The notes under the pieces were generated by a model. The model saw nothing but the letters and a program-made list of their open reading frames with translations, searched no databases and had not been told where the DNA came from. This document shows positions 1 through 45,336 of a stretch of 45,336 nucleotides of DNA, one piece after another. Source of the stretch: Phycisphaerales bacterium (GTDB lineage: Bacteria > Planctomycetota > Phycisphaerae > Sedimentisphaerales > UBA12454); assembly GCA_003142595.1 (NCBI GenBank), contig PLMU01000015.1:1-45336 (forward strand). Reading direction: 5' to 3'. The first letter of the stretch is position 1, and each line of letters begins with the position of its first letter. The position numbers and the translations under genes are program-made.

Positions 1-153
1 AGCGGCCATGGCCTGATGGATTTAAGCGGTTACGATGCTTATTTAAGCGGAAAGCTGAAGGATTATGAATTGCCGGAAGCGGAGCTTAAGAAATCCACTG
101 CGGTTTTAAAGGGTTTGCCCAAACCCTCGACCAAAAAAACCGGAAAATGGTAA
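1..153 (+). CDS. trpB: TrpB-like PLP-dependent enzyme, C-terminal end only
   Basis: The reading frame is open from the first base and stops at a TAA ending at 153. The 50 visible residues begin SGHGLMDLSGYDAYLSGKL and continue with DYELPEAELKKS. This matches the conserved end of TrpB2-type tryptophan synthase beta chains (SGHGxxDxxxYxxYxxGKLxDYEYP), the PLP enzymes that condense indole with serine. Only the C-terminal tail lies in the window, so catalytic lysine and PLP-binding residues cannot be checked. The family call rests on this tail alone. A related TrpB-like paralogue of other function is possible. Confidence 0.72.
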   Translation, partial: SGHGLMDLSGYDAYLSGKLKDYELPEAELKKSTAVLKGLPKPSTKKTGKW

Positions 154-262
154 AATATTGTTGTAGTATTATAGTTGCCTGGCCACAGGATAGGGTATGT
201 GCTATTGCCGCTGAATTTGAAAAGGAAGGCATAAAGATTCTCGGCACCTCGAGGGCAGTTTT

Positions 263-1065
263 ATGCAAAATGAAATTATAGACTTTCATACTCACGCCTT
301 CAGCGACGACCTCGCCCCAAAAGCGATGAAGGCACTTACCGCCGAACATCCTGAAATCCCGTATTTTCTCAACGGCACAATTTCTTCGCTCTTAAAATCA
401 ATGGACGCCGTCGGCATAGAAAAAAGCGTTATCTGCTCCATCGCCACAAAACCAAAGCAGTTCCAGCCGATTCTCGACTGGTCGCTGCAGATTCAATCCG
501 ACAGAATTGTTCCTTTCGCTTCCGTTCATCCTGCCGACCCCGACAGGGACGAGCATATAAAGCAAATCAAACAGTCCGGCTTCAAAGGCATTAAGCTGCA
601 TCCGTATTATCAGGACTTTTATCTCGATGAAGATTTAATGCTCGAATATTACGAGCAGGTCTGCAAATGTGATTTGATTCTTGTTATGCACACCGGCTAC
701 GATATCGCCTTTGAGCATATCAGAAGGGCCGACCCCGCGAGGATTGTAAACGTAGTGAAAAAATTCCCCCAGCTAAAATTGATTACTACTCATCTGGGTG
801 CCTGGCAGCAATGGGACGAGGTCGAGCGAGACATAGTCGGCAAAAATATTTATATGAGATATCTTTCGCTCTTGATTATCTGCCCGCCGACAAGGCCAAA
901 CAGCTTTTCGAAAGCCATCCAGCCGATTTTCTGCTCTTCGGCACAGACAGTCCCTGGCGAGACCAGAAGGAATCGCTTGATTTGTTAAAAAAGTTAAACC
1001 TCGACCCCGCAAGAATGAAAAAAATTCTCTACGATAACGCAAAAAAATTATTATCTGTTTCGTGA
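263..1065 (+). CDS. Amidohydrolase (metal-dependent TIM-barrel), interrupted by a one-base frameshift
   Basis: Two overlapping frames together make one amidohydrolase_2-type protein of about 267 aa. The first frame (from ATG 263) carries DFHTHAF, the N-terminal metal motif, then IKLHPYYQ, VMHTGYD and TTHLGAW, each with a candidate metal or active-site histidine. It reads sensibly to GKNIYM near 855. The family sequence then resumes one frame over with EISFALDYLP and FGTDSPW, whose Asp is the usual last metal ligand, and stops at 1065. Restoring one G (ATG-GAG where ATGAG is read) near 855 joins the halves. It is either a recent pseudogene or a sequencing/assembly error. The substrate is unknown; relatives hydrolyse or decarboxylate small cyclic or aromatic compounds. 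Confidence 0.8.
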
Positions 1066-1069
1066 TTAG

Positions 1070-1104
1070 CCCTGCCACCTGTGGGCAGGGTTGCGTCGTC
1101 TTTT
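1070..1104 (+). terminator. Hairpin with T-rich tail after the amidohydrolase
   Basis: CCCTGCC (1070-1076) and GGCAGGG (1084-1090) form a perfect 7-bp stem with a 7-nt loop, followed after about ten bases by TTTT. It lies directly after the amidohydrolase stop and could terminate it. It also resembles the short palindromic intergenic repeats seen elsewhere in the window. A second inverted repeat, CCCCCAAG/CTTGGGGG (1117-1124 and 1150-1157), follows. Confidence 0.45.
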
Positions 1105-1201
1105 AATATCCGAAAGCCCCCAAGCTTGCCCGCCTATGGCGTGGTTTATCTTGGGGGTTCGTCTTTCAAATTTCAAATATCTAATTCGTTTGGGTTCGTC
1201 G

Positions 1202-1534
1202 TTAACCAAACAAATGCCTTTGGATAGTTTGCGAGGAAAAACCGTTTTTCCGAAGTATTTCAAGATAATCGTCTTTGCTGATACGAACAAAATCCTTTAT
1301 CCTGTCTTTTACTTCATCTTTAAAATAATTATCGTAATCTAATTTTTCAGGGTCAAGGTCTTTAGAAAGCAGCGGCCCGGCCGTAGAAATTACCTTGTCC
1401 TTATCGTCAACTTCGATTGCAAATATATCCTTGCCCTGTGAAGTTCTTTATGTTGCTTCATAGAGCGCCTTAAGACTACTTCACCGGGGCCCGCTCTTCT
1501 TATGCTTATACAAGGCTTTCATTCGCTTTCTCAT
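1202..1534 (-). pseudogene. Decayed small gene with two in-frame stops, unknown function
   Basis: Read on the minus strand from ATG 1534, a 110-codon frame gives MRKRMKALYKHKKSGPR, a TGA, then SSLKALYEAT, a TAA, then RTSQGKDIFAIEVDDKDK. It continues as a clearly protein-like charged sequence ending near SSQTIQRHLFG and a TAA at 1202-1204. The alternative frame around the first stop reads GPGEVVL, so paired indels are also possible. Coding character on both sides of both stops, and its position four bases after the DCD gene, indicate a former last gene of the same operon. I do not recognise the family. Confidence 0.6.
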
Positions 1535-1537
1535 CTC

Positions 1538-1957
1538 TTATTTTATTGGCTCTTCGAAATGAGCCAAAATTTTCTCGATTACATCTCGTTCATGAACTGG
1601 AAACTTCGGTGCCGGTACTCCTGAGGCTAACGGCCCCATTCCCACACCTGCCTTATTTAGAATAAAAGTAGCATCTTTTACTCGCTGGATTTTGCCGATA
1701 AGTTCTACACGTACCTGTGCCGGAAATTTTCTATCCCAAGCGTCTGGTTCTATATAAAGTTTGGGTTCAGAGTGAGCTCGAAAAACCCCTATCAGCTCAT
1801 CTTTGTCAAAATTAAAAAGTAATCCTATATCTCCTGGCTTTATCTCATCCAAATCTTGAAGTCTCTTGGCCTTGTCTCCAAATAAGTTACGCCTGAGGCA
1901 TTCTGCTTCGGTATGGTCATCACATAACATTATAAAGCCTCTATCAAACTGAAGCAT
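1538..1957 (-). CDS. DCD (Development and Cell Death) domain protein
   Basis: This 139-aa protein carries the signature blocks of the DCD domain in order: the xFxLCDDxTExECLRRNLFG start (about residues 8-27, with the FG motif), GLLFNFD near residue 45 (equivalent to the LFL motif) and FPAQVRV near residue 80 (the PAQV motif). A short basic tail containing PVHERDVIEKIL occupies the PLxE position. The domain has a PUA/EVE-like fold. It was described in plant stress and cell-death proteins, and prokaryotic members are known but poorly characterised. Here the gene sits 72 bases downstream of a restriction-modification specificity gene on the same strand, so a nucleic-acid-related accessory role is plausible but inferred. 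Confidence 0.72.
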   Translation of the reverse strand: MLQFDRGFIMLCDDHTEAECLRRNLFGDKAKRLQDLDEIKPGDIGLLFNFDKDELIGVFRAHSEPKLYIEPDAWDRKFPAQVRVELIGKIQRVKDATFILNKAGVGMGPLASGVPAPKFPVHERDVIEKILAHFEEPIK

Positions 1958-2029
1958 TTTATCTCTTTCAACCCCGAAACTGAAAAATATTGGTTTTGAA
2001 CTTCATTTTCTTGCTCTATTTTTATATGG

Positions 2030-2773
2030 TTATTTATAAAATTCAAAAATCTTGTTTTTAATTGAATTTGATATATCGTTTTTTAGCTCTACTAATCTTT
2101 TTTCAAGTTTATTAAGACTACCTATAATTTTGAGACTTTCCTTTTCATACTCAGAAAAATATTTATCAAAACTTGTTTTAGTTGTTAGCAATACTTCTGG
2201 TATTGGTAAATTCTGAATTGTTGGTTGGGCGATATTTTTTTGACATGCACCCGCTGCCATTGCAGTTAGATATTTTTGAACATCAAAGAGATTGATATAG
2301 TTTGCAATAACGTTTGCAGAAAAACCTTCTTTTATTTTTGCAGTAATGACAAAACCAGAAGCAACGTAAGTATTTTCATCAAAATTAAATGATGGATGAT
2401 TTGTCGATAAACCAACACCAATAGTACCAGACCTCGTTATTATAACCATGTTTGGTCCCAGTTCGAAGAAGTTTTTTAGGTATCTAGTATCTTCGGTTAA
2501 GAAATTTTGGTTTTTATCTATAAGCCCATATTCCTTGATTTGCGAAACCGACAAATACAAAATATCTGTTTTTTCCATAGAATAATATTCAGTGGAAATA
2601 TTCATCCCGTTTTGAATTTCCCCAAGAACCGAACCTAATGATACCCAAATTATCTTCGTGTTGGAAAAAAACTTATCCGCCTGCTTAATATTATATTTAA
2701 AATGTGTATCGCATCTAATCGGTGAAAAATTTGATATATAATCAATCGAATTTTTTTCCAATACTATTGCCAT
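2030..2773 (-). CDS. Restriction-modification specificity subunit, half-size (one target-recognition domain)
   Basis: This 247-aa protein resembles one half of an HsdS or BcgIB-type DNA-specificity subunit. A variable N-terminal recognition domain contains ITRSGTIGVG, then the conserved GACQKNIAQPTIQNLPIP segment near residues 175-193, then a C-terminal helical stretch that would form the conserved coiled region. Classical HsdS has two such units in about 400 aa, so this one probably dimerises and recognises a symmetric or bipartite site. Its start overlaps the end of the methyltransferase gene by ten bases, indicating translational coupling. Confidence 0.85.
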   Translation of the reverse strand: MAIVLEKNSIDYISNFSPIRCDTHFKYNIKQADKFFSNTKIIWVSLGSVLGEIQNGMNISTEYYSMEKTDILYLSVSQIKEYGLIDKNQNFLTEDTRYLKNFFELGPNMVIITRSGTIGVGLSTNHPSFNFDENTYVASGFVITAKIKEGFSANVIANYINLFDVQKYLTAMAAGACQKNIAQPTIQNLPIPEVLLTTKTSFDKYFSEYEKESLKIIGSLNKLEKRLVELKNDISNSIKNKIFEFYK

Positions 2774-4875
2774 AACCTTAAATCCTTTATTAAACCCAAA
2801 ACAGTTTCCTTATCGTTAGTATCAATCGTGTCCCATGTATGTGAGTATTTTATGTTGTATAGCTTCTTTCCATCAGATCCAAATATACTCATTAGATCAT
2901 TTGGTTTGTCTTTTGAGCCTTTTTTGCCGGCCTTATAGCCAATTTCATCAATAGAAAAATTATAAAAGATGTGTTTTGGCTTTAATGACACCTGATGTAA
3001 AATCCATCTATTCTTAATCGAAGCAATGGTATCTCTTATGCTCTTTTTGATTTTATTGAAATTATCTTCATCAAATAAAAATTTATCCTCATAATAAGGC
3101 AATACAACGAAACCTGCTCCAAAAACCTTATTAGATAATTCCTCAATTTTGTGTAGGATTTTAAATATACTTTTTACATCGTTCCTGTTTTTAATATTGA
3201 AATCAATGCTTTCTCTCCCGCTCGGTATATTCTCTGTGATCTTATTGTATTTTTTATCAAATTCCACAGAAAAGTGTTGCCATAATTCATTAAAAACTTC
3301 TTCTTCTTTGGTTGTTTTTTTGCTCGCGAAAAGCAAACTAGTTGATGTTGTCGTATGAGGTTGAAATGCATGATTAGGCAATGAAACAATGGCTTTAATA
3401 TTGAAATGGGTGTAAAGAAAAATTCGCCTCTCCACTTCTTCTTCCACTGAAAAGAAACTCTCTGGTAACACTACGCCAATTCTTCCGCCCGGCTTAAGTA
3501 GTTGGTACCATCTTTCTAAAAAATATGCTTCTGATTTTCCTGTAATTTCAAAATTATTTTGTAAGTCATTTTTATTAATATTTACACTAAATGGCGGATT
3601 TGAAATTATAATATCAAATTTATTCAATGACTTCTTAGAATAATAACACTTTGGTTCGCTAATGTTAGAAGAAAGAATGTTCACTGCACCAATAACTTCC
3701 ATTTTTGAATATTCATTAAAATCGTCTAATCCATCAGCGTTGTATATATTAGTACTTCCGTCTCCATGTAAAATCATATTTATCTGACAAGCTGTTGCTA
3801 GAACTGGTTCATTATCTAAGCCATGCACATAGTCAATTACCCATTTGAAAGCATGTTTATCTAACATGTTTCTTTCAATGAAATCAGAAATGTCTTCATC
3901 ACCTCCCGAAATCTTTTTGTGGTTTCGTTCAATATATTTTTGAACATATTGCATGTAAAGTACCAAAAATGTTCCTGTACCACAGCTAGGATCTATCACA
4001 AATGGTAATCTGTACCGATTATCTTCATCAGGGTTTTTTAACTTTTCCTTGACTAATTCCTCAATATCCAATACGGAAAGAATGAACAAAACAATATTAG
4101 GATGAGTCAGGAAAAGACCTTTGGTTTGTTTGAAAGCACTTCGGATCACCGTTTCATAAAATTCTCCCAAAGTATCTAAATGTTTAAAACGGTTTTGATG
4201 AAACGAAATCGACTGCAATAATTCAACGCATTTTGCTATAAGATTAGTTTGGAATTCCTTAAAATCAATACCCTTTACATTTATTAACTCTATGGATTTG
4301 TCTTTCGATAAGTATTCTCTATAGGCTTTGCGATAGAGTAAATCAATATCATTAGCTAATTCAATATCTGTTTGAACAATACCACCTTTATATTTTCTCT
4401 GAAAGACATAAGGAGTGCCTATTTTTGTCTTTCGCTCATCATATATTTTAGCAAGTAATACTTTATTAAAGTTTTCGAATTTTTTATTGTCTTCAAGCGT
4501 TCCTCCCCAAATATAATCCCAAATGTTGCTCCAAATCCTTTTAATTCGATCCGTTCCAAAATTGTCGTCCAAGTCTTTTAGCTTTTCTCCGAGTTTATCC
4601 TCTTTACCGCTTAATTTAATATATACGCTTTGAATTTGAGGCTTCTCGTTTGATTTTACAAGATCAACAAGATGAGGTGTTTTAGTTTTTTCCCACTCTT
4701 TATAAGAGTCAGCTAATTTTGTATCTATTCCAATACACTTTAAAGGGAAATCTTCTTTGTTAAGTGGGACATCGACTGATAAATGGAAAAGATATTTTGC
4801 TGTAGAATATTTAACTATACCTTCAAATGGGTCAAAAAGCTGTTTTTTGATCGAGGAGTCATCAGTACCCCCCAA
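2764..4875 (-). CDS. N6-adenine DNA methyltransferase part of a fused restriction-modification protein
   Basis: The frame encodes the HsdM-like methylase. After about 230 residues of helical region come motif I, DPSCGTGTF (residues 295-303 of this frame), and the catalytic motif IV, NPPF (426-429), then GGRIGVVLPESFF. It methylates adenine in the site chosen by the downstream specificity subunit. The apparent start at 4875 is an artefact TTG. The upstream frame runs into it at a six-G run, and removing one G gives a continuous HNFGGTDDSSIKK. The true protein is therefore about 825 aa with an N-terminal nuclease, resembling Type IIB/IIG enzymes such as BcgI-A rather than a plain Type I HsdM. 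Confidence 0.85.
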   Translation of the reverse strand: MGGTDDSSIKKQLFDPFEGIVKYSTAKYLFHLSVDVPLNKEDFPLKCIGIDTKLADSYKEWEKTKTPHLVDLVKSNEKPQIQSVYIKLSGKEDKLGEKLKDLDDNFGTDRIKRIWSNIWDYIWGGTLEDNKKFENFNKVLLAKIYDERKTKIGTPYVFQRKYKGGIVQTDIELANDIDLLYRKAYREYLSKDKSIELINVKGIDFKEFQTNLIAKCVELLQSISFHQNRFKHLDTLGEFYETVIRSAFKQTKGLFLTHPNIVLFILSVLDIEELVKEKLKNPDEDNRYRLPFVIDPSCGTGTFLVLYMQYVQKYIERNHKKISGGDEDISDFIERNMLDKHAFKWVIDYVHGLDNEPVLATACQINMILHGDGSTNIYNADGLDDFNEYSKMEVIGAVNILSSNISEPKCYYSKKSLNKFDIIISNPPFSVNINKNDLQNNFEITGKSEAYFLERWYQLLKPGGRIGVVLPESFFSVEEEVERRIFLYTHFNIKAIVSLPNHAFQPHTTTSTSLLFASKKTTKEEEVFNELWQHFSVEFDKKYNKITENIPSGRESIDFNIKNRNDVKSIFKILHKIEELSNKVFGAGFVVLPYYEDKFLFDEDNFNKIKKSIRDTIASIKNRWILHQVSLKPKHIFYNFSIDEIGYKAGKKGSKDKPNDLMSIFGSDGKKLYNIKYSHTWDTIDTNDKETVLGLIKDLRLWQ

Positions 4876-5241
4876 AATTATGAATCCTTTTTACCTCACA
4901 AAGTATTTCAATTTCATCTTTTTCATTCTTAATACAGATATCAGTTTCAACAGCCCTAGCTCTTGTTCCTCTATGTCCACCTATACTAAAAGTATTTTCA
5001 ATTTCTATTTTTTTACTATCATGACCATAGTGTTTTATAAGATTAAGAATTATTAAAGCCCTTGTTAATTCCTCGTCGCTTGGTCTGCCAGAGATACGTT
5101 CATGGCAAATTATTTTATTTGTGTTATAACTCAACGTATCATTTTCTTTGTCAGCAATAACATAATCCTTATCTGTGTCTAAATATAGAATAGCGTTATA
5201 AAATGATTCCCTTCTAGTTCTGAAAAACGATCGTTAGCCAT
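4862..5241 (-). CDS. N-terminal nuclease domain of the same fused R-M protein, frameshifted
   Basis: This is the displaced 5' part of the methyltransferase gene. From ATG 5241 the frame reads MANDRFSELEG. At a three-G run (5209-5211) the coding continues one frame over as ESFYNAILYLDTDKDY and on to GTRARAVETDICI and IEILCEVKRIHNFGG. The D...ExK arrangement (Asp in ETDIC, then CEVK) fits a PD-(D/E)xK nuclease like the HSDR_N domains fused to BcgI-type methylases. A stop at 4862 results from a six-G run (4868-4873 on plus) that would need five. Two single-base indels at G runs could mean sequencing error, phase variation or decay. Confidence 0.7.
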
Positions 5242-5934
5242 TGTATTTAACCTTTTTAATTGTTTCTGCTTCTGCTATTATTCCAAAAACCTCTATTTAT
5301 ATATTCAAAATTCATGTCTATTCTTTGCCATTCCTTGGTTCCTCAAAATAAAAATTTTACCCGCCTCAGGCGGGCTTGTTTGCCATTCTAATCTATAAAA
5401 AATCCAAACGCAATCTTCGTTTGTCGCAGCGACTTGTCCACTTAAAAAATTCGTGTCGCTTCGTGAACTTCGTGGTGAAAACATATCTTTTATGTCTGCG
5501 AAACTTGTCCGCCATAGTCCTTGACGGAGGCGGATCTGCGTCTAAAAAAAGGGTAAAATCGTGTAAAAACAGGGCAAAATCATTCAAAAACAGGGGTAAA
5601 AAATCAAAAAAAATGAAAATATTTCAATTTTTAGACTAAAACCTGTATAGCCAATCACTTACAACCCATTTTTCAAAAAAACGTTACGCAAATAAAGGAC
5701 TTATGAAAAGCTCCTTTTTACATTTTTTCAACGCAAAATAAGGACTTACATCAATTCACTAGCGACTTTTATCCGCCTCAGGCGGAATCAACCAGCAACT
5801 AATAACTCCGCCGCTCACGGCGGCAAAATAATTACTGTTTTTGGGCATAGTTTGCCGACATAAGGGTTTAGGCCAATAAAAGGGGCTTTATCAGTATTGT
5901 TAAGTGGGGATAACTTTATACGGGAGATAGACTT
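5242..5934. repeat. Non-coding spacer with short palindromic repeats
   Basis: No convincing gene is visible. The stretch contains a family of GC-rich palindromes in AT-rich DNA: CCCGCCTCAGGCGGG at 5360-5374, TCCGCC/GGCGGA at 5508-5513 and 5529-5534, TCCGCCTCAGGCGGA at 5772-5786, and CCGCCG/CGGCGG with a 4-nt loop at 5808-5823. The first and third share the core CCGCCTCAGGCGG. Such units resemble REP/BIME-like intergenic elements. A lysine-rich open frame over 5376-5639 looks like low-complexity DNA rather than a gene. Confidence 0.6.
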
Positions 5935-6099
5935 ATGTTAGGAATACAGGACAAATGGGTTTCGCTTGCTTACATTCTTAGTATCGTAAGTACTTTATTG
6001 TGCGTTATTTATGGATTTATCAATTGGAACAAAGGCGATGATGAGGTTAGTCAGGTGGACAAGCACTGGGCCAAGGAAGAGGACAAACTTGATAAGTAG
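5935..6099 (+). CDS. Symporter small accessory protein, 54 aa
   Basis: ATG 5935 follows GGGAGATAGACTT, a good ribosome site, and opens a 54-codon frame starting MLGIQDKWVSLAYILSIV and ending in a charged tail KEEDKLDK. It has one membrane helix (about residues 9-28, WVSLAYILSIVSTLLCVIYG) followed by FINWNKGDDE. This matches the small single-span proteins encoded just ahead of sodium:solute symporters, with the typical LG-Q-D-W start and YG-INW motif. The symporter gene starts 70 bases downstream on the same strand. A role in assembly or stability of the transporter is inferred from this constant pairing. Confidence 0.82.
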   Translation: MLGIQDKWVSLAYILSIVSTLLCVIYGFINWNKGDDEVSQVDKHWAKEEDKLDK

Positions 6100-6169
6100 T
6101 TTCAGCCGTTAGTCCTTTGTGTGTATATGGTTATGAAAATCTATTTATTTTAGTCCTGGAGACATAAAA

Positions 6170-8002
6170 ATGAATATATTAGCGAGCACGGTAGATGTTT
6201 GGACGATGGTTTCGGTTGTGGTTTACCTGCTGATAGTGGTTTATCTTGGCTGGCTTGGCTTTAAACGTACCAAAACCGCAGCTGATTATATGGTTGCCGG
6301 CCGGGAGGCACATCCATTAATTATGGCCTTAAGTTATGGCGCAACTTTTATTTCCACATCTGCCATTGTCGGCTTTGGCGGCGTTGCCGGATTATTCGGA
6401 ATGAGTCTTTTGTGGCTTACTATGCTCAATATCTTTATGGGCATTTTCATTGCTTTTGTATTCATTGGCGGCCCGACCCGCAGGATGGGACATCGCCTTG
6501 ATGCACATACATTTCCGGAACTTCTCGGCAGACGGTTCGACAGCAAATTTATCCAGGTTTTCGCAGGCGGTACAATCTTTCTTTTTATGCCGTTGTATGC
6601 AGCCGCAGTTTTAATCGGCGGAACTAAATATTTCGCGACGCAGTTAGGTGTAGATTATAATGCGGGACTTTTTATCTTCAGTGTAATAACCGCAACGTAT
6701 GTCTTAATGGGCGGCCTGAAAGGCGTTATGTATACCGATGCTTTGCAGGGCGGCATAATGTTTGTCGGTATGGCAATTCTGATGGTCTGGACTTATGTGA
6801 AAGTCGGCGGCGTTGTGCCGAGCCATCAGTATCTTACCGATATGGCGCCGCTTGTGCCAAGCAAATTGGCTGCGATAGGACATCAGGGCTGGACCGCGAT
6901 GCCGAAATTCGGCTGGGGCGGTCCCCAATATAACTTATGGTGGACTGTGGTAACGACAATAGTTATGGGCGTTGGAATCGGCGTGCTCGCTCAGCCTCAG
7001 CTTGCTTTAAGATTTATGACGGTAAAAAGCAAACGAGAACTTAACCGCGCTGTGCCGACCGGCGGAATATTTATTCTGGCTATGACAGGCGTTGCGTTTA
7101 CTGTCGGTGCACTGTCGAATGTTTATTTCAATCAGCATGGTGACCCTCTTACCGGCAGAGTAATTAAATCGATTAATGAAGCCAAAGGTTTCGCTGTTCT
7201 GCAGATTGTAAAAAAAGATGAGACCGGAGCATGGGTAGATGTCGTTGACGCAAAAGGCGAAGGCAAGAAAGCTCCAGTAACGCTTACGAAAGACGCTGCT
7301 CTCGGCATAAAAGTAATTGATAACAAAGAATTTCCTATCGTTCAGGGCAGGAGCATTTCGGTAGTTTATGCCGGCGGAGATGCCGAACAAATTATTCCTA
7401 CTTATATAACCAAGGCGATGCCGAAATGGTTCGGCATTGTATTTTTGCTTACACTGCTTTCTGCGGCGATGAGCACTCTATCCAGCCAGTTCCACGCATT
7501 AGGCACCGGTATCGGCAGAGATGTCTATGAGCAAATCACCGGCAAACACAACAATACAATGTTCGTGGTACGAATAGGAATTATCATTGGCTTTGTCATA
7601 GCGATGCTCTGGAGTTATTACTCTGCGCAAAGCTCGATTATTATCGCACGAGCTACCGCCATATTTTTCGGCCTGTGCGCTTCGGCATTTATGCCGACGT
7701 TTTTCGGCGGACTGTTTTTCAAACGAATGACAAAAGCCGCGGCGATTAGTTCGATGATAGTCGGCTTTGCCATAACGACTTGCTGGCTGCTTCTTGTCAA
7801 GGCGCAGGAGGCTGGGGCACTGGGCTTAGTGGAGAAATTAACAAACGGCAAAGACAGTTTGCTTGCAGGCAAAGCAAACTGGCCTGTAGTTGACCAGCTT
7901 ATCGTTGCTTTGCCAGTATCAATTTTAGTCGCTATTGTTGTGTCGCTGTTTACTCAACCGCCTTCAAAGGAACATCTTCATAAGTGCTTTGGAGAAAAAT
8001 AG
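6170..8002 (+). CDS. Sodium:solute symporter family (SSS) transporter
   Basis: This 610-aa polytopic membrane protein has the SSS layout. The first helix (WTMVSVVVYLLIVVYLGWLG) is followed by AADYMVAGREAHP. Conserved segments GATFISTSAIVGFGGVAG and later IGVLAQPQLALRFM correspond to the sodium and substrate region, and LLSAAMSTLSSQFHALG to helix 8. Residues of about 320-410 form an unusually long hydrophilic loop (including WVDVVDAKGEGKKAPV) inserted between helices. It should import an organic solute with Na+. The substrate is not readable, but the neighbouring outer-membrane porin and arylpyruvate/arylacetate operon suggest a carboxylate. GGAG lies just before the ATG. Confidence 0.92.
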   Translation: MNILASTVDVWTMVSVVVYLLIVVYLGWLGFKRTKTAADYMVAGREAHPLIMALSYGATFISTSAIVGFGGVAGLFGMSLLWLTMLNIFMGIFIAFVFIGGPTRRMGHRLDAHTFPELLGRRFDSKFIQVFAGGTIFLFMPLYAAAVLIGGTKYFATQLGVDYNAGLFIFSVITATYVLMGGLKGVMYTDALQGGIMFVGMAILMVWTYVKVGGVVPSHQYLTDMAPLVPSKLAAIGHQGWTAMPKFGWGGPQYNLWWTVVTTIVMGVGIGVLAQPQLALRFMTVKSKRELNRAVPTGGIFILAMTGVAFTVGALSNVYFNQHGDPLTGRVIKSINEAKGFAVLQIVKKDETGAWVDVVDAKGEGKKAPVTLTKDAALGIKVIDNKEFPIVQGRSISVVYAGGDAEQIIPTYITKAMPKWFGIVFLLTLLSAAMSTLSSQFHALGTGIGRDVYEQITGKHNNTMFVVRIGIIIGFVIAMLWSYYSAQSSIIIARATAIFFGLCASAFMPTFFGGLFFKRMTKAAAISSMIVGFAITTCWLLLVKAQEAGALGLVEKLTNGKDSLLAGKANWPVVDQLIVALPVSILVAIVVSLFTQPPSKEHLHKCFGEK

Positions 8003-8141
8003 TTATGATGGTTAAACTATTTAAAATAAATTGTTAAAATAAATTTAAAAGTAATTGAGATTTATCCAAAATTGCGTAAAATATCGCCAATCTGGCGACG
8101 TATGACAAATATTAGCTGACCATTTTTTTATGGAGAAAATT

Positions 8142-9695
8142 ATGGGAAAGAATGTATGGAGGCTGCTGTTAATCATTTCTATTTTACTTTTAGCGACAAC
8201 ATTCAAATCATTTGCTGCTGATCAACAACCGGCCGCGGCGCAAAAACCTGCGGCTACTGCTGCACCTGCCCAAAGCGATTCTTCCAAAGAGGGTATGGAT
8301 AGATTCAGGGATTGGTTCCATAATCCTACACCCTGGCTTGAGATGGGCGCTGATTTGAGAATGCGCTGGACATACGGCTGGAATCTTGACACGCTGAACA
8401 ATGATGCAACACATCGAGACAGCGGATATAATTGGTATCAGAACCGTATGAGATGGAAGCTGAAATTCAAACTTAATGACGATATGGATTTTAATATCAG
8501 ATATACATGGGAGTTCAGAGTCTGGGACGTGCCGGGACGCAAAAACGGTAATGGATCTTCTACCTCACCTAGAACCGAGAGCACAGATTTTAGTGAAATT
8601 GTATGGGACCAGTTTAATTTGGTAGCGAGAAACTTTGGCGGTATGCCATTGACGATGGTTGTCGGCAGACAGGACATTATGCTCGGCGAAGGATGGCTCA
8701 TTGCTGATGGCACGCCGGCGGATGCGGCAAGAACCGCTTATTTCGATGCTCTGCGATTTACCTACGCAATACCCGGCATGGAAAAAACTACGCTGGATAT
8801 GATTTATGTCGAGAATCGTGCCGCAGAAGATTGGTATCTAAAACCAATAAACGACCGTGATAGAGTAATAACGCAACAGGATGAACGAGCCGTAATACTT
8901 TATTATACGGACAAATCAAGGCCGAGTTTGAATTTGGAAGGATACTTTATCCTAAAGGTTGATAATCCGATTAATTACGCTATGAAAGCGACCCCGACAG
9001 GCAATGACAAACTTCCACCGTATTGGAGCAAAAGAGCTGATATATATACTTTGGGCGGTGCTTTATCGGGTTCAATCTTTGGAAGCGAACACTGGAGATA
9101 CAGGGCCGAAGGCGCTATCCAGACAGGCAAAAAAGAGGGTTTGGATCCGATTACGAGTGCACGCACCGGTATGCACAACCTTCTGGCATTCGGTACTATT
9201 GATAAAATCGAATATAATTTCAATGATGCCAAGAAAAATAAGATTCGCGGCAGTTTTGAATACCTCTCCGGCGATAAGCCGGGTACCGGCAAAAATGAGG
9301 CGTTTGACCCGTTGTGGGGTGAATGGCCTCGGAACAGTGAAATTCTTTGCTACGTTTATAACCTTGAAACTATGCTAGGCGAAGTGACAAATCTTTACAG
9401 GGTTGGGTTGGGACACAGTATTCAGTTAACAAAAAAGGCGTCAATAGACACAGATATTCATTGGCTTTGGGCAGACCAAAACACCAGGGCGGGCTATATG
9501 CATAGTAGCGGTTTTGGCTTTTCAAATAGCGGAAAATATAGAGGCACGCTTGCTACCGAATGTCTCAATTATGCCTTCACGAAAAACCTTAAAGGTCATA
9601 TTTTGCTCGAGTATTTCCAGCCGGGCGACTACTATGCGAGCGGATGCAGAGACGCCGCATACTTTGCAAGGGTAAATCTCGATTACACATTCTAA
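8142..9695 (+). CDS. Outer-membrane beta-barrel porin, alginate-export-like
   Basis: The protein starts with a signal peptide (MGKNVWRLLLIISILLL, cleavage probably after KSFAA), a Pro/Ala-rich linker, then a barrel-like sequence with alternating aromatic strands from WLEMGADLRMRW to the final FARVNLDYTF, ending in an aromatic residue as outer-membrane proteins do. GRQDIMLGEGWLIADG and LRFTYAIPG fit the alginate-export family of large porins. ATG 8142 is preferred over ATG 8130 because GGAG at 8132-8135 is correctly spaced for it. It probably passes the symporter's substrate across the outer membrane. No substrate can be named. Confidence 0.82.
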   Translation: MGKNVWRLLLIISILLLATTFKSFAADQQPAAAQKPAATAAPAQSDSSKEGMDRFRDWFHNPTPWLEMGADLRMRWTYGWNLDTLNNDATHRDSGYNWYQNRMRWKLKFKLNDDMDFNIRYTWEFRVWDVPGRKNGNGSSTSPRTESTDFSEIVWDQFNLVARNFGGMPLTMVVGRQDIMLGEGWLIADGTPADAARTAYFDALRFTYAIPGMEKTTLDMIYVENRAAEDWYLKPINDRDRVITQQDERAVILYYTDKSRPSLNLEGYFILKVDNPINYAMKATPTGNDKLPPYWSKRADIYTLGGALSGSIFGSEHWRYRAEGAIQTGKKEGLDPITSARTGMHNLLAFGTIDKIEYNFNDAKKNKIRGSFEYLSGDKPGTGKNEAFDPLWGEWPRNSEILCYVYNLETMLGEVTNLYRVGLGHSIQLTKKASIDTDIHWLWADQNTRAGYMHSSGFGFSNSGKYRGTLATECLNYAFTKNLKGHILLEYFQPGDYYASGCRDAAYFARVNLDYTF

Positions 9696-9717
9696 TTTGT
9701 ATAAAACACAAATTCCT

Positions 9718-9747
9718 AAAAGCCCGGCCAATTGGCCGGGCTTTTTT
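9718..9747 (+). terminator. Strong Rho-independent terminator after the porin gene
   Basis: AGCCCGGCC, an AATT centre and GGCCGGGCT form a perfect GC-rich stem (9721-9742) followed by a T run to 9747 and preceded by an A run. It closes the symporter-porin unit and separates it from the iorA operon 40 bases later. Confidence 0.93.
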
Positions 9748-9786
9748 CTTGAATAACATTAATATTCGGATATAATTATCTCCTTT

Positions 9787-11334
9787 ATGGCTACAAACCG
9801 AGTCAAAGATAAGATATTCCTTTCAGGTAATGAAGCCTTGGCACATGGTGCCTGGGAGGTCGGCCTGAAAGTTGCCTGTGCCTATCCAGGTACTCCTTCT
9901 ACTGAAATCCTTGAAACTTTAGCCAAATTCCCGGAAGTTGATGTTCAGTGGTCCGTCAATGAAAAAGTCGCTTTTGAGGTGGCTCTCGGGGCAGCGATAG
10001 GAGGCGTCCGAAGCCTCTTTGCCTGCAAGCACGTTGGTTTAAATGTTGCCATGGATCCTCTGATGACTGCGGCTTACACAGGTATCGGCGCCGGTTTTGT
10101 CGTCGTGGTTTGCGATGACCCCGGCATGTTCTCATCACAAAATGAGCAGGACACCCGCTGGGTAAGCATTTATGCCAAGCTGCCGATGTTTGAGCCGTCA
10201 AGTCCTGCCGAAGCCCGTCAAATGGTCAAACAGGCTTTTAAAATTAGTGAACAATTTGACACTCCTGTGCTCCTGAGAATGACTACTCGCATTTCCCACA
10301 CAAAAGAAGATATTACTATCGACACGCGGTCCGTACCCGTCCAGCCCCCATTTCAACTAAATATCCAAAAATATGTTATGGTGCCTGGCAATGCCTATCA
10401 AAGGCATATCCTTCTCGAAAAAAAACTTCAAAAATTAAAAACGTACTCTGAAAATTCTAAATTCAACTGCATTGAAATTGCTGATAAAAAAATCGGTTTC
10501 ATAACTTCAAGTATTACCTACAACTATCTGAAAGAGCAATTTCCCCAGGCATCTTATTTGAAGCTTGGTTTTGTCTATCCCTTCTGCGATGACAAAATCA
10601 GAAAGTTTGCTAAATCCGTCAAAAAAATCTATGTTGTTGAGGAGCTGGACCCATTTCTCGAAGAGCATGTCAAAACCCTCGGCATCAAATGCTTCGCAAA
10701 AGACCCTTCATTTAGAATTGGCGAGCTCCGTCCGGAGTTTATGTCCGATATCGTTAACGGCAAAGCTAAAGTCGAAAAGAAACCCGATATCCGCAAGCCG
10801 CGAATGTGCTCTAATTGCCCACACTTGTTCACTTTCGCCACCCTGAAAAAGCTTGACGCCATTGTAGCCGGAGACATTGGCTGTTATACACTTGCATCTT
10901 TGCCCCCGATTTCTGCCCTGCATTCTTGTGTTTGTATGGGAGCTGGTGTAACCTTTAACGAGGGATTGCGAAAGGCTTTTCCGAGCGGCAAAATCGTTGG
11001 CGTCGTCGGCGATTCGACATTTATTCATTCGGGTATCACAGGTCTCATTAATGCTGTTTACAACAAGGCAAAGGGCATTATCTTCATCCTTGATAATTCG
11101 ACCACAGCAATGACCGGAGGCCAGCACCATCCGGCAACAGGTTTTACAATTCGAAATAAACCGACCAAAAAGCTTGTTCTCGAAGACCTGTGCCGCAGTT
11201 GCGGCGCTGATTATGTCGCTGTCGTAGACCCAAAAGACCGCAAAAAATTTGAAGAAATCGTAAAACAGCGGATAAATGCGGATGCTTTATCAGTTATTAT
11301 CGCGAGGCATCCTTGTCCGTTAATTAATAGGTAA
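9787..11334 (+). CDS. iorA: Indolepyruvate:ferredoxin oxidoreductase alpha subunit, lacking the C-terminal ferredoxin domain
   Basis: IorA oxidatively decarboxylates aryl pyruvates (indole-, phenyl-, hydroxyphenylpyruvate) to aryl acetyl-CoA and reduces ferredoxin. The N-terminal pyrimidine-binding domain has SGNEALAHGAWEVG and the AYPGTPSTE motif (about residues 13-40). The C-terminal TPP domain has GDIGCYT, HSCVCMGAG and the GDST...N signature near residue 407. MCSNCPH occurs near residue 340. The usual subunit is about 100 aa longer and ends with two 4Fe-4S clusters. This protein stops at ARHPCPL, where that ferredoxin domain would start, so electrons must leave through another carrier. 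It is followed after 7 bases by iorB. Confidence 0.92.
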   Translation: MATNRVKDKIFLSGNEALAHGAWEVGLKVACAYPGTPSTEILETLAKFPEVDVQWSVNEKVAFEVALGAAIGGVRSLFACKHVGLNVAMDPLMTAAYTGIGAGFVVVVCDDPGMFSSQNEQDTRWVSIYAKLPMFEPSSPAEARQMVKQAFKISEQFDTPVLLRMTTRISHTKEDITIDTRSVPVQPPFQLNIQKYVMVPGNAYQRHILLEKKLQKLKTYSENSKFNCIEIADKKIGFITSSITYNYLKEQFPQASYLKLGFVYPFCDDKIRKFAKSVKKIYVVEELDPFLEEHVKTLGIKCFAKDPSFRIGELRPEFMSDIVNGKAKVEKKPDIRKPRMCSNCPHLFTFATLKKLDAIVAGDIGCYTLASLPPISALHSCVCMGAGVTFNEGLRKAFPSGKIVGVVGDSTFIHSGITGLINAVYNKAKGIIFILDNSTTAMTGGQHHPATGFTIRNKPTKKLVLEDLCRSCGADYVAVVDPKDRKKFEEIVKQRINADALSVIIARHPCPLINR

Positions 11335-11341
11335 TTTCTCA

Positions 11342-11827
11342 ATGGACAATAAAACCTGTAACATCTTATTCTGTGGTATCGGCGGCCAGGGCGTTCTCAA
11401 AGCCTCTGAAATCTGCGGTTGGGCCGCTATTTTTGACGGCTACCACGTCAAAAAATCCGAAGTCCACGGTATGTCGCAGCGTGGCGGCTCGGTAGAATCA
11501 CATCTTCGATTCGGAAACAAAGTCTTTTCCCCCTTAATAACAGCCGGTTGTGTTGACTACCTCGTTTCTTTTCATCAGGACGAAAACACAAGAATGAAAA
11601 AACTTCTTAAGTCCGACGGTGTTGACTTGGTTGAGTATCTTGGCAAAGCCCAGGCACAAATTCAGGATCCAAAACATCTTAACACCTTTCTGATTGGCGT
11701 CCTTTCCACATTCCTGTCTATTAAAGAAGCAAGCTGGATTAAGGCTATCGAAAAGGTCTTTCCAGGAAAGTTATTGTCTCAGAATAAAGAAGTCTTTTTC
11801 AAAGGCAGAAGGATGATAAAAATATGA
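11342..11827 (+). CDS. iorB: Indolepyruvate:ferredoxin oxidoreductase beta subunit
   Basis: This 161-aa protein is the gamma-domain subunit of the 2-oxoacid oxidoreductase. It has the N-terminal GIGGQGVLKASEI nucleotide-type loop (residues 11-23) and the signature SEVHGMSQRGGSVESHLRFG near residues 38-57. It pairs with IorA to form the active enzyme. It is shorter than the typical 190-aa IorB, with the C-terminal helices reduced. Its TGA overlaps the ATG of the following ligase gene, so the two are translationally coupled. Confidence 0.92.
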   Translation: MDNKTCNILFCGIGGQGVLKASEICGWAAIFDGYHVKKSEVHGMSQRGGSVESHLRFGNKVFSPLITAGCVDYLVSFHQDENTRMKKLLKSDGVDLVEYLGKAQAQIQDPKHLNTFLIGVLSTFLSIKEASWIKAIEKVFPGKLLSQNKEVFFKGRRMIKI

Positions 11828-13125
11828 TATGGAATGAAAAATACGAGTGTATGCCGGTGAATGAACTTAAACAGGTTCAGTCAGAGAGACTTAAGAAACT
11901 TGCTGCCTACATCTACACAAATTGCAGCGTTTACAAGGACAAATTTGATAAGGCAGGGATTAAGCCCGACGCTATCCGTTCAATCGACGACATAAAGAAG
12001 CTGCCCTTCACAACCAAAATAGATATGCGGGACAACTATCCTTACGGCTTATTCTGCAAAGACCAAAAAGAGGTAATAGAAATCCACGTCTCCAGCGGGA
12101 CAACCGGCAATCCAACATTGGTCGGATACACACGCGACGATATTAAATTATGGTCTGAAGTTATGGCTCGCTGCATGGCTTGCGCCGGAGCAGAACCCGG
12201 CGATACTATTCAGAATGCTTACGGTTACGGACTGTTTACCGGCGGCCTGGGAGCGCATTACGGCGGACTGGAAATGGGTCTAAGGGTTATTCCGATGTCG
12301 TCAGGACAGACGCAGAGACAACTTAAAATTATGCAGGACTTCAAGCCTAAAATCATTTCCTGTACGCCAAGTTATGCGTTGTATATGGCCGAAGAAGCCC
12401 GCGAGATGGGAATCGACCCGAAAAAGGGAAGCTGGAAAATCGGCGTCTTCGGAGCAGAACCGTGGAGCGAAAAAATGAGAAACGAAATCGAGGCGACCTG
12501 GAATATGCTTGCTACGGATATTTACGGCCTTTCGGAAATAATCGGACCCGGCGTTGCGCAGGAATGTCCCAATAAGAACGGCCTGCATATTTTCAGCGAT
12601 GTTTTTTATCCTGAGATTATCGATCCTGACAGCGGAGAAGCGGTTGCCGAAGGTCAGGATGGCGAATTAGTTATTACAACGCTCACCAAGCAGGCTATTC
12701 CACTGATAAGATACAGAACAAGAGATATTGTCAGTATCAATTATGAAAAATGCAAATGCGGCAGAACAAGTCCTCGAATCAGCAAAATCAAGGGCAGAAC
12801 AGACGATATGATTGTCGTCCGCGGCATAAACGTATTTCCATCGCAGATTGAACACGTTCTGCTCGGCATCAAGGGCACAGAGCCGCATTACCAGATTATC
12901 GTCGATAGGCAGCAGCATCAGCTCGATGAGGTTGAAGTGCTTGTCGAGGTCAACAGTAAGATGTTCAGCGATGAAGTTAAGCAGCTTGAAGAACTCAAGC
13001 GGAAAATCAAAAAGGAAATCAGCGCAGTATTATCCATCAGCGCCAAGGTTACGCTTGTTGAACCCAAGACTATCGAAAGAAGTATGGGCAAGGCGAAAAG
13101 AGTTATTGATAAACGTCAAATGTAA
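11824..13125 (+). CDS. paaK: Phenylacetate-CoA ligase family protein, copy 1
   Basis: The 433-aa adenylate-forming enzyme has the PaaK layout: an N-terminal helical part with KKLPFTTKIDMRDNYPYGLF, the AMP-binding loop VSSGTTGNPT (about residues 88-97), the A5-type motif DIYGLSE near 236-242, and RYRTRDI with CKCGRTSPR before the hinge and a small C-terminal domain. It interconverts aryl acetates and their CoA esters using ATP/AMP. Next to iorAB, the reaction may run from CoA ester to free acid, which is an inference. ATGA overlap with iorB and an ACT gene 11 bases downstream place it mid-operon. Confidence 0.93.
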   Translation: MIWNEKYECMPVNELKQVQSERLKKLAAYIYTNCSVYKDKFDKAGIKPDAIRSIDDIKKLPFTTKIDMRDNYPYGLFCKDQKEVIEIHVSSGTTGNPTLVGYTRDDIKLWSEVMARCMACAGAEPGDTIQNAYGYGLFTGGLGAHYGGLEMGLRVIPMSSGQTQRQLKIMQDFKPKIISCTPSYALYMAEEAREMGIDPKKGSWKIGVFGAEPWSEKMRNEIEATWNMLATDIYGLSEIIGPGVAQECPNKNGLHIFSDVFYPEIIDPDSGEAVAEGQDGELVITTLTKQAIPLIRYRTRDIVSINYEKCKCGRTSPRISKIKGRTDDMIVVRGINVFPSQIEHVLLGIKGTEPHYQIIVDRQQHQLDEVEVLVEVNSKMFSDEVKQLEELKRKIKKEISAVLSISAKVTLVEPKTIERSMGKAKRVIDKRQM

Positions 13126-13136
13126 GGATGCACAAA

Positions 13137-13568
13137 ATGAAGATAAAACAGATTTCTATATTTCTGGAAAACCGCAAAGGCAGACTTTACGATGTATGCT
13201 CGCTGCTGGGGAAAAACGATATCAATATCCGCGCTCTTAATGTCGCAGAGACGGAATCCTTCGGCATTCTTAGAATTGTGGTAAACAAACCTGACGTTGC
13301 GATCAAAGTTTTTAAGGATGCCGATATCGTGGCCAAGATTACGGATGTCATTGCCATCGAGGTTGACGACAGGCCCGGCGGTCTTGCAGATATTCTTAAA
13401 GTGCTGGCCGATGAGGATGTCAATATCGAATATATGTATGGCTTTGTCGAAAAATCGTCCGACAGGGCTCTTATGGTTTTTAGATTTGACGATGTCGATA
13501 AGGCTGCGGCAATTTTGAAAAAGCACAATATAAGAATTGTTACAGAGCAGAGCGTCAGGGAACTTTAA
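13137..13568 (+). CDS. Tandem ACT-domain protein, copy 1
   Basis: The protein consists of two ACT domains. The first opens with IKQISIFLENRKGRLYDVC and the second near residue 70 with AIEVDDRPGGLADILKVLADEDVNIEYMYGF, the typical ligand-binding beta-alpha-beta with a Gly in the turn. ACT pairs bind amino acids or aromatic metabolites and regulate enzymes. Position between two ligase genes suggests control of the ligase or oxidoreductase by the aromatic substrate. ATG 13137 is preferred over ATG 13128 because AAGGA at 13124-13128 has proper spacing and the paralogue at 14894 starts in the same place. Confidence 0.88.
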   Translation: MKIKQISIFLENRKGRLYDVCSLLGKNDINIRALNVAETESFGILRIVVNKPDVAIKVFKDADIVAKITDVIAIEVDDRPGGLADILKVLADEDVNIEYMYGFVEKSSDRALMVFRFDDVDKAAAILKKHNIRIVTEQSVREL

Positions 13569-13571
13569 TCA

Positions 13572-14882
13572 ATGGATATTCGCTACTGGAATAAAGATGT
13601 AGAAACTGCCGATGTGCAGAAGATTCGACATCTACAATTACAAAGACTTAAAAGTATAATCGCATCCGCCCTGAAAACGCCATTTTACTCCCGGCGTCTT
13701 CCTTCGGTAGGCATAAACTCGCCCGATGACATAAAAACACTCGATGATTTGCGGAGGATTCCCTTTACTATGAAGGACGACCTTCGACAGAATTATCCCA
13801 AAGGTCTTCTGTCTGTCGATACTTCCGAAGTGGTCAGGATTCATACATCGAGCGGCACTACTGGAATTCCGACTGTAATATATCTTTCCGCAAAAGACCT
13901 CGATGCCGCGACTGATATTATGGCAAGAAGCATAACTGCTACAGGAGCAGGCAGAACCGATATTTTGCAGAATATGATGAGTTATGGTCTTTTCACCGGC
14001 GGATTGTGTATGCATTATGGGGCAGAGCGGGTCGGTTTGATGGTTATTCCAGCCGCAGGCGGAAATACAAAAAGACAGGTCTCTTTGATGAATGATTTTC
14101 GCACGACTGTTCTTCATATAACGCCAAGTTATCTGCTGCACATTCATTCGAAGCTGGCTGAATACGGTGTCAAGGTCGGCGATTTGGCGCTGAAGAAAGC
14201 ATTTATCGGAGCCGAGCCGCATTCTGAAGGCACGCGAAGAAAAATCGAGGAGCTTTTCAAAATCGACGCGTATAATTCCTACGGCCTTAGCGAAATGAAC
14301 GGGCCGGGCGTTGCTTTCGAATGCGTTTATAAAAATGACCTTCATTTATGGGAAGACGCCTACATAGTCGAAATAATAAATCCTAAAACCGGTCAGCTTG
14401 TTCCTGACGGGCAGGAAGGCGAAGTGGTTTTGACAAATCTTATCCGTCATGCGATGCCGCTTATGCGATACAGGACAAGAGACCTTGCGTTTTTACATAT
14501 CGAGCCTTGCAAATGCGGCAGAACGCACAGAAGGCTTTCGCGAATTCTCGGCCGGTCGGACGATATGCTAATAATCAACGGTGTCAATATGTTCCCGTCT
14601 CAGATTGAGGAAGTTGTAATGAAAATTCCTGAGGTGGGAAATAATTATCAGATATGCGTTGAAAAAGACGGCGCCCTTGACAGGCTTATTGTGAAAGTCG
14701 AACTGTATTCGAAGATGTTTTTGGGCGAAGCGAAACAGATTGATAATTTAAAATCTAAAATCGGCGAAGAATTAAAAGCCTCGATAACAATAAAGCCGGC
14801 GATAGAATTGCACGAGCCCGGTTCTTTGCCTGCGTTTGAAGGCAAAGCCGTTCGCGTGGTAGATACCCGGCCCAAACTGTAA
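13572..14882 (+). CDS. paaK: Phenylacetate-CoA ligase family protein, copy 2
   Basis: The second PaaK paralogue has 436 aa. It starts WNKDVETADVQKIRHLQLQRL, keeps IHTSSGTTGIPTVIY as the AMP-binding loop, YGLSEMNGPG as the adenylation motif, and RYRTRDLAFLHIEPCKCGRTHRR near residue 300. It is clearly diverged from copy 1 over most of its length while keeping every motif, so it is an old duplication with probable specialisation, for example for phenyl- versus indole- or hydroxyphenyl-acetate. It begins three bases after the first ACT gene and is followed after 11 bases by a second ACT gene. Confidence 0.93.
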   Translation: MDIRYWNKDVETADVQKIRHLQLQRLKSIIASALKTPFYSRRLPSVGINSPDDIKTLDDLRRIPFTMKDDLRQNYPKGLLSVDTSEVVRIHTSSGTTGIPTVIYLSAKDLDAATDIMARSITATGAGRTDILQNMMSYGLFTGGLCMHYGAERVGLMVIPAAGGNTKRQVSLMNDFRTTVLHITPSYLLHIHSKLAEYGVKVGDLALKKAFIGAEPHSEGTRRKIEELFKIDAYNSYGLSEMNGPGVAFECVYKNDLHLWEDAYIVEIINPKTGQLVPDGQEGEVVLTNLIRHAMPLMRYRTRDLAFLHIEPCKCGRTHRRLSRILGRSDDMLIINGVNMFPSQIEEVVMKIPEVGNNYQICVEKDGALDRLIVKVELYSKMFLGEAKQIDNLKSKIGEELKASITIKPAIELHEPGSLPAFEGKAVRVVDTRPKL

Positions 14883-14893
14883 AGGAGTACATT

Positions 14894-15328
14894 ATGGCAA
14901 AACAACTTCATATATTTGTCGAAAACAAACCAGGCAGACTGAGAGCTATCACCGATAACCTTCAGAAAGTCGGCATTAATATCCGGGCCTTTGCCATCCA
15001 GGACAGGGGCGATTATGGACTGATGAAACTTATCGTAAGTAACCCCGAGCAGGCGCATTTGTCGCTGGCCGATATGGGTTGTGCTTGTGCGTTGAAAGAT
15101 GTTCTGGCGGTTTCGATTCCCGATCGGCCGGGTAATCTTCACCGGCTTCTAAGTGTACTTGTTGACGGCGGTATTAATATAGTTGACGCACATGGTTTTG
15201 TTTTGCAGCCCAATCAACAGGGTATTTGCATTCTTGAGATTGAAAATTTAGCTCAGACAAATGCCGAACAGGTGGTCAGAAAAGCTGGTTTTGATGTTCT
15301 CGGCAACGATCAGCTTAATAACCTTTAA
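14894..15328 (+). CDS. Tandem ACT-domain protein, copy 2
   Basis: This 144-aa protein has two ACT domains starting QLHIFVENKPGRLRAITDNL and, near residue 70, VLAVSIPDRPGNLHRLLSVL. It has the same organisation as the copy at 13137 and pairs with the second ligase as that one does with the first. A good ribosome site (AAAGGAGTACATT) precedes the ATG. It is the last gene of the iorAB-paaK-ACT-paaK-ACT operon. No clear terminator follows. Confidence 0.88.
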   Translation: MAKQLHIFVENKPGRLRAITDNLQKVGINIRAFAIQDRGDYGLMKLIVSNPEQAHLSLADMGCACALKDVLAVSIPDRPGNLHRLLSVLVDGGINIVDAHGFVLQPNQQGICILEIENLAQTNAEQVVRKAGFDVLGNDQLNNL

Positions 15329-15455
15329 TTCAAGTTTGCCATGATAGATTTGTAGCTATTCTATACAAAAGTTCATCACGTAGGGTACAAATATTATTTC
15401 GGCATAATTCATTGCCATAACACGACTTAACAGATATCGATTTTGAAAATCCAGT

Positions 15456-15578
15456 TAAATTCTTATTTTTTACCTATTTTTATATTTTCTAGACGCGATT
15501 TTGACACCAGATAAGTATTTTAAGTGGTAGAGAAATGGAAAATCTTTGTTTTTAAGTTAAAACAAATGGAGCCAACAA
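15456..15578 (-). repeat. Truncated copy (A) of the tRNA-associated direct repeat
   Basis: This AT-rich stretch matches the right part of the two longer repeats at 15656 and 39924. It has a degenerate pair of GACGCC-type motifs (AGACGCG...TTGACACCAG at 15491-15510), then AGTATTTTAAG, then AAACAAATGGAGCCAACAA. It ends after the last 12 bases of a tRNA-Ala 3' end (15567-15578). It looks like an older, eroded element end. The 15329-15455 stretch before it holds nothing I recognise. Confidence 0.6.
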
Positions 15579-15655
15579 CTAGGAGAGGCAATTAATCTGC
15601 TCTGGAATGGAAAAGATATAGATTTTGAGAATAACCCACGATCAATTAACTCCAT

Positions 15656-16088
15656 CACTCCTGACTTATTCCCTTGTTTTATAACAACCTCTTTAAATCT
15701 CACCTGTGTCAGCCCACCCAAAATCCTTATTTCCCCCTATTTTTCATATTTTTTAGACGCCATTTGGACGCCAGAAAATACTCACTAAACTTTTTTCTTT
15801 CTACACAACAATTAGACAACATTTGAAATACGACACTTGGTTTTTCTTAAATAATTTTATCTCAAAATCCTTAATAATAATCTGAAAAACTATTTTTTAA
15901 AAAATATTTAAAAAAATATGAGAATTTTGTCAAGTAAACTGAAAATAGATTAGTTTCGAGATAGGCTTAGACGCCAAACTGACGCCAGATGAGTATTTTG
16001 AGATGTAGAGGAATGAAAAATCCTTATTTTTGAGTTAAAAACAAATGGAGCCAACAAGATTCGAACTTGCGACCTCTTGCATGCCATG
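15656..16088 (-). repeat. Direct repeat copy B, element end abutting a truncated tRNA-Ala
   Basis: About 430 bases here recur with high similarity at 39924-40380. The repeat contains two pairs of directly repeated GACGCC motifs (AGACGCCATTTGGACGCCAG near 15756 and AGACGCCAAACTGACGCCAG near 15970) that look like arm-type binding sites for a tyrosine recombinase. On the minus strand it has TTGACA followed 17 bases later by TAAATA, a possible promoter. It ends in the 3' part of tRNA-Ala. Beyond the anticodon loop the two copies diverge completely. This is the expected picture of repeated integration at one tRNA. Confidence 0.75.
16046..16088 (-). tRNA. tRNA-Ala (GGC) 3' fragment, non-functional, att-like
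   Basis: Read on minus, CATGGCATGCAAG gives the 3' side of an anticodon arm whose loop contains GGC (Ala). An AGGTC variable loop, a T arm (GCAAG-TTCGAAT-CTTGT) and the acceptor strand TGGCTCC-A follow. The D arm and the 5' acceptor strand are absent; the sequence above 16088 is unrelated. The same 43 bases occur at 40338-40380. It is therefore an attachment-site remnant, not a working tRNA. Confidence 0.8.
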
Positions 16089-16225
16089 CATCAACTACCC
16101 TTATAAAACCTCATAAAACCATAGCTTAGATGCATTATAAACAGAGTAAAATAGGCTAAAAATAGATTGGCACTGGTTCCATAGTAGTCTCAGAATAGTA
16201 TGGCAATCACAGCAGGATGAACATT

Positions 16226-16320
16226 GACGCCATTTGGGCGACAAAAATATAGTATCAAATTGTGACAGTAGAAAAATTCAAATAACTCATCGCCGAAGGG
16301 GCTTGAACCCTCAATTCTCC
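16226..16320. other. Element-end remnant with a second tRNA-like T arm
   Basis: GACGCCATTTGGGCGACAAAAATATAGT and TTGTGACAGTAGAAAA (near 16226-16275) resemble the sequence following the integrase stop at 36000. Immediately next, on minus, GAGGG-TTCAAGC-CCCTT followed by CGGCGAT (16288-16310) has the form of a tRNA T arm and acceptor strand, but no 5' half exists. It is probably the end of another integrated element. The tRNA identity is uncertain. Confidence 0.45.
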
Positions 16321-16331
16321 ATTAACTAAAT

Positions 16332-17087
16332 TTAAGACCCCACGCCAAGTAATCTTAGTATTCCATCAAGTATCGTGTAAGGATTGGGCGGGCAGCCGGG
16401 AATATATAAATCTACAGGCACAGAATTATCCGCACCGTTTGTTTGCTCCGGATGGCCGGAATATATTCCACCTGAAATCGCACAAGCCCCTGCCGCAATC
16501 ACAATTTTTGGCGATGGCACCGCATCATAAGTCTTCTTCAATGCGAGTTTCATATTCGTTGTTACAGGACCTGTTATAAAAAGCCCGTCAGCATGTCTTG
16601 GTGAAGCGACAAATTGTACGCCGAACCTTCCTAAATCGTAGGCAAGAGTCGATAATACGTTAGTATCCGCCTCGCAGGCATTACATCCGCCGGCACTGAC
16701 CTGTCTTAATTTTAAAGACCTGCCAAAGATTTTCAGCATATCGGCTTTTAAACTTTCTGCCGATTTAAATTCCTGACTTTTCAAAAGCAAATCTTCTCTT
16801 TTTCCTGCGGCTAAACTATATTCACGGCTAAATATAATAGTTTTATTCTGACAAACCTGCTCGCATTTGCCGCAAAAAATGCACCTGCCCATATCCAGTT
16901 CAATCTTATTGCCATTGGCAATAATCGCATCGGTCGGACAAATGGATATGCACTTTTTACAATCGTTGCATTTAGAATCAGAAATAACCGGTCTTCCCTT
17001 AAACCTTTCAGGAAGAGAAGGTTTCTTTTTGGGAAACGGATATGTTCTATATCCCTGCTTAATTCGAGCGACAAATGCTTTTAACAT
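16332..17087 (-). CDS. hyfI: Ehr complex small subunit fused to a two-cluster ferredoxin (HyfH/HyfI-like)
   Basis: This 251-aa fusion has an N-terminal ferredoxin with two 4Fe-4S sites (Cys 40, 43, 46, 50 and 69, 72, 75, 79) joined to a NuoB/HycG-type small subunit. The latter holds the proximal cluster ligands GGCNAC (135, 138), GAC (202) and PGC (232). In most hyf/hyc operons these are separate genes. It would carry electrons from a soluble donor toward the large subunit. ATG 17087 is chosen over 17105 because GAGG is well spaced and MLKAFVARIKQGYRTYPFP is the family's usual start. It is the last gene of the operon. Confidence 0.88.
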   Translation of the reverse strand: MLKAFVARIKQGYRTYPFPKKKPSLPERFKGRPVISDSKCNDCKKCISICPTDAIIANGNKIELDMGRCIFCGKCEQVCQNKTIIFSREYSLAAGKREDLLLKSQEFKSAESLKADMLKIFGRSLKLRQVSAGGCNACEADTNVLSTLAYDLGRFGVQFVASPRHADGLFITGPVTTNMKLALKKTYDAVPSPKIVIAAGACAISGGIYSGHPEQTNGADNSVPVDLYIPGCPPNPYTILDGILRLLGVGS

Positions 17088-17094
17088 AAAAACC

Positions 17095-18555
17095 TCATAA
17101 ATCATGCCCGCAATATGAAAGATTAAAACTTTTATTGCAAAGCGGAAAATCGGAAATCTGCTGGTTACGCAAAGCTATCGCGATAGCCGGCCAGTTATGA
17201 AAAGACGGATCAACTATTTTATAATGTAAAAGCTGACCATTATTTCCGGTAATTGCTGTATGACAGATTTCACCTCTCCAGCCTTCCACAAGACTAACAG
17301 CAATTTTATTCGCAGCCAAAGCGGAAGGATTTGATAAAGTTTGTCCATCAGGCAGATTCTCAAGTTCATTTTCGATAAAGTTTACGCTTTTTTGAATCTC
17401 AAGCCAACGGATATAAGCCCTTGCGAATACATCGCCGGTGTCCCAGGTAGAAATTGGAATTTGACTAAATTGATAAGCACCGCTTGCGAAATTAAATCTT
17501 GCGTCGCGTTCAAGCCCGCAGGCTTTCGCAGGAACACCAACCACCCCCAAATCAATACAATCTTTTTGAGTCAATACCCCGGTATCGTCAAAACGGTCTA
17601 AAACCGAAGGCGTTTCCCATAAAAGATTAACGGCATTTGAAACATCTTTGAAAGCGGCTTTTATTCTTTGCTTTAAATCGGAAATATTTGAATTATCAAT
17701 GTCATAATTTACTCCGCCGGGACTTACAAGACCTCTGCCGAAACGATTTCCGCAAAGAACCGCCGTCATATTTAAAAAGTCTCCACGAATTCTGCCGCAA
17801 AAAGAAGAGGTCGGCAAATAACCAACATCTCCGGCCAGAGCACCTAAATCTCCCGTATGATTCGCCAGTCTTTCAAGCTCAAGAGCAATCGCCCTTATAA
17901 TGTTAGCGCGGGCAGGAACATAGCAATTTGAAAGGCTTTCCATAACCTGAGAATATGCCAAACTGTGCCCTATGGTAGTATCGCCAGCTAAAGTCTCCAT
18001 ATAATGAATCAATCTTTTTTGCTCGCCGCTGCGGATTGCTTTTTCAATACCTCTATGCTGATAACCCAAAGAAATTTCAAGATGAAATACATTTTCGCCA
18101 TTACATTGAAACCTGAAATGTCCCGACTCAATAATTCCCGCGTGAACAGGGCCTACAGCTACTTCGTGGATTTCAGAACCGGCAACTTTGAAAAAGTCCG
18201 TAATGCCGATTAAAGATGAATCAGGAAATCTTACAGGTTTAAGCCAGGGATGACCCTGGGGTATAATAGAAAACTGCTCAGCTATTTCTCTTTCAAACAA
18301 ATGTGCCTGCGGGCAAGCCGGCGTCAAAGAAGGATAACTTTTTGATACCTTACTCGATAAAAGATAAAGGCTGCCATTGGTATCATCGGCCAAAACGCAA
18401 ACAAGCTTATCTGCCGGCATCGCAAAAAGTGTTGCTATCCGTAAACCGCTGTTTACCTGTTCTATTATAGTCTGTCTGAATTTTAAAATATCCAGGCAAG
18501 GCACATTTTTAAAATCATTCACTCCGCAATTATAAATTTTCAGCATATTCTCCAT
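17095..18555 (-). CDS. hyfG: NiFe-hydrogenase-like large subunit without nickel ligands (Ehr)
   Basis: The 486-aa protein has an N-terminal NuoC-like domain (residues 1-120, ending HPWLKPVRFP) and a NuoD/HycE-like domain. Where catalytic hydrogenases have RxCGxC, this has LAGDTTIGHSLAY (189-201). Where they have DPCxxC near the C-terminus, it has DPSFHNWPAIAIAL and ends FNLSYCGHDL. All four Ni-binding cysteines are therefore missing, so it cannot form a NiFe site. This is the hallmark of Ehr complexes, whose electron acceptor is not established. It starts at ATG 18555 overlapping the hyfF stop (TGATG), with GGAGG upstream, instead of a longer frame from 18579. Confidence 0.88.
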   Translation of the reverse strand: MENMLKIYNCGVNDFKNVPCLDILKFRQTIIEQVNSGLRIATLFAMPADKLVCVLADDTNGSLYLLSSKVSKSYPSLTPACPQAHLFEREIAEQFSIIPQGHPWLKPVRFPDSSLIGITDFFKVAGSEIHEVAVGPVHAGIIESGHFRFQCNGENVFHLEISLGYQHRGIEKAIRSGEQKRLIHYMETLAGDTTIGHSLAYSQVMESLSNCYVPARANIIRAIALELERLANHTGDLGALAGDVGYLPTSSFCGRIRGDFLNMTAVLCGNRFGRGLVSPGGVNYDIDNSNISDLKQRIKAAFKDVSNAVNLLWETPSVLDRFDDTGVLTQKDCIDLGVVGVPAKACGLERDARFNFASGAYQFSQIPISTWDTGDVFARAYIRWLEIQKSVNFIENELENLPDGQTLSNPSALAANKIAVSLVEGWRGEICHTAITGNNGQLLHYKIVDPSFHNWPAIAIALRNQQISDFPLCNKSFNLSYCGHDL

Positions 18556-20030
18556 CAGTTGCCTCCAACCAGCATGCAAATGTCGTGCAGAAAATTTCTA
18601 AACGTAGAAGGGATGAATAATCCTAATACTAAAATCAGCAATATCATAATAGCAGGAGGGACTACGGATAAAAATCTTTGTTTTAAGGCAACCTTCTCAA
18701 TCCCCTGCTCCGGACTGCCCTGTGTCATCCTGATACAAATTGTCGCGAAACCAATGAAAACTATAACAAGCAAAACAAGATAAGCACCAGAAACGAAAAA
18801 CCTGCCCTGCTCGATACCGGCCTTGAGAATCGTAAATTCACTGATAAACGTTCCGAAAGGAGGAAAACCTGTGATTGATAATATGCCTGCCAGCCACAAA
18901 AAAGCTGAAATAGGAATCACTTTAAACATTCCCTGGACATCATTCGTCCTTTTGGTTTTATAGACCGCTAAAATATTTCCCGCGACTAAAAATAACGCCG
19001 CTTTTGTCAGAGAATGATTTACAAGATGAAGCATAGAACCGAAAACAGCCGCTTTTCCAAGTCCCAAACCAATCGCGACAATTCCCATATGCTCGACACT
19101 CGAATAGGCAAGCATTCTTTTATAATCAGCCTGTCTTATTATATAAACGGCCGCAACCAGCATCGAAACCAGTCCTAACGCGATGAGCAAATCACCGGCA
19201 AAATCACCAAGGCCCGCAGCCGTACAAACCTGAAATGTCCTGAAAATCCCCAAGAAAGCACAATTGAGCATAGCGCCGGAAAGAAGCGAAGATATAACGG
19301 AAGGCGCCTCGCTGTGAGCGTCCGGCAACCAGGTATGCATAGGAGCAAGTCCCATTTTTGTTCCATAGCCGACAAGAATGAATATAAATGCCGCTTTGAG
19401 CCATTTGACATTCAATACGTTTGCGTATTTTACAAGTTCGCCCGCGAGCAGCGACACAGGTTTTTCTCCGCCGGTTGACGCAGCCACCGCAAGAAAGAAA
19501 TTACCCAAAAGTGCGATAGCTATACCAACCGAACAAATCATCAGGTATTTCCACGTCGCCTCAAGTGAGCGATGATGCCGATGAAAATAAATCAACGGAG
19601 CGCTGGTCAGCGTGGTCAGTTCAATCGCGACCCAAATCAATCCAAAATGCTGACTTAACGCAAGAAACGTCATCGACGCCAGAAGAAAAAGCATACAACA
19701 AATAAAAATCGCTTCAGGAACATTCGAAAATATAATATCTTCCTGAAAATCTTTTATTTGCTGATGTTTTTCATTCTTAAGATAACTAATCGCGTAAAAA
19801 CCGGCTCCAAGAAAAAGGCCGCTGGTAATGCTTAAAATAAGCTGCCCGATTCGGTCAAGTCCGAGCCAGTTATTGAATAAAGCCGCAGGCGGGAAAAACC
19901 AGAATGAACAAGTTAAAATAAAATGTAATACAGCCGCAGTGCCCAGCAGGAAATATCTCAGGCTGGCATTTCTGCTAACCAAAGATAAAACACCCGCCAA
20001 AAACGGTATAAATATCAATGCCAATAACAC
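18555..20030 (-). CDS. hyfF: Proton-pumping antiporter-like subunit (HyfF-like)
   Basis: This 491-aa polytopic membrane protein is of the NuoL/M/N-MrpD family. It contains the conserved pump core MGLAPMHTWLPDAHSEAPS with the helix 7-8 lysine region, and ALTKAALFLVAGNILAVY and ITGFPPFGTFISEF further on. It is one of two antiporter-type modules of the complex, likely translocating H+ or Na+. It starts with GTG 20030 behind AGGAG, one base after the hyfE stop. The long C-terminal lateral helix of NuoL is absent, as expected for HyfF. Confidence 0.88.
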   Translation of the reverse strand: MLLALIFIPFLAGVLSLVSRNASLRYFLLGTAAVLHFILTCSFWFFPPAALFNNWLGLDRIGQLILSITSGLFLGAGFYAISYLKNEKHQQIKDFQEDIIFSNVPEAIFICCMLFLLASMTFLALSQHFGLIWVAIELTTLTSAPLIYFHRHHRSLEATWKYLMICSVGIAIALLGNFFLAVAASTGGEKPVSLLAGELVKYANVLNVKWLKAAFIFILVGYGTKMGLAPMHTWLPDAHSEAPSVISSLLSGAMLNCAFLGIFRTFQVCTAAGLGDFAGDLLIALGLVSMLVAAVYIIRQADYKRMLAYSSVEHMGIVAIGLGLGKAAVFGSMLHLVNHSLTKAALFLVAGNILAVYKTKRTNDVQGMFKVIPISAFLWLAGILSITGFPPFGTFISEFTILKAGIEQGRFFVSGAYLVLLVIVFIGFATICIRMTQGSPEQGIEKVALKQRFLSVVPPAIMILLILVLGLFIPSTFRNFLHDICMLVGGN

Positions 20031-20031
20031 G

Positions 20032-20664
20032 CTAACTCCTTAATGTTGAGAGCTGGTCGGTCTCAATATGGTCAAATTCTCTGGAAATATGGAAAATCGT
20101 TATGCCCATAACAAAAACAGCAACAAAAGCATCCAGCAGAACCGCAAGCTCGACAAGCAGCGGCTGTTTTTGCGGCAATATAACTCCGAACATATAAATT
20201 CCATTTTCAAAAATCAAATAACCGATTACCTGAGTCAAAGCCATCTTGCGGGTTATAATCAGATACAATCCGACAAATGCAGTAAATATTGACACCGGCA
20301 AAACTGCCGAGTTTGCCGGGGTAATGGTAAGTGGTAAATTTTTGCTAATCCACCATGAAAGAACTATGGCGCCAAGGCCAATCAGCAGCGACATGCCATA
20401 TCCTACGTAAGGTTTTTTCTCGCGATGTATATTTAACTGACTTAAAGTCCTCAACAGCATCGAAGGGAACAAAATCGCCTTTACGCTAATTGCTATTATC
20501 GAAAAAATCACAAGTTGTATATCGAATTGCCCCCCTGCCACAGGCAAAACCCCTAAAATAATCCCCTGGAAGGCAATAACCTTTATGCAGGTGCTTAGTC
20601 TGCTGGTCGAGAGAATAATCAAATTCACCAAAGTCAGAAAAATCATCATAAATTCAATTAACAT
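20032..20664 (-). CDS. hyfE: Membrane subunit HyfE-like
   Basis: This 210-aa hydrophobic protein has about seven helices. It starts MLIEFMMIFLTLVNLIILS and ends with a charged tail HISREFDHIETD. FENGIYMFG and QPLLVELAVLLDAFVAVFV are the conserved NuoK-like part of HyfE, with its membrane glutamates. The open frame extends upstream to 20889, but ATG 20664 fits the family start and lies two bases after the hyfC stop. It forms part of the membrane ion channel linking the antiporter modules. Confidence 0.85.
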   Translation of the reverse strand: MLIEFMMIFLTLVNLIILSTSRLSTCIKVIAFQGIILGVLPVAGGQFDIQLVIFSIIAISVKAILFPSMLLRTLSQLNIHREKKPYVGYGMSLLIGLGAIVLSWWISKNLPLTITPANSAVLPVSIFTAFVGLYLIITRKMALTQVIGYLIFENGIYMFGVILPQKQPLLVELAVLLDAFVAVFVMGITIFHISREFDHIETDQLSTLRS

Positions 20665-20666
20665 TT

Positions 20667-21587
20667 TTATTTCCTCAAAACAAAAACCATTGCCAGTACC
20701 GCGAAAACCGTCGCAATAAAAATAAAGTGAGGGACAAACAATAATTTCAGCCTCGCTATGCACGACTCTATAATTCCGACTACAACAGAAACGCAAAGCA
20801 CCGCTAAAACGCAAATACCAAGGTTGGGCCAAAAGCCAAAACCGATATCCGGTATCAGCACTCCCGCAAAAAGTGCCGTGAATACCCAAAGTTTTAACGC
20901 AGAAGCGAATACTATAAACGCAAAATCCGGTCCGCTGCTGTCTAATACCATAACCTCATGTATCATTGTCAATTCAAGATGAGTATTGGGGTCGTCAACC
21001 GGAATTCTCGCGTTTTCCGTAAGCAGAACGATTATAAGCGTCGCAGCGACAAATAAAATTATAGAAATATGTGAAAGCCAAAATTTGCTTGTAATAGAAA
21101 CAAGAATTTCTGATAAAGATAATTTCCCTGTTCCGCAGGCAATCGCAGCCAAAGCCAGAAACAACGCAGGTTCAGTTAAAGCGGAAAATTGAGCCTCCCT
21201 GCTTGCCCCCATTCCCTCGAAACTTGAACCTGTATCCAAAGCGGCGATTATCGTAAAAAATCTTATCAGGGCAAATAAATAAATGACCAGGAAAATGTCT
21301 CCATCGAAAAAGATAACCGCTTTGCTGTGTCCCAAAGGAATAAATAATGTAATAAGGAGAATGGCCGATAAGTTAATAATGGGACCTGCCCTGAAAATCC
21401 AGCCGGTAGTTTTGCTGTAAACCACGCCTTTATGGACCAGCTTCCAAAGGTCAAAATATGTTTGAAACAGAGGCTGGCCTTTTCTGCCGGCAAAAAATGC
21501 CTTCGTTCTGTTAATGATTCCGAATAACAGTGGCGACAGAATCAAGGCCAGTATTGGCTGAATTATTCTAATAGATATATTGTCCAT
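20667..21587 (-). CDS. hyfC: NuoH-like membrane anchor (HyfC/HycD-like)
   Basis: The 306-aa membrane protein is a NuoH/HycD homologue. GRKGQPLFQTYFDLWKLVHK near residue 35, FEGMGASREAQFSALTEPAL near 125 and VDDPNTHLELTMIHEVMVLD near 195-215 are the conserved quinone-site or connecting segments with their acidic residues. It couples the peripheral arm (HyfG/HyfI) to the antiporter subunits. It abuts hyfB with no gap. Confidence 0.9.
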   Translation of the reverse strand: MDNISIRIIQPILALILSPLLFGIINRTKAFFAGRKGQPLFQTYFDLWKLVHKGVVYSKTTGWIFRAGPIINLSAILLITLFIPLGHSKAVIFFDGDIFLVIYLFALIRFFTIIAALDTGSSFEGMGASREAQFSALTEPALFLALAAIACGTGKLSLSEILVSITSKFWLSHISIILFVAATLIIVLLTENARIPVDDPNTHLELTMIHEVMVLDSSGPDFAFIVFASALKLWVFTALFAGVLIPDIGFGFWPNLGICVLAVLCVSVVVGIIESCIARLKLLFVPHFIFIATVFAVLAMVFVLRK

Positions 21588-23588
21588 TTATCTTAGTTTC
21601 CAAATAATTAAAGCAATTAAAGTCAGAGCGATATACAAAATATAAAGCTGGATATTTCCGCCCTGTAACCATCTGAGCCTGCCCAGGAGCAGATAAATCA
21701 CTCTAAAAATCGGATTAAATAAATAATCCCGACTCACTTCCGGCGTGGAGCTTTCGAATTGTCCTTCAACCGGAAACAAATCCTTAATAGGCTCAGTTAT
21801 TTTCCTGGTGCGCAAAATCATTTTGAAGGTATCAACAAGAGGCTGAGCAAAAGACGACGCTGTATATTGCATTCTCGCGTCAGGTTTGGCGTAACCGCAA
21901 TCCCATGTTGGAGCGATACTTACTTTTTCAGCAGAAAGCATTTTCTTTCTGATAAACAAAAGAATCGCAATTGCCGCGAAAAGACAAAAAGCCGCGAAAG
22001 ATACTTTTATTAAAATATTGCTTAAAGGCAAAATCTGTGAACTCACAACATCCGGCCCAATTCCCGCAATTTGTGAAATGCACTGCTTTAGCCAATTAAT
22101 CGTAATTGATGAAAACAGACCTATGAATACACATAATGCCGCCAGGATAATCATAGGCACCAGCATTATCATGGATGATTCCTGAACATTCATCGCGTGT
22201 TTGCTCCTCGGCTCACCAAGAAATACTATTCCATATACTTTCGTAAAACACGCAAGAGCAAGTCCGCCGATTAGAGCCAGCGAACCGATTATAATAATTG
22301 ATACTGCCGCAAGGTCCAATTGCTTTGTAATCAGTCCCTTGAATGAACCTGTATAAATCAAAAATTCGCTGATAAAACCATTCAAAGGCGGTATTCCGCA
22401 AATCGCAACAGCTCCGATTAAAAATGTTACGGAAGTTACGAACATATTTTTTCCAAGCCCGCCCAGTTCATCGATTTCTCTTGTGCCAGCGGCACTGACC
22501 ACTGAACCGGCTCCTAAAAATAAAAGCCCTTTGAACAATGCGTGATTTAAAATATGTAAAATTGCCCCGCCGAAACCTAATATGGCCAGGATTTGGCTGC
22601 CTGAGTTTATGCCGACAACGCCCAATCCCAGCCCCATTGTAATAATCCCGATATTTTCAACGCTGTGATATGCAAGGAGTCTTTTTATATCGTGCTGCGC
22701 CAGTGCGAATAAAACTCCGATTACTCCCGATACGGCTCCGACGATTATCAGCAGCCAGCCCCACCATAACGGCGGATTAGGTAAAAATGTCAGCACACGA
22801 ATAATTCCATAAATTCCGGTCTTTATCATTACGCCGCTCATAAGAGCCGATACATGACTTGGCGCAGCCGGATGCGCTTCAGGCAGCCAGATATGAAATG
22901 GAACTAAACCTGCTTTTGTCCCAAAACCTACTAAACTTAAAATAAAAATTATCGATGCCATCGAAGACGGCAGCAGTTTAATTGCTGCAAATTTATCAAA
23001 ATCCAGTGAATTACTTTCTCTGCCAAGTAATATAAACATCACAAGCAAAAACGCGGTCCCTATATGTGTTGCTATCAAATATACTATACCGGCCTGCCTG
23101 ACGTGTTTATGTTCATCTTCGAATGTAACCAGGAAAAAGGAGGCAATTGACATTATTTCCCAGCAAATCAAAAAAAGCATTCCATTTGCCGAGACTACGA
23201 CCATTGCCATTGAAGATATAAGAACATTGAAGAAGAAAATTGCTTTTGCCAATGACTTGTTTTTGTATTCAAGAAGATACCTGCTGCCGTAAATTGCTGT
23301 TATTATTGAAAGAATAAAAATACATAAGAGAAAAAATGCTGATATAGCGTCGATTTCAACAAAAAAAGCTCCAAAGGGTATCGACCATGCTATATATAAA
23401 GATTCTTTCCCGCCAGAAAGCAAAACTTTAATCGCGGGAATTAGTCCCAGGATCGAACCTGAAACTGCGCCAAGTGTACCAACAAGTATAGATAATTTCT
23501 GTTTTCTCCAAAACAGCAGTGACAGTATGCCCCCGAAAAAAATTAAAAAGACACCCACCAGAAATATTTTTATCGAATAATAAAACAT
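21588..23588 (-). CDS. hyfB: Proton-pumping antiporter-like subunit (HyfB-like)
   Basis: This 666-aa polytopic protein has the antiporter core GTKAGLVPFHIWLPEAHPAAPS near residue 220, LLAYHSVENIGIITMGLG, and HILNHALFKGLLFLGAG. A C-terminal extension contains WDCGYAKPDARMQYTASSFAQP, the HyfB/HycC signature. It is the larger of the two pumps. It starts 21 bases after the HTH-EIIA regulator gene, so the regulator is in the same transcript. Confidence 0.9.
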   Translation of the reverse strand: MFYYSIKIFLVGVFLIFFGGILSLLFWRKQKLSILVGTLGAVSGSILGLIPAIKVLLSGGKESLYIAWSIPFGAFFVEIDAISAFFLLCIFILSIITAIYGSRYLLEYKNKSLAKAIFFFNVLISSMAMVVVSANGMLFLICWEIMSIASFFLVTFEDEHKHVRQAGIVYLIATHIGTAFLLVMFILLGRESNSLDFDKFAAIKLLPSSMASIIFILSLVGFGTKAGLVPFHIWLPEAHPAAPSHVSALMSGVMIKTGIYGIIRVLTFLPNPPLWWGWLLIIVGAVSGVIGVLFALAQHDIKRLLAYHSVENIGIITMGLGLGVVGINSGSQILAILGFGGAILHILNHALFKGLLFLGAGSVVSAAGTREIDELGGLGKNMFVTSVTFLIGAVAICGIPPLNGFISEFLIYTGSFKGLITKQLDLAAVSIIIIGSLALIGGLALACFTKVYGIVFLGEPRSKHAMNVQESSMIMLVPMIILAALCVFIGLFSSITINWLKQCISQIAGIGPDVVSSQILPLSNILIKVSFAAFCLFAAIAILLFIRKKMLSAEKVSIAPTWDCGYAKPDARMQYTASSFAQPLVDTFKMILRTRKITEPIKDLFPVEGQFESSTPEVSRDYLFNPIFRVIYLLLGRLRWLQGGNIQLYILYIALTLIALIIWKLR

Positions 23589-23609
23589 AGATTATCTCAA
23601 GGAAAAAGA

Positions 23610-24299
23610 TTATGGCGTGACGGTTTTTTCAACCTCCGCATCAATCCGTTTTAAATGTTCCAGGATTTCTTCCCTGTTTGCCTGGTTTTTAAGGGCGAGT
23701 TTAAAATTATTATCCCTTAAAGCATATCCTAATTTAGACAATATATTAAGATGAGCCCGCACAGTCGGGCTTACGATTGTAAACAAACAATACACTGGCT
23801 GCGAATCGATAGCCCCGAAATCCACTGGATTTTCGAGGAAACATAAATTTACCATCAGGCCCGGTACATGCAAAACGATTGGGTTGCGAACGTGAGGAAT
23901 CGCGATACCCTCTCCGATACCGGTCGACGCCAATGCCTCTCTTGCCAGAAGAACGTTACAAAGAAATTGTCTGTCAACCTCTTGCGGAAGGTTCATAAGT
24001 TCTACAACACTGCGAATCGCCGATGGCTTGTCTTTCCCGCCGACTCTGTAGTGAATTCCGCCAAGTTTTAGAGCCTCATATAAGCTTTCGGCCGGATTCT
24101 TTTCACTTTCAGGCTCATTAAACAAATCAACTGATACATTGATTTTGTTGGCGGTAGCCCATTCGAGCAATTCAGCACGATTAAAACGGTATTGATTGTT
24201 TACCCTGTAGCCGGGCAGTGAATTATGCTGAACCCATCTGTAAACCGTTTTCTCGCTTACACTTAACAATTCTGCTACGTCTTTTACCCTAAGCTGCAT
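23610..24299 (-). CDS. Excisionase-type HTH fused to a PTS EIIA (PtsN-like) domain
   Basis: Residues 1-50 are a MerR/excisionase-type DNA-binding domain (LRVKDVAELLSVSEKTVYRW, then a YRFNRAELLEWA wing). Residues 75-225 are a PTS EIIA type-2 domain with the phosphorylatable histidine in IAIPH (His136). EIIA-Ntr domains report nitrogen/carbon status through phosphorylation. Fused to DNA-binding they act as regulators, although this type is often uncharacterised. Being the first gene of the Ehr operon, it probably controls that operon or feeds phosphorylation state into it. The 215-base leader upstream holds no obvious gene. Confidence 0.88.
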   Translation of the reverse strand: MQLRVKDVAELLSVSEKTVYRWVQHNSLPGYRVNNQYRFNRAELLEWATANKINVSVDLFNEPESEKNPAESLYEALKLGGIHYRVGGKDKPSAIRSVVELMNLPQEVDRQFLCNVLLAREALASTGIGEGIAIPHVRNPIVLHVPGLMVNLCFLENPVDFGAIDSQPVYCLFTIVSPTVRAHLNILSKLGYALRDNNFKLALKNQANREEILEHLKRIDAEVEKTVTP

Positions 24300-24514
24300 A
24301 ATAACCTTTAAACATCTACTTTTGTCTTATGATTTGGACATTAGAGGACATATTTTCGTGTTTGTGCATCATTTGTCAAATATAAAAATACCCCCGTTTA
24401 ACAAAAATATTGGGCTTTAACGGCGCAGGAACAACTACTGTTTGTGCTGCTCAATAGCGTAAGGTATAAAAACTCATAGCTTCGGCCATTTTTACTTTTA
24501 ACATCTGCAAAAAA

Positions 24515-24868
24515 TTAAGCAACCTTTCGATAGCTCTTTAAAAGCCCACCAATAAAATCTTTCCGGACAATATTTCTGGCTGCCACTTTTGATAGCACGG
24601 TGCAACCCTGCCATCTGTTGGGCTTAACAATCGCAACCACTTGCTCCATCAAATCCCTGCCCATTGCCAAAGCTGCTTCAACCAACGTTCGTCTATCATC
24701 ATCTGTAAAGACGATACGTTTCTTGATATTAGACTTGAGAATCTTGTTCTCCGCACGAAGATATTCATTCTGAAGTGTCAATTCTCGGCACAATAGCCGA
24801 GCAATCGTTGCTATGATCGGTACATTTAACCATTTATTAGTAGTTGTTTGATTCGCTGTACTTTTCAT
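24515..24868 (-). pseudogene. Transposase N-terminal fragment (integrase-core type)
   Basis: The 117-aa frame starts MKSTANQTTTNKWLNVPI and contains LRAENKILKSNIKKRIVFTDDDRRTLVE and ALAMGRDLMEQVVAIVKP. This is the typical start of rve-type transposases that go on with a helix-turn-helix and a DDE core. After IVKPNRW the sequence leaves the family and ends, so the catalytic part is lost. A related 5' fragment lies at 40727-40847 with the same upstream sequence. It is a relic, not an active element. Confidence 0.65.
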
Positions 24869-24973
24869 CAGCGAAGTTTATCATAAATGCTTGATTTTTC
24901 AAGAATTAAACAGTATTATATATGTACGATTCAGGTAGCTATATATTTTTGTACCGCACGTGATAAAAATCTA

Positions 24974-25064
24974 TTGTCAATTGTGACAGTAGAAAATATA
25001 ATAAGAAAAGTTCGGAGCAAAGATTCAAAAATAACTGGTTTATATGGCTGGATGAATTTTTGCA
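24974..25064. repeat. Mobile-element remnant repeat shared with 44114-44206
   Basis: GTGACAGTAGAAAATATAAT, then an AAAGATTCAAAAATAACTG block and TATATGGCTGGATGAATTTT, recur almost base for base at 44114-44206. The GTGACAGTAGAAAA part also occurs near 16264 and 36058, in each case in sequence resembling the integrase gene's 3' flank. It marks element ends scattered through the window. Confidence 0.6.
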
Positions 25065-25100
25065 CCTGCGAATCGGCTTAGCGATTTTCGCCTGCCCCTG

Positions 25101-26186
25101 TTACTGGGACTGTGAATTCTCCTTGTGTATTGTGTTTCGCAATGCTTGCGGATTATAGGAATTGCAAATAGCAATGTCATAAGTTATTTCTCCCGCCTCG
25201 TACAGTTCCAGCAATGAATCGTCCAAACTGTGCATACCCTGCTTACGACCCAATTGTATGATACTGAGCAATTGATGCAATTCCTTGTCACGAATGTGTT
25301 TTCGTACAGCAGCATTCATGACAAGCAGTTCTGTCGCCAATATTCTATCCTTCTTATTCGCTGAAGGAATAAGTCTTTGAGCCAAAACTCCCTGAAGGCA
25401 GTTCGCCAGTTGAGTAAAAATCTGTGACTGTTGATTTTCAGGAAAAATAGACACAATTCGTTCAACAGTTTGCAGAGTATTAGGTGTATGACAGGTTGCA
25501 ATAACAAGATGTCCTGTCTCTGCAGCTACCAGGGCTGTCTCTGTAGTTTCAAGGTCACGCATTTCTCCGATGCAGATAACGTCAGGATTCTGGCGAAGCA
25601 CATGAATCAATGCGCTGCCAAATGACTTTACATCTGTATGCAGTTCCTGTTGTACGATAATAGATTTTTTCTGTAGGTGCACATATTCTACAGGGTCTTC
25701 GATGGTAATTATTTTACATCGCCGTTCGCTGTTGATCAGGTCCACTATATAGTTTAAAGTCGTCGTTTTTCCGCTTCCCGTAGGCCCCGTTATCAAAATC
25801 AGGCCACCAGCGAGCCTGCTTAAGTCTTCTATTTCTTTAGGCAGCCGCAGATCTTTCCGGCTTTTAATGTGTGATACGACCGGTCTTATGGCCATTTCAG
25901 GATTACCGCCGTGGTAATAAATTGAAATGCGAAATCGGCCTAACTTGGGGTCGTTAAGAGAACAGCAAAGCTGCCAGTCTCGCTCAAAAGTTTTTTTCTG
26001 CTCATCGTTTAAAAGACTGTAACATAATCTTGCCGTATCCTCCCGCTTGAGAGGCGCAATATCGGCCAGAATTATCTCGCCATTTATTCGAAACGTCGGC
26101 GGTAAATTGGCAACAATATGAATATCTGACGCGTTTTCACGACGGGCAAGTGACAATATACGCTGTACTTCTGCTGATACCGGCAT
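25101..26186 (-). CDS. pilT: PilT-like type IV pilus/secretion retraction ATPase
   Basis: The 361-aa GspE/PilT ATPase has an N-terminal PAS-like domain (ASDIHIVANLPPTFRING), Walker A GPTGSGKTT at 134-142, an Asp box TIEDPVEYVH at 161-170, Walker B VICIGEMRD at 203-211 and the His box HLVIATCHTPNT. GEMRD and the lack of an extended N-terminus point to PilT rather than PilB. No pilin, PilC or secretin genes are nearby. It is the last gene of a nine-gene operon around a Ycf46-like AAA ATPase, so it may have been co-opted for something other than twitching. It starts four bases after the TPR gene. Confidence 0.88.
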   Translation of the reverse strand: MPVSAEVQRILSLARRENASDIHIVANLPPTFRINGEIILADIAPLKREDTARLCYSLLNDEQKKTFERDWQLCCSLNDPKLGRFRISIYYHGGNPEMAIRPVVSHIKSRKDLRLPKEIEDLSRLAGGLILITGPTGSGKTTTLNYIVDLINSERRCKIITIEDPVEYVHLQKKSIIVQQELHTDVKSFGSALIHVLRQNPDVICIGEMRDLETTETALVAAETGHLVIATCHTPNTLQTVERIVSIFPENQQSQIFTQLANCLQGVLAQRLIPSANKKDRILATELLVMNAAVRKHIRDKELHQLLSIIQLGRKQGMHSLDDSLLELYEAGEITYDIAICNSYNPQALRNTIHKENSQSQ

Positions 26187-26190
26187 AATT

Positions 26191-26943
26191 TTACCTTCCG
26201 AATAATCTTCTGAAAAATCCGCCTTTGCATTTTGACATAGCCGTCTTGGCTTTTTTCCAGTTCGGCCGAAGTTTTAGACTTTGCTCCAGTGTGGCCCTGG
26301 CCTCAGAATAGCCCAACTCAGCCTGACAACAGCCCAGTTCATACCACGCCAATGCAGATTTAGGAAATATTCTTATCGCTTCATTGAGATGTTCTATCGC
26401 TGCGCTATAACTGCCCTTTTGTCTCAGCAGACGTGCCGCATCCAGCCTGATTATACCAATTTCCTTACCAGCCATACTCACAGCCTTACTGAGACAGCTT
26501 ACCGAGATAGAACTCTTTCTATCAAACATCACCTCAGCTCTTGCAAGCCAGACACGAGACGTTGTATTGTCCTTATTGACCGAAATATCGGAATAGGTTA
26601 CTGCTTTTTCCATCTTTAAGTCGCGACAGCACGCAATAGCCTTGACTGCAAACAATTCAGGCTGCTGGGGAAAAAGTTCCAAAGCCTTGTCCGCCCAGAC
26701 AATTGCCTCATTGCATTCACCCAATTCAATCAACATTAAAGCCTGGCCGAGCCACGCTTCAAAGAATGTCTTGTTTTCTTCAAGCATTCTTGAATAATTC
26801 CGTAATGCCAGTTCAAAATCACCCGCCAGTTGACTTCTTATTGCTTCTTTATAAAAATATGCTGCATCGCGCACAGGTTCGCCCCCGGTAATCTGTCGCT
26901 CCGGACCTGCCTCATCAAATTCGAGCTGAGAAAAACGTGCCAT
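26191..26943 (-). CDS. Tetratricopeptide-repeat protein
   Basis: The 250-aa soluble protein contains about five TPR units, for example AYFYKEAIRSQLAGDFELALRNYSR (residues 28-52), WLGQALMLIELGECNEAIVWADKAL, and SALAWYELGCCQAELGYSEARATLEQSL near the C-terminus, then a basic tail KGGFFRRLFGR. No signal peptide is visible. TPR proteins are scaffolds. Here it lies four bases from each neighbour, between the zinc-ribbon membrane protein and the PilT-like ATPase, so it may bridge them. Confidence 0.85.
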   Translation of the reverse strand: MARFSQLEFDEAGPERQITGGEPVRDAAYFYKEAIRSQLAGDFELALRNYSRMLEENKTFFEAWLGQALMLIELGECNEAIVWADKALELFPQQPELFAVKAIACCRDLKMEKAVTYSDISVNKDNTTSRVWLARAEVMFDRKSSISVSCLSKAVSMAGKEIGIIRLDAARLLRQKGSYSAAIEHLNEAIRIFPKSALAWYELGCCQAELGYSEARATLEQSLKLRPNWKKAKTAMSKCKGGFFRRLFGR

Positions 26944-26947
26944 TAAA

Positions 26948-27964
26948 TTACCTTACAAAACCTCGTCTTGACAGCGGCATCCACCGCATAAAAACCCGCG
27001 ATTGAATATCTTCTGCCTTTCTCACGCAAATCAGATTAATCTGCGTTGATTGAAGAACCATGTTGTGACCTATATTTATATTGTATTGAACGCTTATAAA
27101 ATAATTACGCTCCGGGATTATACCCGAATATTCACTTATCTGCAACCATTGAGGTACAGGATATATATTTGAATCAAGTTTTTGTCCATTAACTATAAAT
27201 ACGCCATCTTTGATGTCTAATTGTTCCCCTGCCAATCCAACAATTTGACCGACAATCAGTTCTCTGCCTGTATATGTCTGCCACATATGAATGCCAAAAT
27301 ATTCGGGATGTATAAAGACCAAATCTCCGCGTTTCAAAGCGGCATTTTGTTTTAAATTTCGCCAGCCCAGCAGATAATCTCCTGCCGCAATTTTTTGATA
27401 AGGAGCACTCATGTTCGAATAACTGCCGGTCAGGTTTGGAATCAAAATTCGCGGGCTGAAACTATAAATAATTGTCAGGGCAATCAAAATTAAAATAACC
27501 ATTACCAGCTTTTTACCTATTTCCAGCTCTTTTAAAATCTTATATTGAACAGAAATTGTAGTATGAATACCGATTGCCAGACCAAGGCAGATAAATCCTG
27601 CCTGACTGCCAAATAAAAATAATCCTGATATGAGTAATACCAGCCAGGCTAAAAAATACCATCGAATCTCTTTGAACCGTTTTTGCGTAAAATGAGCAAG
27701 TCCGGGTATTAAAGAAAGAACCAATCCTATTAAAATATCATCAGTGGCCTGTGCAATCCAGGCCGGACATTTTATTTCAATTCTTTTTAACGGCGCAATT
27801 TCCTTCCGAATGAACCTGAATAGAATACGAATCGGCTTTTTCCATATTGGCATGCGGGGAGGATAAACATCTATCTGTTCAGACTCTCCTTCGAGGATAG
27901 AACCGCATTTTATGCAGGTTTTCTGTCCTGGAATATTTTCAAATTTGCATCTTTCGCATCTCAT
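26948..27964 (-). CDS. Zinc-ribbon membrane protein with a degenerate signal-peptidase (S26) domain
   Basis: The 338-aa protein begins with a zinc ribbon (CERC...CIKC, residues 3-19), has several membrane helices (about 95-175), then an S26-type region. APYQKIAAGDYLLGWRN resembles the box around the catalytic serine, and IVGQIVGLAGEQLDIKDGVFIVNGQ the box that normally reads KRVxGxPGD. The general-base lysine of that box is replaced (VGQ), and the SMxP serine box is irregular (MSAP). Both catalytic residues are thus doubtful, and it may be a binding pseudoenzyme. It is tightly packed between the DUF2997 gene (6 bases) and the TPR gene (4 bases). Confidence 0.7.
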   Translation of the reverse strand: MRCERCKFENIPGQKTCIKCGSILEGESEQIDVYPPRMPIWKKPIRILFRFIRKEIAPLKRIEIKCPAWIAQATDDILIGLVLSLIPGLAHFTQKRFKEIRWYFLAWLVLLISGLFLFGSQAGFICLGLAIGIHTTISVQYKILKELEIGKKLVMVILILIALTIIYSFSPRILIPNLTGSYSNMSAPYQKIAAGDYLLGWRNLKQNAALKRGDLVFIHPEYFGIHMWQTYTGRELIVGQIVGLAGEQLDIKDGVFIVNGQKLDSNIYPVPQWLQISEYSGIIPERNYFISVQYNINIGHNMVLQSTQINLICVRKAEDIQSRVFMRWMPLSRRGFVR

Positions 27965-27970
27965 CGCTGA

Positions 27971-28183
27971 CTATTCATCTATTGCAAGATTCTGTTCAAG
28001 GTCTATCTTCGCCTTAACCTCCGGCTCGTAATGTTCGCTTGTCAATTGCTGATTTTTCACTTTGCCGACAAGCTCTGACAGCCATTTAGCGTACGCAAGG
28101 CAACCTTTACCCTTGACTCCTTTTATATGCACTTTCACTTCGCCGGTTTTGGATATCGTAATATCTACTTCATGCTGTGCCAT
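27971..28183 (-). CDS. DUF2997 family protein
   Basis: The 70-aa protein HEVDITISKTGEVKVHIKGV followed by KGKGCLAYAKWLSELVGKV matches the DUF2997 pattern: a short beta hairpin, a G-x-x-G-x-x-C turn, then a helix. The family's function is unknown. In cyanobacteria and planctomycetes I recall DUF2997 genes next to Ycf35- and Ycf46-like genes, and the same trio is present here with gaps of 3 and 33 bases. It is probably a partner of the AAA ATPase. Confidence 0.75.
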   Translation of the reverse strand: MAQHEVDITISKTGEVKVHIKGVKGKGCLAYAKWLSELVGKVKNQQLTSEHYEPEVKAKIDLEQNLAIDE

Positions 28184-28186
28184 AAT

Positions 28187-28657
28187 TTAATCCACCCATC
28201 TTCTGACATGTATTCGAATGCTCTGGTCATTCGTAACTTCTTCGTTTATCACCTGGAAGTCTTTGCTTTTCAGTTCTCTCATCACCTTGTCATAAATATA
28301 ACACTGTGTTAATTTCTGGCTGAATTGCTCTGCCGTCTGTTTAAGCTCTGCTTCACTATGGCCCTTTCCCTTTGCGCATACAACACATCGCCCATCCTGG
28401 TCGCGCTTTATGCGAATCTCTATATCGCCTTTGGAAACCACAATCTCTTTATCTGCCGTTATACTTGCGGCAATAATTTCACTTTCTGAAAGCTCAACCT
28501 CCACAGTTTTTTCAGATGTTGGCTGGTTCTCTTTGGCCACCTCTTTTACTTTTTCATTGACTATCATCCCCATTGCTGAAGCCGCACCAGCGACTGCTGC
28601 GGTGATTGCCGGCCAACTGGCTATTATTATTGGTGTAAGAACTAATACGGCACTCAT
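28187..28657 (-). CDS. Ycf35-like (DUF1257) protein with N-terminal hydrophobic segment
   Basis: The last 70 residues of this 156-aa protein (SQKLTQCYIYDKVMRELKSK, then DFQVINEEVTND and IRIHVRRW) match the end of Ycf35/DUF1257 proteins, where a YAY...EL segment is followed by a strand ending RRW. Residues 1-30 are hydrophobic and glycine/alanine-rich, which is unlike classic Ycf35 and could anchor it to the membrane. The middle holds two short strands with DIEIRIKRDQDGRCVVCAKG. Function unknown. It lies between the AAA ATPase and DUF2997 genes. Confidence 0.65.
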   Translation of the reverse strand: MSAVLVLTPIIIASWPAITAAVAGAASAMGMIVNEKVKEVAKENQPTSEKTVEVELSESEIIAASITADKEIVVSKGDIEIRIKRDQDGRCVVCAKGKGHSEAELKQTAEQFSQKLTQCYIYDKVMRELKSKDFQVINEEVTNDQSIRIHVRRWVD

Positions 28658-28690
28658 AATTTTTCCTCTCTGCTGAATTACTATAATTTT

Positions 28691-30307
28691 TTATATTTCC
28701 AGTTTACGTTTGCCAGGGCCCGGTTCTTTGGCTATTTCTGCACTGGTAGCCGGTCGTGCCCTGCCTTCGGCCCAGTTGCGCAATTTGTCGATTTCCTCAC
28801 TCATCGTTTTAGACAACGGCACGGTCTGTTTCAAACTCGCCGTTATTCGTTCGGTGCTTAACTTGCCTTTTTCGTAGAAAGCGTCGAACATGGCGCTGAT
28901 TATTGCCTCTTCTATTTCTGCGCCGCTATAACCTACCGATGCCTGTGAAAGGATATCAAGGTCGTAAGTTTCAGGATTCATTTTCCGTTTTAACAAATGA
29001 ACGCGGAATATTTCCTTTCTTTCGATAAATGAGGGTAAGTCCACGAAAAATATTTCATCGAAACGTCCTTTACGCATAAGCTCAGGCGGCAACAGCGAGA
29101 TGTCATTTGCCGTTGCTATCACAAAAACGGGCTTTTTCTTTTCCGACAGCCACGTTAGAAATGTGCCAAAGACACGAGCCGACGTTCCGCCATCCGTACT
29201 GGCTCCGCTGCCGCGGGAGCCGCGAAATGCCTTATCGATTTCATCGACCCAGAAAACTACCGGTGAAACTGATTCTGCGACCTTGATTGCCCTGCGGATA
29301 TTTTCCTCTGAAGAACCGACCAGACTGCCGAATACCTGGCCGACATCAAAACGAAGGAGAGGAAGTCGCCAAATATTACTTATCGCCTTGGCTGTTAAAC
29401 TCTTGCCGCAGCCTTGAACGCCTAGCAGCAGTATGCCTTTTGGCGCCGGCAAACCAAATTCTCTCGCCTGGTCGGAAAAAACGACCGAACGTTTAAGCAG
29501 CCAGCTTTTCAATGCGTCAAGACCACCGACCGTATCGAGTTTCTCCTCTGTATCATAATATTGCAAAATTCCGCTCTTGCGTATAATCTGTTTTTTTTCA
29601 CCGTTTATGACTTCCAGACTTTTTTCTGAAAAACCGTTGTGCTGAACCAGCGTTTTGGCTAAAACATTTTCGCCTTCGGTCAATGTCAGGCCCAGTAGAG
29701 CATGAACTATTTGTTCCCGCATTTTATCATTTATTTTGACGTTCAGCTTGGGGTTTTCTTTTACCTCTTCTATTATCCTGCCTAACAATGCCGCAAAGTC
29801 ATTCTCCTTGGGTAAATCAAAATCAACTACTGTAATATCTTTTTCCAGCTCTGCAGGAATCTCTAACATAGGACTGATAAATACTATCGTCTTGAAAGTA
29901 TTTTTCAGCATAGCCGACAGTTCGCGAAGCCGTCGAAGCACAGACATATTTTGACATTTTAGAAAAGGATGAAAATCCTTGAAAACATAAAGCGCCGGTT
30001 CCATATACTCCATCACGTTTCCAAGGGCAACCAATGGGTCCTGGGTGGCTGTATCCTGATGTTTCTGTGATTGCATCGAGGTTCCTGCAGGGACAAGGCC
30101 TGTGGTAACAGACCATTCAAACACTGTCTTGCCAAGCTTTGCGGCAATCTTTGAAATCCGGGCCAATACACGCTGCTCTTCCCAGCTTATTACGTATATC
30201 AATGGATATCTGGCCCTGATTAAAACCTCTATTTCATTCATTTGTCTTTTGAAACCAGCACTCGTTGGTATCTGCTCTGGCGGTGTACTCTGAATGTTTT
30301 CTGACAT
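28691..30307 (-). CDS. AAA+ ATPase, Ycf46-like
   Basis: The 538-aa protein has an N-terminal half (residues 20-240) resembling an inactive ATPase-like domain with [14 protein letters not shown], then an active AAA+ domain: Walker A GVQGCGKS at 296-303, Walker [10 protein letters not shown] at 350-358, sensor-1 VFVIATAND and an arginine-finger region [13 protein letters not shown]. This two-part layout is that of Ycf46, a chloroplast/cyanobacterial ATPase of poorly known role linked to inorganic-carbon responses. It should remodel a protein partner. With a Ycf35-like and a DUF2997 protein downstream it forms the core of this operon. Confidence 0.85.
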
Positions 30308-30308
30308 T

Positions 30309-30467
30309 TTATTTTTTCTCCGTCTTGTATGAAATTGAGATATTCGGGTCTACCATTTGAGCTATTTTCATAAGCGTCTCATCCGGCGCTATCATTATCA
30401 CCTTGCCGTCCTTCAATATGCGAATCTCAAAATCGCCGGGCTTCCGCTTATATGATTTCTTCTTCAT
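30309..30467 (-). CDS. Small 52-aa protein of the Ycf46-like operon
   Basis: ATG 30467 overlaps the stop of the radical SAM gene (ATGA) and the frame ends one base before the AAA ATPase start. That packing makes it a genuine gene although it is short. It reads MKKKSYKRKPGDFEIRILKD then GKVIMIAPDETLMKIAQMV and a lysine-rich end. A basic N-terminus is followed by a beta hairpin and one helix, a layout loosely like DUF2997. I do not recognise a named family. Confidence 0.78.
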   Translation of the reverse strand: MKKKSYKRKPGDFEIRILKDGKVIMIAPDETLMKIAQMVDPNISISYKTEKK

Positions 30468-31294
30468 TTTATCAGCTTCAGTCCCATTCTCTCTGCCAGA
30501 TTCACCGCCGCCTGCATATCCTCCTGTTTTAAGTATTCTGCAGGTGCCGAACCCGCAGGAATCGGCGGCACATAATTGCCTCGAAGACTCAGCTTCACAT
30601 CAGGAATCTCCGCTGCCAGCCATTCCAAAACCGGCTTAAGACAGCATTGGGTATGGCCGGGCAGGATTAAATATCTTACTATTATATCCGCCTTGCCTGT
30701 GGCTTTTAATATATTTTTCCTGACCACCTCAAGATAACCGCTTACGCCAAGCAGTTTTTCAGCGCAACTATTGTTGCCGCACTTGATATCTGCCAGATAA
30801 ACATCAATTAGACCCGTTATCAATTCATCTACTATATCATTATAAAACATATTGGAGTTCCAGACCACTTTTATTTCCGGCTTTAATCGACCGAGCAGTT
30901 CCAGAATACCGGCCAGGTTCACTGCCGGCTCTCCGCCTAATAGGTTAAGTGTCTTTGCCCCCTGGCGTTGACGCAATGCGATTGTTTTAACCATCTCGTC
31001 AAAATCCATCTCTTTTGCTGCCAGTGGCTGCTGATTCCATTCGGCTACCGCACAATATTCGCATCTTAGATTGCATCCAGTAAAGTAAACCTGATGTGAT
31101 GGGACTAATTCGCTTTCTTCCCCGTAATGCATTACTTCTCGAAAGCATCGAACAGTGTCATCTAATCCGCAATAACCTTTTTGGCCAGCCGTTCGGTCCA
31201 CTCCGCATTGACGCGGACAAAGTTTACAGTTGGCAAGCGACTTTTCTGCCTGCTCTGCTCGTATGAAAGCCTGCTTATGTGCCTTATTATTCAT
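30464..31294 (-). CDS. Radical SAM protein, pyruvate-formate-lyase-activase-like
   Basis: The 276-aa enzyme has an N-terminal CKLCPRQCGVDR motif (residues 21-32), QKGYCG, and the radical SAM cluster motif TGCNLRCEYC (C-x3-C-x2-C) near residues 72-81, then LLGGEPAVN as the SAM-binding GGEP segment. This is the putative PflA-like subgroup (PflX/YjjW-type) found beside diverse partners. There is no glycyl-radical enzyme nearby, so the target is unknown. It could modify a member of this operon. Gap to the rhomboid-like gene is two bases. Confidence 0.88.
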   Translation of the reverse strand: MNNKAHKQAFIRAEQAEKSLANCKLCPRQCGVDRTAGQKGYCGLDDTVRCFREVMHYGEESELVPSHQVYFTGCNLRCEYCAVAEWNQQPLAAKEMDFDEMVKTIALRQRQGAKTLNLLGGEPAVNLAGILELLGRLKPEIKVVWNSNMFYNDIVDELITGLIDVYLADIKCGNNSCAEKLLGVSGYLEVVRKNILKATGKADIIVRYLILPGHTQCCLKPVLEWLAAEIPDVKLSLRGNYVPPIPAGSAPAEYLKQEDMQAAVNLAERMGLKLIK

Positions 31295-31296
31295 TT

Positions 31297-31968
31297 TCAG
31301 TCAATATCAACAAAACCTTTGCCCCTTCTTTGCTCAAGGGGATTTATTATTTTGCCTCTTTTTGAGGCCATTTTAAAACATAGTTTCACATAGAGGTATG
31401 CAACAGGCGCGCCCAAAATATATATTAAATTTATCGGTGTTTTTATATTCATCAGAATCCCTGCTGCTATTAGAATTAAAACCAGGTATCGGGATTCAAC
31501 GGCGCCGAATAATACAAAAAACTTTCTGTCGCGGAAAAGCAGTCCCATAGTTGCGATTAAGCCGTAACTGCACGATGATGCCCCCATTCCGATATAATTA
31601 TTTCCCGTCAGCAGGTTCACACCAACCCATATTAATCCGCATACGACTGTAATAACCAGCCATAACAAAAGAAAAGAGATGGTTCGCCATCGGCCCTCAA
31701 TCATACTGCCCACAAAAAGAACTACCAGGCCGCTGAAAATCGAGTTTATCGTCGAGTCGCTCGCAAACGGATAGGTAACCAGTTGCCAGATTCTACCCCC
31801 CAGAACATTTTTTTCGCTTAACCCTATAAAGTCTGCCGTAAAATGAAACGCAAATGCCGATAACAATATCCCCGCTATTAACAAAATCAATATTATAGTA
31901 ACCGCCGGTGTAAAAAGTTTCGCGGGTGAAGGAAAAACCATTTGTATCTGCCTGTTTACAGTGTCCAT
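31297..31968 (-). CDS. Rhomboid-like membrane protein, probably inactive
   Basis: The protein has about six helices in the rhomboid order: GRIWQLVTYPF near residue 55 (the WR/YPF box), SIFSGLVVLFVGSMIEGRWRT, then GMGASSCSYGLIATM, the GxSx box with its serine. The last-helix HxxGxxxG motif, which supplies the catalytic histidine, reads YILGAPVAYLYV instead. Without histidine it is unlikely to be a protease, and a binding or chaperone role as in iRhom/Derlin-type relatives is plausible. ATG 31968 is used; a TTG at 31974 with AGGA upstream is an alternative. It is the first gene of the operon. Confidence 0.78.
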   Translation of the reverse strand: MDTVNRQIQMVFPSPAKLFTPAVTIILILLIAGILLSAFAFHFTADFIGLSEKNVLGGRIWQLVTYPFASDSTINSIFSGLVVLFVGSMIEGRWRTISFLLLWLVITVVCGLIWVGVNLLTGNNYIGMGASSCSYGLIATMGLLFRDRKFFVLFGAVESRYLVLILIAAGILMNIKTPINLIYILGAPVAYLYVKLCFKMASKRGKIINPLEQRRGKGFVDID

Positions 31969-32108
31969 AATCAACTATTTCCTGATTAGTCGTTGATATG
32001 CATAATGTTACAACATCTATTTCCTTGCCTCATTATAACTTATTATGTAAAATAATCAATAATTCCGCCTTTTTCGGCCTCCGCCGCTTTACTATGTATG
32101 AATAGGAA

Positions 32109-32555
32109 ATGTTTTACGTGATTGAGTTTCACTGCCAAAACTGCGGTCAGAAAATAAAAGTCCCTCCGGTTCACGCCGGAAAAAGGGTAAAATGCCCAAA
32201 ATGTGGCCATTCGCTTATTATTCCAATGATAGAAGGTACCGCCTCCGAAAATAAACCTGATTCTTTGTCATCCGTTCAGGACCTCCGGCTTAAAGAAGTA
32301 CCGCCCTCTAAAATAATTATACCGAATATAATCTTTGAGAATAATGTTCAAGTCGAAACACCGCAGCCGCGAATCACAAAGCCGTTTGAAACCCAAGAGT
32401 TGCCTGTTCGCAAACTGCCTCCGATTCTCGAAATTATCCTCTACCCTGCAAGCTTGTCTGGCTTATTAAACATAGTGATTTTTTGGATGATAGGGATTTT
32501 TTTTAGGCTTACAGGGATTATCCCAATAATACTGGTCAACTGCCATAAATCCTAA
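32109..32555 (+). CDS. Zinc-ribbon protein with C-terminal membrane segment, probably truncated
   Basis: The N-terminus IEFHCQNCGQKIKVPPVHAG, followed by KRVKCPKCGHSLIIP, is a CxxC...CxxC zinc ribbon common in planctomycete membrane proteins. A low-complexity linker follows, then one or two helices from LEIILYPASLSGLLNIVIFW to GIIPIILVN. Relatives usually continue with more helices after such a segment. Here the frame ends at CHKS soon after an eight-T run, so a truncation is suspected. It is divergent from the rhomboid-like operon. Confidence 0.6.
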   Translation: MFYVIEFHCQNCGQKIKVPPVHAGKRVKCPKCGHSLIIPMIEGTASENKPDSLSSVQDLRLKEVPPSKIIIPNIIFENNVQVETPQPRITKPFETQELPVRKLPPILEIILYPASLSGLLNIVIFWMIGIFFRLTGIIPIILVNCHKS

Positions 32556-32579
32556 TGTATCCATTTTATTTCACCTTTT

Positions 32580-32732
32580 TTATGCAGCTACTTTTCTGTT
32601 TTTTTTATTTTTTTCGGCAAAATATTCAGCAAGTTCCTGATTTGTTATTTCTTCTTGGTTTTTTGGACCCTGAAATTTTGAGTTTTTAGAGCCCAGTTGA
32701 CTTATAAAATAGTTTACACTTCTGACTCTCAT
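32580..32732 (-). CDS. Small 50-aa charged protein, unknown family
   Basis: ATG 32732 is preceded by AAGGAG at ideal spacing and opens a 50-codon frame MRVRSVNYFISQLGSKNSKF, then QGPKNQEEITNQELAEYFAE and a lysine/asparagine-rich tail ending VAA. A perfect 8-bp inverted repeat sits just upstream (32751-32772). Size, charge and operator-like site are compatible with a small regulator, an antitoxin or a phage-type protein. No family is recognised. Confidence 0.6.
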   Translation of the reverse strand: MRVRSVNYFISQLGSKNSKFQGPKNQEEITNQELAEYFAEKNKKNRKVAA

Positions 32733-32750
32733 TTTTATGCTCCTTATAAA

Positions 32751-32772
32751 AAGTAGTTTAGTTTAACTACTT
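32751..32772. promoter_or_regulatory. Operator-like inverted repeat upstream of the 50-aa gene
   Basis: AAGTAGTT and AACTACTT form a perfect 8-bp inverted repeat around the 6-base centre TAGTTT, 19 bases upstream of ATG 32732. Its position fits a dimeric regulator site; the bound protein is unknown. Confidence 0.5.
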
Positions 32773-32844
32773 CTATGGGAGGAATTTTTAGGGGTTCTGG
32801 AAAGTTACTTCTTATCCTCAATGCGGCACGATTCTTTAATTTTT

Positions 32845-32930
32845 TCAAGACAAGCTTGGTAATCTATTGAAAATGAGGCTTAGTTGCGTAGCTAATCAAG
32901 AAAACACTGTGTTATATGTAAAATCCCAGT
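32845..32930 (+). promoter_or_regulatory. Structured leader element, copy 1 (before the GLUG protein)
   Basis: Starts TCAAGACAAGCTTGGTAATC. It has stem TTAGT/GCTAA (32880-32884 and 32891-32895) around loop TGCGTA, then a GTTATATGTAAAAT variant of the conserved 3' box and TCCCAG. Most diverged of the six copies; no clear outer stem. It ends about 70 bases before the start of the surface-protein gene. Confidence 0.6.
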
Positions 32931-33001
32931 TTAGATTTATCTGGACAAAAGCGGACTGCTTTTATATAATTAAGACATAGAAAAAACAGGAGGTCGGAAG
33001 G

Positions 33002-34867
33002 TTGATTTACTTGAAGCATATTTTGAATAATTACCTGCCTAAGCTTCTTTTGTTAAGCCTGTTAGCCTCAACAGTTTTCGCCTACTCCGGCGGAACAGGC
33101 CAGCCGAATGACCCATACCAGATTGCCGATACCAATGACTTGCTGGCTCTGGCAGCCGCACCCGCAGATTACAACAAATGCTTTATCCTGACGGCGGATA
33201 TTAATATGACTGGGCAGGTCTTTACAACGGCAATCCTTGCCGCCGATACCAACTCAGACAATGGTTTTCAGGGGCCTGCCTTTACAGGAACGTTTGATGG
33301 CAATGGCCATAAAATTACTCATTTTACCATCAATAGCAGTAGTAACGATTTTCTTGGCCTATTTGGTTGTGTTGAATCCGGTGTAGTTAAAAATCTCGGC
33401 CTTGAGAACTTTGCTGTCACCGGTTACATAAATGTCGGCGGGCTGGTAGGATACAACAATCATAGCAACATCAGCAATTGCTATTCGACAGGGGCTGTTA
33501 CCGGTGGAGAGAATTCAAATTCTCTCGGCGGGCTGGTAGGATACAGCGATATCGGATTCAGCGGTGGCGTTAGCAATATCACCAATTGCCATTCAACAGG
33601 CGCTATTACCGGCGGAAATTCCTCAGGCGGATTGGTGGGAAGCAACAGATATACAAATATCAGCGATTGCTATTCGACAAGCGTTGTTACAGGTGGGTAT
33701 GACTCATATTGTCTCAGCGGGCTGGTAGGATATAGTTATTATGGTTCTATCAGCAATTGCTATTCAACAGGCAATGTTACCGCTGGAGATATTTCATATT
33801 GCCTTGGTGGGCTGGTAGGAGCTTGTCCTTATACTGTTATTAGCAATTGCCATTCGACCGGTAATATCGAAGGTGGGAACACCCTCGGCGGGCTGGTAGG
33901 ATCTAACTCCGGCGGTATCATTAATTGCTATTCTACAGGTCATGTTATAGGCTGGTATTATTGCGGAGGACTGGTGGGAGATAACGATGATGGCGATATT
34001 GACAATTCTTATTCAATAGGCGATATTACTGGCGGAGATGATTCATACTATATAGGTGGGCTGGTGGGATATAGCCATTATAATAGCTCTATTAGATGTT
34101 GCTTTTCGACAGGTGCTGTTGTTGGCGGAAAGAGTTCTGAAGAGTTCGGCGGACTGGTAGGATATAATAGGGGTAATATCCGCAATTGCTTTTCAACAGG
34201 CAATGTTATCTGCGGAGATTATTCGCATTGGCTTGGCGGACTAGTGGGATGGAATCAGGATAGTGATGGGATGGGTGGTAGTATTATTAATTGCTATTCG
34301 ATTGGTGATGTCAACGGCGGATATTATTATGGTGGGCTGGCAGGAGGAAACGCAGGTGATGGTACTATCAGTAGTTGCTATTTTATTGTTACCAGCGGGC
34401 CTGATAACGGAAACGGGACACCGCTGACAAATGCGCAGATGAAACAACAAAATAATTTCGTTGGATGGGATTTTGTCGGCGAAACCGCAAATGGCACAGA
34501 CGATATATGGGAAATAAATATTGGGACGGATTATCCGAAATTAGCATGGCAGCAGCAGCAATCTTTAGCCGGTGATTTTGATGGTTCTGGCGATGTTGAT
34601 TTTTATGATTTTTCTGTTTTTGCAAACCAGTGGCTGCTTGAAAAATTATCTTTCGATACTAACAACGACGGCATTGTGAACTTTTTAGACTTTGCTGCCT
34701 TTGCAAATAACTGGCATGGCGATATAAATCAATTATCCCAGTTTGCTTCTCAATGGTTGCGGCGAAGTGCTACTAGTGCTGATATTGCTCCCGCTCCAAA
34801 CGGTGATGGCATTGTGAATTTTCTCGACTTTGCAGTCTTTGCCGAAAACTGGCTCAAACAAAATTAA
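33002..34867 (+). CDS. Secreted GLUG-repeat surface protein with dockerin-like C-terminus
   Basis: The 621-aa protein begins at TTG 33002, supported by a strong AGGAGG eight bases upstream, with a signal peptide (LLLLSLLASTVFAYSGG). Residues of about 85-470 are a right-handed repeat region built on units like GGLVGYN...ISNCYSTGxVTGG (GLUG motif), about a dozen copies. Two or three dockerin-type calcium repeats follow: DFDGSGDVDFYDFSVFANQW, then DTNNDGIVNFLDFAAFANNW and GDGIVNFLDFAVFAENW. The DFxxFAxxWL form is characteristic of Phycisphaerae secreted proteins. It is probably adhesive or attached to a cell-surface scaffold; no enzyme domain is seen. Confidence 0.88.
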   Translation: MIYLKHILNNYLPKLLLLSLLASTVFAYSGGTGQPNDPYQIADTNDLLALAAAPADYNKCFILTADINMTGQVFTTAILAADTNSDNGFQGPAFTGTFDGNGHKITHFTINSSSNDFLGLFGCVESGVVKNLGLENFAVTGYINVGGLVGYNNHSNISNCYSTGAVTGGENSNSLGGLVGYSDIGFSGGVSNITNCHSTGAITGGNSSGGLVGSNRYTNISDCYSTSVVTGGYDSYCLSGLVGYSYYGSISNCYSTGNVTAGDISYCLGGLVGACPYTVISNCHSTGNIEGGNTLGGLVGSNSGGIINCYSTGHVIGWYYCGGLVGDNDDGDIDNSYSIGDITGGDDSYYIGGLVGYSHYNSSIRCCFSTGAVVGGKSSEEFGGLVGYNRGNIRNCFSTGNVICGDYSHWLGGLVGWNQDSDGMGGSIINCYSIGDVNGGYYYGGLAGGNAGDGTISSCYFIVTSGPDNGNGTPLTNAQMKQQNNFVGWDFVGETANGTDDIWEINIGTDYPKLAWQQQQSLAGDFDGSGDVDFYDFSVFANQWLLEKLSFDTNNDGIVNFLDFAAFANNWHGDINQLSQFASQWLRRSATSADIAPAPNGDGIVNFLDFAVFAENWLKQN

Positions 34868-35166
34868 TCCCATCTCTGGCAGATTGAATTTTAAAAATTG
34901 AGGTTCTGGAATCTAAAAAAAGTGGTTTTTAACAGGAAGTGGACAGGATATCCGCAGGAAAAAGATGGGAATTTGAGGGGATTACTTATCTTATAATTGA
35001 GATATTATAATAATATCTCTTATTATGCCATTGGACCAACCACGGCAGGCCGTGTGAAGTTTCCTGACCAGTATCGGGTATTTCCAATCGAATAGGGCTA
35101 TTTTGGGAAGGTTATAACGCCACTCATTCTTTACATTATTGTCAATCTCATAATTTCCATTCTTCA
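34868..35166. other. Non-coding stretch with two perfect hairpins
   Basis: No supportable gene. GAGATATTA/TAATATCTC (34999-35007 and 35011-35019) is a perfect 9-bp palindrome with a 3-base centre. CACGGC/GCCGTG (35041-35054) is a perfect 6-bp stem with a 2-base centre. The latter lies just ahead of a methylase remnant and may mark an element boundary. Confidence 0.45.
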
Positions 35167-35550
35167 GACACATATCTATGGACAGCCGCAATTCTGCACA
35201 CTGGCGGCAAGAAAATAGTATCTGCCGTTCAAGTTCAGCAATGCTGGAAGCCTATACTTATATATCAAAAACTACCGGCAAATAGATACTGGGCCCCCTT
35301 CTTCGATATCACCTCTGGCGGTCAAAGTAAGGCTTATCATCCTTGGGAACAATCCGTAGATGAAGCAGCACATTACATTAAGGCCCTATGCCCTGCTGGT
35401 GGTACACTTGTCGACCCTATGATGGGTTCAGGCACATCCTTAAACTCAGGAAAAACTAAATTATCCACCTGGGGATATAAGTTTTATTTAAAACACTGCT
35501 CTGCCATCTTCACTATGGCAGTTGATTGGGATTACCCCCCTTCTCAATAA
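35167..35550 (+). pseudogene. DNA methyltransferase fragment (phage/plasmid type)
   Basis: An open frame lacking a plausible start reads YLWTAAILHTGGKKIVSAV, then QCWKPILIYQKLP, HPWEQSVDEAAHYI and GGTLVDPMMGSGTS. The last is motif I of N4/N6 DNA methylases, and WKPILIY...HPWEQ is typical of phage and ParB-linked modification methylases. Family-like sequence ends at GTSLN near 35443. The following 35 codons are unrelated and stop at 35550. Both ends are missing, so this is a relic joined to the integrase fragment that follows. Confidence 0.65.
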
Positions 35551-35999
35551 AAGACCATCAGAACCGTTCTGTTCCAATGCCTACATGGTTAGTAAGTATG
35601 TTAGTAAAACTTCAAATTCAGTCAAAACCTAATAATCCTTTTGTATTTCTCACTGAAGACAGATGGGAAATAGTCCAGATGAAATGGTCAGAAGTCAGAA
35701 CAAGTAAAAATATAGATAAATGGTTTAACAGGGATATATGTAATAACTTGCTCAGAAATTTTAAAAACTATTGTAGAAATTCAGGTATAAAAACAGATGA
35801 AAATGAGAAAATTACTATTCACTGTCTGAGAAAATCTTATGCTCAAAATCTTGCAAGTAATAATGTCCCTATGGCAACTTTAAAAGATTTAATGGGCCAC
35901 TCATCAATAAGATGTACTGAACAATATTATTTAAAATCTTCTACTCCAAACCAATTAGCTGCAGTTGAAGTCCTAAATGGGTTAGTTGAAGTAGGGTAA
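35526..35999 (+). pseudogene. Tyrosine recombinase/integrase C-terminal fragment
   Basis: The frame starts inside the catalytic domain with FSIKDHQNRSVPMPTWLVSM, then carries IHCLRKSYAQNLA (the H-x-x-R box) and LMGHSSIRCTEQYY (second His and the catalytic Tyr). The N-terminal DNA-binding domain and the first catalytic arginine are absent, so it cannot be active. A shorter copy of the same C-terminus is at 43943-44068, and both are followed by similar AT-rich sequence ending in a GACAGTAGAAAA motif. It is the relic of an integrase that probably used the tRNA sites in this window. Confidence 0.78.
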
Positions 36000-36070
36000 A
36001 AATAGATTAACTTATTAAATAAAGAATCTGGACGACAAAAAATATAGTGCCAAGTTGTGACAGTAGAAAA
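36000..36070. repeat. Integrase 3'-flank repeat
   Basis: AATAGATTAACTTATTAAAT, AAAGAATCTGGACGACAAAA and GTGACAGTAGAAAA follow the integrase stop. The same order follows the shorter integrase fragment at 44069-44140, and part of it recurs near 16240. It is probably the element's attachment-proximal end. The rest of 36071-36193 holds no gene; AACGCCATAGGTTTTTGCTTG there recurs inverted near 44430-44455. Confidence 0.55.
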
Positions 36071-36193
36071 AATACAGAAATAACTTCATAACTATATCTT
36101 AAGTAAGGATGAGTTTTTACATAGTACGCGATTTAAAAAACATAACGCCATAGGTTTTTGCTTGTTTTATAGCCAATATAAAAGCTTGTATTG

Positions 36194-36277
36194 TCAAGAC
36201 AGGTTCGATATTCTACTGGGAATGAGGCTCGGCGGCATAGTTGAAAAGAACATACGAGGTTATATGGGAAATCCCAG
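36194..36277 (+). promoter_or_regulatory. Structured leader element, copy 2 (before ankyrin gene 1)
   Basis: Starts TCAAGACAGGTTCGATATTC. Outer stem CTGGGA (36216-36221) pairs with TCCCAG (36272-36277). Inner stem TCGGC/GTTGA (36229-36233 and 36240-36244) encloses loop GGCATA. GGGAAAT precedes the outer 3' strand. It ends 37 bases before the ATG of the first ankyrin gene. Confidence 0.7.
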
Positions 36278-36314
36278 CTTAAATAGGCATTAGCTTAAGG
36301 AAAGGGAAAATCTT

Positions 36315-37673
36315 ATGAAACGAATTCTGTTTTCGATGGTGTGTATTTATTTGATATCTGCGGCTTTTGCCAAGGCAGATATATCAGACAAGAATGCTCA
36401 ATTGATTCAAGCATTAAAGAATGGCAACCTGCGGGCTGTTCAGACCGCCCTGGCTAATGGTGCTGATGTCAATGCCAAATTAATAACCAGCACTGGCACA
36501 ACTGCCCTGATGCTGGCGGCGCAGGATGGCCATACGGAAATAGTTAAACTCCTTCTGGAAAAGGGTGCCGATGTAAATGTGAAGACAACCACCGGCATAA
36601 CCGCCCTGTGGATGGCGTCGTTTCAAGGCAATACAGAGATCGTCAAGCTGCTCTTGGAAAAGGGCGCTGATGTAAATGTGAAGAACACCAATAACGGCAC
36701 AACTGCCCTGTGGATGGCGGCGGGGAACGACCATCCAGAAATCGTCAAGCTTCTACTGGAAAAGGGTGCGGAGGTTAACACGAAGACCGACGGCCAAACG
36801 GCACTAATGGATGCGGCACAGAACGGCCGTATGGAAATCGTCAAAATCCTTCTGGGAAAGGGGGCTGACGTCAATGCGAAAAGAACCGACGATGGCGTAA
36901 CAGCCTTGATATTAGCGGCGGGGAAAGGTCATACGGAAGTAGTAAAGCTCCTTCTTGAAAAGGAGGCTGAGGTCAACGTAAAAAGAACCACCGATGGCAC
37001 AACGGCTCTGTGGCTGGCGGCGATGGAGGGGCGTACGGAAGTTGTCAAGCTCCTGCTGGAAAAAGGTGCTGAAGTTAATGCGAGGGCTAGCGGCGTAACG
37101 GCACTGTATGTGGCAACGCAGAACGGGCATACGGAGGTTGTCAAACTCCTTTTGGAAAAGGGCGCCGATGTAAATGTGAAGAAAACCACCGATGGCGTAA
37201 CGCCCCTTATGTGGGCAGCGCAAGAAGGCCATGTGGAGGTCGTCAAGTTATTGCTGGAAAAAGGCGCTGATGTCAATGCGAGTACTGACAACGGCTCAAC
37301 GGCTCTGTGGCAGGCAGCGAACAACGGCCAAACGGAGGTCGTCAAACTCCTTTTGGAAAAGGGCGCGGATGTAAATGCAAAGCACACCGACGGCGTAACC
37401 GCCCTGTTGGCGGCGGCGATGGGCCATACGGAGGTCGTCAAGCTATTGCTGAAAGCAAAGGCCGATGTGAACGCCGCTAATAAAACAAATGGCGTTACTC
37501 CGCTGTTTTTAGCCTCAGTGGGATGTTATACCGAAATCGTCAAGCTGCTGCTAGAGGCCAAGGCCGATGTCAATATCAGGGTGAATGACGGAAACACTCC
37601 CTTGAGCATAGCGAAAAAGAAAGGTCACACAGATATTGTGCAACTGCTTGAAAAAGCCGGTGCAAAGGAATAG
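36315..37673 (+). CDS. Secreted ankyrin-repeat protein, copy 1
   Basis: The 452-aa protein has a signal peptide (ILFSMVCIYLISAAFAKA) and then almost nothing but about 12 ankyrin repeats of 33-34 residues with the consensus GxTALxxAAxxGHTEVVKLLLEKGADVNVK. It ends QLLEKAGAKE. Ankyrin stacks bind proteins. Export suggests a periplasmic or extracellular role, for example in interaction with other cells, but this is inference. AAGGAAAGGG precedes the ATG. A paralogue with the same leader and signal peptide starts 22 bases downstream. Near-identical repeats make internal expansion and contraction likely. Confidence 0.9.
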   Translation: MKRILFSMVCIYLISAAFAKADISDKNAQLIQALKNGNLRAVQTALANGADVNAKLITSTGTTALMLAAQDGHTEIVKLLLEKGADVNVKTTTGITALWMASFQGNTEIVKLLLEKGADVNVKNTNNGTTALWMAAGNDHPEIVKLLLEKGAEVNTKTDGQTALMDAAQNGRMEIVKILLGKGADVNAKRTDDGVTALILAAGKGHTEVVKLLLEKEAEVNVKRTTDGTTALWLAAMEGRTEVVKLLLEKGAEVNARASGVTALYVATQNGHTEVVKLLLEKGADVNVKKTTDGVTPLMWAAQEGHVEVVKLLLEKGADVNASTDNGSTALWQAANNGQTEVVKLLLEKGADVNAKHTDGVTALLAAAMGHTEVVKLLLKAKADVNAANKTNGVTPLFLASVGCYTEIVKLLLEAKADVNIRVNDGNTPLSIAKKKGHTDIVQLLEKAGAKE

Positions 37674-37695
37674 CGTTAAGGAAAGGAAAAATCTT

Positions 37696-39627
37696 ATGAA
37701 ACGAATCCTGTTTTTAATGGTGTGCATTTCTCTAGTATCTGCGGCTTTTGCCAAAGCGAATATATCAGACAAGAATGCCCAATTGATTCAAGCCGCAAAA
37801 GATGGCAACCTACAGGCCGTGCAAACCGCTCTGGCAGAAGGCACTGCCCCGAATGCCAAAGATGGGGGCGGAGTGCCTGCCCTAGTGTGGGCAGCGAACA
37901 ACGGCCATACGGAGGTCGTCAAACTCCTTTTGGAAAAAGGCGCTGATGTAAATGTGAAAGCAACCACCGACGGCGTAACTGCCCTGATGATGGCGGTGCA
38001 GAACGGCCATATGGAAATCGTCAAACTCCTGCTGGGAAAGGGCGCTGATATCAACGCGAAAAGAATCGACGGTATAACAGCTCTGATATTAGCAGCAAAT
38101 AACGGCCATGCCAATGTTGTTAAACTCTTGCTAGAAAAGGGCGCTGATGTTGACGTGAAAGAAACCAGCAACGGTTCAACAGCTTTGATATTAGCAGCAA
38201 ATAACGATTATGCCGATATCGTTAAGCTTTTGTTGGAAAAGGGTGCCGATGTCAATGGCAAAGACACTACTTATGGCACAACGGCCTTGATATTGGCAGC
38301 ACAGAAAGGCCATGTGGAAGTTGTCAAGTCGTTGTTGGCAAAAGGTGCTGATGTCAATATGAAGGATAAAGACGGCGGAACAGCCCTTATGATGGCGGTA
38401 GATAATGGTTATGCGGAAGTCGTCAAGTCTCTGCTGGAAAATGGTGCTGATGTTAATGCAAAATCAACCACCAGCGGCACAACGGCTCTGATATTAGTGG
38501 CGGAGAAGGGTTATACGGAGGTTGTTAAACTTCTACTGGAAAAGGGTGCCGATGTCAACATCAAGCGAACCGATGTCGGCGCAACAGCCCTATTTATGGC
38601 GGCAGAGTACGGCCGTACAGAGATTGTCAAACTTCTACTGGAAAAGGGTGCCGATGTCAACATCAAGCGAACCGATGTTAGCACAACGGCCCTGTTTATG
38701 GCAGCGCAGAATGGCCATACGGAAATCGTCAAACTCCTGCTGGAAAAAGGTGCAGATGTCAATGTGAAGACAACCACCGGCATAACCGCCCTGTGGATGG
38801 CGTCGCAGAACGGCCATACGGAGGTCGTCAAGCTCCTTTTGGAAAAGGGCACCGATGTAAATGTGAAGACAACCACAGACGGCGGAACCGCCCTGATGAT
38901 AGCGTCTCAGAAAGGCCATGCGGAGGTCGTTAATCTCCTGCTGGCAAAGGGTGCTAATGTTAATGTCAAAACTAACGACGGCAAGACGGCCTTAGCGATT
39001 GCGAAAGAAGTGGGCCGAACAGATATCATACATCTCCTTGAAAAAGCCGGCGCTGGCAATGCCGATAGCAACAACACAAACATTGCAGAGTTAGCAACAG
39101 TATCGTTTCGGGAGACGACATTTACTGCGACTAATCATGGTGATAGGTGGGTGAGTGAGGCTAACGGTACTGGTACTATCGAGAACAAAAAGGGAGATAT
39201 CGTTGCAGAAGGCTGCTTTTCCACTGTGGAAAGTATTGTTTCTTTGGTTGGTAAGAAAGGGACTTCCTTTAAGTACGAGCCCCAAATCGAGAGAGTTTCT
39301 GGAAAGGATGAGAAAGGTGATGTTATATGGTCCGAAGAAAAACCAACCAAATTCTCCCGAGTTTCTTTTGGTAAAGGTGGTATCTGGACGCTAAAGGACG
39401 ATGGGTTCCATTTCTTGATAAGGATTATTCAAAAACTTACCGGTGATTGGGGTGGGTCTCTTATGGTTTCCGAAAGCCTTGTTCGTGCAACAATTATTGA
39501 GCTACCGGTCGGAGAGCATGCGATGTTTGGCTACAAGATAGATGCATTACAAGATGGTGCTACTGTAACATTTGCACACGGAGCAATCACTGAGCAGGCA
39601 AACTGCAAAGTTACAGAAATTGAGTAA
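37696..39627 (+). CDS. Secreted ankyrin-repeat protein, copy 2, with a unique C-terminal domain
   Basis: The start is ATG 37696, not the longer frame from 37636, because AAGGAAAGG and the signal peptide (RILFLMVCISLVSAAFAKA) match copy 1. About 13 ankyrin repeats (residues 25-450) are followed by about 170 residues of unrecognised beta-rich sequence from ELATVSFRETTFTATNHG to FAHGAITEQANCKVTEIE. The stop at 39627 is followed in the same frame by 30 more protein-like codons (GGGELLGKDNLRSAVAANDK, then YEGWIHFEAD) up to a TAA at 39720, so the stop may be recent. It is a tandem duplicate of the upstream gene. Confidence 0.88.
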   Translation: MKRILFLMVCISLVSAAFAKANISDKNAQLIQAAKDGNLQAVQTALAEGTAPNAKDGGGVPALVWAANNGHTEVVKLLLEKGADVNVKATTDGVTALMMAVQNGHMEIVKLLLGKGADINAKRIDGITALILAANNGHANVVKLLLEKGADVDVKETSNGSTALILAANNDYADIVKLLLEKGADVNGKDTTYGTTALILAAQKGHVEVVKSLLAKGADVNMKDKDGGTALMMAVDNGYAEVVKSLLENGADVNAKSTTSGTTALILVAEKGYTEVVKLLLEKGADVNIKRTDVGATALFMAAEYGRTEIVKLLLEKGADVNIKRTDVSTTALFMAAQNGHTEIVKLLLEKGADVNVKTTTGITALWMASQNGHTEVVKLLLEKGTDVNVKTTTDGGTALMIASQKGHAEVVNLLLAKGANVNVKTNDGKTALAIAKEVGRTDIIHLLEKAGAGNADSNNTNIAELATVSFRETTFTATNHGDRWVSEANGTGTIENKKGDIVAEGCFSTVESIVSLVGKKGTSFKYEPQIERVSGKDEKGDVIWSEEKPTKFSRVSFGKGGIWTLKDDGFHFLIRIIQKLTGDWGGSLMVSESLVRATIIELPVGEHAMFGYKIDALQDGATVTFAHGAITEQANCKVTEIE

Positions 39628-39923
39628 GGGGGGGGCGAACTCCTCGGTAAAGACAACCTGCGATCAGCCGTTGCTGCAAATGATAAATATGAAGGGTGGA
39701 TTCATTTCGAGGCGGATTAAGATGCCGGAGATTCCGGACGAATCCGAAAATCTGGGGACACCACACCGGGGAATAGAGGGGTCAGCCCTGTCGGCTTATA
39801 GCAGGGCATTGGAAAGAAAAGAAATGACGAGAAAAGGCCGAAAAGCGTGTTTTGGGGCTGAAAACTGGCATTGGACATTTGCTCCGTAGCAAAGTCGGCG
39901 TGGCCTGCGACAACTAATTCAAA

Positions 39924-40380
39924 CACTCCTGACTCATCCCTCTTATTATTATAAGAAATTAATTAAATCTCAACCGTGTTGACCCAGTCAAATTTCTCAT
40001 TTTCCCCCTATTTTCATATTTTATAGACGCCATTTGGACGCCAAAAAATACTCATCAAATTTTTTTATTTCTACACAACAATTAGACAAGATTTGAAATA
40101 CGACACTTGGTTTTTATTAAATAATTTTATCTCAAAATCCTTAATAACATTCTGAAAATCTACTTTTTAAAAAATATTTAAAAAAATATGAGAATTTTGT
40201 CAAGTAAACTGAAATTAGGTTAGTTTCGAGATAGTTTCAGGATAATTCTGAGATGGGCTTAGACGCCAAACTGACGCCAGATGAGTATTTGGAGTAGTAG
40301 AGAGATGTAAAATCCTTATTTTTGAGTTAAAAACAAATGGAGCCAACAAGATTCGAACTTGCGACCTCTTGCATGCCATG
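39924..40380 (-). repeat. Direct repeat copy C, element end abutting a truncated tRNA-Ala
   Basis: This is the second long copy of the 15656-16088 repeat, starting CACTCCTGAC and ending in the same tRNA-Ala 3' end. It keeps both GACGCC motif pairs (near 40026 and 40262) and the TTGACA/TAAATA spacing. It carries about 25 extra bases near 40230. The two copies lie 24 kb apart in the same orientation. The 39721-39923 stretch before it has no supportable gene. Confidence 0.75.
40338..40380 (-). tRNA. tRNA-Ala (GGC) 3' fragment, non-functional, att-like
   Basis: Identical in its 43 bases to the fragment at 16046-16088: anticodon-loop GGC, T arm TTCGAAT and acceptor TGGCTCC-A. Upstream of the anticodon loop the sequence switches to TGGTACCTGCTGC, which shows no D arm. 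The switch point inside the anticodon loop is a common recombinase crossover site in tRNA genes. Confidence 0.8.
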
Positions 40381-40480
40381 TGGTACCTGCTGCAAATCTC
40401 TATTTTTTTGTAATTTATCGTAACTCATTTACCCACAATGAGCTACAATTTGCGACACATTGCAAGTTGTTTCCGAAAAC

Positions 40481-40515
40481 CATTGCATCTATTGCACCCC
40501 ATTGCATTCATTGCG
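40481..40515. repeat. Short tandem TGCAATG repeats
   Basis: On the minus strand CGCAATGAA, TGCAATGGGG, TGCAATAGA and TGCAATGGTT follow one another with a 9-10 base period, and two looser copies lie at 40457-40470. The array sits about 100 bases from the tRNA-Ala fragment and could be recombinase or replication-protein sites. Confidence 0.5.
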
Positions 40516-40726
40516 AGTAGTCTACCGGTTTTGGGATGGCGAAAAGAGTATACTACTTCTGGACAACGGAAGTGGGGTAATTAGAAAACATATCGGCTGT
40601 GTCACCAAATTTCGATGTGATCTGGTGATTATTGTTTGAATTATTTTCGGCAAAATCGGCTAAATTCGGCCGCCTTAGTACCATGTAAAAAGTCATCCAC
40701 CCATCATGCTGCTCTCCGGTAGAACT

Positions 40727-40847
40727 TCAATAACCCGCCAAACGTTCTTGGCAGACAATTTTACCTTTGCCATTGAGCAGAGTATTGACAATTTCAGGTA
40801 CATTAAACCACCTCAATAGCACTTGTTTGATTCGCTGTATTTTCCAT
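40727..40847 (-). pseudogene. Transposase 5' fragment, second copy
   Basis: From ATG 40847 the frame reads MENTANQTSAIEV, shifts once, then RWFNVPEIVNTLLNGKGK and stops at 40727. MxxTANQT and the preceding 60 bases (AAAAAGCAAGTACTTATGAT and onward) match the start of the transposase fragment at 24515-24868. Only the first 40 codons survive. Confidence 0.55.
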
Positions 40848-41008
40848 TGGTAGAATTTATCATAAGTACTTGCTTTTTCAAGAATTAACCAGTATAATGC
40901 TAACATAATTTCAATGAGCTATATATATTTGTACTGTACTGGAAAATAGGCTGGTGAGGGGCTGGTTTGGCTGAAATATCTTCGAGTTAGAGTTAAAAAT
41001 ATTGATTT

Positions 41009-41093
41009 TCAAGACAAGTTTGATATTCTATTGGAAATTAGGCTCAGCGGCATAGCTGAGCAAGGACATGCAATGTTATATGGGAAATACCGG
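41009..41093 (+). promoter_or_regulatory. Structured leader element, copy 3 (before the DUF3309 gene)
   Basis: Starts TCAAGACAAGTTTGATATTC. Outer stem TTGG (41031-41034) pairs with CCGG (41090-41093). Inner stem TCAGC/GCTGA (41044-41048 and 41055-41059) encloses loop GGCATA. ATATGGGAAAT precedes the outer 3' strand. About 110 bases separate it from the DUF3309 start. Confidence 0.7.
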
Positions 41094-41205
41094 TCTTACT
41101 GTGTTATGCCGGATGAGTAACCTCTCCATGAGGGACTCGCTGGAATCAGATTATGTGAATGAGCATTGACAGGTTTACTGGTTAAGACAATTGAAAGGAA
41201 CTTTT

Positions 41206-41370
41206 ATGGGATTGTTATTACTTATTATTGTTATCTTACTTCTTGTCGGTGGGCTGCCTCACTGGAATTACAGCCGCAATTGGGGTTACGGTCCAACCGG
41301 CGGTTTGTCATTGGTACTGATTATCCTGCTGATACTGTTGCTTATGGGATATATTCCACGCGGCTTCTGA
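41206..41370 (+). CDS. DUF3309 small membrane protein, 54 aa
   Basis: ATG 41206 follows GAAAGGAAC and opens a 54-codon frame: helix MGLLLLIIVILLLVGGLPHW, the family signature NYSRNWGYGPTGGLSLVL, and a second helix ending MGYIPRGF. This is the DUF3309 pattern (two helices around W-x-YS-x-x-WGYGPSGG). Members are widespread tiny membrane proteins often induced by stress, of unknown mechanism. The longer frame over 41166-41378 is a shadow of it. Confidence 0.88.
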   Translation: MGLLLLIIVILLLVGGLPHWNYSRNWGYGPTGGLSLVLIILLILLLMGYIPRGF

Positions 41371-41461
41371 GTGAATAGTTCCATTAAGTAGGCGTGAAAA
41401 GCCTCCCCGAAGACGATGTCTTTGATGTTGTCCTACTCAAAAATTCGTAATTGTTTAATTT

Positions 41462-41492
41462 CAACGACTTATGTAAACTCCCAGAGTCGTTG
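41462..41492. other. Inverted repeat in the spacer between DUF3309 and the AI-2E transporter
   Basis: CAACGACT (41462-41469) pairs with AGTCGTTG (41485-41492), an 8-bp perfect stem with a 15-base loop. No T run follows, so it is not a typical terminator. The rest of 41371-41638 shows no supportable gene. Confidence 0.4.
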
Positions 41493-41638
41493 TTAAGATT
41501 CAATATTACAGAAATATTCGGGAGAAATCAATATCAACTTGCCTATGAGCAATTTCCCCAATCCGAATCAGAAAAACGTCAACTTTTACGGCCGGATGAA
41601 TTTTTGAGGAGGACAGCGTATAGTTCGATGAATTTGGT

Positions 41639-42805
41639 TCAACTCGTGAGCAATTCACTGACGGATGACATCGTGGGAATGCGACTGCAAACAACGTTGA
41701 TCGACACCAGGATCGGCACCGACAACAAAGCTCCCGGCACACCCCAAAGCCAGGTCCAGAAAATCAACGAAACAAAGATGGCCACCGGATTAAGCGTGAA
41801 CCGTCGCCCTAGCATGACCGGCGTTATCAAGTTTGCTTCGAAAAGGTGGAGCAGCAGGTACCATGCGGGCGGAAAGAGTCCTTTCCACAGCGAGTCGAAC
41901 GTGAGGAGGCCGACCGTGGCCAGCAGTATGATTCCGGCGACAGGACCGAAGTAGGGAACAAAATTCAGAATCGCCACAAGCATTCCCCACATTACGGCGT
42001 TGGGCACACCCATCAAGTAGAGACCGCCGCTCACGACCGCACCCAGGCCGATGTTAATCAGCGACACCGAGAACAGATAATTGGAAATGTTTTGCTGAAT
42101 TTCATGGCTGATCTCGACTGCGCTCTTCTTGTCGTGGAGCGTGGGCATCACGCGAACCAACTTCTGCAGGAACAAGTCGCCCGAAGCGAGCATCAGATAG
42201 AGGACCACCAACGTCTCCCCCATCCCGGCCAGGAGACTTCCAGTCCAGTTGATGAATGCGCTGGTGCCGTGGCTGTCTTTGAGCTCGACGGTGGGCGCTA
42301 TTTTTTGTTCCTCCTCGGTTGCGCCGAGATTATTCACCGCCGTCGCCGCTTGACTGATCCGCGCGAAGCGCGGGAACATTCTTTGAACCCGTTGCCTCAA
42401 CACGGTCATGTGCTCCGGCGCTTCGTTCATCCACGTCAACGCCGGTCGACCCAATTGGAAGAAACCAACCACGATGACGGCCGTCAGGAGGCAAAGCACG
42501 ACTGCGGCGGAGATCGCCGGAGGAATGTGGCAGTAGGACAACCAACGGATGAGCGGTTTCAGTGTCATTCCCAACGCACAGGCCAAAACCACGGGCAAGA
42601 CCACGGGACGGGCAAAGTAAAGGAAGGCAATCGTTCCCAGCACAATCAAGACGATTTGGACGGGTGTAGTTTTCGTCGCCGCGGCGGCGTTAGATGGAGC
42701 GGGCGGTGGTTCGCTGCCGGGCGCAGCTTTAACCGGTACATCGAGCGGCCCGGCTGAGGAGTCGAGAGGCTCAGTCGCCGTTGGCAGTTCATTTAGCTGT
42801 TCCAT
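41639..42805 (-). CDS. AI-2E family transporter (PerM-like), GC-rich and probably imported
   Basis: The 388-aa protein has a Pro/Ala-rich start, two N-terminal helix pairs (TPVQIVLIVLGTIAFLYFARP, VVLPVVLACALG), a central soluble region with WMNEAPEHMTVLRQRVQRM, and the family's C-terminal half GLGAVVSGGLYLMGVPNAVMWG, then FVPYFGPVAGIILLATVG and SLIFWTWLWGVPGALLSVPIL. AI-2E/PerM proteins are poorly defined permeases, some acting as exporters or Na+/H+ antiporters. Base composition is clearly GC-richer than all neighbours and codons differ, so transfer from another lineage is likely. Its ATG directly follows leader copy 6. Confidence 0.88.
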   Translation of the reverse strand: MEQLNELPTATEPLDSSAGPLDVPVKAAPGSEPPPAPSNAAAATKTTPVQIVLIVLGTIAFLYFARPVVLPVVLACALGMTLKPLIRWLSYCHIPPAISAAVVLCLLTAVIVVGFFQLGRPALTWMNEAPEHMTVLRQRVQRMFPRFARISQAATAVNNLGATEEEQKIAPTVELKDSHGTSAFINWTGSLLAGMGETLVVLYLMLASGDLFLQKLVRVMPTLHDKKSAVEISHEIQQNISNYLFSVSLINIGLGAVVSGGLYLMGVPNAVMWGMLVAILNFVPYFGPVAGIILLATVGLLTFDSLWKGLFPPAWYLLLHLFEANLITPVMLGRRFTLNPVAIFVSLIFWTWLWGVPGALLSVPILVSINVVCSRIPTMSSVSELLTS

Positions 42806-42871
42806 CTTAGATTTCCCATATTAAACGCTCGACTACGCAACCAAGGCTTCCAGTGCCGCGATAATACCAAA
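42806..42871 (-). promoter_or_regulatory. Structured leader element, copy 6 (directly before the AI-2E gene)
   Basis: On minus: inner stem TTGGT/GTCGA around loop TGCGTA (plus 42829-42844), then TTTAATATGGGAAATCTAAG running straight into the ATG at 42805. Outer stem TGGA/TCTA is possible. No Shine-Dalgarno sequence is present, so GGGAAAT lies where the ribosome would bind. Confidence 0.65.
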
Positions 42872-43076
42872 ATGGACTTTCAGAGCATCCTTGCCTGTTT
42901 CACCCATTGGGTTCTCCAAACAGATGCGTCAAAACTGGTTTCAACAGCATCTATAAGCTCTATACTATCAAATCCAGATTAAATGCGATACTTTTATATA
43001 GGAAATCCGGGGGTTAGATAGCTTACCCCTGATGCTGAGATACTGAACAAACCACACTTTGTTATTTTAACGGGGT

Positions 43077-43397
43077 TTATTTGATTGAATTTTTGACCGC
43101 ACCGAGAACGGTAATGGCGACCAGGCCAACTATCAGGCCGACAATTAGAGCTGCAAATCCTGGATTGATGGCCGATGCCAGCAGAGCGTAAGCACCCCAC
43201 ATAATGAATCCAACGCCGCCCGCCAACATCGCGATGCAAAATACCAGCATCCCCCAAAAGAAACACAACTGCTTCGCACAGCTATGTAAGGATCTTGCGC
43301 CGTCTTCAAATTTGGCAGCCAGATATTTTCCCTCCACCTTAATTTTTAGACGCAACAAATCCGCCGCGGTATAAAGGATATCCGTCAAGAGACTCAT
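43077..43397 (-). CDS. YqjE/phage-holin-III-like membrane protein
   Basis: The 106-aa protein has a basic amphipathic start (LRLKIKVEGKYLAAKFEDGA) and two hydrophobic hairpins (FFWGMLVFCIAMLAGGVGFIMWGAYALLA and GFAALIVGLIVGLVAITVLGAV), then a short basic tail. This matches the holin-superfamily III/YqjE group, normally paired with a DUF883 protein as here (two bases apart). The function is unknown. In enterobacteria such pairs are induced in stationary phase. A good GGAGG site precedes the ATG. Confidence 0.75.
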   Translation of the reverse strand: MSLLTDILYTAADLLRLKIKVEGKYLAAKFEDGARSLHSCAKQLCFFWGMLVFCIAMLAGGVGFIMWGAYALLASAINPGFAALIVGLIVGLVAITVLGAVKNSIK

Positions 43398-43399
43398 AG

Positions 43400-43741
43400 C
43401 TACCTCCGCCCAATCAATCTGTCGAATAGTATTCCGGCAGCAAATGCGATGAAAACGGCGGTTAGCGGCCGCTCTTCAATCTGCTTTCTGCTCTTTTTTA
43501 CAGCATCCTGACTGTGTTCGCGGAGGCTGTCGTAAACCTCATCGAATTTCTCGGCTGCCTGGCCTTGCAGACTTTTAATCGCAGCCTCGAGTTTTTGTTT
43601 GCTTTCCTGAAGTTTCTCCTTGCTTTGTTCCCCTACCGAATGAAACATATCCTTGAGGTCATTCTGCAGTTTTTGAATGTCCTCGCGGATCGCATCTATC
43701 TCAGTAGAGATGCCTGTCTTCTTATTCGTTTCGGTTGCCAT
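43400..43741 (-). CDS. DUF883 (ElaB/YqjD-like) membrane-anchored protein
   Basis: The 113-aa protein is a long charged coiled-coil (residues 15-85, IREDIQKLQNDLKDMFHSVG onward) ending in ERPLTAVFIAFAAGILFDRLIGRR, the C-terminal membrane anchor and arginine tail typical of DUF883. E. coli relatives bind ribosomes at the inner membrane in stationary phase. AAAAGGAGACG precedes the ATG. The gene follows leader copy 5 and forms an operon with the YqjE-like gene. Confidence 0.85.
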   Translation of the reverse strand: MATETNKKTGISTEIDAIREDIQKLQNDLKDMFHSVGEQSKEKLQESKQKLEAAIKSLQGQAAEKFDEVYDSLREHSQDAVKKSRKQIEERPLTAVFIAFAAGILFDRLIGRR

Positions 43742-43790
43742 AAATTCGTCTCCTTTTGAAGTTTATATTGCCCCTAAATTTTCCTTTTAG

Positions 43791-43853
43791 TTGGCATTTC
43801 CCGTATTAAACGCCTGGCTACGCAACCAGGCATTCCAATTCCACGATAATATC
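43791..43853 (-). promoter_or_regulatory. Structured leader element, copy 5 (before the DUF883 gene)
   Basis: On minus: outer stem TTGG (43835-43838) with CCAA (43791-43794), inner stem CTGGT/GCCAG around loop TGCGTA (43814-43829), then TTTAATACGGGAAAT. A 50-base spacer with a normal ribosome site follows before the ATG at 43741. Confidence 0.68.
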
Positions 43854-43942
43854 AATATATTCCTCAGATTACAACATCCAAAATCCTTTGTACGAATTTT
43901 ATTGCTAATTCCGCCAAAATCCAAAATATTGGCTTTATAGGT

Positions 43943-44068
43943 AGTACCTTAAAAGATTTAATGGGACACTCATCAATAAGATGTACTGAGCAATATTATT
44001 TAAAATCTTCTACTCCGAACCAGTTGGCAGCAGTTGAAGTTCTAAATGGACTTTTGGAAGTAGTGTGA
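43943..44068 (+). pseudogene. Integrase C-terminal remnant, second copy
   Basis: Forty-one codons, STLKDLMGHSSIRCTEQYYL then KSSTPNQLAAVEVLNGLLEV, repeat the end of the integrase fragment at 35526-35999 with few changes. They keep the last His and the catalytic Tyr but have no start. It is an element relic; the sequence on its left is unrelated. Confidence 0.75.
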
Positions 44069-44113
44069 AAATATATTAGATTATTAAATAAAGAATCTGG
44101 ACTATAAAATTAT

Positions 44114-44206
44114 AGTGTCAAATGTTGACAGTAGAAAATATAATAAGAAATGTTTAGGGCAAAGATTCAAAAATAACTGATTTATATGGCTGGATGAATT
44201 TTTGCA
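44114..44206. repeat. Mobile-element remnant repeat shared with 24974-25064
   Basis: TTGACAGTAGAAAATATAAT, AAAGATTCAAAAATAACTGA and TATATGGCTGGATGAATTTT repeat the stretch next to the PilT-like gene. It follows the integrase remnant and ends where a truncated minus-strand gene begins, so it marks an insertion boundary. Confidence 0.6.
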
Positions 44207-44326
44207 TAGGACAACTGGAGTTCTTCGTGCTGTCTGACTTTCACCGGTTGAACTACATCTGCTCCACGCAGGTTGAAGAAGTATTAACGCGCATCCAAGC
44301 ACCGTTTGAATTGTCTGCTTATTCAT
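44207..44326 (-). pseudogene. Truncated gene start, membrane/secreted protein, cut by element remnant
   Basis: ATG 44326 lies directly behind leader copy 4 and gives MNKQTIQTVLGCALILLQPA, a basic start followed by a hydrophobic segment like a signal anchor. About 40 codons on, it runs into the repeat shared with the PilT-like region, and the remaining frame is element DNA. It is probably the 5' stub of a lost gene. The family cannot be told. Confidence 0.5.
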
Positions 44327-44401
44327 TTTGGATTTCCCATTTAAATCTGCTCAGCTACGCCGCTGAGACTCATTTCCAATAGAATATCAAACCTGTCTTG
44401 A
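44327..44401 (-). promoter_or_regulatory. Structured leader element, copy 4
   Basis: On minus it starts TCAAGACAGGTTTGATATTC. Inner stem TCAGC/GCTGA (plus 44351-44366) encloses loop GGCGTA. ATGGGAAATCC pairs its TCCAA with the earlier TTGGA as the outer stem. The ATG of a truncated gene follows directly, as in copy 6. Confidence 0.7.
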
Positions 44402-44467
44402 CAATTCAAGTTTTTATATCGACTATAAAGCAAGCAAAAACCTATGGCGTTGCCTTTGTAAAATCAA

Positions 44468-44493
44468 CCGGCCCTGATTTTGTACAGGGCCGG
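44468..44493 (-). terminator. GC-rich hairpin after the FGE-domain gene
   Basis: CCGGCCCTG (44468-44476) and CAGGGCCGG (44485-44493) form a perfect 9-bp stem with an 8-base loop, 33 bases past the stop of the minus-strand gene. The following T-rich tract (TTGATTTT on minus) is modest, but terminator function is likely. Confidence 0.7.
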
Positions 44494-44526
44494 CATGATT
44501 AAATTTCTAAGAGATAAATCACATTA

Positions 44527-45336
44527 TTATTTATGCGGCTTGGGTTTTTCGACAAGGTTTTCCTGCAGAATTTTAAGAGCATCTTCAAGAGAATCAACGC
44601 TCGTATCAATCTTGCCGTTTGCCATCTGTTCCCACATCAATGCCGCGAGTATCTGGATGCGAGCCCTGGTGAGCTGGCCGCGATTGAGGCCCTTGCATTT
44701 TTTATCGTTGTCTATCTTCGTCAGCAGTTGAGAAGAAACCCGCTCAATTTTCATAGCATATTTAAGGTCGTCCATTACACCCTGTTTGATTTTAATGACA
44801 TCGGCGATATCGTGTTTCAGCAATTGCTGCTCTGTGCATTCATTGCCATCACAGATAGGATAAATGGTAACCGGCTTTGAATTTGAAAAGCCCTTGCAAT
44901 CAGCCTTAATAGTGCAGGTTTCCTGCATTCGATAGAGCCTGTCTGTTGCCAGCAGGCCGTTGGAATCAATCTGAGCGAATTCATCAGGAGCGACCACTAA
45001 ATTTGCATCGATAGTAATATTTTTGCTTGAGCCGTTATCATAATGGCCGATGACCTTGTACTGAGTATCAGATTCTTCAGGCACAGAGTTTGGCCCGGCG
45101 ATTTCAATACTCTGCAATTTGGCTGGTTCGGGTATTTCGGCAATACGAAACCCGATACCCAGGCTCGCGCCGCTCGGGCCGCCGGAGACCCAGTAGGCCG
45201 ACGTGATGGCGCTGTTTCCGCCGCCGAGTGGGCCGGAGTCGTCAAACGACCCGCCGCGAAGGACACGATAGGAACCGGAAATAGTTTCGTTCCATTCCCA
45301 GACATTACCCATCATATCAAAAGTGCCGTTCTGCTC
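44527..45336 (-). CDS. Formylglycine-generating-enzyme-like protein with Ig-like region, 5' end outside the window
   Basis: The frame is open at the right edge and reads EQNGTFDMMGNVWEWNET then YRVLRGGSFDD and GIGFRIAE, the C-terminal half of the FGE-sulfatase (SUMF1) fold. About 90 residues resembling a bacterial Ig-like domain follow (LQSIEIAGPNSVPEESDTQY to TCTIKADCKG), then a cysteine pair (CDGNEC) and an 80-residue helical tail with a dockerin-like position but no dockerin motif. FGE-like domains outside sulfatase maturation often serve as lectin-like or iron-enzyme modules. The active-site cysteines cannot be assessed because the relevant part is missing. Probably secreted. Confidence 0.85.
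   Translation of the reverse strand, partial: EQNGTFDMMGNVWEWNETISGSYRVLRGGSFDDSGPLGGGNSAITSAYWVSGGPSGASLGIGFRIAEIPEPAKLQSIEIAGPNSVPEESDTQYKVIGHYDNGSSKNITIDANLVVAPDEFAQIDSNGLLATDRLYRMQETCTIKADCKGFSNSKPVTIYPICDGNECTEQQLLKHDIADVIKIKQGVMDDLKYAMKIERVSSQLLTKIDNDKKCKGLNRGQLTRARIQILAALMWEQMANGKIDTSVDSLEDALKILQENLVEKPKPHK

Follow-up and report, generated by a model that had tools for sequence, protein, structure and literature searches.

Energy-converting hydrogenase-related (Ehr) complexes were named in Geobacter, where the G. sulfurreducens complex is encoded by GSU0739-0745 (Coppi 2005, as given in citing papers). The available text of one paper defines them as relatives of the group 4 hydrogenases without conserved Ni/Fe ligands (PMC6349859), and their loss of nickel is already known. 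In the accessible sections of papers of 2020, 2023 and 2025, Ehr function is described as uninvestigated or unknown (PMC7894505, PMC10284858, PMC12342949). The closest system of solved structure, by fold and by sequence, is the formate hydrogenlyase/hydrogenase 4 of Escherichia coli (group 4a [NiFe]). A second relative, the MBS sulfane reductase of Pyrococcus furiosus, is likewise nickel-free and ferredoxin-linked; according to the part of its description that is available, it has a three-cysteine proximal cluster, retains two NiFe cysteines out of four and has no equivalent of MbhL E21 (PMC7684303). The third is complex I (NuoD/NuoB).

Here we describe an Ehr operon led by a regulator, HTH-EIIA. 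The pairing of the two appears to be new: we found no report of it in the literature, where an earlier mention is possible, and the accessible portions of the Geobacter Ehr literature do not mention an HTH-EIIA gene. Because the regulator is conserved with Ehr from phylum to phylum and its domain hints at what it reads, it offers a direct route to Ehr function: knowing what HTH-EIIA senses means knowing when Ehr is needed.

Operon layout

The window is the whole stretch of DNA that was analysed, 45,336 nucleotides from a Phycisphaerales bacterium. Seven collinear ORFs on its minus strand run from position 24299 to 16332, as the initial annotation had placed them, in the order HTH-EIIA, HyfB, HyfC, HyfE, HyfF, HyfG and a ferredoxin/small-subunit fusion:

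23610..24299, minus strand: HTH-EIIA regulator, first gene of the operon; excisionase/MerR-like HTH_17 and PtsN-like PTS_EIIA_2 domains, with His136 and a second histidine, His183
21588..23588, minus strand: HyfB-like antiporter-type membrane subunit (EhrA-like), starting 21 nt past the HTH-EIIA stop
20667..21587, minus strand: HyfC/NuoH-like membrane anchor subunit (EhrB-like)
20032..20664, minus strand: HyfE-like membrane subunit (EhrC-like)
18555..20030, minus strand: HyfF-like antiporter-type membrane subunit
17095..18579, minus strand: large subunit EhrL/HyfG (30 kDa and 49 kDa domains), with none of the four nickel ligands
17980..17982, minus strand: codon of HyfG Asp200 (first-site motif AGDT), counted from the ORF start at 18579
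17098..17127, minus strand: codons for FNLSYCGHDL (HyfG residues 485-494), where the second CxxC has actually been lost, counted from the same start
16332..17105, minus strand: 2x[4Fe-4S] ferredoxin domain (HycF/MbhN-like) fused to a small subunit (HycG/MbhJ-like) with the pattern CxxC...C...C

The ORF listed for HyfE extends to 20889; its family match starts only at residue 75, and the Met at 20664 is thus the likely start. HyfG may start at 18555 instead of 18579. One operon therefore encodes antiporter-like membrane subunits, large and small subunits and a ferredoxin-type domain; it contains no NADH module. Promoter-like and terminator-like sites across the operon showed no excess over shuffled sequences.

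Identity of the complex

Sequence, tree and fold all bear out the earlier assignment, and the operon is securely an Ehr complex. Its sequences and predicted fold show a complex of the group-4-hydrogenase/complex-I type, made up of a membrane anchor and two antiporter-like subunits, the large subunit, and the small subunit with its fused 2x[4Fe-4S] domain; by homology it would pump ions and depend on ferredoxin.

The best solved relative by sequence is HycE of E. coli formate hydrogenlyase (E=1.2e-47), to which the HyfG model (pLDDT 87.1) aligns with a VIA Z of 40.7 over 468 residues, rmsd 2.6 (Foldseek 1.2e-28); for complex I NuoD, the listed rows give Z values of 36.8-38.3. The operon matches the E. 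coli group 4a systems subunit by subunit, and the antiporter subunits share 38-39% identity and motif lysines with E. coli Hyd-4. Unlike those systems, it retains no NiFe cysteine at any of the four positions, has N486 in place of the canopy Asp (HycE D529) and contains neither HycB/HyfA nor a HycI protease gene, and its HyfG ends at the ligand motif. Like the operon in the window, the Geobacter Ehr lacks a NiFe centre and has Hyf-like subunits; large-subunit identity to the window protein is 51-54% for loci of Geobacter and Geomonas, but some Geobacter-type loci have two HyfB-like subunits.

In trees of 60 of the 118 collected rows, the window sits among 47 Ehr-core rows (SH-aLRT 100), together with a Geomonas locus (L152) and apart from all seven nickel-type rows; the HyfG phylogeny that the initial annotation had called for does not place it in a nickel clade. 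All 51 nickel-free rows group with an SH-aLRT of 98 when the motif columns are kept, and of 90, not starred, when they are removed.

A lost nickel site and a rebuilt pocket

In an alignment with HycE, HyfG, MbhL and relatives of the nickel type, all four NiFe ligand cysteines are missing from the large subunit, as in the definition of Ehr, and so are the two CxxC Ni-Fe motifs of group 4a [NiFe] hydrogenases. At the first site LAGDTTIGHSLAY stands in place of the CxxC, just as had been noticed, with HycE C241/C244 becoming A198/T201. The second site had been read as DPSFHNW (residues 457-463), a segment that in fact aligns with SPSFCNW of nickel-containing relatives and AATYANW of E. coli HycE. 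The second site actually lies at the C-terminus, in SFNLSYCGHDL (ELCYSCTDL in the nickel type), where HycE C531/C534 become S488/G491. The claim that there is no nickel site stands, for a corrected reason.

Asp stands at residue 200 in every Ehr-core row, 105 of 105, and the alignments show a pocket rebuilt around conserved A198-G199-D200-T201, N486, S488, C490 and G491. They also show that the residues of the hydrogenase proton relay are kept: HycE E193, H284, E437 and R478, whose roles are described in the available text of PMC9474812, map to E151, H241, E394 and R435. This map of kept relay and new pocket residues singles out the changes of first interest.

Another 104 loci, drawn from many assemblies, show the same ligand replacements; consequently the loss of the nickel site is neither chance nor an assembly error, the outcome that the initial annotation had named as fatal to its reading. 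Assembly error is refuted by the open frames, the identical replacements and the invariance of the new residues. The same observations leave hardly any credence for a broken hydrogenase, even if a decaying hydrogenase could end up without any of its four ligands and the available part of a 2026 paper treats the Geobacter Ehr as nonfunctional (PMC13194489), a point that also counts against the function proposed below.

The fusion protein has all eight ferredoxin-type and all four small-subunit cluster cysteines, which agrees with the first reading; across 99 small-subunit rows, each of the twelve is conserved in 86-97. Alignment to MbhJ and HycG gives C141-x-x-C144, C208 and C238 as the small-subunit ligands. 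This bears on the idea of polysulfide reduction by the proximal cluster itself, for which MBS, a nickel-free relative of solved structure that takes its electrons from ferredoxin, would be the model. We hold it to be very improbable: MBS has a three-cysteine proximal [4Fe-4S] with a shortened motif, whereas the window protein has four ligands in the CxxC spacing of MBH; neither of the NiFe cysteines retained by MBS is present; E151, the equivalent of E21, is invariant; and the sequence match is weak (7.5e-15).

Proposed function, acceptor and electron direction

On balance we lean towards an oxidoreductase that is linked to ferredoxin, translocates ions, has a rebuilt pocket and an acceptor other than H2, and is transcribed under the control of PTS phosphorylation. 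We infer its acceptor, electron direction and regulatory action as follows. Electrons would pass from ferredoxin through three [4Fe-4S] clusters to a small, diffusible acceptor in the old NiFe cavity, which would be protonated via E151, and their transfer would drive the translocation of H+ or Na+. HPr would phosphorylate His136, reporting the PEP/pyruvate state, and this phosphorylation would alter DNA binding by the HTH domain and so set transcription of the operon.

The acceptor might instead be a quinone, the complex then being a ferredoxin:quinone oxidoreductase with a non-standard site in which protons come from Glu151 and not, as in complex I, from a histidine. The window complex has the NuoD fold and the H241/E394/R435 relay in common with complex I, E151 adjoins the place where complex I has its histidine, and the organism's own genome encodes a complex I with both quinone residues and a UbiA-family protein. 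However, at the two positions where NuoD binds quinone with a His and a Tyr, 105 of 105 rows have I150 and G199, and the small subunit has a CxxC where complex I has adjacent cysteines. The same genome has no MqnA/D match, and MenD appears only under its cut-off; since its own complex I keeps the quinone residues, this search for menaquinone genes decides nothing about the acceptor. We consider a quinone acceptor unlikely.

The direction may also be the reverse, the ion gradient being spent on making reduced ferredoxin. Complexes of the Ehr superfamily are generally reversible, and carbon fixation in Nitrospira requires reduced ferredoxin; both count for this possibility. So does the occurrence of Ehr in Nitrospira, reported in the accessible text of PMC10284858 and PMC12342949. 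The source organism encodes IorAB and further NiFe hydrogenase loci, however, so reduced ferredoxin is not obviously scarce, and reverse transport seems to us improbable.

Neighbouring genes name no dedicated redox partner: the largest neighbour family spans 6 of 104 Ehr loci, in a clustering of flanking ORFs of at least 100 aa (blastp single linkage, E<=1e-12, 50% coverage) that misses divergent partners and those beyond about 10 kb. Nor did phmmer (E<=1e-10, ORFs of at least 80 aa) find homologues of IorA, IorB, PaaK or SSF near Ehr in L040-L074 and L120-L199, and the link to the nearby IorAB suggested at the outset finds no support. These neighbourhoods, covering only nearby genes, also weigh against a complex with a distantly encoded formate dehydrogenase that would couple formate oxidation to ion movement. 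Such an association has been suggested from genome content for Margulisbacteria and Saganbacteria (PMC6349859, in part), Ehr subunits of G. sulfurreducens are commoner on formate than with hydrogen present according to the available text of PMC7894505, and the closest solved relative is a formate hydrogenlyase. Against this, HycB, which with HycF connects formate dehydrogenase to the E. coli enzyme (PMC9474812, as far as available), has no counterpart in the operon, and we regard the association as quite unlikely.

The regulator and its pairing with Ehr

Two parts of the initial annotation concerned the regulator, its fusion of a DNA-binding domain to an EIIA domain with intact phosphorylation histidine and its place with Ehr, and both hold. 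The PTS_EIIA_2 domain scores 87.7 bits against a curated cut-off of 27, and the histidine of GIAIPH, at position 136, aligns to that of PtsN; His136 is kept in 63 of 65 HTH-EIIA rows and His183 in 62. HTH-EIIA shares with PtsN/EIIA-Ntr the EIIA_2 domain and the phospho-accepting histidine, but differs from it by the N-terminal HTH_17 domain and by being coded with a membrane complex. The genes for EI and HPr adjoin in the organism's own genome, and 281 of 294 Planctomycetota genomes have HPr.

A search of other genomes found the pairing to be widespread and statistically strong. Among 80 contig loci, the best 80 of at least 579 relatives (at least 584 stretches), so that the counts describe nearest relatives, 44 have HTH-EIIA within the Ehr operon or next to it, 19 are unpaired with at least 1 kb upstream and 17 are truncated. 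The corresponding numbers for 26 phylum loci are 16, 6 and 4, and the paired loci span ten named phyla. In 294 Planctomycetota genomes, both occur in 21, the regulator only in 5, Ehr only in 7 and neither in 261 (Fisher p=1.1e-21, genomes treated as independent). Three arrangements are seen, with HTH-EIIA before HyfB, before HyfC within the operon, or on the opposite strand, and the gap to the next Ehr gene is at most 60 nt, or an overlap, in 46 of 59. The culturable Geomonas limicola and Geobacter argillaceus are among the bacteria with both Ehr and HTH-EIIA at one locus. In a Mantel comparison with HyfG distances over 55 pairs, r is 0.56 for HTH-EIIA, 0.58 for HyfE, 0.62 for HyfC and 0.64 for the small subunit, the regulator tracking HyfG almost as closely as these subunits do. 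Loci L058 and L060 duplicate L146 and L145; they are counted in the 26 phylum loci and excluded from the neighbour, alignment, gap/Mantel and small-subunit sets.

The 19 unpaired contig loci, which include two Elusimicrobiota and three Holophagaceae (two of them Geothrix), imply that Ehr can work without HTH-EIIA. Conversely, five of the 26 genomes with a close HTH-EIIA have no Ehr match: in the regulator-only genomes G133, G110, G289, G229 and G249 the stretches around the regulator hold no Ehr ORF, that of G289 ending at a contig edge. More distant HTH-EIIA paralogues sit before CLC channels. The family is thus not exclusive to Ehr, and one may ask whether the regulator is beside Ehr merely by operon inheritance, controlling other genes or acting by protein contact rather than on DNA. 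PtsN acts on transporters by protein contact. No common operator emerged from 54 upstream regions of HTH-EIIA genes, where four-base dyads and 7-mers did no better than shuffles, so binding of HTH-EIIA at its own promoter is unsupported. Since the pairing occurs in ten named phyla and three arrangements, we find this alternative doubtful, though worth keeping in mind.

Returning to control by PTS phosphorylation, HTH-EIIA probably reads the energy state of the cell. We tentatively extend this to a wider conjecture, which we would not yet call the expected outcome: HTH-EIIA proteins may be a family of switches that read PTS phosphorylation and whose dedicated targets are membrane systems that translocate ions (Ehr in at least ten phyla, CLC channels elsewhere), and the PEP/pyruvate state may gate a nickel-free ion pump whose rebuilt pocket, with D200, S488 and C490, would reduce a substrate.

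Some individual loci deserve mention. Ehr loci of 38% identity and nickel-type loci (L066-L070, L074), which lie outside the pairing counts, carry no HTH-EIIA. Two loci counted as unpaired are open to doubt: in L059 a fragment of the regulator lies on the same strand, 1.7 kb upstream, and the genome of L057 (G004) has HTH-EIIA with HyfB on another contig. Genome G081 has two Ehr copies, one paired (L065) and one unpaired (L048).

The operon and its genome

The window is a complete contig (G000:C5) of a 2.28 Mb genome, 98.5% complete. The following features are used or noted here:

24299 to 16332, minus strand: seven-gene Ehr (energy-converting hydrogenase-related) operon, from ORF calls
9787-15328, plus strand: IorAB, then a ligase of PaaK type accompanied by an ACT-domain protein, then a second ligase-like/ACT-like pair
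33002-34867, plus strand: GLUG-repeat protein that also has a dockerin domain

Pfam and NCBIfam name the operon genes as an HTH_17+PTS_EIIA_2 fusion (HTH-EIIA), HyfB-, HyfC/NuoH-, HyfE-, HyfF- and HyfG/NuoCD-like proteins and, last, a NuoB/HycG-like small subunit that carries a fused 2x[4Fe-4S] domain. HTH-EIIA shares the operon with Ehr, as initially annotated: 21 nt separate its stop codon from HyfB. A 117-aa ORF upstream of HTH-EIIA (24515-24868, minus strand) has no match in Pfam or NCBIfam.

Elsewhere in the window, two overlapping plus-strand ORFs in different frames (36315-37673 and 37636-39627) both encode ankyrin repeats, and may together be a single giant protein interrupted by a frameshift. 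GC drops to 0.31-0.34 within 2001-6000, around an N6-methyltransferase ORF (2764-4875), resembling a restriction-modification segment gained recently. A search of the genome found no MqnA/D, and no MenD above the cut-off; two other contigs (G000:C7, G000:C13) carry genes for a group 4 hydrogenase of nickel type (CGIC/CFSC), for a further NiFe large subunit, and for a complex I that keeps its quinone residues.

An Ehr complex with an altered pocket

The solved protein closest to HyfG, both by sequence and by predicted fold, is HycE, the large subunit of E. coli formate hydrogenlyase, with 49 kDa chains of complex I next. The modelled fold (pLDDT 87.1) matches HycE with a VIA Z of 40.7 and an rmsd of 2.6 over 468 residues (Foldseek 1.2e-28). 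In a tree of 60 rows, out of 118 collected, the window falls among the 47 rows that make up the Ehr core (SH-aLRT 100); this core takes in Geobacteraceae, Verrucomicrobiota, Planctomycetota, Myxococcota, Acidobacteriota, Spirochaetota and others. The core and four more nickel-free rows form a set separate from all seven nickel rows, so that the large subunit lies outside the nickel clade; support for this set is 98 with the motif columns and 90, not starred, without them. Sequence, fold and tree therefore make the complex an ordinary Ehr member by every feature tested, and its identity is secure.

The initial annotation of a complex lacking a nickel site stands, with one motif misplaced. In the alignment, the four HycE ligands C241, C244, C531 and C534 are all replaced, by A198, T201, S488 and G491. 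DPSFHNW was wrongly taken for the second nickel motif: it is a separate one, with counterparts SPSFCNW in three planctomycete relatives of nickel type (L069, L070, L074) and AATYANW in HycE. Nickel loss is already known, since the site's absence from Ehr is described in PMC6349859, PMC10284858, PMC12342949 and PMC13194489; PMC7894505, PMC10284858 and PMC12342949 term the role of Ehr unknown or never investigated.

D200 and G491 are the same in every one of 105 Ehr-core rows, S488 in 104 and C490 in 102. The canopy Asp (HycE D529), strictly conserved according to PMC9474812, is Asn in 104 of the 105. All 105 keep the proton-donating Glu (HycE E193), the canopy Arg (R478) and the relay residues H284 and E437, all in HycE numbering. 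The kept proton donor, relay residues and canopy Arg thus point to hydrogenase-like proton handling around a pocket no longer able to bind Ni-Fe.

A Verrucomicrobia genome has a second Hyf-like operon directly after the first (L155:12275-19904), with a different nickel-free large subunit (ISGDS/NLSYSGNDR).

Proposed electron donor and acceptor

The fused HycF/MbhN-like domain suggests that ferredoxin would be the donor, and the antiporter subunits, which keep the motif lysines of E. coli Hyd-4, suggest that Ehr translocates ions. The mechanism of MBS, the nickel-free sulfane reductase of Pyrococcus furiosus, is disfavoured because the proximal cluster of the Ehr small subunit keeps all four ligands. 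Ehr may use a quinone, although the standard quinone site is missing from its large subunit. No neighbour family occurs in more than 6 of 104 Ehr loci; since these loci share no neighbour enzyme, the acceptor would be a small molecule. A formate dehydrogenase coded elsewhere may also be the partner: PMC7894505 reports G. sulfurreducens Ehr subunits as more abundant on formate.

A conserved putative regulator

Loci were called paired when an HTH-EIIA profile match lay inside the Ehr operon or at most 1.5 kb from it. The pairing recurs in other genomes: among the best 80 of at least 579 relatives, 44 contig loci are paired, 19 are unpaired despite 1 kb or more of sequence upstream and 17 are truncated; in a further phylum set of 26, the counts are 16, 6 and 4. 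The paired contig loci come from Verrucomicrobiota (11), Planctomycetota (11), Thermodesulfobacteriota (6), Myxococcota (6), Spirochaetota (2), one each from Acidobacteriota, Omnitrophota, Lentisphaerota, Zixiibacteriota and Fibrobacterota, and three without a phylum name. HTH-EIIA precedes HyfB in 48 of 59 spacings and HyfC in 10; the next Ehr gene is within 60 nt or overlaps in 46 of the 59 (ORF starts being approximate), and 2 of 60 paired loci have HTH-EIIA solely on the opposite strand.

Both occur in 21 of 294 Planctomycetota genomes, HTH-EIIA alone in 5 and Ehr alone in 7 (close HTH-EIIA, E<=1e-50; Ehr, E<=1e-98); the Fisher p of 1.1e-21 is too small because the genomes are related. Divergence of HTH-EIIA follows that of the large subunit with a Mantel r of 0.56 over 55 pairs, almost matching the 0.58-0.64 of the other subunits. 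With nickel loss already known, what is new and can be tested is the conserved partner HTH-EIIA; a literature search of incomplete reach found no mention of the pairing.

This pairing, like the operon architecture and the residue replacements, is observed directly; the operon is predicted to be controlled by PTS phosphorylation. The phospho-accepting His136, annotated as intact, is kept in 63 of 65 rows and the second active-site histidine, His183, in 62, and the window's own genome has EI and HPr genes. In two genomes inspected, HTH-EIIA paralogues lie immediately 5' of CLC chloride channel genes with a CBS domain (L111:8444-10854, L112:8323-10745).

Follow-up and report, generated by a model that had tools for sequence, protein, structure and literature searches.

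The window analysed here, a 45,336-nucleotide stretch of DNA from a Phycisphaerales bacterium, carries nine minus-strand open reading frames between positions 25101 and 31968, every one of them present in its place. Gene 1 (31297..31968) encodes a rhomboid-family pseudoprotease (PF01694) of 223 aa when read from the ATG at 31968, gene 2 (30464..31294) a radical SAM enzyme (PF04055) of 276 aa with an extra N-terminal Cys cluster, and gene 3 (30309..30467) a 52-aa protein with the pattern GDxEIRIxxDGxxxxxxPDExL. There follow three adjacent genes on the same strand, for a Ycf46-like AAA+ ATPase (gene 4, 28691..30307; 538 aa, PF00004), a DUF1257 (Ycf35) protein with a hydrophobic N-terminal extension (gene 5, 28187..28657; 156 aa, PF06868) and a DUF2997 protein (gene 6, 27971..28183; 70 aa, PF11211). 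Gene 7 (26948..27964; PF10502) specifies a zinc ribbon, membrane segments and an inactive signal-peptidase-like domain, gene 8 (26191..26943) a 250-aa TPR protein matched by TPR_14, TPR_19 and other TPR models, and gene 9 (25101..26186) a PilT-type ATPase of 361 aa that is a dedicated paralogue (TIGR01420). A TTG is present at 31974, upstream of the ATG of gene 1. The rhomboid and radical SAM genes lie 2 nt apart, the radical SAM gene and that for the 52-aa protein overlap by the 4 nt of an ATGA, and the remaining gaps, from the 52-aa gene through pilT, are 1, 33, 3, 6, 4 and 4 nt. The packing of nine genes with small gaps and one ATGA overlap that an earlier note on this DNA had described is thereby borne out on the minus strand, and the family assignments made there are upheld by Pfam and TIGRFAM scores above the cut-offs, the 52-aa protein being the one product for which there was no Pfam match.

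Genes 2–9 are collinear in eight relatives from the window's taxonomic order, seven of which also keep the rhomboid gene. Further afield, the arrangement radical SAM-AAA-DUF1257-DUF2997-gene 7-TPR-PilT is kept at 26 loci in Planctomycetota and Verrucomicrobiota, and a core of AAA-DUF1257-TPR-DUF2997-PilT, usually with gene 7 and without this radical SAM enzyme or the rhomboid, is found in Riflebacteria and other lineages, such that the clusters span at least three bacterial groups; the place of the TPR gene in the order, like that of the DUF2997 gene, is conserved across clusters. (The "Chloroflexi" label of one locus, L133, is doubtful, the same phylum sample also containing the genome of L172.) The earlier note had made its proposal of a coherent multi-gene system depend on the PilT, TPR and radical SAM genes staying beside the AAA trio in other genomes, and all three do so at the 26 loci. 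The flanks of the conserved loci share almost nothing, the largest common flank family occurring at just 3 of 22 loci, and we therefore reject general synteny as the cause of the shared order. Since the gene order recurs at loci with nearly nothing in common in their flanks, the cluster is more than a product of chance, and we regard the existence of a conserved multi-gene system as virtually certain. Each of the rhomboid, the radical SAM enzyme, the 52-aa protein and the S26 domain is missing from some lineages, as is even gene 7; genes 4–6, 8 and 9, as our computations show, are inherited together as one core, which gene 7 nearly always accompanies. We found no description of this nine-gene system in the open-access literature, in keeping with the earlier view of it as undescribed.

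The AAA+ protein scores 99.2 bits against the Pfam AAA model (cut-off 21.2) and carries Walker A, Walker B and RKGRFDE motifs. Specifically, it contains one classical AAA domain, C-terminal (about residues 245–517), with Walker A/B and an arginine finger; the N-terminal region of about 240 aa has no P-loop, the sole P-loop (296–303) lying in the second domain. In an AlphaFold model (pLDDT 82) the previously "unknown" N-terminus (about 17–240) folds as a degenerate D1-like domain, and residues 12–517 align to residues 204–763 (D1–D2) of p97 with Z of about 26–28. Modelling thus predicts a p97-like layout with a dead D1 and a live D2. Cdc48/p97, a double-ring AAA segregase, has P-loops in both D1 and D2 as well as an N-domain. 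Gene 4 shares with it the tandem D1–D2 fold with a live D2, but its D1 has no P-loop, no residues are left for a p97 N-domain, and the protein is bacterial, with about 19–22% identity. The AAA proteins of the operon form a clade of their own (98). The name "Ycf46-like", taken from architecture and from family co-occurrence with DUF1257 and DUF2997, is a weak point. The IetAS anti-phage system was considered and rejected: gene 4 scores 79.1 bits against NF042959, whose curated cut-off is 510, reflecting generic AAA similarity only, and the operon contains no protease gene of the IetS kind.

Ycf46, Ycf35 and DUF2997 are families of wide distribution for which, to our knowledge, no mechanism has been described; the first two are found in algal plastids as well. 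The association of these three families in cyanobacteria, plastids and other bacteria is the one seen here, except that in the operon DUF1257 is extended, the AAA protein belongs to a separate clade, and the cluster also contains TPR, gene 7 and PilT. Gene 5 (31.1 bits against DUF1257, cut-off 22.2) differs at 156 aa from the canonical short DUF1257 of about 126–135 aa with its MSHFT-type start. Its hydrophobic N-terminal extension, which by hydropathy is probably a membrane anchor (the residues have low pLDDT), is found in PilT-containing clusters, whereas clusters consisting of the AAA/DUF1257/DUF2997 trio only, in Omnitrophota, Myxococcota and one Hodarchaeota record, have the short form. 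As a prospective test, a profile of the anchored DUF1257 alone was used to search for further loci; it retrieved 15 new ones, with PilT within about 6 kb at 14. The DUF1257 model has a pLDDT of 70.8 and no PDB match at E < 0.001. Gene 6 scores 51.8 bits against DUF2997 (cut-off 24.1).

Gene 9 scores 150 bits against T2SSE (cut-off 24.9) and 386.9 against the PilT/PilU model TIGR01420 (cut-off 319.1), its nearest PDB entries are PilT, and its family conserves the Walker and catalytic motifs and, in part, the AIRNLIRE region. These likenesses to a PilT/PilU retraction ATPase would suit an accessory of type IV pili (T4P), in which the paralogue serves ordinary pili whose PilC comes from another locus, and the AAA, DUF1257, DUF2997 and gene 7 proteins regulate the motor or recycle pilins after retraction. 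T4P parts are indeed present in all sampled carriers except one: T2SSF and PilT occur in 37 of 37 sampled Planctomycetota, and T2SSF in 17 of 18 carriers outside that phylum. The exception, G444, has PilB-like and prepilin genes, and its missing PilC is therefore probably an assembly gap. The 37 Planctomycetota, however, possess the machinery whether the operon is present or absent, so the presence of T4P is uninformative on that of the operon, and we dropped T4P dependence as its explanation. Moreover, the PilTs of the operon form a single clade (SH-aLRT 97.9) that excludes the T4P PilTs encoded in those genomes, gene 9 is encoded with the AAA genes and not in a pilus locus, none of the operons examined having recognisable pilus-assembly genes next to it, and the operon is absent from most T4P-bearing Planctomycetota. 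We consider a role as a T4P accessory unlikely, though worth keeping in view.

The earlier note had described two degenerate membrane proteases, and both the rhomboid and S26 relatives do lack catalytic residues. Gene 1 scores 26.9 bits against Rhomboid (cut-off 22.6) and 24.1 against DUF1751 (cut-off 22); the TM6 His is missing in 13 of 14 family members, the window having ILGAP at that site, and the rhomboid at L084 is the only one with both Ser and His. Gene 7 matches Peptidase_S26 (29.9 bits, cut-off 22.9) and falls below the signal peptidase I model TIGR02227 (29.7 bits against a cut-off of 47). Catalytic Ser and Lys are both absent from its S26 domain across relatives, and the domain is lost altogether at four loci (L076, L080, L090 and L147). 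Its zinc ribbon has two CxxC pairs (DZR, 15.9 bits, sub-threshold in Pfam), and its membrane segments include a PGLGH motif. The Derlins, which are pseudoproteases, thin the bilayer and recruit Cdc48 (PMC8641752), and in this operon a pseudo-rhomboid adjoins a p97-like AAA protein. One could accordingly envisage quality control of the Derlin–Cdc48 (ERAD) kind, with the pseudo-rhomboid and pseudo-S26 proteins catching faulty membrane proteins, the AAA protein dislocating them and PilT powering or regulating the process with no pilus involved. However, the rhomboid is confined to the window's taxonomic order and a number of other clusters from planctomycetes or Verrucomicrobiota and is an accessory to the system, and the operon offers no partner protease, ubiquitin system, ubiquitin-like tag, E3 or Cdc48 N-domain, which makes this reading fairly improbable.

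Gene 2 scores 59.3 bits against Radical_SAM (cut-off 29.5). The radical SAM CxxxCxxC is present in 33 of 33 relatives and an N-terminal CxxCxxxC..C in 32 of 33; its PDB relatives are weak only (PFL-activating enzyme), and it falls below the model for such an enzyme (TIGR02493, 43.7 bits against a cut-off of 231.75). A literature search on PflX/COG1313 turned up no relevant paper. Were the enzyme to modify the 52-aa or DUF2997 protein, and the other proteins to handle or export the product, the ATGA overlap of genes 2 and 3, the recurrence of differing radical SAM types beside the AAA gene and the cyanobacterial DUF2997-ycf35-fed7 cluster, in which a ferredoxin gene adjoins DUF2997-ycf35 (PMC4284462), would be accounted for. 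We think such peptide or protein maturation decidedly unlikely: no maturase equivalog was matched above cut-off, the PflX-type enzyme is absent from Riflebacteria and several other lineages, with no radical SAM gene at all in the Riflebacteria clusters, L133, L135 or L147 and an unrelated NrdG-type enzyme, in a different operon position, at L172, L217 and L218, and the 52-aa protein is of restricted occurrence, being conserved in all nine clusters of the window's taxonomic order and having divergent forms at L081, L082, L085 and L147. The radical SAM enzyme is thus replaceable, and the system does not revolve around it. The earlier note had pictured a membrane machine in which an ATPase remodels a radical-SAM-modified protein; the multi-gene system stands, and the radical SAM enzyme as a universal part of it does not. 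Because the PflX-type enzyme is missing or replaced, the rhomboid accessory and the S26 domain losable, remodelling of such a modified protein cannot be what the system does universally. Least likely of all is a soluble enzyme activase or stress regulator with PilT and the membrane genes as operon passengers. Its model would be cyanobacterial Ycf46, the operon of which is stress-induced and the inactivation of which reduces the activity of the carbonic anhydrase EcaB (PMC7496141), an effect on CO2 use and not membranes (Jiang et al. 2015, as cited there). Passengers, however, would not hold their order and co-diverge across several phyla, nor would DUF1257 acquire a hydrophobic extension only alongside PilT.

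We tentatively favour a reading of the operon as encoding a machine of the inner membrane that remodels proteins by means of two hexameric motors; its substrate and physical complex are inferred. The AAA hexamer would be tethered to the membrane by DUF1257 and the gene 7 protein; the pseudo-rhomboid and pseudo-S26 proteins may bind, but not cleave, segments of transmembrane or signal-peptide-like character; the client would be pulled or unfolded by the AAA protein as the PilT-type motor powers the dismantling of the client's membrane assembly. The TPR, DUF2997 and 52-aa proteins could serve as scaffold and adaptors, and the radical SAM enzyme could have a modifying or activating role particular to some lineages. 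Inner-membrane proteins are the likeliest clients, possibly those of the type-IV-filament class, which abounds in the operon-carrying genomes (as many as 142 N-methyl prepilin matches in a single genome). In support of this mechanism are the conserved order, the prospective search, the PilT and AAA clades, the retained PilT motifs, the p97-like model, the PilT-linked extension, the pseudoenzymes and the type-IV-filament machinery of the carriers; against it, the ubiquity of T4P in the sampled Planctomycetota leaves the pilus link unsupported, the operon has no PilC-type platform gene, several of its members are lacking in some lineages, the anchor is a hydropathy call, and the effect published for the cyanobacterial relative is on CO2 use. 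The more specific version, in which the p97-like AAA ring and the dedicated PilT-type ATPase are coupled motors and the dead proteases client receptors, making the whole a bacterial functional counterpart of Derlin–Cdc48 dislocation, is possible, if rather doubtful. If both motors do work together, this would be a new type of bacterial membrane-protein remodelling machine, and a membrane-tied Ycf46-type cluster with a private PilT motor is a strong, testable clue to the family's role.

Among the small proteins, kinship of DUF1257 with either DUF2997 or the 52-aa protein was dropped (hhalign probabilities of about 3), and a profile comparison of the 52-aa protein with DUF2997 is only suggestive of their being relatives (hhalign probability 71).

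The minus strand of the window carries nine ORFs between 31968 and 25101, separated by 1–33 nt and with a single ATGA overlap, as the earlier note had described. Its family assignments for eight genes were borne out, since curated Pfam or NCBIfam cut-offs were exceeded by the rhomboid, radical SAM (rSAM), AAA, DUF1257 (Ycf35), DUF2997, S26-like, TPR and PilT families; the 52-aa protein (gene 3) had no match in the Pfam and NCBIfam search. Divergent from the operon is a zinc-ribbon protein gene (32109–32555, plus strand), relatives of which adjoin the operon at loci L058 and L064 and lie near clusters of the AAA-DUF1257-DUF2997 trio at L099 and L100.

A search of 58 relatives with the AAA protein returned eight close orthologues (68–79% identity) in six of the order's families (f1, f2, f3, f4, f6 and f7). 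The distribution is patchy, as just one of six same-genus relatives (genome G001) has an orthologue; many other genomes carry a distant AAA paralogue alone (37–40%), without partner genes. Genes 2–9 occur in identical order and strand at all eight orthologue loci, so that the PilT, TPR and rSAM genes are indeed conserved with the trio, and the rhomboid is present at seven (G001 lacks it). The order rSAM-AAA-DUF1257-DUF2997-gene7-TPR-PilT also occurs in further families of the wider phylum, where some loci are interrupted by contig ends. General synteny is ruled out as the cause, because flanking genes are unshared, the biggest flank family occurring at 3 of 22 loci.

A GTDB genome scan and profile maps showed that Verrucomicrobiota carry the same cluster (L118, L120, L123, L126 and L128), and that a variant, AAA-DUF1257-TPR-DUF2997-gene7-PilT without the PflX-type rSAM or rhomboid, is present at L133, L135 (Riflebacteria), L147 and L172. 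The complete set of seven genes (2 and 4–9) is found at 26 loci including the window, and pairwise distance correlations among their proteins (0.49–0.87, reached by 0 of 500 permutations) show joint inheritance, not interaction. Gene 7 is not detectable in some Riflebacteria (L219–L221; the contig end truncates L222), so that the core, at its smallest, consists of AAA, TPR, DUF2997, PilT and the anchored form of DUF1257.

A single branch (SH-aLRT 97.9) sets all 34 operon PilTs apart from 20 others from carrier genomes, including the G000 PilT at C15, which has a T2SSF gene about 2.4 kb away, and from one outside such a cluster (L140). The operon PilT, which retains Walker A, Walker B and adjacent motifs, is a private version distinct from other PilTs of carrier genomes. 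The AAAs of PilT-containing clusters also group together, in a clade of 50 rows with support 98; the remaining 13 rows have no partner genes within the stretch seen, at least some owing to a contig end or split operon.

Every DUF1257 of PilT-containing clusters (~150–160 aa) bears a hydrophobic N-terminal stretch (MSxVxxLxPxIxxxWPxxxAAV...), a probable membrane anchor. In clusters without PilT (trio-only) DUF1257 is 126–135 aa, starting mostly MSHFT; three (L143, L163 and L174) passed the hydropathy threshold, yet all lack the extension. A prospective search of ~745 genomes in four phylum samples, using the long-form DUF1257 profile alone, found 15 previously unexamined loci, 14 with the operon PilT nearby. 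The exception, L227, has DUF1257-DUF2997-gene7 with neither PilT nor AAA; the AAA of that genome is on a different contig.

Tandem copies occur at several loci: two AAA genes flanking a 64-aa protein that resembles the 52-aa protein, followed by the PilT core (L147, 1–6209, plus strand); two DUF1257 genes within an otherwise complete nine-gene operon (L059, 5034–6005, plus strand); and several Ycf46-like AAA genes in genome G051, at L010 (contig C189) and at L069 (contig C577), where DUF1257 and DUF2997 sit between AAA copies. In an archaeal Hodarchaeota record (L166, 929–5105), Mre11-like and Rad50-like genes directly follow a DUF1257-DUF2997-AAA trio.

Residues 12–517 of an AlphaFold model of the AAA protein (46 sequences, pLDDT 82.3) superpose on p97/Cdc48, matching its D1-D2 tandem with a VIA-align Z of ~26–28 over 392–476 aligned residues. 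The overall rmsd of 8–12 Å is an effect of domain placement; D2 alone aligns over ~250–266 residues at 2.4–2.8 Å. Together with the lack of a P-loop in the first domain, this superposition makes the modelled protein look like a double-ring AAA whose first ring is dead.

The suggestion of two degenerate membrane proteases held. The TM6 His is absent from 13 of 14 rhomboid members; the sole member with both Ser and His, at L084, may be active, judging by these residues. In gene 7 the Ser and Lys of signal peptidase are absent from all members, and at L076, L080, L090 and L147 the entire S26 domain has been lost. What is conserved in gene 7 is the membrane region, which contains a PGLGH motif and usually comes with a zinc ribbon, although the first verrucomicrobial loci to be examined have no zinc ribbon. 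In Omnitrophota and Myxococcota, trio-only clusters place a separate zinc-ribbon gene between AAA and DUF1257; its product has a hydrophobic C-terminus, and it may be the equivalent of gene 7.

The PflX-type rSAM has CxxxCxxC in 33 of 33 cases. At L172, L217 and L218 an NrdG-like Fer4_12 rSAM separates DUF2997 from gene 7, and one also stands ahead of a trio-only AAA in Elusimicrobia (L146); Riflebacteria clusters have no rSAM. In cyanobacteria, DUF2997-ycf35 is accompanied by a ferredoxin gene (PMC4284462). An Fe-S partner that keeps recurring yet can be exchanged for another is consistent with an auxiliary role in modification or redox chemistry.

We infer that a membrane-tethered p97-like remodeller and the private PilT-type motor would act together on inner-membrane proteins, physical contact, the client and any pilus connection being putative. 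Type IV pilus machinery is present in all sampled Planctomycetota, with or without the operon. Derlin-Cdc48 (PMC8641752) offers an analogy for a possible working mode, not for membership. The association of the trio is already known; a search of the open-access literature found no description of a cluster of this kind, and a two-motor machine, if it is one, would be categorically new.

Elsewhere in the window, a Hydrogenase-4/complex-I-like operon (16332–23588, minus strand) encodes a large-subunit-like protein ending in FPLCNKSFNLSYCGHDL, not the NiFe-ligand DPCxxC motif, and, going by the sequence, may specify a hydrogenase-related (Ehr-type) complex. Immediately before it is a fusion of an excisionase-type DNA-binding domain and a PTS IIA-like domain (23610–24299, minus strand), a homologue of which lies near the AAA paralogue at L066. 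On the plus strand, 9787–15328 holds a gene pair resembling indolepyruvate ferredoxin oxidoreductase, together with phenylacetate-CoA ligase-like and ACT-domain-like genes (two of each), in a repeat arrangement, and 36315–39627 encodes two neighbouring ankyrin-repeat proteins, 452 and 663 aa long, whose repeats closely resemble each other.
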